Part shown: one piece after another, positions 1 through 35,168 of the stretch
How the letters are laid out: each line of letters opens with the position of its first letter
How positions within the stretch are numbered: position 1 is the first letter of the stretch
NCBI GenBank assembly: GCA_019116485.1
Contig: DXBO01000176.1
Span: 1-35,168, forward strand
DNA length: 35,168 nucleotides
Source: Candidatus Gemmiger excrementavium
GTDB lineage: Bacteria; Bacillota; Clostridia; Oscillospirales; Ruminococcaceae
Reading direction: 5' to 3'
The notes under the pieces: model-generated
What the model saw: only the letters and a program-made list of their open reading frames with translations
Told to the model about the DNA's origin: nothing
Databases searched by the model: none
Position numbers and translations under genes: made by a program

Positions 1-44
1 CAAAAAAGGAACAAAATCTTCTCGTATGTAAAGGAGTCATCACC

Positions 45-1304
45 ATGAGCAAAGTTCTTGTCATCGGTTGCGGCGGCGTTGCCAGCGTCGCCATTCACAA
101 GTGCTGCCAGGTCAGCGACGTTTTCACCGAACTGTGCATTGCCAGCCGCACCAAATCCAAGTGCGACGCCCTGGCCGAAAAACTGGCCCCCACCACCAAA
201 ACCAAAATCACCACCGCCCAGGTGGATGCCGACGATGTCAACCAGCTGATCGCCCTCATCAAGAGCTATCAGCCTGACCTGGTCATGAACATCGCCCTGC
301 CGTACCAGGACCTGACCATCATGGACGCCTGCCTGGCCTGCGGTGTCAACTACATGGACACCGCCAACTATGAGCCGGAAAACACCGACGACCCCGCATG
401 GCGCGCCATCTACGAAAAGCGCTGCAAGGAAGCGGGCTTCTCTGCCTACTTCGACTACTCCTGGCAGTGGGCCTACAAGAAAAAGTTTGAGGATGCCGGC
501 CTTACCGCCCTGCTGGGCTGCGGCTTTGACCCGGGCGTGACCCAGGCCTACTGCGCCTATGCCGCCAAGCACGAGTTCGACACCATCGACACCATCGACA
601 TCCTGGACTGCAACGGCGGCGACCACGGCTATGCCTTCGCCACCAACTTCAACCCCGAGATCAACCTCCGGGAAGTCAGCGCCCCCGGCAGCTACATGGA
701 AAACGGCCGCTGGGTGGAGATCCCGGCTATGAGCATCAAGCGGGAATACGACTTTGACCAGGTGGGCAAAAAGGATATGTACCTGCTCCACCACGAGGAG
801 ATCGAGTCCCTGGGCAAGAACTTCCCCGATGTCAAGCGCATCCGCTTCTTCATGACCTTCGGCCAGAGCTACCTGGACCATATGCGCTGCCTGGAGGATG
901 TGGGCATGCTCTCCACCACCCCCATCAATTACAACGGCCAGGAGATCGTCCCCATCCAGTTCCTGAAAGCCCTGCTGCCCGACCCGGCCAGCCTGGGCCC
1001 CCGCACCAAGGGCAAGACCAACATCGGCTGCATCTTCACCGGCACCAAGGACGGTCAGCCCAAGACCTACTACATCTATAACGTCTGCGACCACCAGGCA
1101 TGCTACCGCGAGGTGGGCAGCCAGGCCATCAGCTACACCACCGGCGTGCCCGCCATGTGCGGCGCCCTGATGATGCTCACCGGCCAGTGGACCAAGCCCG
1201 GCGTCTACACGGTGGAGGAGTTCAACCCCGACCCGTTCCTGGACGCGCTGGATAAGTACGGCCTGCCCCGCAGCGAGAACCGCGCCCCGGCGCTGGTGGA
1301 CTGA
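45..1304 (+). CDS. Carboxynorspermidine/carboxyspermidine synthase (saccharopine dehydrogenase family)
   Basis: This 419-residue protein belongs to the saccharopine dehydrogenase-like family. Members condense aspartate semialdehyde with diaminopropane or putrescine and reduce the product with NADPH to carboxynorspermidine or carboxyspermidine. The N-terminus has a Rossmann nucleotide-binding loop (VIGCGGVAS, residues 6-14), followed by the family features NYMDTANYEPE and GCGFDPGVTQAY. The start ATG has AAGGAG eight bases upstream (31-36). The next gene, the matching decarboxylase, shares one base with its stop codon (TGATG), so the two form a translationally coupled polyamine operon. Upstream genes lie outside the window. 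Product identity between the norspermidine and spermidine forms cannot be read from sequence; gut Firmicutes with this pair are generally thought to make spermidine. Family assignment is firm. Confidence 0.9.
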   Translation: MSKVLVIGCGGVASVAIHKCCQVSDVFTELCIASRTKSKCDALAEKLAPTTKTKITTAQVDADDVNQLIALIKSYQPDLVMNIALPYQDLTIMDACLACGVNYMDTANYEPENTDDPAWRAIYEKRCKEAGFSAYFDYSWQWAYKKKFEDAGLTALLGCGFDPGVTQAYCAYAAKHEFDTIDTIDILDCNGGDHGYAFATNFNPEINLREVSAPGSYMENGRWVEIPAMSIKREYDFDQVGKKDMYLLHHEEIESLGKNFPDVKRIRFFMTFGQSYLDHMRCLEDVGMLSTTPINYNGQEIVPIQFLKALLPDPASLGPRTKGKTNIGCIFTGTKDGQPKTYYIYNVCDHQACYREVGSQAISYTTGVPAMCGALMMLTGQWTKPGVYTVEEFNPDPFLDALDKYGLPRSENRAPALVD

Positions 1305-2512
1305 TGCCCGCCGTGGATACCCGCCCGCCCTTTGCCGCCATCGGCGGCAGGGTGCCCGGGGAATGGGCGGCCCTGCCCACCCCCTGCTACCTGCTGGACG
1401 AGGGCGCGCTGGCCCGCAACGCCGAAATTCTCGGCGATCTGGCCCGGCGTACCGGCTGCAAAGTGCTGCTGGCGCAAAAGGCCTTCAGCAACTACGACCT
1501 GTACCCCATTCTGGCCCCTCATCTGGCGGGCACCGAGGCCAGCGGCCTGTATGAGGCCCGCCTGGGCGCCGAGGAGATGCCCGAGGGGGAGGTCCACGTT
1601 TTCTGCGCCGCCTACCGGGACGACGAGATGGAGGAACTGCTGCGCTGGGCGGACCATATCGTGTTCAATTCCCCGGCCCAGCTGGGCAAATTTGGCCCCG
1701 CTGCCAAGGCTGCGGGCAAAAGCGTGGGCCTGCGGGTGAACCCCCAGTGTTCCACCCAGGAAGGCCACGCCATCTATGACCCCTGCGCCCCCGGCAGCCG
1801 CCTGGGCACCACCCGCGCCCAGTGGGATGCCGCGGTGGCCCAAAACCCGGCCCTGCCGGACCTGCTGGACGGGCTGCACTTCCATACCCTGTGCGAGCAG
1901 GATTCCGACGCGCTGGCGGTGACGCTGGACGCGGTGGCCGCCAAATTCGGCGATTTGCTGCCCAACATGAAGTGGCTCAACATGGGCGGCGGGCATCATA
2001 TCACCCGCCCGGGGTACGATATTGCCACCCTGGAACGCTGCATCGCCCGTGCCCAGGCCGACTGGGGCGTGACGGTGTATCTGGAACCGGGGGAGGCCTG
2101 TGCCCTCAACGCCGGGTTCCTGCTGACCCGGGTACTGGATGTGGTCAAAAACGGCGACACCACGGTGGCCATTCTGGACGCCAGTGCCGCCTGCCACATG
2201 CCCGATGTGATCGAGATGCCCTACCGCCCGCCGCTGCTGTTCGCCGCCGACGTGGGGGAAAAGCCCTGCACCGTGCGGCTGGCGGGCCCCACCTGCCTGG
2301 CCGGGGACGTGATCGGGGATTACAGCTTTGACGCCCAACCCCGGCCCGGCGACCTGCTGGTCTTCGGGGATATGGCCATTTATACCACCTGCAAGAACAA
2401 CACCTTCAACGGCATGCCGCTGCCCGCCATCCTGGCCCGGGCCGCCGACGGCCGCTGCCGGGTGCTGAAACAGTTCGGCTATCAGGATTTCAAAGTCCGC
2501 CTGGGGCACTGA
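1304..2512 (+). CDS. nspC: Carboxynorspermidine/carboxyspermidine decarboxylase
   Basis: This 402-residue PLP-dependent fold-III (alanine racemase/ornithine decarboxylase type) enzyme decarboxylates carboxy(nor)spermidine, the last step of the alternative polyamine route. The PLP lysine is expected at K59 in LLAQKAFSNYDLYP. Further family landmarks are HFHTLCEQ, the phosphate-binding EPGEA, ACHMPDVIEMPYRP, and GPTCLAGD with the cysteine expected to act in catalysis. The ATG overlaps the stop of the synthase gene by one base, so expression is probably coupled. Length is typical for NspC. No terminator is obvious in the 63 bases before the next gene, so read-through into it is possible. Confidence 0.92.
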   Translation: MPAVDTRPPFAAIGGRVPGEWAALPTPCYLLDEGALARNAEILGDLARRTGCKVLLAQKAFSNYDLYPILAPHLAGTEASGLYEARLGAEEMPEGEVHVFCAAYRDDEMEELLRWADHIVFNSPAQLGKFGPAAKAAGKSVGLRVNPQCSTQEGHAIYDPCAPGSRLGTTRAQWDAAVAQNPALPDLLDGLHFHTLCEQDSDALAVTLDAVAAKFGDLLPNMKWLNMGGGHHITRPGYDIATLERCIARAQADWGVTVYLEPGEACALNAGFLLTRVLDVVKNGDTTVAILDASAACHMPDVIEMPYRPPLLFAADVGEKPCTVRLAGPTCLAGDVIGDYSFDAQPRPGDLLVFGDMAIYTTCKNNTFNGMPLPAILARAADGRCRVLKQFGYQDFKVRLGH

Positions 2513-2575
2513 AACCCTGTATCTTCTCCCCCCTTTTTGGGGCATACTACCCAAAAAGCGAAGGAGAGTCTAGGT

Positions 2576-3010
2576 ATGATCGAACCGGATACCATCAAAC
2601 TGCTGCGGGAGTGTGACGCCGGGGTGGCCATGGGCCTTTCGGCCATCGACCAGGTGATGGATACGGCCAAAAGCCAGTCCCTGCGGGACGCGCTGGCCCG
2701 CTGCCGCACCGAACACCAGCAGCTGCAGGATGAAATCGTCACGGCGCTGCACGATTTCCACGACGAGGGCAAGGAACCCAACCCCATTGCCCAGGGCATG
2801 TCCTGGATCAAGACCGGGGCCATGCTTACCATGAACGAGAGCGACGCTACGATTGCCGACCTGATCACCGACGGCTGCAACATGGGGGTCAAATCCCTGA
2901 ACCGCTACCTGAATCAGTACGAAGCCGCCAGCGAGGACGCCAAGGACATCACCAAGCGCCTGATCGCCCTGGAGGAAAAACTGGCCGAGGATATCCGCCG
3001 CTTTTTGTAA
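2576..3010 (+). CDS. Small ferritin-like helical protein of unknown function
   Basis: The gene encodes 144 residues with no signal peptide or membrane segment. The start is the ATG at 2576, with AAGGAGAG just upstream (2561-2568). A longer in-frame TTG start at 2537 lacks a ribosome binding site. The protein is predicted almost all helical and rich in acidic residues and histidine-acid pairs (TEHQQLQDE, LHDFHDEGKEPNP), followed by TDGCNMGVKSLNRYLNQY. This resembles a four-helix ferritin-like or DUF2383-like bundle of a kind often left as hypothetical in Clostridia. Metal binding is an inference; a complete di-iron ligand set was not established. It follows nspC on the same strand and ends in a strong terminator. 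Confidence 0.75.
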   Translation: MIEPDTIKLLRECDAGVAMGLSAIDQVMDTAKSQSLRDALARCRTEHQQLQDEIVTALHDFHDEGKEPNPIAQGMSWIKTGAMLTMNESDATIADLITDGCNMGVKSLNRYLNQYEAASEDAKDITKRLIALEEKLAEDIRRFL

Positions 3011-3024
3011 CGGAACAAACACAG

Positions 3025-3065
3025 AACCGCCCGCCCGGGAACTTCCCGGACGGGCGGTTATTTTA
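3025..3065 (+). terminator. Rho-independent terminator after the polyamine/ferritin-like genes
   Basis: A GC-rich hairpin (arms ACCGCCCG.CCGGGAA and TTCCCGG.CGGGCGGT) starts about 15 bases after the stop at 3010 and is followed by TTATTTTAG. It sits between convergent genes. The T-rich tract is on the plus-strand side, so it mainly serves the rightward genes. Confidence 0.8.
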
Positions 3066-3101
3066 GTATTAAAAATTGTCTGCACCGGCGGACATGCGCC
3101 G

Positions 3102-4073
3102 TCAGGCCACAGGGTACAGGATATCGGCTACCTTCTGGTAGGCTTCGCCCCAGCGGGCGTTGGGTTTCAGGTGGTAGAGTTCCTTTTCCATAATGTAAAA
3201 GTTGCCGTTCTGCACAGCGGACAGGGTATCCCAGGCCGGGTTGGAGGTAAGGGCTGCCTCCAGGGTGCGCTGGGCGGCGTCCTGGTCGCTGCCCTGGAAC
3301 ACCACAAAGATGTAGTCCGGGTCGTCGGCAAGGATGCGCTCCAGGCTCAGGTCTTCCAGCAGGCCGGTATCACTGTCGGCAATGTTCACGGCGCCCAGGT
3401 CGGCCAGAATCTCCCCCAGCACGGTGCCCTTGCTGTTCTTTACCTTGCAGCTGGTGCTGGCGGAGCGCAGCAGCAGTACCGTGGGGGCGCTGCCGTCGTT
3501 CTGGGCTTTGGCCGCTTCCACCTGGGCCTGTACGTCCAGGCCGCAGGTCTGGTAGTTTTCCTCCTGCCCGGTGATCATCGTGCACACTTCCAGCATGCGC
3601 AGGTAGTCCTTGAAGCTGTTCACCCCGAAATAGGCCGTGGGCACGCCCAGGCTTTCAAAGCTGGGCAGCAGTTCCACGTTGGAGGTGGTGTTGCTGCTGG
3701 CAAGGATAAAATCCGGGTCGGCGGCGATCAACTCTTCCAGGTTGGGTTCCTGCAGACTGCCCAGGTTGGCCACGTCGTCGCCCAGGCCCAGGTCAAAGTC
3801 GGTCCAGGCGTCGTTGGCGGCAGCCACCAGGCTGTCGGCACCGCCCGCCAGACACCACACGTCGGCGTAACTGCCCAGCAGTACGGCCACACGCCGGGGG
3901 TGCAGCGGCACGGTCACTTCCCGGTCCAGGTCGTCGGTAAAGGTCAGGGTCGCGGCGGCGGTCTCCGCCGTGGCGGGGCTTTCGGTGGCCGCAGGGCTCT
4001 CGGTAGCCGCCGGCGCGGCACAGCCCGCCAGCAGCAGGGCGGCCAGCAGGGCGGGGAACAGTCGTTTCCGCAT
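3102..4073 (-). CDS. ABC-transporter substrate-binding lipoprotein (TroA/BtuF-like, Peripla_BP_2)
   Basis: This 323-residue lipoprotein starts at the ATG at 4073, behind GAAAGGAAA. The signal peptide ends in LLAGC, with lipidated C18. A low-complexity linker with repeated AATESP units follows. The mature part has the Peripla_BP_2 pattern: a DLDREVTVPLHPRRVAVL opening strand, EPNLEELIAADPDFIL, a long backbone helix, LLLRSAST and a C-terminal LSLERILADDPDYIFV repeat. Members bind iron-siderophores, haem or corrinoids. No permease or ATPase gene lies next to it, so it is an orphan here or shares a distant transporter. It lies downstream of the siroheme reductase gene on the same strand, 64 bases away, probably as one transcript. 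The ligand is unknown. Confidence 0.85.
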   Translation of the reverse strand: MRKRLFPALLAALLLAGCAAPAATESPAATESPATAETAAATLTFTDDLDREVTVPLHPRRVAVLLGSYADVWCLAGGADSLVAAANDAWTDFDLGLGDDVANLGSLQEPNLEELIAADPDFILASSNTTSNVELLPSFESLGVPTAYFGVNSFKDYLRMLEVCTMITGQEENYQTCGLDVQAQVEAAKAQNDGSAPTVLLLRSASTSCKVKNSKGTVLGEILADLGAVNIADSDTGLLEDLSLERILADDPDYIFVVFQGSDQDAAQRTLEAALTSNPAWDTLSAVQNGNFYIMEKELYHLKPNARWGEAYQKVADILYPVA

Positions 4074-4137
4074 AGATATGGGTTTCCTTTCGGTGGTTTG
4101 GCGGGAACAGGCAAAACCGCCGCGCGGCGGCGCCTGT

Positions 4138-5679
4138 TTACAGGTATTTTGCCAGAATGGCCTGCAGTTCATCGGGGTGGGCGCTGCGCCAGCCGAACCA
4201 ATGCTGCCCGGCTGCGGCGGCTGCCTGGCCCAGTTCCACCAGCAGGGCGGGCAGCTGATCTTCCCGTACAGTGCCCACGGCCTCGCCAAAACGGGCCTGG
4301 CCCACTGTATCGCTGCCGCCCAGGAACATTTTGAAAGCGGGCACCGGCTTGTCCCCGGGCACCGGCTTGACGCAGCCCTGGAAGCCGATGGCCCCGGCCT
4401 GGTGGGCGCCGCAGCTGGACGGGCAGCCCGAGATGCAGATCTTGGGCAGGGCACCGTCGGGGATACCGGCCTCCCGCACGGCGGCCACACAGGCCTGCAG
4501 GGCCGCCTGGCTGTCCCGCACGCCCTGCTGGCAGATGGAAGCGCCGATGCAGGCCACACTGGTCTCAAACAGGGTACGGGCGCTGTCGTCGGTGGCGGCC
4601 AGGACTTTTTCGGCCTCGGCGGCGGTCAGATTGATGATATACAGGGTCTCATGGGGGGCCACCCGGCATTCGGCGCCGGGCATCTCCCGCAGCAGGGCGG
4701 CCAGTTCGGCGGGCTTGCCGGTGGGCAGAATACCGCCGATGGGGTGGTAGGCCACCGCGTACAGGCCGGGCTGTTTCTGGGCGGTCACCCGGGGATGCTG
4801 CAGGCTGCCGGCGCCGGCTTTGGTCACCGGCACGGGTTTTACGGTCAGCCCAAGGCCGCCTTTGGCCTTGGCGGCGGCCAGGTTTTCCAGGTAGACGCGG
4901 CGCAGCTCCTCTTCGCCCAGGGTCTCCTGCATATAGCGGGTGCGGGCCTTGGCCCGGTTCTCGTAGTTGCCGTGGGCGCAGAAGGTGTCCACCATGGCCT
5001 TTACGGCGTACAGCACGTCGGCGGCGGGCAGGGCGTCGGTCACCTGTACGCCCATGCGGTGGTTGGCCCCCAGCCCGCCGGCAATATACAGCCGGAAGGT
5101 GCCGTCCTTGCGGGCCACAAAGCCCATATCCCGGAACGCCGTGTGAACGCAGTCGTCCGCCCCGTTGCAGAAGGCCACCTTCAGTTTGCGGGGCATGTGG
5201 ATATCCCGGCAGATGGTAAGCAGATAATCACTGACCGCCTCGGCCCAGGGCATCACGTCAAAGGCTTCCCCGGCCTGTACGCCGGTCAGGGGGCTGGCCA
5301 TGACGTTGCGGGGGTTGTCGCCGCCGCCGCCCCGGGTGATGATGTCGGAGTAAGCCGCATGCTCCATGATTACCGGCAGCAGGTCGGGGGTCAGGTTGTG
5401 CAGCTGAACGGTCTGGCAGGTGGTCAGTTTCAGCGGGGCCACTTCGTACTTGCCGGCGATGCGGGCCAGGAATTGCAGCCGGGGGGCGGTCAGGCGGCCG
5501 CCGGGCAGGCGCAGGCGCAGCATGTGACGGGCAGCGTCCCGCTGGGCATAGCTGCCGAACCCGCCGGAAATGCCTTTGTACTCCTTGCGGGAAAGTTCAC
5601 CCGCGGCAAACGCCCGGGTTTTCTGGTAAAAATCCTCGATCTCGATGCGGTAGAGATTGAGCCATTGTTCGTTCATCAT
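4138..5679 (-). CDS. Nitrite/sulfite reductase, siroheme and 4Fe-4S protein
   Basis: The 513-residue protein has the two-repeat ferredoxin-like Nir/Sir architecture. The 4Fe-4S/siroheme cysteines are clear: C377 and C383 in CIGASIC (C-x5-C), then C419 and C423 in CPSSC (C-x3-C). It would catalyse six-electron reduction of nitrite or sulfite, probably with ferredoxin as donor since no flavoprotein partner is beside it. It also lies in the same superfamily as CobG-type proteins. The ATG at 5679 has GGAG seven bases upstream; a second ATG at 5676 is adjacent. A good promoter (TTGCCC, 17 bp, TATACT) sits just upstream. The following gene encodes a binding lipoprotein. Substrate choice cannot be decided from the sequence. 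Confidence 0.88.
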   Translation of the reverse strand: MMNEQWLNLYRIEIEDFYQKTRAFAAGELSRKEYKGISGGFGSYAQRDAARHMLRLRLPGGRLTAPRLQFLARIAGKYEVAPLKLTTCQTVQLHNLTPDLLPVIMEHAAYSDIITRGGGGDNPRNVMASPLTGVQAGEAFDVMPWAEAVSDYLLTICRDIHMPRKLKVAFCNGADDCVHTAFRDMGFVARKDGTFRLYIAGGLGANHRMGVQVTDALPAADVLYAVKAMVDTFCAHGNYENRAKARTRYMQETLGEEELRRVYLENLAAAKAKGGLGLTVKPVPVTKAGAGSLQHPRVTAQKQPGLYAVAYHPIGGILPTGKPAELAALLREMPGAECRVAPHETLYIINLTAAEAEKVLAATDDSARTLFETSVACIGASICQQGVRDSQAALQACVAAVREAGIPDGALPKICISGCPSSCGAHQAGAIGFQGCVKPVPGDKPVPAFKMFLGGSDTVGQARFGEAVGTVREDQLPALLVELGQAAAAAGQHWFGWRSAHPDELQAILAKYL

Positions 5680-5729
5680 AAGCCTGCTCCTTGTAGGGAA
5701 TTGTTTCAGTATGGGCATATATCGGGTCA

Positions 5730-5758
5730 AGTATACCACGATACAGACCTGCGGGCAA
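5730..5758 (-). promoter_or_regulatory. Sigma-A type promoter for the nitrite/sulfite reductase gene
   Basis: On the minus strand TTGCCC (5758-5753) is followed by exactly 17 bases and TATACT (5735-5730). The start codon at 5679 is about 45 bases beyond the expected transcription start. Confidence 0.65.
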
Positions 5759-5790
5759 GAAAAAACCGGGGGCGCAGGGCCTCCGGTTTG
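5757..5790 (-). terminator. Terminator after phoR
   Basis: Reading leftward after the phoR stop, AAACCGGAGG and CCCCCGGTTT can pair and run straight into TTTTTT. It would separate the npt-phoP-phoR transcript from the reductase promoter, which begins immediately after it. Confidence 0.65.
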
Positions 5791-5799
5791 CGGCTGGGG

Positions 5800-7197
5800 T
5801 CATGGTTTGGGAAAGGTCACCCGGATGGTGGTGCCGGTGCCTACCTGGCTCTGCAGGTCGATGCGCCCCTCGTGCAGCAGGGCGATGTGCTTGACGATGG
5901 CCAGGCCCAGGCCGGTGCCGCCGGTCTCCTTGGAGCGGCTCTTGTCCACCCGGTAAAAGCGTTCAAATATCCGGGACTGGCTCTCCTGCGGGATGCCGAT
6001 GCCGTTGTCGGCTACCTCCAGGTAGGGGCAGCCGTCGGGGCCGGTGGCGCAGCGCAGTTCCACATGGCCGCCGGGGCGGTTGTAGCGGATGGCGTTGTCG
6101 CACAGGTTGGTGGCCAGTTCCACCAGCTGGTCCCGGGTGCCCCGCACGGTGGCGGGACGGGCGTCGTATTGCAGGGTAACGTAGGCCTTGCGGGCGTTCA
6201 CCGTCATGGTCTGGGCGGTTTCCTTGACCAGGGCGGCCAGGTCCACCGGCGTCATCTCGGCGGGGGCGGTACGGGGGTGCCCGCCCCGGGTGCTGTCCAG
6301 CTCGCTCAGCTGCAGGATGTCGCTGACCAGGGCGATCATGCGCCGGGCCTCTTTGTGGATGCGCCCTGCAAAGGCGGGCACGTCCTCGCTTTTGGCCATG
6401 CCGGTCTCGATGAGTTCCGCGTAGCCGGAAATGCTGGTCAGGGGCGTTTTCAGTTCGTGGCTGACGTTGGCGGTGAATTCCCGGCGCATGGTTTCGTTGT
6501 CCTCCCGCAGTTTGCGGTCAGACTGCACGGTGCGGGCCAGGGGGATCAGCTCTTCATAGGGCACGTCGGCCTCGATGGTGTCCAGGTTTTCCGCCAGGCG
6601 GTTGATGGGCTGCACCAGCCGCCGGGTCATCCACCAGGAAAGCACCGCCGCGCCCGCCAGGATCAGCACCACCGCACAGATCAGCAGCGGCAGGGAGTCG
6701 GCGCTCAGGCCCCAGATGTTGGCCACATCCTGGCCTACCCGCACCACCTGCACCCCGGCGGGGGTGTCCACCCGCAGGGCATAGTAGTGGGTCTCCCGGT
6801 CCATGGTCTCGCTTTCGCGTATGGTGCTGCCGCTGCCCTGGGCCAGGGCGGCCTGTACTTCCGGCCTGTCGGCGTGGTTGGGCAGGGGGGCGGTGGTCTG
6901 GTTGTCGTACAGTACATTGCCGTCGGCGTCGATCAGGGTACAGCGCAGCCCGGTGCCGGGCACCAGGGCGGCCAGAGCGTCGGGGTCACCGGTGCCCTGG
7001 GCGGTATACCCGGCGGCCAGGGTGGCGCACAGCCGGTGCAGCGTGTCGTCCACCCGCTCGGTATAGCTGCGCTGGAACAGCAGCGTGGCGGCGGTCAGGG
7101 TGGCCAGCACACACAGCACCCCCACCAGGATCAGCCCCTGGCGGTAGCGGCGGCTCATGCTCTGGGGGCGGCGGGCACGGCGTTCCTCGTCACTCAT
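5800..7197 (-). CDS. phoR: Phosphate sensor histidine kinase PhoR
   Basis: This 465-residue membrane kinase has a first membrane helix at about 21-42, an extracytoplasmic sensor region of roughly 125 residues, a second helix at about 169-190, a HAMP-like segment (RRLVQPINRLAENLD), and no clear separate PAS domain. The dimerisation box is FTANVSHELKTPLTSISG with phospho-accepting H247. ATPase motifs follow: NLCDNAIRYN (N box), DNGIGIP (G1), FERFYRVDKSRS (F) and GGTGLGLAIVK (G2). It overlaps the response regulator gene by eight bases, so the pair is coupled. The setting beside a Na+/Pi cotransporter and the pst operon makes phosphate the likely signal, passed on through PhoU and Pst. Confidence 0.9.
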   Translation of the reverse strand: MSDEERRARRPQSMSRRYRQGLILVGVLCVLATLTAATLLFQRSYTERVDDTLHRLCATLAAGYTAQGTGDPDALAALVPGTGLRCTLIDADGNVLYDNQTTAPLPNHADRPEVQAALAQGSGSTIRESETMDRETHYYALRVDTPAGVQVVRVGQDVANIWGLSADSLPLLICAVVLILAGAAVLSWWMTRRLVQPINRLAENLDTIEADVPYEELIPLARTVQSDRKLREDNETMRREFTANVSHELKTPLTSISGYAELIETGMAKSEDVPAFAGRIHKEARRMIALVSDILQLSELDSTRGGHPRTAPAEMTPVDLAALVKETAQTMTVNARKAYVTLQYDARPATVRGTRDQLVELATNLCDNAIRYNRPGGHVELRCATGPDGCPYLEVADNGIGIPQESQSRIFERFYRVDKSRSKETGGTGLGLAIVKHIALLHEGRIDLQSQVGTGTTIRVTFPKP

Positions 7198-7888
7198 CGG
7201 CGCCCTCCGTGCTCAGCTTGTAGCCCACTTTGCGCACGGTGCGGATGGCTTCCCCCGCGGCCCCCAGTTTCTGGCGCAGGGTGCGCACATGCATGTCGAT
7301 GGTGCGGGATTCCAGCAGGTCGTCGGTGTCCCACACTTCTTTCATGATGCGTTCCCGGGCCAGCACCTGCTCGGGGTGTTCCAGGAACAGGTGCAGCAGG
7401 GCGTATTCTTTAAAGGTCAGTTCCACCGGGGCACCGTCCGCCCGCACGGTGCGGGCCACATCGTCCAGCACAATGGTGCCGAACCGCAGGGTCTGGGGTG
7501 CGGGCTGGGCGGCGGTGGCTGCCGGGGCGGCCCGGCGCAGCACCGCCTTCACCCGGGAGATGAATTCCATAATGCCGAAGGGCTTGCACAGGTAATCGTC
7601 GGCGCCGTAGTCCAGCCCCTTCACCACGTCGATCTCGCTGGTTTTGGCCGTCACCATGATCACCGGCACCGTCCGGGCGGCGGGGTCGGCCCGCAGCTTG
7701 GCCAGAATCTGGTAACCGTCCTCGTCGGGCAGCATCACATCCAGAATGACCAGCTCGGGCAGGGTGCCGCGCATGGCGGCCCAGAAGCTGGCGCCGTCCT
7801 CACAGCCGGTGGCCTCATAGCCGTTGGTCTGCAGGGCGTAACGCTCCAGTTCGCGGATGCTGGCGTCGTCTTCGACGATATAGATCAT
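7190..7888 (-). CDS. phoP: PhoB/PhoP-type phosphate response regulator
   Basis: The 232-residue OmpR/PhoB-family regulator has a receiver domain (about 1-118) with acidic pocket E6/D7, phosphorylation site D50 in LVILDVMLPDEDG, T80 and K102 in the CKPFG turn. A winged-helix DNA-binding domain (about 135-227) contains the ELTFKEYALLHLFLEHPEQVLARE recognition region and ends in RTVRKVGYKL. The start ATG has AAAAGGAG upstream. It lies 15 bases after the cotransporter gene and overlaps phoR. Its expected targets are the 11-bp-spaced TTTACA repeats in the spacer at 9829-9967. Confidence 0.92.
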   Translation of the reverse strand: MIYIVEDDASIRELERYALQTNGYEATGCEDGASFWAAMRGTLPELVILDVMLPDEDGYQILAKLRADPAARTVPVIMVTAKTSEIDVVKGLDYGADDYLCKPFGIMEFISRVKAVLRRAAPAATAAQPAPQTLRFGTIVLDDVARTVRADGAPVELTFKEYALLHLFLEHPEQVLARERIMKEVWDTDDLLESRTIDMHVRTLRQKLGAAGEAIRTVRKVGYKLSTEGADE

Positions 7889-7903
7889 GGGGCAAAACTC
7901 CTT

Positions 7904-9718
7904 TTACTTTTTGGCAGCGCTCACCGCCGGAGCCGCAGCGGCTGTGGAGGCATCGGTCTTGCCGTAGGCTTCCGGCGTAAAGGTGTAGCGGCCGCGGTAC
8001 TTTTCGTACCGTTCCTCAAACTTCACGCTGCCGTTTTTGATGTTGTTCAGGTATTCGTGGGTGTCGAACTTGTCCTCGGCCACTTCGATCATGGCCACGG
8101 CAATGTTGGAGCAATGGTCGGCAATGCGCTCGTAGGTGGTCAGCAGGTCATCCAGCACAAAGCCGTACTCGATGGTGCAGGTGCCGGCCTGCAGGCGGGC
8201 GATATGGCGGGCCTTGACCTCGCGCACCAGCCCGTCCACCACTTCTTCCAGGGGTTCGATCTTGCCGGCGGCATAGCAGTCGTGCTTCTGGAAAGCGTCT
8301 ACCGTGCGGTTTACGATGTCCTGCAAAGCGGCTTCCAGCACGCTCAGGTCGTCCAGCGCTTCGGCGCTGAAACGGATGTTCTTGTCGCGGATTTCTTCGG
8401 CGGCTTCCAGCAGATTCACCGAATGGTCGGAAATGCGTTCAAAATCCCCGATGGTATGCAGCAGGGTGTTGATGGTGCGGTTGTCCTCACTGCTCAGGGA
8501 GCGGCCGGACAGCCGGACCAGGTAGGAACCCAGGGCGTCTTCGTAGTGGTCCACGGCGTCTTCTTTGCGGTGGACTTCGTCGGCAATGGTATCGTCCCAC
8601 TTGCGGGTGGTGGACATGGCCTGCAGCAGCGAGGTGCGGCACACTTCGGCCATATCGCAGCCCACCAGCATGGCGCGGTCCACGGCCACCGCCGGGGTGG
8701 AAAGCAGACGCTCGTCCAGCAGGGTGGTCTGCTCGGGCTTTTTGTCGTCCGGCACCGTGAGGATGGCCAGCTTCACCAGCAGCTTGTTGAAGGGCAGCAG
8801 GATGGCGGTGGTGGTCAGGTTGAACACCGTGTGGATGATGGCGATGTTGAAGGCGTTGGCCTGGTCATGGTAGAACGGGAACTGAAAGACCGCGTTCAGC
8901 GCATAGAACCCCGTGAGGAACACCACGGTGCCCACGATATTGAAATACAGGTGGATCATGGCGGTACGGCGGGCGTTCTTGTTGGCGCCGGCAGAAGAGA
9001 GCAGCGCCGTGACACAGGTGCCGATGTTCTGGCCCATAATGATGGGCATGGCGGCCGCCAGCGAGACCGCGCCCGTGGAGATGGACAGCGCCTGCAGAAT
9101 ACCCACCGAAGCGGAGGAAGACTGGATGATGGCGGTGAGCAGCGCACCCACCAGCACGCCCAGTACCGGGTTGGTGAAAGCCAGGAACAGGTCGCCGAAC
9201 CAGGGGGCGTCCGCCAGGGGGGCGGTGGCGCTGCTCATCAGCTCCATGCCGGTCATCAGGATGGCAAAGCCCAGGAAAATCTGGCCGATGCCTTTCTGAC
9301 GTTCTTTGCCGAACATGAACATGACAATGCCCGCAAAGCCCAGCAGCGGGGCCCAGGCGTCGGGGCTGAGCATCTGAATGATGAAGCTCTCGCCCTGCAG
9401 GCCGGTCAGGCTCAGCAGCCAGGCCGTGACGGTGGTGCCGATGTTGGCGCCCATGATGACGCCTACGGTCTGGTACAGATCCATCAGCCCGGAGTTGACG
9501 AAGCCTACCACCATGACCGTGGTGGCGGAACTGGACTGGATCACCGCCGTCACCGCCAGGCCCAGCAAAAGGCCCCGCAGGGGGGAGGAGGTCATCTTGC
9601 TCAGGATCACCTGCAGGCGGCCGCCGGCCGTCTGCTCCAGGTTTTTGCCCATGACGTCCATGCCGTACAAAAACATGGCCAGGCCGCCCAGCAGCACAAA
9701 GATGTTGAAGATACTCAT
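7904..9718 (-). CDS. Na+/phosphate cotransporter with PhoU-like C-terminal domain
   Basis: The protein (604 residues from the ATG at 9718; 608 if the ATG at 9730 is used) has two Na_Pi_cotrans repeats, each with the hallmark QSSSA motif (AVIQSSSATTVMVVG near 61 and AIIQSSSASVGILQ near 199), in an eight-or-more-helix membrane part. A soluble PhoU-like helical domain follows (about 330-560) with paired ExxxD-type helices (HRKEDAVDHYEDALGSYLVRLSG, RISDHSVNLLEAAEEI, YERIADHCSNIAVAMIE). It should import phosphate with sodium, the low-affinity counterpart to Pst. Start choice is open: MSIFNIF fits the family N-terminus, while the upstream ATG has AAGAGA nearer to it. It heads the operon with phoP and phoR. 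Confidence 0.88.
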   Translation of the reverse strand: MSIFNIFVLLGGLAMFLYGMDVMGKNLEQTAGGRLQVILSKMTSSPLRGLLLGLAVTAVIQSSSATTVMVVGFVNSGLMDLYQTVGVIMGANIGTTVTAWLLSLTGLQGESFIIQMLSPDAWAPLLGFAGIVMFMFGKERQKGIGQIFLGFAILMTGMELMSSATAPLADAPWFGDLFLAFTNPVLGVLVGALLTAIIQSSSASVGILQALSISTGAVSLAAAMPIIMGQNIGTCVTALLSSAGANKNARRTAMIHLYFNIVGTVVFLTGFYALNAVFQFPFYHDQANAFNIAIIHTVFNLTTTAILLPFNKLLVKLAILTVPDDKKPEQTTLLDERLLSTPAVAVDRAMLVGCDMAEVCRTSLLQAMSTTRKWDDTIADEVHRKEDAVDHYEDALGSYLVRLSGRSLSSEDNRTINTLLHTIGDFERISDHSVNLLEAAEEIRDKNIRFSAEALDDLSVLEAALQDIVNRTVDAFQKHDCYAAGKIEPLEEVVDGLVREVKARHIARLQAGTCTIEYGFVLDDLLTTYERIADHCSNIAVAMIEVAEDKFDTHEYLNNIKNGSVKFEERYEKYRGRYTFTPEAYGKTDASTAAAAPAVSAAKK

Positions 9719-9789
9719 ACAGGGACACATCCATTCTCTTATTTGGTTGTAAAAACCGCGCGGCCTCGCCGCGCCCTATACCGCTCTTT

Positions 9790-9795
9790 ATTATA
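9790..9795 (-). promoter_or_regulatory. -10 element for the leftward cotransporter-phoPR operon
   Basis: A perfect TATAAT on the minus strand lies about 60-70 bases before the cotransporter start. No TTGACA-like -35 lies at 16-18 bp; the region there is GC-rich. That is what an activator-dependent promoter looks like, and three phased PhoP-box-like repeats lie just upstream. Confidence 0.5.
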
Positions 9796-9828
9796 ATGTA
9801 TCGTTGTGCCGCCGCGCCAGCAGGGAAC

Positions 9829-9856
9829 GGTAAAGGTTTTGTAAAATCCGTGTAAA
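9829..9856 (-). promoter_or_regulatory. Putative PhoP box, three repeats, facing the cotransporter-phoPR operon
   Basis: On the plus strand GGTAAA (9829-9834), TGTAAA (9840-9845) and TGTAAA (9851-9856) recur at exactly 11-bp steps. Read leftward they are TTTACA, TTTACA, TTTACC. PhoP of B. subtilis binds TTAACA-like direct repeats spaced one per 11 bp, and PhoP here has the same domain type. The site lies upstream of the leftward -10. Binding is an inference from this spacing and the genes on either side. Confidence 0.65.
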
Positions 9857-9908
9857 ATGGGCTGCCGGGCGTGGTTTTTGGCCGGGATCAGGGCAAAACC
9901 TTGCCGCT

Positions 9909-9967
9909 TTTTTACCTGTTTTACAATTTTTTTGCATTTGGGGCGCGCGTTTTGCCTATTTTTTACG
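9909..9967 (+). promoter_or_regulatory. Putative PhoP boxes facing the pst operon
   Basis: On the plus strand there are two 11-bp-spaced pairs: TTTACA (9920) with TTTGCA (9931), and TTTGCC (9951) with TTTACG (9962). A looser TTTACC lies at 9911. They are weaker than the leftward set and not in one continuous phase. They precede pstS by about 135-190 bases. Apart from these boxes, the leftward boxes and the candidate -10 sites, the 370-bp spacer 9731-10100 shows nothing gene-like. Confidence 0.45.
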
Positions 9968-9979
9968 CCGATTGTACCG

Positions 9980-10017
9980 TACCATGGTCGATACCGGGCC
10001 CCCTGCCGCGGTACAAT
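9980..10017 (+). promoter_or_regulatory. Candidate -10 elements for pstS
   Basis: TACAAT at 10012-10017 is the best -10 match before pstS, with no recognisable -35 at 17 bp. TACCAT at 9980-9985 is poorer but lies 12 bases after the last TTTACG repeat, the distance usual for PhoP-activated promoters. Which one is used cannot be decided here. Confidence 0.4.
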
Positions 10018-10100
10018 AAGCATGCTCCCGGACAAACGGGGGCAGCAAAACCACCAAAAACACGTTTTGATATTTGGTAAAAAGGGAGAAGAGAGAACTT

Positions 10101-11060
10101 ATGAAACGTACCGCTGTTGTTGCGTCCGTGATGGCCGCCGCCCTGGCCCTGAGCCTGGCAGCCTGTGGCAATACCACTTCCAGCGAGGCTTCCTCCACTG
10201 CTTCGGAGAGCACCGCTTCCGCCGCCGAAACCGCCGAGACCGCTGAATCCACCGAGGCCGCCGCTACCGATTTTGACGCCGACCAGGATATCACCGTCAT
10301 CACCCGCGAGGATGGTTCCGGCACCCGCGGCGCCTTCATCGAGCTGACCGGCGTGGAGGAAAAGAACGACGCCGGCGAGAAGGTGGATATGACCACCGAG
10401 GCCGCCGCCACCCAGAACTCCACCAACGGTGTCATGACCGCCGTGGCCAATGATGAGACCGCCGTCGGCTACATCAGCCTGGGCTCTCTGAACGATACCG
10501 TCAAGGCCGTCACCGTGGGTGATGTGGAAGCCAACGCCGAGAACGTGTCCAACGGTACTTACACCCTGGCCCGTCCTTTCAACATCGTCACCAACGGCGA
10601 AGCCACCGACCCTGTGGCCGTGGACTTCATCGCCTACTGCATGAGCGCCGACGGCCAGGCCCTGGCCACCGAGGAAGGCTACATCGGCGCCGAGGGTGCC
10701 GAGTACACCTCCACCCAGCCCAGCGGCAGCATCACCGTGGGCGGTTCTTCCTCCGTCAGCCCGCTGATGGAAAAGCTCATCGAAGCCTATGCCGCCGTCA
10801 ACCCCAACGCCACCATTGAGATGCTGACCACCGACTCCACCACCGGTGTCACCGGCGCCCTGGACGGCACCTACACCATCGGCATGGCCAGCCGTGAACT
10901 GAAAGAGGAAGAGACCGCTGAAGGCGCTGCGGCCACCGTGCTGGCCATGGACGGCATCGCCGTGGTGGTCAACCCCGCCAACCCCATCGAGAACCTGACC
11001 GTGGACCAGATCAAGAGCATCTACGTGGGTGAAACCACCGTCTGGTCGGAACTCCAGTAA
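10101..11060 (+). CDS. pstS: Phosphate-binding lipoprotein PstS, circularly permuted
   Basis: The 319-residue protein starts at the ATG at 10101 behind GGGAGAAGAGAG. The signal peptide ends in SLAAC (C22 lipidated), followed by a Ser/Glu/Ala/Thr-rich linker (about 24-60). It binds phosphate for the PstCAB permease. Its two halves are in swapped order. The segment that is C-terminal in ordinary PstS comes first (REDGSGTRGAF 69-79, GYISLGSL 123-130, RPFNIVT 158-164, ADGQ 183-186). The usual N-terminal segment comes last (GSSSVSPLMEKL 215-226, GMASRELK 261-268, DGIAVVVNPANP 284-295, ending TTVWSELQ). Both phosphate-binding loops are present, so function is probably kept. A hairpin after the stop may reduce read-through into pstC. 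Confidence 0.9.
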   Translation: MKRTAVVASVMAAALALSLAACGNTTSSEASSTASESTASAAETAETAESTEAAATDFDADQDITVITREDGSGTRGAFIELTGVEEKNDAGEKVDMTTEAAATQNSTNGVMTAVANDETAVGYISLGSLNDTVKAVTVGDVEANAENVSNGTYTLARPFNIVTNGEATDPVAVDFIAYCMSADGQALATEEGYIGAEGAEYTSTQPSGSITVGGSSSVSPLMEKLIEAYAAVNPNATIEMLTTDSTTGVTGALDGTYTIGMASRELKEEETAEGAAATVLAMDGIAVVVNPANPIENLTVDQIKSIYVGETTVWSELQ

Positions 11061-11072
11061 ACCATATCCCCC

Positions 11073-11104
11073 GGCGGCTGCAGCTTTGGCGGCAGCCGCC
11101 TTTT
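11073..11104 (+). terminator. Hairpin between pstS and pstC (attenuator or processing stem-loop)
   Basis: GGCGGCTGC (11073-11081) and GCAGCCGCC (11092-11100) form a perfect 9-bp stem with a 10-base loop, followed by only TTTT. Such a partial terminator after pstS would keep binding-protein mRNA above that of the permease genes. The effect is inferred. Confidence 0.6.
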
Positions 11105-11159
11105 GGCAAACGGTCCCCCCTGACCCCCGCATCTCTGCGCAAGGAGCGTGTATAGGAAA

Positions 11160-12062
11160 ATGAAAACGAAATCCGCCAAGATTCGTGAAGGCGTTATGCA
11201 GGGCGTGTTTACCGCCAGCGCCTGTATCTCCATCCTGGCTGTGGCGCTGATCTGTGTGTTCCTGTTCGCCAACGGCCTGCCCACCCTCTTCGAGATCGGC
11301 CCCCTGAAATTCCTGCTGGGCACCACCTGGAAACCCGGCAACGATATCTACGGCATCCTGCCCATGATCCTGGGCTCTCTCTACGTCACCGCCGGTGCCA
11401 TTATTGTGGGCGTGCCCATCGGGCTGCTCACCGCCATCTACATGTCCAAGTTCGCCACCCCCGCTGTCAACCGGGTCATGCTGCCCGCGGTGCAGCTGCT
11501 GGCGGGCATCCCGTCGGTGGTGTACGGCTTTTTCGGCATGATCGTGCTGGTGCCCGCCGTACAGGCTATGGTCAAGAGCGACTTTTTCAAGGACGTGCTG
11601 GGCGTCAAGGGCGGCAAGGGCATGAGCCTGTTCACCGCCGCGGTGCTGCTGGGCATCATGATCCTGCCCACCATCATCACGGTGAGCAAGGCCAGCCTGG
11701 ACGCCGTGCCCGCCAGCTACTACGAGGGCAGCCTGGCCCTGGGCGCCACCCATGAGCGCAGCGTCTTCTTCGCTGTGCTGCCCGCCGCCAAGAGCGGTGT
11801 GCTTTCGGCGGTCATCCTGGGCATCGGCCGCGCCATCGGCGAGACCATGGCCGTGGTCATGGTGGCCGGCAACCAGACCTGGATGCCCCAGGGGCTGTTC
11901 AAAGGCCTGCGCACCATGACCTCCAACATCGTCATCGAGATGGGCTATGCCGCCGGTCTCCACCGGGAGGCCCTCATCGCCACCGGCGTGGTGCTCTTCG
12001 TTTTCATCCTGCTCATCAACCTGTGCTTCAGCATCGTGAAAGGGGGCAGCCGCAATGCCTGA
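11160..12062 (+). CDS. pstC: Phosphate ABC transporter permease PstC
   Basis: The 300-residue inner-membrane permease has about six transmembrane helices and the binding-protein-dependent transport (EAA loop) region SYYEGSLALGATHERSVFFAVLPAAKSGVLSAVILGIGRAIGETMAV. It carries the family strings LAGIPSVVYGFFG and AIGETMAV. The ATG at 11160 is taken as start; AAGGAG (11141-11146) lies 13 bases away, and a GTG at 11148 would sit only one base from it. The gene overlaps pstA by eight bases. It forms the membrane channel with PstA. Confidence 0.93.
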   Translation: MKTKSAKIREGVMQGVFTASACISILAVALICVFLFANGLPTLFEIGPLKFLLGTTWKPGNDIYGILPMILGSLYVTAGAIIVGVPIGLLTAIYMSKFATPAVNRVMLPAVQLLAGIPSVVYGFFGMIVLVPAVQAMVKSDFFKDVLGVKGGKGMSLFTAAVLLGIMILPTIITVSKASLDAVPASYYEGSLALGATHERSVFFAVLPAAKSGVLSAVILGIGRAIGETMAVVMVAGNQTWMPQGLFKGLRTMTSNIVIEMGYAAGLHREALIATGVVLFVFILLINLCFSIVKGGSRNA

Positions 12063-12969
12063 GATCACCGTCCGCGGCGGCGAGCGCGCCGTACCCATGT
12101 ATGAATCCCACCCCCGCATGGTGTTCCCCACCGGCAACCGCAACCGCACCGCCGCCCGGGTGCAGGCCGCCCTGCTGCGCTGGGGCGTGCGCATCGCCGC
12201 CGCCCTCACCGCCGCCGTGCTGCTGTTTCTGATCGGGTATATCCTGGTCATGGGCATCCCCAACCTCAAACCTTCCCTCTTTGCCTGGGAGTATACCTCC
12301 GAGAATGTCTCCCTGGTGCCGGCGCTCATCAACACAGTGCTTATGACCGGGTTCTCCCTGGCCATCGCCGCGCCCCTGGGCATCTTTGCCGCCATCTGGC
12401 TGGTGGAGTACGCCCGGCGGGGCAACAAACTGGTGCGGCTGGTGCGCCTGACCACCGAGACGCTGCAGGGCATCCCCTCCATCGTCTACGGCCTGTTCGG
12501 CATGCTGTTCTTCGTCACCCAGCTGGGCTGGGGCTTCAGCCTTATCGCGGGCGCTTTCACCCTGGCCATCATGGTGCTGCCCGTCATCATGCGCACCACC
12601 GAGGAAGCCCTCATCGCTGTGCCGGATTCCTACCGGGAAGGCAGCTTTGGCCTGGGGGCCGGCAAGCTGCGCACCGTGTTCACCATTGTGCTGCCCAGCG
12701 CCATGCCCGGCATCCTGTCCGGCATCATCCTGGCCACCGGGCGTATCGTGGGCGAGACCGCGGCCCTGATCTACACCGCCAGTTCGCTGGCCAAGATCCC
12801 CGAGAGCGTCTTCAGCTCCACCCGTACCCTGGCCGTGCACATGTACCTGCTCTCCAACGAGGGCCTGCATGTGGACGCTACCTACGGCACCGCCGTGGTG
12901 CTGCTGTTGCTGGTGCTGGCCATCAACTGCCTGTCCAGCTTCATCGCCTCCAAACTGGCCAAACACTGA
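12055..12969 (+). CDS. pstA: Phosphate ABC transporter permease PstA
   Basis: The 304-residue permease has a cytoplasmic N-terminal stretch of about 40 residues before the first helix, then about six helices. The pst permease signature [14 protein letters not shown] and the EAA-loop region [50 protein letters not shown] are present. AAAGGGGG lies eight bases before the ATG, inside the end of pstC. It partners PstC in the membrane and contacts PstB. Confidence 0.94.
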
Positions 12970-12988
12970 GAGACAAGAGGGAGTCACC

Positions 12989-13741
12989 GTGAATAAATTT
13001 GAAGTCAAGAACATGGACCTGTACTACGGCAGTTTCCATGCCCTGAAAAATGTGAATATGTCCATCCCCGAAAAGGAGATCACCGCCTTCATCGGCCCTT
13101 CCGGCTGCGGCAAATCCACCTTTCTGAAAAGCCTGAACCGCATGAACGACCTGGTGGAAGGCTGCCGTATTTCCGGCGATATCCTGCTGGACGGCGTGGA
13201 CATCTACAAAGACAAGATGGATGTCAATGTGCTGCGCAAGCGGGTGGGCATGGTGTTCCAGAAACCCAACCCCTTCCCCATGTCCATCTATGACAACATC
13301 GCCTACGGCCCGCGCACCCACGGCATCCACAACAAGGCCCAGCTGGATGAGATCGTGGAGCGGTCCCTGCGGGGCGCCGCCATCTGGGACGAGGTGAAGG
13401 ACCGCCTGAACAAGAGCGCCCTGGGCATGTCCGGCGGTCAGCAGCAGCGGCTGTGTATCGCCCGCGCTTTGGCCGTGGAGCCGGAAGTGCTGCTGATGGA
13501 CGAACCCACCTCGGCCCTGGACCCCATCTCCACCTCCAAGGTGGAGGAACTGGCCATGGAGCTCAAGCAGAACTACACCATCATCATGGTCACCCACAAC
13601 ATGCAGCAGGCCGCCCGTATTTCCGACAAGACCGCCTTCTTCCTGCTGGGGGAACTGGTGGAGATGGGCCCCACCGAGAGCGTTTTTGCCACCCCGGTGG
13701 ACAAGCGCACCGAGGATTACATCTCCGGCCGTTTCGGCTGA
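12989..13741 (+). CDS. pstB: Phosphate ABC transporter ATP-binding protein PstB
   Basis: The 250-residue ATPase starts at GTG 12989, with AGAGGGAG five bases upstream. It has Walker [10 protein letters not shown] (36-44), the PstB-type Q loop [22 protein letters not shown], the signature [16 protein letters not shown], Walker [14 protein letters not shown] and the switch histidine in [13 protein letters not shown]. It powers phosphate import through PstCA. Length is normal for PstB. It is followed 16 bases later by phoU. Confidence 0.96.
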
Positions 13742-13757
13742 TGGAAGGAGCAACTCT

Positions 13758-14444
13758 ATGTCATTTTCTATGCCGTACAGCAGCCGCAAGGTCTACGATG
13801 CAGAACTTTTGCAGCTGGATACCATGCTGGCCCGGATGGGCCACGCGGCGGGCGGCGCCATCGAAAGCGCCATGACCGCCCTGCGCACCGGCGATGTGGA
13901 GCTGGCCCGGGGGGTCATTGCCCGGGACAGCGAGATCGACGCCGCCGAACACGAGATCGAACACCGCTGCCTGACGCTGTTTTTGCGCCAGCAGCCGGTG
14001 GCCGGGGACCTGCGCAAAGTCTCCACGGCCCTTAAAATGGTCACCGACATCGAGCGCATCGCCGACCAGGCCAGCGACATCGCCGAGATCACGCTGCACC
14101 TGAAAACCGAGGGCGCCCAAGGTGTGGGCGTGCTGGAAGACCTGGAGAAGATGGGCGCCATCGCCCTGCATATGGTCAAGGACGCCATCGGCGCTTATGT
14201 GCAGGTGGACCTGTCGGTGGCGGCCCAGGTCATTGCCCGGGACGACGAGTGCGACGCCATGTTCCGCAAGATCAGCGGCGAGATCGCCCAGTACATTGCC
14301 GCCCACCCGGACCAGGCCGAGACCGCCCTGGACCTGTTTATGATCAGCAAATACCTGGAACGCCTGGGCGACCACGCCGTCAACGTGGCCGAGTGGGTGG
14401 AGTTCCTGAAAACCGGCGTGCACAAATCCCGCAAGATCGTGTGA
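13758..14444 (+). CDS. phoU: Phosphate signalling/transport regulator PhoU
   Basis: The 228-residue all-helical protein has two PhoU three-helix repeats, each with the metal-binding pattern: EIDAAEHEIEHRCL with DLRKVSTALKMVTDIERIADQASDIAE, and ECDAMFRKISGEI with ALDLFMISKYLERLGDHAVNVAEW. PhoU links the Pst transporter to PhoR and keeps the regulon off when phosphate is plentiful. AAGGAG precedes the ATG at 13758. It closes the pst operon and is followed by a strong terminator. A second PhoU-like domain occurs at the C-terminus of the cotransporter in the leftward operon. Confidence 0.94.
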   Translation: MSFSMPYSSRKVYDAELLQLDTMLARMGHAAGGAIESAMTALRTGDVELARGVIARDSEIDAAEHEIEHRCLTLFLRQQPVAGDLRKVSTALKMVTDIERIADQASDIAEITLHLKTEGAQGVGVLEDLEKMGAIALHMVKDAIGAYVQVDLSVAAQVIARDDECDAMFRKISGEIAQYIAAHPDQAETALDLFMISKYLERLGDHAVNVAEWVEFLKTGVHKSRKIV

Positions 14445-14492
14445 CGCATGCCGTTCTGACTGTACCATTCCCTTATTTTCCTATACCACCAG

Positions 14493-14533
14493 AGCGGGGC
14501 TTGCCTTCGGGCAGGCCCCGCTTTGGTTTTTTG
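14493..14533 (+). terminator. Terminator of the pst-phoU operon
   Basis: AGCGGGGCTTGCC and GGCAGGCCCCGCT pair around a stable TTCG loop, with a slight internal mismatch, followed by TTGGTTTTTT. It lies about 50 bases after phoU. Confidence 0.85.
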
Positions 14534-14576
14534 CCGCGGCAAAGGGGGCGCCCCGCAAATTGTGGCGAGAATACGG

Positions 14577-14605
14577 TTGATTCCTGTCTGCCGCTGCGGT
14601 ACAAT
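14577..14605 (+). promoter_or_regulatory. Sigma-A type promoter for the Nudix operon
   Basis: TTGATT (14577-14582), 17 bases, TACAAT (14600-14605). The Nudix start codon is about 30 bases beyond the expected transcription start. Confidence 0.7.
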
Positions 14606-14645
14606 AGGAACATCGAAAAATTCACCCGCAAAGGAGTTTTGTGCC

Positions 14646-15185
14646 ATGGCGCATATCGAAACTACACTGGACAGCAAGGAGATTTTCAACGGCCGGGTCA
14701 TCCGGGTCACGGTGGATACCGTCCGGCTGGAAAACGGCAATACCAGCACCCGGGAGATCGTGCACCACCACGGCGGTGCCTGCGTGCTGCCCGTGGACGA
14801 CGAAGGCAACGTCTACATGGTACGCCAGTTCCGCTACGCCATGGGCGAGGAAATCTGGGAACTGCCCGCCGGCAAGCTGGAAGCGGGGGAGGACCCCTTC
14901 GAGGCGGCCAAGCGGGAACTGGGCGAGGAATGCGGCGTCACCGCCGACCGGTTCATCGACCTGGGCGTGGTGTACGCCACCGTAGGCTACGACAGTGAGA
15001 AAATCTACGTCTGGGCCGCCACCGGGCTGCACCCGGTGGGCCAGCACCTGGATGACGATGAGTTCCTGGATGTGGTCAAAACGCCTTTTGAGAAAGCCCT
15101 GGGCATGGTGCTGGACGGCACCATCCGGGACTCCAAGACCCAGGTGGGCCTGATGAAATACGCGCTGCTGCGCGACAAGGCGTGA
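14646..15185 (+). CDS. Nudix hydrolase, ADP-ribose pyrophosphatase type
   Basis: The 179-residue cytoplasmic protein has a complete Nudix box at 76-98 (G-x5-E-x7-RE-x2-EE-x-G), preceded by MGEEIWELPAGK as in ADP-ribose pyrophosphatases. It should split ADP-ribose or a related nucleoside diphosphate sugar with divalent metal. AAGGAG lies nine bases before the ATG. Its stop overlaps the GTG start of the methyltransferase gene, so the two are coupled. Substrate is inferred from the family only. Confidence 0.88.
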   Translation: MAHIETTLDSKEIFNGRVIRVTVDTVRLENGNTSTREIVHHHGGACVLPVDDEGNVYMVRQFRYAMGEEIWELPAGKLEAGEDPFEAAKRELGEECGVTADRFIDLGVVYATVGYDSEKIYVWAATGLHPVGQHLDDDEFLDVVKTPFEKALGMVLDGTIRDSKTQVGLMKYALLRDKA

Positions 15186-15865
15186 CCGGCGTCGAAACGC
15201 TGGACCACGGCACCCGGGTGTTTACCGCCCCCGGGGCCACCTTCGGCACCGACGGGCTGCTGCTGGCCCGGTTCGACATTCCCCGGCGGCAGGACCGGGC
15301 CCTGGACCTGTGCAGCGGCTGCGGCATTGTGGCGCTGGCCTGGCACGACGCCGGGCACCGGGGGCCCTGTACCGCCCTGGAACGGGACCCCGCCGCCAGC
15401 GCCCTGTGCGCGGCGGCTGCGGCGGAAAACGGCGCCGGGCATATCCAGCCCCTGTGCGCCGACCTGCGGGACTTCTGCCGCCTGGGCCCCGAGCAGGGCC
15501 GGTATGATTTCGCCGCCTGCAACCCGCCTTATTTTTCGGCGGGCCCCCGCAGCCCCGACCCGGCCCGGGCCGCTGCCCGCCATACCGATACCTGTACCCT
15601 GGCCGACGCCGTGGAAGCCGCCGCCCGGGCCCTGCGGGACGGGGGCCGCTTTGTGCTGTGCCACCGCCCCGACCAGCTGACCGAAGTGCTGTGCACCCTG
15701 CGCGGCGCCCGTCTGGAACCCAAACGGCTGGTCTTTGTAAAAAACCGCGCCGGGGACGCCCCCTGGCTTTTGCTGGTGCAGGCCCAGAAGGGCCGCCGCC
15801 CCGGCCTGCGGGTGGAACCCGACCTGCTGCTTACGGCGGGGGCCGCCCAATACGGAACACGATAA
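15182..15865 (+). CDS. NPPY-motif SAM-dependent methyltransferase (TrmN6-like)
   Basis: The 227-residue class I methyltransferase has the SAM-binding loop LDLCSGCGIVAL (about 41-52), an acidic ribose-binding position in ALERDP, and the catalytic NPPY at 114-117, which marks N-methylation of adenine or of glutamine. The opening VFTAPGATFGTDGLLLARF matches tRNA1(Val) adenine-37 N6-methyltransferases (TrmN6/YfiC). It starts at GTG 15182, inside the stop of the Nudix gene. No RNA-binding part beyond the core is visible. Confidence 0.82.
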   Translation: MTGVETLDHGTRVFTAPGATFGTDGLLLARFDIPRRQDRALDLCSGCGIVALAWHDAGHRGPCTALERDPAASALCAAAAAENGAGHIQPLCADLRDFCRLGPEQGRYDFAACNPPYFSAGPRSPDPARAAARHTDTCTLADAVEAAARALRDGGRFVLCHRPDQLTEVLCTLRGARLEPKRLVFVKNRAGDAPWLLLVQAQKGRRPGLRVEPDLLLTAGAAQYGTR

Positions 15866-15878
15866 GGAGAAAAACGCT

Positions 15879-16676
15879 ATGCCTTTGTTCAACATGCACT
15901 ATGACCGCCCCGGCCCCGGTGTCAACCCGGACACCCCGCGCAAAAAGGGCGCGGCCCGTTTCCTGGAAGTACTGGGCCGGGACCTGGGCTCTTTCTGGAT
16001 GGCGGGCATCCTGGCCCTGGTCAGCGCGGTGCCCTTTGCCCTGGGGCTGTGGTTCTCGATCTCGGTGCACGCCGTGCTGCCCATGCTGCTGGCCGGCGCC
16101 CTGGGGGGCATGCTGGCAGCGCCCCAGCTGTGCGGCCTGCACGATACCATCCTGCGCAGCCTGCGGGATGAACCCGGTTACTGGTGGAACACCTACTGCC
16201 GCGCCTGGAAGCGCAACGTCAGGGCCACCCTGCTGCCCGGCGCCCTGTGCGGCCTGGTGCTGGCCACCCAGGTGTTCTCGGCCTATCACCTGACGGCGGG
16301 CCAGAGCGTCACGGTGGAAAACGGCGTGGTGCTGCCCATCGCCCTGCTGGTGGGCGCGGTGCTGCTGGCCGGCCTGATGCAGTATATCTTTGCCCAGATC
16401 GCCCTGCTGGACATGCCTTTCGGCGGTATCCTCAAAAACGCCGTGTTCCTCTTCCTGGGCTACCTGCCCCGCACAATGCTGGGCGTGGTGTGGCAGCTGG
16501 TCTACTGGGGGGCGCTGCTGCTGTTCTGGCCCCTCAGCGCCCCGGTGGTGCTGCTCACCGGCCTGTGGCTGCCCGCTCTGCTCAGCCTGATGGCCATCTA
16601 CCCGGTGCTGGACAAGAGCTTCCATCTGGAAGAAAACATCCGCAAAATGCGGGAAGACGAACTGAATCAGTCATGA
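15879..16676 (+). CDS. DUF624/YesL-like polytopic membrane protein
   Basis: The 265-residue protein has about five or six membrane helices, with a cytoplasmic N-terminus of about 35 residues and a charged C-terminal tail (LEENIRKMREDELNQS). The arrangement, with GGMLAAPQLCGLHDTILRSLRDEPGYWWNTY after the second helix and a long helical core, recalls DUF624 (YesL) proteins, whose function is unknown. AAGGAG precedes the ATG by eight bases. It is the last gene before a very strong terminator, in operon with the methyltransferase 13 bases upstream. The family call is moderate. Confidence 0.6.
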   Translation: MPLFNMHYDRPGPGVNPDTPRKKGAARFLEVLGRDLGSFWMAGILALVSAVPFALGLWFSISVHAVLPMLLAGALGGMLAAPQLCGLHDTILRSLRDEPGYWWNTYCRAWKRNVRATLLPGALCGLVLATQVFSAYHLTAGQSVTVENGVVLPIALLVGAVLLAGLMQYIFAQIALLDMPFGGILKNAVFLFLGYLPRTMLGVVWQLVYWGALLLFWPLSAPVVLLTGLWLPALLSLMAIYPVLDKSFHLEENIRKMREDELNQS

Positions 16677-16681
16677 GCCCT

Positions 16682-16739
16682 GCGGGAGCCCGCGCAGCGT
16701 GATGCGGTTTTCGACACGCTGCGCGGGCTCCCGCTTTTT
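16682..16739 (+). terminator. Very strong terminator with a perfect 20-bp stem
   Basis: The arms 16682-16701 and 16715-16734 are perfectly complementary over 20 bp (loop 13 bases, ATGCGGTTTTCGA), followed by TTTTTG. It ends the Nudix-methyltransferase-membrane protein operon. Confidence 0.88.
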
Positions 16740-16750
16740 GTCGTTCCGCC

Positions 16751-16779
16751 TTGCGCGGCGGGGGCAAACAGGGTATAAT
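16751..16779 (+). promoter_or_regulatory. Promoter of the surface-polysaccharide operon
   Basis: TTGCGC (16751-16756), 17 bases, perfect TATAAT (16774-16779). It lies directly after the preceding terminator and about 40 bases before the first glycosyltransferase start. Confidence 0.7.
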
Positions 16780-16821
16780 AGCATAATAGGCGAACTATAG
16801 CATAAAGGGGGAAACGGCGGC

Positions 16822-17985
16822 GTGAAGATTCTGCTGATCCACTGCCATTACCGGCTGCCCGGGGGCGAGGACGCGGTCTTTGCCGCCGAGCGCGCCCTGC
16901 TGGAACGGCACGGCCACACGGTGGTGGTCTATGAGCGCAGCAACGAGGAGGCCGCCCACGGCTTTGCCAGACTGCTGCTGCCCCTGCGGGCCGTGTGGAA
17001 TTTTTCCGCCGCCCGGGCGGTGCGGGAACTGATCCGGCGGGAACAGCCCGACGCCGTGCACATCCACAATACCCTGCTGCTGCTCAGCCCCGCCGTGGTC
17101 CGCGCCGCCAAACAGGGCGGCGTGCCGGTGGTGCAGTCGCTGCACAATTTCCGGCTGTTCTGCCCCAACGGCATTTTGCTGCGCGGCGGCCAGGTCTGCG
17201 AAGACTGCCCCCACAGCGGGCTTTTTTGCGCGGTGCGCCACCGGTGCTACCGGGGCAGCCTGGCCCAGACGGCGGTGGTGGCGCTGGCCTACGCCCTGCA
17301 CCGGCGGCTGGGCACCTGGCGGGGGGTCACCATGGTGGCCCTGACCGACTTTGACCGGCAGAAACTGCTGGAATACAACCGGCTGCGCCCCACCTTTGAC
17401 GCGGAGCGGCTGGTGGTCAAGCCCAATCCGGTGGCCCTGCCCGATACCGAACCCCTGCCCTGGGAACAGCGCAAAAACCAGATGGTCTTTGCCGGGCGGC
17501 TGGAGGAACTGAAAGGTCTGCCCACCGTACTCAAAGCCTGGGCCCTGCTGGGGGACGCCGCCCCTGAACTGCTGGTGGCGGGCGAAGGCCCGCTGGGGGA
17601 TTGGGCGCGGCAGCATGCCGGGCCCCGGGTGCGCCTGTTGGGCCAGCTGCCCCCGGCGGAACTGCACCGCCTGATGGGGGAAAGCCGGGCCGTGCTGGCC
17701 GCCAGCCTGTGTTTTGAGAGCTTTGCCCTGGTCCCGGCGGAGGCCCATGCCCTGGGCACGCCGGTACTGGCCAGCGACCTGGGCAACGTGGGGGCTTCAG
17801 TGCGGCCCGGCATCGACGGGCTGCGCTTTGCCCCCGGGGATGCCGCAGCGCTGGCCGGGGCGGTCAAGGCCCTGGGGGCCATGCGGTTCGACTGCACGGC
17901 CATTGCCGCCGCTGCCCGCCGCGCCTACCGGGAAGAAGAAAACTACCGCGCCCTGCTGCGCTTATATACAAAGGAAGTACGATGA
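16822..17985 (+). CDS. Glycosyltransferase family 4
   Basis: The 387-residue GT-B enzyme starts at GTG 16822 behind AAAGGGGG. The N-terminal domain has ILLIHCHYRLPGGEDAVFAAE and HIHNTLLLLSP, then QSLHNFRLFCPNGILLRGG with a cysteine cluster (CEDCPHSGLFC, HRC) that recurs in this GT4 subgroup. The donor-binding C-terminal domain has FAGRLEELKGLPTVLKAW, LLVAGEGPLGDW and the E-x7-E type motif FESFALVPAEAHALGTPVLAS. It transfers a sugar from a nucleotide donor in the cytoplasm to a growing lipid-linked glycan. It is the first gene of the locus and overlaps the next by four bases (ATGA). Donor and acceptor are unknown. Confidence 0.88.
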   Translation: MKILLIHCHYRLPGGEDAVFAAERALLERHGHTVVVYERSNEEAAHGFARLLLPLRAVWNFSAARAVRELIRREQPDAVHIHNTLLLLSPAVVRAAKQGGVPVVQSLHNFRLFCPNGILLRGGQVCEDCPHSGLFCAVRHRCYRGSLAQTAVVALAYALHRRLGTWRGVTMVALTDFDRQKLLEYNRLRPTFDAERLVVKPNPVALPDTEPLPWEQRKNQMVFAGRLEELKGLPTVLKAWALLGDAAPELLVAGEGPLGDWARQHAGPRVRLLGQLPPAELHRLMGESRAVLAASLCFESFALVPAEAHALGTPVLASDLGNVGASVRPGIDGLRFAPGDAAALAGAVKALGAMRFDCTAIAAAARRAYREEENYRALLRLYTKEVR

Positions 17986-18962
17986 ACCAACTGTACCGTG
18001 CCCTGCACATGCCGCCCCAGCGGCTGCTGCGCAAACTGACGGGCGAAAAAGAGATCTATACCATCGCCGTGCGGCCGCTGCCCGCGGCGGAAGGCGCCGA
18101 GCCGCTGCCTGCCCTGGGGGCCGCGCCCTACACCCCGCTGCCCGGGCGGGCGGGCTTCTGGTACGCCGACCCGCTGCTCTACCGCCGGGGCGGGGCCCGC
18201 TGGCTTTTTGCCGAGGCCATGGACCTGGCCGCAGGCAAAGGCCGCATCGAGGTGTGCACCCTGGCCGACGACGGCACGGCGGGAGACTGGCAGGTGGCGC
18301 TGGAAGAGGAGTTTCACCTGTCTTTCCCCACGGTGTTTGACTGGAACGGCGAAACCTGGATGATCCCCGAGACAGGGGCGGACCGCAGCCTGCGGCTGTA
18401 CCGGTGTGTGGAATTTCCTGCCCGGTGGGAGCTGGCCCAGCGCTTTGCGGTGGACGCCGAACTGTGCGACGCCATCCTGGTGGACCGCACCCCCGACGCC
18501 CTGACCCTGCTGTGCAGCGAGGTCAAGGCCGACGACCCCTTTTTTGTGCGGTGGCGCCGTCTGGTGCTGCACCGGGGCCCGCTGCCCCGCAGCGAAGTGC
18601 CCGGGGCGGAACCCCCGCCCGAGGAAGCCGCGCCCCCCTTTGCCCTGCTGCCGGACGAACCCTTCAACCTGCAGCACCGGGAATTTGACCTGGTAAGCCG
18701 CAACGCCGGGCCGCTGTTTGTGCTGGGCGGGCAGGTCATCCACCCCACCCAGGTCAGCACCCGGGTGGACTACGGCGTTTACCTGCAATTCCTGGCCCGC
18801 CGGGGCAGTTCCGAGGTGCCGCTATGTGCCGCCTTGCCCCAGAGCGTGACCATCGCCGGGGTGGACCCCCGGGATATCATCGGCATCCATACCTACTGCC
18901 GGGACGATGTGCTGGAAATCATCGACGGGCGGTATCTCACAAAGGTGAAAACAAGCGAATGA
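17982..18962 (+). CDS. GINT1_N-like beta-propeller protein of the polysaccharide locus
   Basis: The 326-residue soluble protein has no signal peptide. It shows repeated beta-propeller blades of the type found at the N-terminus of glucosamine inositolphosphorylceramide transferases: FWYADPLLYRRGGARWLFAEAMD, a short turn, HLSFPTVFDWNGETWMIPETGADRSLRLYRC, a later VLGGQVIHPTQVSTRVDYG, and a C-terminal GIHTYCRDDVLEIIDGRY. Glycosidase-like five-blade propellers of families 43, 32 and 68 share the aspartate and glutamate placement (ADP, PET). Its role is unknown; a sugar-binding or transferase accessory role is likely given the GT4 genes on both sides. ATGA overlaps join it to both neighbours. Confidence 0.65.
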   Translation: MNQLYRALHMPPQRLLRKLTGEKEIYTIAVRPLPAAEGAEPLPALGAAPYTPLPGRAGFWYADPLLYRRGGARWLFAEAMDLAAGKGRIEVCTLADDGTAGDWQVALEEEFHLSFPTVFDWNGETWMIPETGADRSLRLYRCVEFPARWELAQRFAVDAELCDAILVDRTPDALTLLCSEVKADDPFFVRWRRLVLHRGPLPRSEVPGAEPPPEEAAPPFALLPDEPFNLQHREFDLVSRNAGPLFVLGGQVIHPTQVSTRVDYGVYLQFLARRGSSEVPLCAALPQSVTIAGVDPRDIIGIHTYCRDDVLEIIDGRYLTKVKTSE

Positions 18963-20074
18963 AAACCATTGCCATCCCGCAGTTCTACTGCGGGCCATCG
19001 GGCCGCAAGGGCCTGTATAACCGGCAGGAGGTGGGCCTGGCCCGCGCCTTTGCGGCGCTGGGGGCCCGGGCCGTGGTGCTGTACCCGGCGCCAGGTGCCG
19101 CCGCGCCGGAATTTGAAGAGCCGGAACCCAATGTAAAGGTCTGGTATCTGCCGGTGCTGGCCCTGAGGTCCCAGGCCTTTTTCAAAAGCTGGCACATCCT
19201 GCTGGAAGAAGGGGTGGACGCCGTGCATGTGATGGGGGACAATTCCCCCGGCGTGCCCAGCCTCTACCGGTTCTGCCGCCGCCACGGCATTCTGTTCTAC
19301 AGCCAGCTGGGCGCGCTGAAAAGCACCTCCAACCACGGCGCGGCGCGGTGGGTCATGGACCTGTTGCTGCGCCGCAATCTGGCCGTTTACCGCAAAACCC
19401 CCACCTATGCCAAGACCCCGGCGGTGGCCGCCGAACTGCAAAGCCTGGGGGTGCCCTGCACCGGGCTGATGCCTGTGGGGCTGGATACCGCCATCATCCC
19501 CGATGTCCCTGCCGAGAAACCCAAGCTGCGGGGCATCCTGGGCCTGGACCCGGCGGCGAAGATTTTTGTGTTTGTGGGCCGGCTGGACCCCTACAAGCGC
19601 CCGCTGGACCTGGTGCCGCTGCTGCAGGCGGCGCCGGGGTGGCTGGCGGTCATCATCGGCCAGGGGGAACAGGGGGATGAACTGCGCCGCGCCCTGCGGG
19701 AAGCCGGGCTTGCCGCCCGCTGCCGGCTGATCCCCAAGCTGGCCAACACCGCCGTGCATGTGTACTACCATGCCTGCGATGCTTTCGTGAACCTGAACGA
19801 CCAGGAAATTTTCGGCATGAGCCTGCTGGAAGCCATGTACGCGGGCTGCCCGCCGGTGGCCCGCCACGCCCCGGGACCCGACCTCATCATCGAAAACGGG
19901 GTCAGCGGCCTTTTGTGTGATTCGGTGGCCGAACTGGCTGCCGCCCTGGACCGGGCCGACGAGGCCATGGGGGTGGCGGCCCAGAAACGCATCAACGAGC
20001 ATTTCCTGTGGCAGAACAGCGCCGAGGTGGCGCTGGCGATGCTCAGCGCCAAGGGGGTGACAGGCCGTGGATAA
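18959..20074 (+). CDS. Glycosyltransferase family 4
   Basis: The 371-residue GT-B enzyme starts at the ATG at 18959, overlapping the previous stop (ATGA). The N-terminal half has NRQEVGLARAFAALGARAVVLYP and VDAVHVMGDNSPGVPSLYRF. The donor half has FVFVGRLDPYKRPLDLVPLL, AVIIGQGEQGDELRRAL, and NDQEIFGMSLLEAMYAGCPPVARHAPGPDLIIENGVSGLL, where the two glutamates match the GT4 E-x7-E motif. Length and motifs are normal. It overlaps the next gene by eight bases. Sugar specificity is unknown. Confidence 0.9.
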   Translation: MKTIAIPQFYCGPSGRKGLYNRQEVGLARAFAALGARAVVLYPAPGAAAPEFEEPEPNVKVWYLPVLALRSQAFFKSWHILLEEGVDAVHVMGDNSPGVPSLYRFCRRHGILFYSQLGALKSTSNHGAARWVMDLLLRRNLAVYRKTPTYAKTPAVAAELQSLGVPCTGLMPVGLDTAIIPDVPAEKPKLRGILGLDPAAKIFVFVGRLDPYKRPLDLVPLLQAAPGWLAVIIGQGEQGDELRRALREAGLAARCRLIPKLANTAVHVYYHACDAFVNLNDQEIFGMSLLEAMYAGCPPVARHAPGPDLIIENGVSGLLCDSVAELAAALDRADEAMGVAAQKRINEHFLWQNSAEVALAMLSAKGVTGRG

Positions 20075-20972
20075 CGACAACGCTTTGCTGGAAGCGGCCC
20101 GCAACCTGTACAAAGGGCTGCGCTTCGGCTGGAAATACCGGGGCGTCCCGGTGCTGGACGCCGGGGCGGGCAACGACCTGGCCCGGGCGGCGGTGCAGGC
20201 GGGCAAGCCGTTTCTGTTTGGCCGCTGCGGCGCCACCGAGATGCGCACCGTGGCCGACCAGCGGGAACACGGCGGCCACTTTACCGACCACACCCGGCAG
20301 GATATCCGCAACCTGTCCGGCGTGTTCCCCACCGATGACGATACGTTGAACCGCTTCTGCGACCTGTATACCGGCTGTGCCCGGGGCGCCGACCTGCTGG
20401 CCTTATGGGATGTGGGCGACGAGCGGGAGGTCATCCGCGGCTGCCGGAACACCCGCTTCACCCAGCTGCGTGCCCTGGAACCCTATTACCACCAAAATCC
20501 CTGGAGCGCCGCGCTGGCGGGCAAAAAGGTGCTGGTGGTGCATCCTTTCAAACACACCATCCTGCGGCAGTATGCCCGGCGGGAACAGCTGTTCCCCGGC
20601 ACCGATATCCTGCCGGCGTTTGCCGAGCTGACGGTGGTACAGGCTGTGCAGGGGCTGGCCGGGCAGGATACCGGCTACGCCAGCTGGTTCGATGCCCTGG
20701 CCGCTATGCAGGCAGCGATGGACGCGGCGGATTATGAGGTGGCCATCATCGGCGCCGGGGCCTACGGGCTGCCGCTGGCAGCCCACGCCCGGGATACCGG
20801 TCATGTGGCCCTGCAGATGAGCGGCGCCACCCAGCTGCTGTTCGGCATCCGGGGCAAGCGGTGGGACACCCACCCGGTGATCTCGAAACTGTACAACGAC
20901 GCCTGGGTCCGCCCCGACGAGAGCGAGGGCATCGCCCACCGGGAAAAGGTGGAGGGCGGCAGTTACTGGTAA
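20067..20972 (+). CDS. Possible GT-D-like glycosyltransferase
   Basis: The 301-residue cytoplasmic protein starts at GTG 20067 with AAGGGGG ten bases upstream. FLFGRCGATEMRTV (R53, G55, E58) sits where DUF1792/GT-D enzymes have R-x-G-D-G-E, the metal-binding D-x-E turn. Here the aspartate is replaced by alanine while the glutamate is kept. Later segments KKVLVVHPFKHTILRQY and YEVAIIGAGAYGLPLAAHARDTGHVALQMSGATQLLFGIRGKRW look like two alpha/beta nucleotide-binding units, and the end TPVISKLYNDAWVRP-type segment recurs in such proteins. Gene context strongly favours glycosyl transfer. The assignment rests on weak similarity by eye and could be another transferase fold. Confidence 0.5.
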   Translation: MDNDNALLEAARNLYKGLRFGWKYRGVPVLDAGAGNDLARAAVQAGKPFLFGRCGATEMRTVADQREHGGHFTDHTRQDIRNLSGVFPTDDDTLNRFCDLYTGCARGADLLALWDVGDEREVIRGCRNTRFTQLRALEPYYHQNPWSAALAGKKVLVVHPFKHTILRQYARREQLFPGTDILPAFAELTVVQAVQGLAGQDTGYASWFDALAAMQAAMDAADYEVAIIGAGAYGLPLAAHARDTGHVALQMSGATQLLFGIRGKRWDTHPVISKLYNDAWVRPDESEGIAHREKVEGGSYW

Positions 20973-21006
20973 AACCGGCAGGGGCATGTTGCCGGGAAGG
21001 CGGTCC

Positions 21007-21078
21007 GGCGGGGATGAATCCCCGCCCTACGCCCCCCGGATGGCCGCCGCTTCCGTAGGGCGGGGTCTTGACCCCGCC
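21007..21078. repeat. REP/BIME-like double palindrome inside the polysaccharide locus
   Basis: Two inverted copies of a 24-base unit face each other. The left copy is GGCGGGG-ATGAAT-CCCCGCCCTAC (21007-21030). The right copy, read on the minus strand, is GGCGGGG-TCAAGA-CCCCGCCCTAC (21078-21055). Each unit is itself a hairpin; the two share 18 of 24 bases and differ only in the loop. Such paired units are typical of interspersed REP/BIME-type or small non-autonomous elements. It interrupts an otherwise tightly packed operon, in the 248-bp gap after the GT-D-like gene. Confidence 0.65.
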
Positions 21079-21150
21079 GAAGAACCAAACGGGCGTTGTC
21101 GGCTGTGTTGTTTGCATCCCATCCCTGTGTATTCGTCTGGAGTTTCTTCG

Positions 21151-21174
21151 GTTCCTTCTTTGCAAAGAAGGAAC
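21151..21174. repeat. Perfect 24-bp palindrome
   Basis: GTTCCTTCTTTG is followed directly by its exact reverse complement. It is AT-richer than its surroundings and could be the tip of an inserted repeat or a cruciform/stem-loop. Confidence 0.7.
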
Positions 21175-21184
21175 AAGGCAACGT

Positions 21185-21203
21185 GGGAACAAAAATTGTT
21201 CCC
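21185..21203 (+). promoter_or_regulatory. Stem-loop directly before the ribosome binding site of the third GT4 gene
   Basis: GGGAACAA and TTGTTCCC form an 8-bp stem with an AAA loop, ending three bases before AAGGAAGG (21206-21213). It could protect the mRNA 5' end after processing or end a transcript weakly. No regulatory ligand is suggested. Confidence 0.45.
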
Positions 21204-21220
21204 CCAAGGAAGGTCACACT

Positions 21221-22327
21221 ATGCGCATTCTGATGATCAGCAACCATCTGGGCGTGCAAAGCGGTGTGCAGCGCTATGTGCAGAACCTGCTGCTCCACCT
21301 GGACACTGCCCGCTACCAGATCGACCTGTTCGTGGGCCAGTGCCCGCCGGACCAGGCCAGCACCGCCCCCGCGCTGCAGGCCAGGGGCGTGCACATCATC
21401 GCGGTGCCCGACCACAAAAAAGACCGCATCCGGGCGCTGTGGCACCACCTGCGCACCCACAAAGACTACGATATCATCCACTACCACACCGCCAGCAAGA
21501 TCGGCGCGCCGGTCTGCGGCATGATGCGGGCCCTCTGCCCCAAAGCCAAAATCATCGTCCACAGCCACATCGTCTACCCGCCCCTGACGCTGACCTGGCG
21601 GGCCGCCCACGGGGTGTACCAGCTCTTTGCCGATTATTTCCTGGGCTGCGGCGTGGCCGCCGGGCGGTTTGTATTCGGGGACCACATCGACCAGAAACCT
21701 AATTTTGCCGTGGCCTGCAACGCCGTGGACCAGGGCCGCTTTCATCCCGATGCAACGGCCCGGGCATCCACCCGTGCCCGGTACGGCATCGCGGATGCCG
21801 AGCGGCTGGCCGGGTTTGTGGGGCGGCTCAACCACCAGAAAAACCCGCTGTTCCTGATGGAAGTGTTTGCCGCCCTGGCCAAAACCGACCCCGCCTGGAA
21901 ACTGATGCTGGTGGGCACCGGCGAGATGGAAGGCGAAATGCGCGCCGCTGCGGCCCGCCACGGCCTTACGGACCGGGTACTCTTTGCCGGGGTGCAGAGC
22001 GACGTGCCCGCCTTTATGAACGCCTTTGATGTATTTTTGCTGCCCAGCAACTTTGAGGGCAGCCCCGTCACCCTGGTGGAAGCCCAGGGCTGCGGTGTGC
22101 CCTGCCTGGCCTCCACCAACGTGCCGGACGACGGCGCCGTCACCGACCTGGTGCACTTTCTGCCCCTGGACGCCCCGCTGACCCAGTGGGCTGCCACGGC
22201 GCAAAGCATCGCGGGCCGCGGCCCCCATGCCGACCACTGGGCGGAACTTTCCGCCGCCGGGTATGAGCTGCACACCGCCGCCGCCCGCATGGAACAACTC
22301 TACGACCAACTGGGAGGCCAGCCATGA
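21221..22327 (+). CDS. Glycosyltransferase family 4
   Basis: The 368-residue GT-B enzyme starts at the ATG at 21221 with GGAAGG seven bases upstream. Its N-terminus (MRILMISNHLGVQSGVQRYVQNLL) and DYDIIHYHTASKIGAPV belong to the EpsF/CapM-like GT4 group. The donor domain has GFVGRLNHQKNPLFLMEVFAAL, LMLVGTGEMEGEMRAAA and LLPSNFEGSPVTLVEAQGCGVPCLAS with the E-x7-E pair. It is the first gene after the repeat-bearing gap and overlaps the fucosyltransferase gene by four bases (ATGA). Donor and acceptor are unknown. Confidence 0.9.
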   Translation: MRILMISNHLGVQSGVQRYVQNLLLHLDTARYQIDLFVGQCPPDQASTAPALQARGVHIIAVPDHKKDRIRALWHHLRTHKDYDIIHYHTASKIGAPVCGMMRALCPKAKIIVHSHIVYPPLTLTWRAAHGVYQLFADYFLGCGVAAGRFVFGDHIDQKPNFAVACNAVDQGRFHPDATARASTRARYGIADAERLAGFVGRLNHQKNPLFLMEVFAALAKTDPAWKLMLVGTGEMEGEMRAAAARHGLTDRVLFAGVQSDVPAFMNAFDVFLLPSNFEGSPVTLVEAQGCGVPCLASTNVPDDGAVTDLVHFLPLDAPLTQWAATAQSIAGRGPHADHWAELSAAGYELHTAAARMEQLYDQLGGQP

Positions 22328-23241
22328 TCTACGCCGAACTGGCCGGGGGCCTGGGCAACCAGATGTTTATTTATGCCTTTGCCCGGGCGCTGGGCCTGCG
22401 CTGCCGGGAACCCGTCACCCTGCTGGACCGGCAGGACTGGCGGGACGGCGCCCCCGCCCACACCGCCTGCGCGCTGGACGCGCTGTGCCTTTCACCGGAG
22501 GTAACCATCCTGACCCAGCCGGGCTTTGCCAAACGGCACCTGCCCCGGCAGAACGCCGCCAAAGCCCTGATGATCAAGTACGAGCAGCGCAAAGGTTTGA
22601 TGGCCCGGGACTGGCACGGCTGGGAAAGCCGCTGCGCCCCGGTGCTGAACCTGCTGGGGCTGCACTTTGCCACTGACGGCTATGTGCCGGTGCGCCGGGG
22701 CCCTGCCAAGGATTTTCTGGCCTGGGGGTATTTCCAGGGGGAAGCCTACTTTGCCGACTGCACCGATACCATCCGCCGGGAACTGCGCCCCCAAACCCCG
22801 CCCGCAGGCCCCTGGGCAGAGGCCATCCGCGCCGCCGCTTACCCGGTGGCGCTGCACCTGCGCCGGGGGGATTACTGCAAACCGGAAAACGCCATCCTGC
22901 AGGTGTGTACCCCTGCCTACTATACCCGGGCTGCCGCCGCTGTGGCTGCCGCCCGGCCCGACGCCACCCTGTTCGTCTTTTCCGACGATGTGGACTGGGC
23001 GCGGCAAAACCTGGCCACGGCGGGGCTGCCGGTGGAATTTTTGCCCCGGGGCGACGCCGTGGGGGATATGGCCCTGATGAGCCTGTGCCGGGGATTCATC
23101 CTCAGCAACTCCACCTACAGCTGGTGGGCCCAGTACCTGGCCGACCCGGGCCGGGCGGTATGGGCCCCCGACCGGTGGTACGCCCACACCAAACAGACGG
23201 CGCTGTACCAGCCGGACTGGAATCGTATCGAGACCCAATAA
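22324..23241 (+). CDS. Alpha-1,2-fucosyltransferase (GT11)
   Basis: The 305-residue enzyme has all GT11 landmarks: AGGLGNQMFIYAFARALG at the N-terminus, HLRRGDY at 178-184 (the H-x-R-R-x-D-Y GDP-fucose motif), FVFSDD near 218-222 and SNSTYSWWA at 261-269. It transfers fucose from GDP-fucose to O-2 of a sugar, usually galactose, giving an H-antigen-like Fuc(alpha1-2)Gal unit. Length is typical. It is coupled by ATGA overlap to the GT4 gene. No GDP-fucose synthesis genes (gmd, fcl, fkp) are in the window. With the GT6 gene at 25798 it suggests a blood-group-like glycan. Confidence 0.93.
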   Translation: MIYAELAGGLGNQMFIYAFARALGLRCREPVTLLDRQDWRDGAPAHTACALDALCLSPEVTILTQPGFAKRHLPRQNAAKALMIKYEQRKGLMARDWHGWESRCAPVLNLLGLHFATDGYVPVRRGPAKDFLAWGYFQGEAYFADCTDTIRRELRPQTPPAGPWAEAIRAAAYPVALHLRRGDYCKPENAILQVCTPAYYTRAAAAVAAARPDATLFVFSDDVDWARQNLATAGLPVEFLPRGDAVGDMALMSLCRGFILSNSTYSWWAQYLADPGRAVWAPDRWYAHTKQTALYQPDWNRIETQ

Positions 23242-23260
23242 ACGGAAAGGACGTGCCGCC

Positions 23261-24259
23261 ATGCCCCGGTTTTCCATCATTGTGCCGGTGTACAACGTGC
23301 AGAACTACCTGGCCGCCTGCGTCAAAAGCTTGGCCGAACAGCAGGGCCCCCCGGACTGGGAGTGCATTCTGGTGGACGACGGCTCCACCGACCTGTGCCC
23401 CCAGCTTTGCGATGCTTTTGCCGCCGAGATCCCCGGCGTGCAGGTCATTCACCGGGAAAACGGCGGCCTGGCCGCCGCCCGCAACACCGGCCTGAGAGCC
23501 GCCGCGGGGGAGTGGGTACTGTTCCTGGACAGCGACGACGCCATGGCCCCCGGGCTGCTGGCGGCGCTGCGCCGGGAGCTGGACGCCCACCCCGGGTATG
23601 ACTGGTACATCGGCAAGCATCTGGAATGGCAGCCCGACGGCACCCTGACGGAACACGCCGGGCTGCGGCTGCTGCCCGGCCCCTTTGCCAGCAGCGACTA
23701 CGCCCAGCGGCTGCGGGCGCTGTATACGGCGGGGCACTGGTCGGTGTGGAAATACTGCCTGCGCCGCGCCTGGCTGGCCGAAAACCGGCTGCGCTTCTGG
23801 CCCGATGTGCGCTGGGCCGAGGACTGGCCCTTTGACCTTTTGCTGCTGACCTGCTGCGAGCGGCTGTATTTTCTGGATGTTGTGTTCACCCATTACCGGG
23901 TGGGGCGGCAGGGCAGCCTGCTGACCGACGCGAAAAACCTGCCCAAACGGTTTGACGCCCTGGCCGCTGCCCAGCGGCACCTGGCCAGCCTGGCCGCCAT
24001 TGGCCGCATAGACGCCGCCACCTACGCCGTCATGCGGGATGCCGCCGCCGACGTGTTCTGGCCCCAGGCCCGCACCGCCGCCGTAAGGGACAAAGGCATC
24101 CGCCGGGCCTGCCTGCCGGGGCTGCGGCGTCTGCGCATGCTGTACGCCCACGGCACCGAGGTAAAGACCCGCCGGGACTGGCGCATGTTCCAGACGATGA
24201 TGCGCCTGCTGGGCCCCCGGCTGACCCTGTTCCTGGCCGCCCGCCTCAAGAAAGGATAA
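23261..24259 (+). CDS. Glycosyltransferase family 2
   Basis: The 332-residue GT-A enzyme has FSIIVPVYNVQNYLAACVKSL, the nucleotide-binding DDGSTD (39-44), ENGGLAAARNTGL and the metal-binding DSDD (90-93), then WAEDWPFDL, the E-D-W type catalytic-base region. The C-terminal part is helical and basic. It adds a sugar to the lipid-linked glycan in the cytoplasm. GGAAAGGAC precedes the ATG, 19 bases after the fucosyltransferase stop. Sugar unknown. Confidence 0.9.
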   Translation: MPRFSIIVPVYNVQNYLAACVKSLAEQQGPPDWECILVDDGSTDLCPQLCDAFAAEIPGVQVIHRENGGLAAARNTGLRAAAGEWVLFLDSDDAMAPGLLAALRRELDAHPGYDWYIGKHLEWQPDGTLTEHAGLRLLPGPFASSDYAQRLRALYTAGHWSVWKYCLRRAWLAENRLRFWPDVRWAEDWPFDLLLLTCCERLYFLDVVFTHYRVGRQGSLLTDAKNLPKRFDALAAAQRHLASLAAIGRIDAATYAVMRDAAADVFWPQARTAAVRDKGIRRACLPGLRRLRMLYAHGTEVKTRRDWRMFQTMMRLLGPRLTLFLAARLKKG

Positions 24260-24265
24260 TCCGCC

Positions 24266-25798
24266 TTGCGAACCAGACGAACCCTTATCAATATGGCCTA
24301 CGCGGTGGGCTCCAGCCTGCTGCTGCTGTTGCTGGGCCTGGTGACCCGGCGGCTGCTGGTGTACAACTTCGGCACCCAGATCAGCACCGCGTCCCAGGTA
24401 GTCACCCAGCTGTTCAACTTTTTCTCTATCGCCGAGTTCGGCGTGGGCAGCGTCATCAGTTACCGCCTGTATGAGCAGATCGCCGCCCAAAATGCGGAAA
24501 AGATCAGCAAATACATGTCCATGTACAAGTGGGCCTACCGGGCCGTGGGCGTGGCCATCGCGGCGCTGGCGCTGCTGGGCGCCGCCGCCCTGCCCTGGAT
24601 CATGCCCGATGTGCCGCTTCTCACCGGGTACACGGTGTACGGCCTCAATGTGGTATCCACCCTGTGCAGCTATTTTTTGGTCACCCGGCGGCTTATGTAC
24701 ACCTGCACCCAGCAGGGGTATCTGTGCACCCGCATCGACTTCTGCTTCAACGTGCTCACCTCCCTGGCCAAGATCGCCGTGTCTTTGTGGCTGCCCAACT
24801 ATGTGCTGTATTTCAGCGTGGCCATCGTCTGCAACGTCTGCGCCAACCTGGTCATCGCCCGGCGCTTCCGCAAGGATTTCCCCTACGTCCACGATGTGAA
24901 GGTGACCTTGCAGGACTTCCAGGACCTGGGCATCTTCCACGATCTGCGGTATTACCTGGTCCACCGGCTGTCCAACACCATCTACGGTTCTTCGGACACC
25001 ATCGTCACCTCCCGCATGGGCGGGTCGGTGCAGACCACGCTGCTGGGCAACTACACCAACATCTCCACCAGCGCCACCGACCTGGGCAACAAGATCATGG
25101 ACAGTTTTGCCGCAGCCATCGGCAACATCGTCTACGACAAATCCGCCGCCGCCAACGCCCACGACAAACAGGTGTTCTGGGGCATGGACCTGTTCAGCTA
25201 CTTTTTCGGCAGCTTTGTGGCCACCGCCTACTTCTGCCTGTTCCAGCCTTTTATGGAAGCCTGGATGGGCCCCGACTGGCTGCTGCCCATGGGCTTTGTG
25301 CTGGTGTTCTGCCTGAACGAGTATGTGGGCTGGAACCACCGCATGCTGGGGTCCTACCGGGCGGTGCTGGGCCACTTTGAGCAGGACCAGTGGTTCATGG
25401 TAGCCTCCGCCGGCGTCAACCTGGCCCTCAGCTTTGCCCTGTTTCCGGTCTTTGATATCACCGGCGCTCTCATTGCCACCGTGGTGGCCCACTGCATCAT
25501 GTGGGCAGGGCGCATCGTGGTGGTGTTCCGCCGGTATATGCAGGGCAGCATGGGCCATTACCTGTGCATGCAGGGGCTGCACCTGGTCACGCTGGCCGTC
25601 TGCCTGGGCGGCACCTGGGCCTTGTGCCGGGCGGTGCCCCTGGAAGGCTGGCTGGGCCTGGTGCCCCGGGCTTTTATCGTCTGCCTGGCGCCCAACCTGT
25701 TCAACCTGCTGGTCTACGGCTGGGGGCCCGACGCCGCCTACCTGCGCCGGTACGCCGCCGGTGTGTGGCAAAAACTCATCCATAAAAGGAGCGCATGA
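24266..25798 (+). CDS. Wzx-type polysaccharide flippase
   Basis: The 510-residue polytopic protein has about twelve or more membrane helices in the MATE/MVF/polysaccharide-transporter style, starting NMAYAVGSSLLLLLLGLVTRRLLVYNFG and continuing FNFFSIAEFGVGSVISYRLYEQIA. It should flip the undecaprenyl-linked oligosaccharide to the outer face. The TTG at 24266 is chosen because AAAGGA lies nine bases upstream; an ATG at 24293 is a shorter alternative. It overlaps the GT6 start region. Presence of a flippase supports a Wzx/Wzy-type route, though no clear Wzy is in the window. Confidence 0.85.
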   Translation: MRTRRTLINMAYAVGSSLLLLLLGLVTRRLLVYNFGTQISTASQVVTQLFNFFSIAEFGVGSVISYRLYEQIAAQNAEKISKYMSMYKWAYRAVGVAIAALALLGAAALPWIMPDVPLLTGYTVYGLNVVSTLCSYFLVTRRLMYTCTQQGYLCTRIDFCFNVLTSLAKIAVSLWLPNYVLYFSVAIVCNVCANLVIARRFRKDFPYVHDVKVTLQDFQDLGIFHDLRYYLVHRLSNTIYGSSDTIVTSRMGGSVQTTLLGNYTNISTSATDLGNKIMDSFAAAIGNIVYDKSAAANAHDKQVFWGMDLFSYFFGSFVATAYFCLFQPFMEAWMGPDWLLPMGFVLVFCLNEYVGWNHRMLGSYRAVLGHFEQDQWFMVASAGVNLALSFALFPVFDITGALIATVVAHCIMWAGRIVVVFRRYMQGSMGHYLCMQGLHLVTLAVCLGGTWALCRAVPLEGWLGLVPRAFIVCLAPNLFNLLVYGWGPDAAYLRRYAAGVWQKLIHKRSA

Positions 25799-26646
25799 TG
25801 CCGAAAATCGGGATGCTCTACCTCTGCACCGGGAAATACACGGTGTTCTGGCCGGAATTTTACCGCAGCTTTGAACAGAATTTCCTGCCCGGCTGCCAAA
25901 AGGAATATTTCGTCTTTACCGACGCCGCCCGCATCGAGGGCGAGGACGCCCCCAACGTCCACCGCATTTTCCAAGAGGCCTACGACTGGCCCTACAGCAC
26001 CCTGCGCCGGTTTACCATTTTTCTGACGCAGGAGGCCGCGCTGGCACAGTGCGATTTCCTCTTTTTCTTCAACGCCAACCTGGTCTGTGAAAAGACCGTT
26101 ACAGCGCAGGAATTTCTGCCCCGGCCCGAACAGGGCGAAAACCTGCTGCTGGTGCAGCAGCCGGGGTTCTGGAACAAAAAGCCGATGTTCTACTCCTATG
26201 ACCGCAACCCCCGAAGCACCGCCTACATCCCCTACAATTGCGGGCGGGATTATGTGTCCGGCGGGCTCAACGGCGGCACGGCGGCGGCTTTTCTGGCCCT
26301 GTGCCATGAACTGGAACGCCGCACCGAGCAGGACCTGGCAAACGGCGTTATTGCCCTGTGGCACGACGAAAGCCAGCTGAACCGCTACGCCGCCGAGCGC
26401 AGCGATTACCGCCTGCTGACCCCCGCCTACTGGTATCCCGAGGGGTGGGACCTGCCCTTTGAGGCCAAGATCGTGGTGCGCAACAAGGCCCGCTACTTTG
26501 ACGTGGCGGCGGTCAAACACAAAGAGACCCGACCCCAGAGCTGGCTTGTCCGCAAGTGGGGGGCTTTCCGGGAAAATTATCTGCCCTACCTGTGGTATGC
26601 CCGGGATGCGCTGCTGCGCAAAGGGCTGAAAGAGGCGGCCAAATGA
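25798..26646 (+). CDS. GT6 (blood-group A/B family) alpha-1,3-Gal/GalNAc transferase
   Basis: The 282-residue protein matches the catalytic core of family GT6: IGMLYLCTGKYTVFWPEFYRSFEQNFLP, EAYDWPYSTLRRFTIF, FFFNANLV (N92-A-N94), YVSGGLNGGT (152-161) and ANGVIALWHDESQLNRY (181-197). Vertebrate members have D-x-D and need manganese; bacterial members have N-x-N, as here, and those studied are metal-independent. The family adds Gal or GalNAc alpha-1,3 to galactose, often one carrying alpha-1,2-fucose. The position equal to human ABO residue 268 is Gly, as in the GalNAc (A) enzyme; this is a weak hint only. ATG 25798 has GGAG six bases upstream; ATG 25795 is the alternative. No signal anchor, so it acts in the cytoplasm. 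Confidence 0.9.
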   Translation: MPKIGMLYLCTGKYTVFWPEFYRSFEQNFLPGCQKEYFVFTDAARIEGEDAPNVHRIFQEAYDWPYSTLRRFTIFLTQEAALAQCDFLFFFNANLVCEKTVTAQEFLPRPEQGENLLLVQQPGFWNKKPMFYSYDRNPRSTAYIPYNCGRDYVSGGLNGGTAAAFLALCHELERRTEQDLANGVIALWHDESQLNRYAAERSDYRLLTPAYWYPEGWDLPFEAKIVVRNKARYFDVAAVKHKETRPQSWLVRKWGAFRENYLPYLWYARDALLRKGLKEAAK

Positions 26647-28361
26647 CGCGGCGCGGGTGGAGAGCCGCCTGGGCGGTATTGTTTCTTGTCTGTGCCGCCG
26701 TCATGGTGCGCCAGGTGTTTGTAGGGCTGGAGATCGACGAAGTATACGCCGTGTCCCTGGGGTTCCGGCTGGTGCAGGGGGACCGCCTGTTTGTGCAGAT
26801 GTGGGAACCCCACCAGCTCTGTGCCCTGCCCCCGGCGCTGCTGGTATGGCTGTACCGGGCGCTCACCGGCACCACCACCGGGCTGCTGGTCTTCGTCCGG
26901 GTGGTGATGCTGGTCTGCAAGGCCGCCCTGTGCTGGGTGTTTTACCGGGAATTCCGGCGGCAGGCAGGGCCCGGCGGTGCGGGTCTGGCCGCGCTGGTGC
27001 TGTTCCTCTATGCGCCCAAGTGGTTTCTGGGGCCGGATTACATCGGCCAGCAGTTCTATTTTACGGTGGCGGCCTTTTTGTGCTTTCACCACTATGTCAC
27101 CCGTGGTTTCCGCCGCCCCTGGCTGGTGGCGGTGGGGGCGGTGTGCGCCTGTTTCAGTTTTCTGGCCTACCCCCAGAGCGCGGCGGCGTTTCCGTTTTTG
27201 TGGCTGGGGCTGTTGTTGCTGGGCCGCCGGGGTGGCGAGGCGCGTTTCCTCGGCATTCCCCGGGGCGCCTGGGTGCTGCTGGGCAGCTGTGCCGTCTGCG
27301 GCGGGGCGTTTTTGCTCTGGGCGCTGCAGGGTTTCGGATTTGATGTGGGGGCTTTCCTGGCACGGGTCAAACTGATCCTGGACGACCCCCAGTACGGCTT
27401 TACCGCCGCCCAGCGACTGGCCCTGCTGGCACAGCAGGCGCTGCCGGTGGCGCGCAGCCTGTTGTGGCCGCTGCTGGCGGCAGGGGTGCTGTGCGCACTG
27501 GTGCGCTGGCGGCGGGGCACCTTGCCCGGCGGGGCCGGGCAGCTGCTGACGCTTTGGGGCCTGCTGGCCATTGCCCAGTGCGCGGTGCGGGCGGTGGCGG
27601 ACGGCAGCCTGGATGAACGGCAGTTTGTGCCGGTGCTGGTGCTGGCCGGGGCCTGGGCTTTCCGGTGCAACCGGGGCCGGCCCGGCGCGGCGGCGCTGTT
27701 CTGGCTGGGATATCTGCCCGGGCTGGCCGCCTATGTGCTGATCCTGCGCTCCACGGTGCTGGGGCTGCCCGCCACCTTTATGTACCTGACCTGGCCCGCT
27801 TTATGCGGGCTGGTGGTGCCGCTGCAAGCGGAACCCCGGGCCGCCCGGTGGACGGCCCGGGCTTGCCTGGGGGCTATGCTGGTGTTTTTGGCGGTATGCC
27901 GGTTGTGGTGTGTCCAGACCACCGGCTGGAAAAGCCATACCCTGGCCGATACCCCGCTGGTGACCATCGAAAATGGCCCCGCCAAGGGCATCCGGGCCGA
28001 TGAACAGGCCGCCGACATGCAGGAGTGCCTGTACGAAGCGCTGGCACCTTTTGCCGGGCAGGCGGTGCTGCAGGCCATTGGCGAACAGAACGGCCTGGGG
28101 TTCCTGATGGCCGACGGCACCCTGACGGTGGCCCAGGCTTCGGTGATCTCGGGCACCGACAGCGACCCGCGCTTTGAGGACTATTATTCGCTGGTGCCCG
28201 GCAAACTGCCCGACGTGATTTTGTACGACGATGCCGAAGTGCGGGATATGGCCGCTTTCCACACCTGGCTGGAAGAAAACTTTGCCATCACCGACCGATA
28301 CACCGTCACCCACGGCACCGCCAGTTTGCAGGTGATGGTGGTGGACGGCTGGGCCGAATAA
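26643..28361 (+). CDS. Large polytopic membrane protein, GT-C/GT39-like
   Basis: The 572-residue protein has about ten to twelve hydrophobic helices and a soluble C-terminal part of about 130 residues. After the first helix comes GLEIDEVYAVSLGFRLVQGDRLFVQMWEPHQ, where an acidic pair in the first outer loop, followed by a G-D-x-L-F segment, matches GT-C enzymes of the PMT/ArnT type that use polyprenyl-phosphate sugars outside the membrane. A GT2 enzyme resembling dolichyl-phosphate mannose synthase follows in the locus and could supply such a donor. It overlaps the GT6 gene by four bases. It could instead be a divergent polymerase. Confidence 0.6.
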   Translation: MTRRGWRAAWAVLFLVCAAVMVRQVFVGLEIDEVYAVSLGFRLVQGDRLFVQMWEPHQLCALPPALLVWLYRALTGTTTGLLVFVRVVMLVCKAALCWVFYREFRRQAGPGGAGLAALVLFLYAPKWFLGPDYIGQQFYFTVAAFLCFHHYVTRGFRRPWLVAVGAVCACFSFLAYPQSAAAFPFLWLGLLLLGRRGGEARFLGIPRGAWVLLGSCAVCGGAFLLWALQGFGFDVGAFLARVKLILDDPQYGFTAAQRLALLAQQALPVARSLLWPLLAAGVLCALVRWRRGTLPGGAGQLLTLWGLLAIAQCAVRAVADGSLDERQFVPVLVLAGAWAFRCNRGRPGAAALFWLGYLPGLAAYVLILRSTVLGLPATFMYLTWPALCGLVVPLQAEPRAARWTARACLGAMLVFLAVCRLWCVQTTGWKSHTLADTPLVTIENGPAKGIRADEQAADMQECLYEALAPFAGQAVLQAIGEQNGLGFLMADGTLTVAQASVISGTDSDPRFEDYYSLVPGKLPDVILYDDAEVRDMAAFHTWLEENFAITDRYTVTHGTASLQVMVVDGWAE

Positions 28362-28373
28362 CGGCCCGGCCCG

Positions 28374-28402
28374 TTGCGGGCCGCGGCGTTTTGTGCTATG
28401 CT
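28374..28402 (+). promoter_or_regulatory. Weak internal promoter candidate
   Basis: TTGCGG (28374-28379), 17 bases, TATGCT (28397-28402), in the 78-bp gap after the GT-C-like gene. GGCCCG-TTG-CGGGCC at about 28369-28383 could form a small hairpin that overlaps the -35. It may give extra transcription of the downstream activation genes. Confidence 0.4.
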
Positions 28403-28439
28403 TAAACAAAATTCGATTTTGCCAGAAGGAGCCTGACCG

Positions 28440-29234
28440 ATGGAAAAATTGCTGGTCTTTATTCCCGCTTACAACTGCGAAAAACAGGTCCCCCGGGTGC
28501 TGTCCCAGCTGCTGGACCCCCGCATTGCCCCCTGGGTGGGGGAGTGCATCGTGGTGAACAACCGCTCCACCGACGGCACCGAGGCCGCCGTCCAGGACTG
28601 GCGCCGCCGCCACCCGGAGGCCCCGGTGCGCCTTTTGCGCAACGACAAAAACTACGGCCTGGGCGGCAGCCACAAGGTGGCTTTTGGGTATGCTGCCGCC
28701 CATGGGTATGAGCATCTGGTGGTGCTCCACGGCGACGACCAGGGCGCCATCGCGGACCTTTTGCCCATCCTGCAGGACGGCACCTACAAAAAATATGATT
28801 GCTGCCTGGGGTCCCGCTTCATGAAGGGCAGCCGCATCCAGGGGTACAGCACCCTGCGGGTGGTGGGCAACTACGGCTTCAACGCCCTGTTCAGCCTGGT
28901 GGCCCGCCATGCCATCACCGACCTGGGCAGCGGGCTGAATCTGTACGCCGTGGCGCCCCTGAAAAATGAATACTACAAAAAGTTCCCCGATACGCTGTAT
29001 TTCAACGACTGCATGATCCTGGCCCTGTGCCAGCTGAAACAGAAGGTGCTGTTCTTCCCCATCAGCTGGCGGGAGGAAGACCAGGTCAGCAACAACAAGC
29101 TCACCAGCTTCGGCATCAGCCTGCTCAAACTCTGTGGGCGGTATCTGCGCAGCCCCAAAGCTTTTGTGACGCGGGAGTGGCGCAGCAATATCATCGACGA
29201 CTACACCTACACCGAAATTCCGGTGCAGCAGTAA
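28440..29234 (+). CDS. Glycosyltransferase family 2, DPM1-like
   Basis: The 264-residue GT-A enzyme has LLVFIPAYNCEKQVPRVLSQL, VVNNRSTDGTEAAV, NYGLGGSHKVAFGYA and VVLHGDDQG, where D-D stands for the usual metal-binding D-x-D, then GSRFMKGSRIQGYS, as in polyprenyl-phosphate hexose synthases. It lacks C-terminal membrane helices. It may make a polyprenyl-phosphate sugar for the GT-C-like membrane proteins of the locus, or act directly on the glycan. AGAAGGAG precedes the ATG. The next gene's ribosome binding site overlaps its stop codon. Confidence 0.82.
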   Translation: MEKLLVFIPAYNCEKQVPRVLSQLLDPRIAPWVGECIVVNNRSTDGTEAAVQDWRRRHPEAPVRLLRNDKNYGLGGSHKVAFGYAAAHGYEHLVVLHGDDQGAIADLLPILQDGTYKKYDCCLGSRFMKGSRIQGYSTLRVVGNYGFNALFSLVARHAITDLGSGLNLYAVAPLKNEYYKKFPDTLYFNDCMILALCQLKQKVLFFPISWREEDQVSNNKLTSFGISLLKLCGRYLRSPKAFVTREWRSNIIDDYTYTEIPVQQ

Positions 29235-29246
29235 GGAGGTCTTTGT

Positions 29247-30275
29247 ATGAAAGTTCTGGTAACGGGCGCCGCCGGGTTCATCGGCGGTCAGCTGTGGCAC
29301 GCGCTGTGGAAGCGCGGCGACGAGGTCGTGGGCATTGATAACTTTTCCTATGGCAATCTGGACAACCTGAAGTTTGAGGACCACGATTTCGGCCCCGAGG
29401 TGCGCCGCATGGACATCCGGGACCGGGAAGCCATCCCCGCCCTGTTTGAGGCGGAGAAGTTCGACGTGGTGTACAATATTGCGGGCATCGCCCCGCTGCC
29501 CGACTGCCAGAGCGACCCCGTCCAGGCGGTGGAAGTGAACACCCTGGGCCTGGTGCATCTGCTGGAATGTGCCCGCCGCACCGGCGTCAAGCAGCTGGTG
29601 CAGGCTTCCACCAACGCCATGTATGAAAACGAAACGGAATTTCCCACGGTGGAAACTTCCTTCAACCCGCCCACGCTCATCTACCCCAACACCAAATACT
29701 GCGGCGAGCGCTTCTGCCAGAGCTTTGCCGATACCTACGGCATGACGGTGACCTGCCTGCGCTTTGCCAACGTCTACGGCCCCCACATCGACTGCCTGCG
29801 CAAGCAGCCGCCCTTTGTGGGGTATATGATCCGGGAACTGTACTATGGCCGCACGCCGGAATTCCACTCCGACGGCAACCAGCGCCGGGATTATATCTAT
29901 GTGGATGACCTCATCGCCCTGGCCCTGCGGGTGGTGGAACGGCCTCAGCCCGGCTTTGACGCGGTGAACGTTTCCAGCAACCAGAGCTACTCGGTGCGGG
30001 AACTGTACGCCACCGCCTGCCGCCTGATGGGCAAGGAGATCGAAGCCAAGTACTGCCCCTCCAGCCATTACTGGTCCAAGTACCCCGAACTGTACGGCGG
30101 CGCCTACGGCATCAAGGAGGAAATTCTGGACCACGAGGTGAACAAGTTCAGCCTGTGCGACAACGCCCACGCCAAGGAAGCCTACGGCTGGGTGCCCCAG
30201 GTGGATATCGAGACCGGACTTTCCCGGGTCATCGCCGAAGAATGCAAAATGCTGGCCGCCCGGGACAACGCCTGA
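29247..30275 (+). CDS. NAD-dependent sugar epimerase/dehydratase
   Basis: The 342-residue extended short-chain dehydrogenase has the NAD loop GAAGFIGG (7-14), VVYNIAGIAPLPDCQSDP, the catalytic YPNTK (Y-x3-K), LRFANVYGPH and the substrate-site RRDYIYVDDLIALAL. It probably changes the stereochemistry or oxidation of a nucleotide sugar; UDP- or dTDP-sugar epimerases and 4,6-dehydratases share this outline. AAGGAGG lies seven bases upstream of the ATG. It is followed by a nucleotidyltransferase, which suggests the two act on the same activated sugar. Confidence 0.88.
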   Translation: MKVLVTGAAGFIGGQLWHALWKRGDEVVGIDNFSYGNLDNLKFEDHDFGPEVRRMDIRDREAIPALFEAEKFDVVYNIAGIAPLPDCQSDPVQAVEVNTLGLVHLLECARRTGVKQLVQASTNAMYENETEFPTVETSFNPPTLIYPNTKYCGERFCQSFADTYGMTVTCLRFANVYGPHIDCLRKQPPFVGYMIRELYYGRTPEFHSDGNQRRDYIYVDDLIALALRVVERPQPGFDAVNVSSNQSYSVRELYATACRLMGKEIEAKYCPSSHYWSKYPELYGGAYGIKEEILDHEVNKFSLCDNAHAKEAYGWVPQVDIETGLSRVIAEECKMLAARDNA

Positions 30276-30299
30276 ACGCCGCCCAAGGAGGGACGCCTT

Positions 30300-31052
30300 A
30301 TGTCCAAACTGCATCTGATTTTGCCCATGGCGGGGCGGGGCAGCCGGTTTTTTGAAAACGGCTTTGTCTGCCCCAAACCCCTCATCGAAATTCACGGCAA
30401 GCCCTTCTTTTATTGGGCGACCCGCAGTGTGGAAAAATTCGTGGACTGCGCCGACCTCACCTTTGTGGTGCTGGAGGAGCATATCCGGGATTTTGCCATC
30501 GACGAGAAAATCCGGGCTTACTGGCCGGACGCCCGCATCGTGGCCCTGCCGGAGGTGACTGCCGGGGCGGCCATCACGGCGCTGAAAGGGGCCGAGGGCC
30601 TGCCCGACGGGGAACCGCTGCTCTTCAACGACTGCGACCATCTGTTCCTGTGCCGGTCCTTCAACGAATTTTGCGCCCAAGGCAACTTTGCCGAAGGCCC
30701 GGCGGGGGCGCTGCTCACCTTTGAGAGCGATTCCCCGGCCTACAGCTACCTGCAGTACGGGCCGGACGGCAACGTCTGCCACACGGTGGAAAAACAGGTG
30801 GTCAGCCACGATGCCATCTGCGGCGCCTACTACTTCAAGGACAAAAAAACCTACGCCGACGCCTGCGCCCGGTATCTGGACGCCTGCGAGTACAAGGAGT
30901 TCTTTGTCTCGGGCATTTACAACGTGCTGGCGGAACACGGCGCGGCGGTGCGCGGCTTTGCCACCGATCTGCACCTGCCCTTCGGCACGCCGGACGAATA
31001 CCGCGCCGCCGAGACCCCCGAAAACGCCGCCGGCTTTGAGGCGCTGCTGTGA
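30300..31052 (+). CDS. Sugar-phosphate nucleotidyltransferase
   Basis: The 250-residue GT-A-like NTP transferase has the signature LILPMAGRGSRFFENGFVCPKPLIEIHGKPFFYWA, with G-x-G-S-R and K-P-L as the nucleotide-phosphate site, LLFNDCDHLF as the metal-binding D-x-D equivalent, and GAYYFKDKKTYADA. It activates a phosphorylated sugar or alcohol as a nucleotide diphosphate. It has no left-handed beta-helix, so it is a single-domain form. Near neighbours include a kinase-like domain (32707) and a HAD phosphatase (34649), forming a likely activation set. AAGGAGG precedes the ATG. Confidence 0.85.
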   Translation: MSKLHLILPMAGRGSRFFENGFVCPKPLIEIHGKPFFYWATRSVEKFVDCADLTFVVLEEHIRDFAIDEKIRAYWPDARIVALPEVTAGAAITALKGAEGLPDGEPLLFNDCDHLFLCRSFNEFCAQGNFAEGPAGALLTFESDSPAYSYLQYGPDGNVCHTVEKQVVSHDAICGAYYFKDKKTYADACARYLDACEYKEFFVSGIYNVLAEHGAAVRGFATDLHLPFGTPDEYRAAETPENAAGFEALL

Positions 31053-31078
31053 GCAGCGCCCCGGTAAAGGAGAACTTC

Positions 31079-32710
31079 ATGGAACGATCCAGAAAACGTC
31101 TGGGGCTGGAGGCAACGGCCGCGCTGCTGTGGTGTGTGCTGACGCTGGCCACCGACCAGCTATTTTTCCGTTATGATTGGAAAACTCCCTACTTTTTCGT
31201 ATACAAAGCCCTTTTTGTGCTGCTGGCTTTTGCTGTGGTGCATGGTGCTGTGACGCTGGTGCGCAAGGTCCGCCAAAAAGATGCTTTCGCCCTGCGGTGG
31301 CTGCAATGGATGTTGCCCTATCTAGTCCTTACGCTGGTGGTTCTGGTCATCGTCTGGCCGGGCTGTTGGGGCAGCGATGACCTGGAGGTGTTACAGCTGG
31401 CCCGCACGCTGGAGCCATCTTCCTGGCAGCATTTCCTTACCAGTGCGGCCTTTATTCTGTGCCTGATGTTCATTCCCCTGCCCGGCGGTGTGGTACTGAT
31501 CCAGACCCTGCTCATTGCGGGTGTTGTGGGGTGTTTTCTGGCCGTGGCGGAGACTTTGGCCCGGGAACGGATGCCCAAGCCTCCCGCCCGGGGCTGGTTT
31601 GCCATTCTGTATATCCCGTTTTTGCTGCCGCCTGTGATTTTGCACGACATGCAGCCCTTCCGCTCCACCTGGTCTACCTGGACGGAGTTGTTCACGGTGT
31701 TTTTGCTGGTGTGGTGGTATCTGCGCGGGCAGGCAATCACAAAAAAACAACTGGCGGTGTTTACGCTGCTGGGGGTGTTGACCGCCGCCTGGCGTAGCGA
31801 AAATATCTACTATCTGGCGGCGTTGCCGGTACTGCTGGCCTTTTTAGTGGGAAAAAAGCTGGTGCGCCCCGCAGTGGCCGTGGTCAGTATGGTGGGCATG
31901 GTGGTTGGAACATTGGCTTGCAGTGCCTACAATAACTCTTTGTTGGGAGATGCATGGCTGTACCAGCGGGTGGCTCTGTGCTACCAGACGGCGGCGCTTG
32001 TACAGGACGCTGACCAGGAGGAAGATGCCGAGGCTTTGGCGATGATCGACCCCATCTTTGATGTGCAGGCTTGCCGGGAACTGTCAACGCTTCATGGTCC
32101 GGAACTGCGCAATGCCATCACCCGCAATGCAGATGGCTTGACGCAAGCAGACTGGGAAACGTGTAAAAAGGGAATTGTTCGGTTGGCGCTGAAATACCCC
32201 GGCTCTCTGTTGCGGGAACGTCTGGGCGTGTTTCTGAACACCGTGGAACAGCACAGAACAGAATCCAATCAGAAATTGGTGTTTGCGGTTACCGTATTGG
32301 TCTATACTGATCCCCCGGAATCTATGCGGGAGATTCAGAAAGACTTTCTCTATACAAGCATTGGGCCCTATCCCTTGAACCAGCAGTTGCGGGAAGATTT
32401 CATCATGAGCCTGTCCTACCGGACGGAATTCCTGGGCGGGGTGCTGGCGGTTACCTGGCTGATGCTGCCTTCTTTCGCATTGCTGGCGGCGGCCATTCTG
32501 GTGCTGCTGGTACGCCGCAAATGGATGCTGTTTTTCGCCGCCGGGGCGCTTGCGGCGCGTATCCCGCTGGTGTTCCTGACCGCGCCGGACACCTATTTCA
32601 TGTACTATTTGACGCCTTACATGGCCGGTTACATGCTGGCTGCGGCAGGACTGCTGTATGCGGTGCTACTGTATAAAAAGAAAAAGCAGGAAAGAGGAAT
32701 CGCATCATGA
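31079..32710 (+). CDS. Polytopic membrane protein, possible GT-C/DUF6020-like
   Basis: The 543-residue protein has about ten to twelve membrane helices. After an early helix it has IVWPGCWGSDDLEVLQLARTLEPSSWQHFLTS, an acidic cluster in an outer loop, as in GT-C and DUF6020-like clostridial proteins, and later LHDMQPFRSTWSTWTELF and AAWRSENIYYLAALP. ATG 31079 has AAAGGAG six bases upstream; a GTG at 31049 inside the previous gene is less likely. Third positions are visibly less GC-biased than in the neighbours, especially over 31880-32400. It overlaps the next gene by four bases. A transferase or polymerase role is possible but unproved. Confidence 0.55.
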   Translation: MERSRKRLGLEATAALLWCVLTLATDQLFFRYDWKTPYFFVYKALFVLLAFAVVHGAVTLVRKVRQKDAFALRWLQWMLPYLVLTLVVLVIVWPGCWGSDDLEVLQLARTLEPSSWQHFLTSAAFILCLMFIPLPGGVVLIQTLLIAGVVGCFLAVAETLARERMPKPPARGWFAILYIPFLLPPVILHDMQPFRSTWSTWTELFTVFLLVWWYLRGQAITKKQLAVFTLLGVLTAAWRSENIYYLAALPVLLAFLVGKKLVRPAVAVVSMVGMVVGTLACSAYNNSLLGDAWLYQRVALCYQTAALVQDADQEEDAEALAMIDPIFDVQACRELSTLHGPELRNAITRNADGLTQADWETCKKGIVRLALKYPGSLLRERLGVFLNTVEQHRTESNQKLVFAVTVLVYTDPPESMREIQKDFLYTSIGPYPLNQQLREDFIMSLSYRTEFLGGVLAVTWLMLPSFALLAAAILVLLVRRKWMLFFAAGALAARIPLVFLTAPDTYFMYYLTPYMAGYMLAAAGLLYAVLLYKKKKQERGIAS

Positions 32711-34635
32711 CGCTGGCCTTTTTGTTGCTGGCCATTATCCTGGTCCTGGTGGGACATGCCTTCCGCCTGTTGCGGTGGGAGCAGTTTGTGCGCATTTACG
32801 AGCGGCCCCAGCGGGGCAGCATGCTGCGGGGCATGGCCGGCGGCTATGCCATCAATACCATTCTGCCGCTGCACCTGGGGGATGTGTTCCGGGCGGTCTT
32901 TGTGGGCCGCCGCATGAAATCCGGCGTGGGATTTGCGCTGGCCACCGTCATTATGGACCGGTTCCTGGATGTATGGTTCGTGGCGCTGGGCTTCGGGGCT
33001 TTTGCACTGCTGGGCCAGGGCGGGGCGGCGGCTCAGTCTGCGGCGCGGTATTACCTGCTGTTTGCCGTGCTGCTGGCCGTTGCCCTGGTGGTGGTGGTAG
33101 CCCTGCGGGACGCCATCAAGCGGGTCTGTCTGGCGGTGTGCGGCATCTTCAACGACACCCTCAAACTGGACGGCATGGTCTTTTGCTGGAGCCTTATCAA
33201 TACCTTCAAGGACCTGGGCCGGGTCAACCTGGTGCGCCTGGGGCTCAATACGGTGCTTATGTGGGCGGCCTACCTGGGTTCCTACGGGGCGCTGGCCGCC
33301 GCTATGACGGCGGGCGGGCAGCCCATGGCCCTGGTGGATGTGTTTGACCTGTTGTTTGGCCGTTCTGCCGGGGACCTGCGGGCCGTGCTGCCCGGGGGCA
33401 CCCTGGCTGCCGCCCCCGCCGCGGTGCAAATGCTGCTGGTGGCATGGTTCCTGCTGCCGCTGGCGGTCATGTGGCTGGCCACCCGTCTGCCTGAACAGGT
33501 GCGCGGCGCGGTCAATCAGGTCACGGCTGCCGCGCCGGAAGGTGAGAACTATCTGAATCTGCTGCCCCAGGCCGACCCCCAGGACCGGGCCGTGTTCCTG
33601 AGCCAGTATTTCGGGCTGCAGAACAAGGCATGGGTCAACCGCTTTCTGCAGATGAACCGGGACATTACCATCCTGCAGGATTTTTCGGCGGGGTCCAATG
33701 CCACCACCATGCTGTGCATGGACAAACAGCAGACCTTCTACCGCAAATACGCCTTTGGTGCCGACGGCGAAAAACTGGCCGAACAGTTGGCCTGGCTGCG
33801 GGCCCAGCAGGATAAACTGCCTCTGTGCGACATTCTGCGGGCTGAGCAGGACGGGGACTGCTGCTGGTATGATATGACCTACGAACCCCAGGCCGTGGGC
33901 ATGTTCCGGTATCTGCACTCCAACCCGGTGGAAAAAAGTGCCGCTGTGCTGCGGCAGGTGCTTGCCACCCTGGAGGAAAAACTCTACCGCCCTACGGCCC
34001 TGCCCGCCGACTCTGACAAAATCGAGCAGTACATCGACAAAAAGGTGGACGGCAACCTGCAAAAACTGCGGGATGCCCGCGCCCTGCATGAGTTGATGGA
34101 AGCGCCCACCCTGTGGATCAACGGGCGGGAATATAAAAACCTGAACCAACTGGCCTGGATGTTCGACCATGACCGGCTGCGGGCCTTGTTTGCCCACGAC
34201 CCGGTGGGCACCATCCACGGGGACCTGACCATCGAAAACATCATCTGCCGTACCGACGACAAAGGCTGGTATCTCATCGACCCCAACACCGGCAACCTGC
34301 ACGAAAGCCCCTTCCTGGACTACGGCAAGCTGCTGCAAAGCCTGCACGGCGGGTATGAGTTCATGATGATGACCCCCCGGGTGACGGTGCAGGGCAATCA
34401 CATCGACTTTGCGCTGACCCGTTCTGCCGCCTACGATGCCCTGCTGGAAACGCTGATGACCGACCTGGCCGGGCGCTACCCCGCCGAACAGGTAGACAGC
34501 ATCCTGATGCACGAGGTGGTGCACTGGCTGCGGCTGATGCCCTACAAGCTGTCCCGGGACCGCAAGCGGGCGGCCATGTTCTATGCCGGGCTGGTGATGG
34601 TGGCCAACGATGCCGCCGACCATGCCAACCGCTGA
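32707..34635 (+). CDS. Fusion of LPG-synthase-type membrane domain and phosphotransferase-like kinase
   Basis: The 642-residue protein starts with an LPG_synthase_TM (UPF0104) domain of about 260 residues: GHAFRLLRWEQFVRIYERP, GGYAINTILPLHLGDVFRAVFVGRR and MDRFLDVWFVALGFG match that family. From about 300 on it is soluble and resembles aminoglycoside/choline kinases: a loop SAGSNATT before FYRKYAF (K347 a candidate ATP lysine), the catalytic loop HGDLTIEN (H504, D506, N511) and LIDPNTG (D525, metal-binding). Kinase residues are intact. The substrate is unknown. The fusion suggests that phosphorylation and membrane passage of one building block are linked. ATGA overlap joins it to the upstream membrane-protein gene. 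Confidence 0.8.
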   Translation: MTLAFLLLAIILVLVGHAFRLLRWEQFVRIYERPQRGSMLRGMAGGYAINTILPLHLGDVFRAVFVGRRMKSGVGFALATVIMDRFLDVWFVALGFGAFALLGQGGAAAQSAARYYLLFAVLLAVALVVVVALRDAIKRVCLAVCGIFNDTLKLDGMVFCWSLINTFKDLGRVNLVRLGLNTVLMWAAYLGSYGALAAAMTAGGQPMALVDVFDLLFGRSAGDLRAVLPGGTLAAAPAAVQMLLVAWFLLPLAVMWLATRLPEQVRGAVNQVTAAAPEGENYLNLLPQADPQDRAVFLSQYFGLQNKAWVNRFLQMNRDITILQDFSAGSNATTMLCMDKQQTFYRKYAFGADGEKLAEQLAWLRAQQDKLPLCDILRAEQDGDCCWYDMTYEPQAVGMFRYLHSNPVEKSAAVLRQVLATLEEKLYRPTALPADSDKIEQYIDKKVDGNLQKLRDARALHELMEAPTLWINGREYKNLNQLAWMFDHDRLRALFAHDPVGTIHGDLTIENIICRTDDKGWYLIDPNTGNLHESPFLDYGKLLQSLHGGYEFMMMTPRVTVQGNHIDFALTRSAAYDALLETLMTDLAGRYPAEQVDSILMHEVVHWLRLMPYKLSRDRKRAAMFYAGLVMVANDAADHANR

Positions 34636-34648
34636 AAGGAGTTTTTGC

Positions 34649-35168
34649 ATGCTGATCTGTGTCGATCTGGACGGCACCCTGCTGGATACGGTGCCCGCCA
34701 ACGGGGCGTCCTACCGGGCCGCCCTGGAGGAAGAGGGGTTCACCGTAACCGACGAATACTACGCCGCCCACTGCAACGGCGGCCATTACAAGACCTTCCT
34801 GCGCCCGCTGATGGGCGGCGATCCCGCCCCCGAGGCCGTGGAGCGGGTACATGACCGCAAAAAGGAGCTTTACAGCGATTTTTTGGACAAAGTACGGCCC
34901 AACACGGCGCTGTTCCAGACCCTGCAGGCGCTACGGGCCGCCGGCCACCGGCTGGCCTGTGTCACCACCGGCAGCCGCCGCAACGCCACCGAGGTGCTGA
35001 CCCATTTTGGCTGCGTGTGCTGGTTCGACCTGATCCTCACCAGTGAGGACGTGACCCGCAACAAACCCGACCCCGAAGGGTATCTGAAAGCCATGGCCCA
35101 TTTCGGCGTTACCCCCGCCGAAACCCTGATCTTTGAGGATTCCGGCCCGGGACTGGCGGCGGCGCTGG
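34649..35168 (+). CDS. HAD-superfamily phosphatase/phosphomutase, cut by the window end
   Basis: The first 173 residues are present and the frame is open at the last base. Motif I is DLDGTLLDT (D6 nucleophile, D8), motif II VTTGS, the motif III lysine NKPDPEGY, and motif IV EDSGPG. A helical cap lies between motifs I and II, as in beta-phosphoglucomutase/phosphoglycolate phosphatase types. It probably removes or moves a phosphate on a small sugar or alcohol. AAAGGAG is nine bases upstream of the ATG. It follows the kinase fusion by 13 bases and probably shares its pathway. Confidence 0.88.
   Translation, partial: MLICVDLDGTLLDTVPANGASYRAALEEEGFTVTDEYYAAHCNGGHYKTFLRPLMGGDPAPEAVERVHDRKKELYSDFLDKVRPNTALFQTLQALRAAGHRLACVTTGSRRNATEVLTHFGCVCWFDLILTSEDVTRNKPDPEGYLKAMAHFGVTPAETLIFEDSGPGLAAAL

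Follow-up and report, generated by a model that had tools for sequence, protein, structure and literature searches.

In a species of Gemmiger, which we take to be a genus of the class Clostridia, a single operon carries a GT11 and a GT6 glycosyltransferase gene, and we propose that it probably builds a surface glycan with a predicted blood-group A- or B-type trisaccharide, made by GT11 and then GT6. An H structure converted to an A/B-type product, as the initial annotation had suggested, is the best reading of the families, predicted folds and synteny of these genes, of a GDP-fucose cassette in relatives, and of the linkage of GT6 to GT11. The operon would assemble the repeat of a surface oligo- or polysaccharide in Gemmiger species: GT11 would place L-fucose alpha1,2 on a galactose of the lipid-linked glycan as it grows, giving the H-type disaccharide; GT6 would add GalNAc or Gal alpha1,3 to the fucosylated galactose, giving the A- or B-type trisaccharide; and a 510-aa membrane protein would move the finished glycan out. 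GDP-fucose would be supplied by a chromosomal manA-manC-fcl-gmd cassette outside the operon and UDP-Gal by GalE, which the genome encodes (440 bits). In this scheme we infer the linkages, galactose as acceptor, the flippase, the carrier and the surface display; the label 'Gram-positive' for the source bacterium likewise derives from its taxonomy.

The operon and its two central transferases

The window, i.e., the whole stretch of 35,168 nucleotides that was analysed, contains the following run of genes:

16822-17985, + strand, GT4 glycosyltransferase that opens the glycosyltransferase run (PF13692 77.4 bits, PF00534 74.1 bits)
17982-18962, + strand, GINT1_N-like transferase (PF24793 80 bits)
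18959-20074, + strand, GT4 glycosyltransferase (PF00534 91.6 bits; start inferred, listed ORF begins at 18824)
20067-20972, + strand, GT-D-fold-like glycosyltransferase candidate (PF22882 E 0.0015, 18.4 bits, below the cut-off of 27)
21221-22327, + strand, GT4 glycosyltransferase, GT4c (PF00534 87.5 bits; start inferred inside listed ORF 21068-22327)
22324-23241, + strand, GT11, predicted GDP-Fuc:Gal alpha-1,2-fucosyltransferase, 305 aa, intact
23261-24259, + strand, GT2 glycosyltransferase, 332 aa (PF00535 125 bits)
24266-25798, + strand, 510-aa hydrophobic protein, putative lipid-linked-glycan flippase (hydrophobicity, conserved position)
25795-26646, + strand, GT6, predicted alpha-1,3-GalNAc/Gal-transferase, NAN type, allele class A, 283 aa, intact
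26637-28361, + strand, 574-aa multi-spanning membrane protein (8 hydrophobic segments)
28440-29234, + strand, second GT2 (PF00535 49 bits)
29247-30275, + strand, NAD-dependent sugar epimerase/dehydratase (TIGR01179 124.8 bits, below the GalE cut-off of 262.3)
30300-31052, + strand, nucleotidyltransferase (phmmer 4evw E 2.9e-14; PF12804 26.9 bits, just under the cut-off of 27)
31049-32710, + strand, 553-aa membrane protein, present in only some of the other species
32707-34635, + strand, LPG_synthase_TM-like and APH-like protein (PF03706 60 bits; PF01636 21 bits, below cut-off)
34610-35168, + strand, HAD hydrolase truncated by the contig end (PF13419 104.8 bits)

The coupling of GT11 and GT6 in one tightly packed operon is borne out by 4-nt overlaps (GT4c/GT11 and 510-aa gene/GT6) and by gaps of 19 nt (GT11/GT2) and 6 nt (GT2/510-aa gene). 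The two genes described earlier as lying between them fared differently: the GT2, possibly an acceptor-building enzyme, is secure, whereas the 'flippase' is a 510-aa protein matching no Pfam, NCBIfam or PDB entry, in which the chosen threshold marks 5 hydrophobic segments and for which that role is putative and drawn from hydrophobicity and a reading of the sequence. Profile searches gave no family name to the 510-, 574- or 553-aa membrane proteins, the 574-aa protein having no family match above cut-off; the latter is possibly a GT-C transferase or polymerase, and in per-gene identities it diverges together with GT6 in several species. The best PDB match of the epimerase is a UDP-glucose 4-epimerase. 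No initiating transferase emerged near the operon among the ten L204/L205 proteins tried, some of which are probably wrong reading frames. A promoter scan was at chance level (4 found against 3.4 expected); terminator-like sites exceeded chance (32 against 17.7).

The GT11 protein is complete, with both motifs noted earlier (HLRRGDY, of the HxRRGDY type, and SNSTYSWW), and is recovered by the curated GT11 model PF01531 at 95.9 bits (cut-off 23.9) and by phrog_2644 at 117 bits. Across 15 Gemmiger rows H178, R180, G182 and D183 are invariant, with HWRCGDY replacing HLRRGDY in some. Its AlphaFold2 model (pLDDT 92.9) resembles GDP-fucose-dependent transferases, albeit remotely: the top Foldseek matches are AtFUT1, NodZ and POFUT1 (TMq 0.42-0.51, prob 1.00), and the 50 matches listed also include heptosyltransferases and MshA, with none described as a GT11 enzyme. 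Against the predicted activity, the Helicobacter hepaticus GT11 is described, in the available part of the source, as making alpha1,3-fucose instead (PMC4202792).

The GT6 protein, too, is complete, with the NAN and WHDESQLNRY motifs as first read, and exceeds the cut-offs of the curated GT6 model PF03414 (81.4 bits, cut-off 25) and of NF041524 (274.5 bits, cut-off 250), whose NCBIfam subfamily name is 'glucosyltransferase'. It matches the Bacteroides ovatus enzyme BoGT6a with a phmmer E of 3.7e-60 and has the NXN (N93-A-N95), HDE (H190-D191-E192) and C-terminal Lys (K231) signatures; Arg72 is also retained. The overlay that the initial annotation had called for places its predicted structure (pLDDT 95.1) in the GT-A fold of GTA, GTB and BoGT6a: TM against BoGT6a is 0.91-0.95 by target length and 0.68-0.81 by query length, with rmsd 1.1-2.6 and 39-44% identity over the 17 listed chains, and TM against human GTA/GTB is about 0.7. 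The glycine reported at the human-268 position corresponds to Gly157, and its lean to GalNAc is still weak; overall, GalNAc is somewhat favoured over Gal as the predicted donor.

Linkage of GT6 to GT11, allele classes and the predicted product

Across 35 Gemmiger genomes the operon contains GT11 in 30 and GT6 in 29, and GT6 shares it with GT11 in all 29 GT6-positive genomes, the window's included, one of them (G009) being counted although its operon splits over two contigs. Chance pairing can be set aside because the operon recurs with both genes in 28 other Gemmiger genomes. The counterpart of the intervening GT2 is displaced in G003 and absent by search in G007, and additional GT6 copies in the genus have no GT11 alongside. 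Elsewhere in the phylum GT6 is rare (2/398, including the window's own genome).

Beyond Gemmiger, GT11 lies near GT6 at 40 of 49 genome loci, within 200 nt at 24 and as one fused GT6-GT11 protein, from Magasanikbacteria, at one of the 40, and at 70 of 80 viral loci (35/41 clusters). No nearby GT11 was found at the other 9 genome loci, 4 of which have a flank of less than 2 kb on one side, or at the other 10 viral loci. In the controls, two of 63 viral gmd loci carry GT11 (in one case a weak match of 24 bits), and of 80 viral loci with GT11 just 8 carry GT6. This asymmetry (70/80 against 8/80 and 2/63) is as predicted for an H-dependent A/B enzyme, and the linkage supports Fuc(alpha1-2)Gal as the likely acceptor.

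Three allele classes occupy the GT6 slot of the Gemmiger operon, the window belonging to class A. Class A proteins, including the window's, have Gln at the position of BoGT6a His122, which touches a GalNAc located in the acceptor site, according to the part of the source available (PMC3961637), and which all but two of 30 other rows compared retain. By alignment, Gln also occupies this position in the alpha1,3-Gal-transferase chain 2vxl, whose name gives N-acetyllactosamine, a non-fucosylated acceptor. Class B proteins have Phe, Cys or His for Trp189 and Pro for Gly124, substitutions at sites that govern donor and acceptor preference in human GTA/GTB.

These substitutions bear on the strongest alternative, that GT11 acts before GT6 and yet no terminal ABH epitope results, with the fucosylated residue internal or not galactose, or another UDP-sugar used, such that A/B/H antibodies fail. 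The 'glucosyltransferase' subfamily name is in its favour, as are at least six other transferase candidates in the operon, which therefore offers a complex acceptor context. However, GT6 has the fold and the catalytic residues of BoGT6a and is linked to GT11 in bacteria as well as in viral contigs; we regard this alternative as unlikely, though worth keeping in view.

As judged from sequence, the GT6 classes differ at ABO-type specificity sites and have been repeatedly exchanged between species, an observation new here. Their scatter across species requires repeated exchange: in the operon tree, for instance, G. formicilis ATCC 27749, with a class B GT6, is sister to MCC627, with a class A GT6. 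We tentatively suggest that Gemmiger may possess an ABO-like polymorphism of its own, in which a conserved H-antigen operon has one exchangeable three-class GT6 slot and whole-allele swaps, driven by phages or antibodies, yield differing A/B-type tips. The classes would differ at sites homologous to human GTA/GTB 232-237, 266 and 300, and the swaps would have as their source a pool of GT6-GT11 genes in circulation among phages too.

The predicted A/B-type product need not imply the 'mimic' of the initial annotation. Selection of the locus as a disguise of the bacterium as ABH-bearing gut mucosa would accord with the gut habitat and with the prevalence of GT6 in the genus against its rarity in the rest of the phylum. 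However, the GT11-GT6 pair is also found in cyanophages, Chitinophaga, Treponema, Gastranaerophilales and Magasanikbacteria, a Candidate-Phyla genome among them; because the cyanophages, Chitinophaga and the Candidate-Phyla genome are unlikely to meet ABO antigens, mimicry as a function is unsupported. A review, in the part available, also deems ABO antigens of gut microbes probably independent of host ABO (PMC7449879). We consider host mimicry improbable; the distribution suggests instead an ancient glycan motif of prokaryotes in the blood-group trisaccharide, and not a mimic special to the host.

GDP-fucose supply

The initial annotation had named the lack of a GDP-fucose supply in the genome as a result that would refute its reading, and, taken literally, this result was obtained: the window's own assembly, a 94%-complete draft, yielded no gmd, fcl or fkp. 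Salvage via Fkp was rejected, PF07959 being absent from this draft, and the epimerase of the operon was rejected both as gmd (37.5 bits, cut-off 415) and as fcl (46.2 bits, cut-off 500). But the groESL contig (G000:C54) stops 11 bases beyond the groESL match, at the usual border of the cassette, which lies beside groESL in 7 of 8 close relatives examined (after groEL in G026, G004, G013, G014, G020, G021 and G034) and in G026 starts about 0.3 kb past the point where the window genome's contig stops. Across the genus fcl is present in 27 of 30 GT11-positive and 0 of 5 GT11-negative genomes (Fisher p 1.7e-4, relatedness ignored); G011 and G019 likewise carry GT11 and GT6 without gmd/fcl. The window's own genome probably has the cassette too. 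Loss of GDP-fucose synthesis in this species, leaving the locus dead or dependent on another donor, is very unlikely: G007, of the same clade, weakens the contig-end argument with its cassette elsewhere than beside groESL, but selection on both GT11 and GT6 is purifying (dN/dS 0.11-0.22 in the eight pairs that include the window and no higher than 0.33 in the others).

Significance and comparison with known systems

Contact with gut bacteria is thought to give rise to ABO antibodies, and anti-B was raised in people fed Escherichia coli O86, as stated in the available part of a review (PMC7449879). If our reading is true, a genus of gut bacteria in which an H plus A/B-type locus is near-universal makes the source and specificity of ABO antibodies directly testable, with ATCC 27749 and MCC627, operon-tree sisters of different GT6 classes, enabling such tests; the GT6-GT11 sets across bacteria and viral contigs would equally be ready enzymes for making blood-group sugars. 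Searches of the open-licence literature, in some cases limited to the best of many matches, showed no title or abstract opening on blood-group-type Gemmiger glycans or on a GT6-GT11 fusion. GT6-GT11 neighbours may well be mentioned in the 2010 review of the GT6 family by Brew and colleagues. A link of Gemmiger to norovirus and ABO was set aside, the part of that source available merely naming G. formicilis among relatives of rising and falling bins (PMC7683401).

Among characterised enzymes, the A-type alpha1,3-GalNAc-transferase BoGT6a (PDB 4ayj/4cj8), which makes an A-like product from 2'-fucosyllactose according to the part of the source available (PMC3961637), shares family, fold, NXN, HDE and Lys231 with the window GT6. 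The latter differs in Gln122 for His122, Ser155 for Ala155, a length greater by 37 residues, its origin in another phylum and its fixed place in a genus-wide operon with GT11. Likened without sequence comparison, and as described in the available part of PMC4202792, the A-type BgtA of Helicobacter mustelae is a GT6 acting on Fuc(alpha1-2)Gal, as predicted here, though in a Gram-negative setting, and the blood group B-active E. coli O86 O-antigen locus likewise pairs a GT11 (WbwK) with a GT6 (WbnI), but in the Gram-negative O-antigen of one serotype, whereas the Gemmiger locus is genus-wide and its product predicted. Human GTA/GTB share the GT-A fold, and GTA the Gly at the 268-equivalent; in contrast, they have DXD where the window GT6 has NXN, are about 25% identical to it and possess a hydrophobic anchor, of which a hydrophobicity scan found none in the window GT6.

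The 80 viral GT6 proteins are 30-40% identical to the window GT6, and 78 of the 80 loci have DXD, unlike its NXN. An especially close tie of the vertebrate ABO enzymes to phage GT6 was considered and rejected, since both viral proteins tried match BoGT6a best, although one of the two, L226, reaches 139 bits against human GTA and the window GT6 only 76. A close parallel among viruses is cyanophage S-CAM9 (KU686205.1; PHROGs 2644, 3317), where adjacent GT11 and GT6 genes occur with a sugar epimerase and, as in the window, have a nucleotide-sugar pyrophosphorylase and a HAD protein close by.

Predicted enzymes of the operon

The window is the whole of contig C117 in a 2.53-Mb draft genome (177 contigs, 94% complete), and has 16 genes running along one strand from 16822 until the contig stops. 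Neighboring genes mostly overlap or are at most 25 nt apart; the two larger gaps precede the GT4 gene just ahead of GT11 (248 nt) and the second GT2 (78 nt). As the initial annotation had claimed, this operon encodes both complete transferases:

22324-23241, GT11, predicted alpha-1,2-fucosyltransferase; intact, profile match above the curated cut-off
25795-26646, GT6, predicted alpha-1,3-GalNAc/Gal-transferase; intact, profile match above the curated cut-off

The predicted GT6 structure (pLDDT 95.1), overlaid on the Bacteroides ovatus A-type enzyme BoGT6a and the human ABO transferases GTA and GTB, matches the fold of both, with TM scores of 0.91-0.95 against BoGT6a by target length and about 0.7 against the human enzymes. 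The nearest folds to the GT11 model (pLDDT 92.9) are GDP-fucose enzymes, albeit remote ones. Residue numbers in the window's GT6 coincide with those of BoGT6a from 111 onward, and human ABO numbers are higher by 111. E303 and positions 235, 266 and 268, as given in PMC4202792, agree with this offset. The earlier leaning toward GalNAc from Gly at human position 268 holds in part: Gly157 is kept, and in BoGT6a this residue touches the GalNAc O3' (PMC3961637, Table 2), but residue 268 itself does not determine donor choice according to PMC4202792. Ser155 at the Leu/Met266 place is small, like Ala155 of BoGT6a, and may weakly favor GalNAc as the donor; Gln122 occupies the His122/233 place.

The region upstream of the operon (5800-14441) encodes a sensor kinase, a PhoU-domain Na/Pi cotransporter and a pst-type ABC transporter for phosphate, accompanied by phoU; in the same-genus genome G026, too, the operon has a Na/Pi cotransporter nearby. 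Given these phosphate-related genes, phosphate control of the operon glycan is possible. At the other end (30300-35168), a nucleotidyltransferase, a membrane protein, an LPG_synthase_TM plus APH-like protein, and a HAD hydrolase hint at a glycan-linked pathway for a phospho-substituent or an activated alcohol.

GDP-fucose supply

The proposed search for GDP-fucose synthesis (gmd, fcl) or fucose salvage (fkp) genes found none in the window's genome: the best matches, 80 of 415 bits for gmd and 58.7 of 500 bits for fcl, fall below the cut-offs, and fkp was not found in the 94%-complete draft. Among the 35 same-genus genomes, gmd exceeds its cut-off in 27, one of which (G028) lacks GT11. For fcl, 26 genomes score 470-498, a contig-end fragment in G001 scores 171 and the rest at most 70; none reaches the cut-off of 500, and the threshold for a positive was chosen after this gap was seen. 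All 27 fcl-positive genomes are GT11-positive and none of the five GT11-negative genomes has fcl (Fisher p 1.7e-4, uncorrected for relatedness and genome incompleteness), the GT11-positive genomes without fcl being the window's own, G011 and G019.

The gene order in G026 is groEL, groES, manA, manC, fcl, gmd. groEL adjoins the manA-manC-fcl-gmd cassette in seven of the 19 fcl/gmd loci examined (G004, G013, G014, G020, G021, G026 and G034) and is absent from the examined stretch in the other 12. All seven genomes belong to the 11-genome operon-tree clade containing the window; its remaining members are G001, whose cassette is on a 4.1-kb contig left out of the groEL check, G007, whose cassette has no adjoining groEL, and G019, where no cassette was found. 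In the window's genome groESL occupies bases 12-2119 of contig C54, which terminates on the side where the cassette is expected. Since this contig stops at groESL and the cassette stands beside groEL in seven same-clade genomes, the missing cassette is best read as a presumed assembly gap. Among other genomes without fcl, the groESL contig of G027 (99% complete; without GT11, GT6 or fcl) continues with no cassette match, G019 (82% complete) gives no groESL match, and G011 has groESL fragments only.

Spread and apparent exchange of GT6 in Gemmiger

The named relatives that a search with the GT6 alignment retrieved carry mostly the title Gemmiger, in a few cases Subdoligranulum or Faecalibacterium; G. 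formicilis ATCC 27749 and MCC627 are among them, as is G. gallinarum DSM 109015. GT6 is near-universal in Gemmiger (29 of 35 same-genus genomes, with GT11 in 30); it was found in none of 260 other relatives searched outside the genus and in two of 398 genomes of a phylum-wide draw, one being the window's. It lies within the same operon in 29 genomes, the window's included, although the operon is divided between two contigs in G009; in G005 the contig stops ahead of the GT6 slot. Gene order is mostly conserved: G012 and G025 are rearranged, the GT2 stands after GT6 in G003, and no GT2 was found in the G007 operon. In several genomes, that of G. formicilis ATCC 27749 among them, the stretch examined does not include the downstream operon genes.

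The operon GT6 falls into classes A (15 genomes, including the window's), B (nine, with G011 a variant) and C (five). Classes A and B have no residue in common at 24 window positions, all invariant in A, plus one gap column; positions 121-126, 155 and 189 are among them. Classes B and C each form one clade in the GT6 tree (SH-aLRT 100 and 99, respectively). On a tree of five other operon genes, which is a 'quick' tree of the operon rather than the species and has 10 of 29 rows lacking two of the genes, the three classes require seven changes, the minimum possible being two, and well-supported branches force at least five for class B.

In the sister pair G. formicilis ATCC 27749 and MCC627, identity is 81-94% for the five genes upstream of GT6 but 53% for GT6 and 58% for the gene that follows it. 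Between G004 and G026 it is 86-96% for six genes, 73-79% for the two that precede GT6, 51% for GT6 itself and 62% for its downstream neighbor. Both patterns look like replacement of a GT6-centered tract rather than gradual drift. Across seven class A/B pairs, identity of the 574-aa membrane protein adjoining GT6 (26637-28361) is 58-63% in six and 75% in the seventh, the window's genome and G013; this joint divergence with GT6 appears as if the two genes were often swapped as a unit. Class exchange would presumably install a different sugar.

Second GT6 copies occur elsewhere in nine of the 35 genomes, with GT11 nearby in none of the six loci from the genome-contig scan (flank up to 10 kb). Those at L109-L112 and L114, from several Gemmiger genomes, form a separate clade with the motif YVCGG[IV]NGG, apart from those genomes' single GT11. 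G007 has a class A second copy (L113) and class B in its operon.

GT6-GT11 linkage beyond Gemmiger and known systems

Outside Gemmiger, 49 genome loci with GT6 (48 from the best 80 of 252, the other 32 being set aside as Gemmiger by title or shared contigs, plus one from the phylum-wide draw) were searched with a GT11 profile built from Gemmiger sequences alone, and 40 of them have GT11 in the vicinity. GT11 and GT6 are within 200 nt in 24, fused in one, up to 1.5 kb apart in six, up to 5 kb in seven and farther in two; no GT11 was found near GT6 in nine, and in four of these nine the flank on one side is shorter than 2 kb. Among the best 80 of 329 viral GT6 loci, GT11 lies within 6 kb in 70 and within 200 nt in 47, and it is near GT6 in 35 of 41 clusters at 80% identity. 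As controls, viral gmd loci have GT11 in 2/63 and GT6 in 0/63, and the best 80 of at least 548 viral GT11 loci have GT6 in eight. GT11-GT6 pairs are frequent among GT6-bearing viral contigs (L224-L303; L447 is Synechococcus phage S-CAM9), and among 50,697 phage records 71 have GT6, Synechococcus phages accounting for 60 of these.

The fused case, L194 (Ca. Magasanikbacteria, 1226-2803), joins GT6 and GT11 domains in one 526-residue frame (PF03414 103 bits, PF01531 110 bits). It could be a natural one-chain H plus A/B synthase, though a lost stop codon is possible in this one draft sequence. Four loci (L161, L163, L164 and L172) have a GT2-GT11 fusion close to GT6, and L196 has a GT6-GT2-GT4 fusion.

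Gemmiger is a genus of the class Clostridia, and GT6 is present in at least 20 further loci titled Lachnospiraceae, Clostridiales or Clostridia among the best 80 of 252. The GT6 proteins of genome loci have NXN in 80 of 81 and NAD in one; a vertebrate-like DXD is found in 78 of 80 viral ones (L224-L303; best 80 of 329). A 2014 account (PMC3961637) records bacterial GT6 from 36 species and two cyanophages, the bacterial carriers all Gram-negative but one, with DXD in two of its GT6. Bacterial glycan loci that combine H-type and A/B-type enzymes are known in kind; what appears new is the setting of the GT11-GT6 locus and its exchangeable GT6 slot, with the chemistry a prediction.
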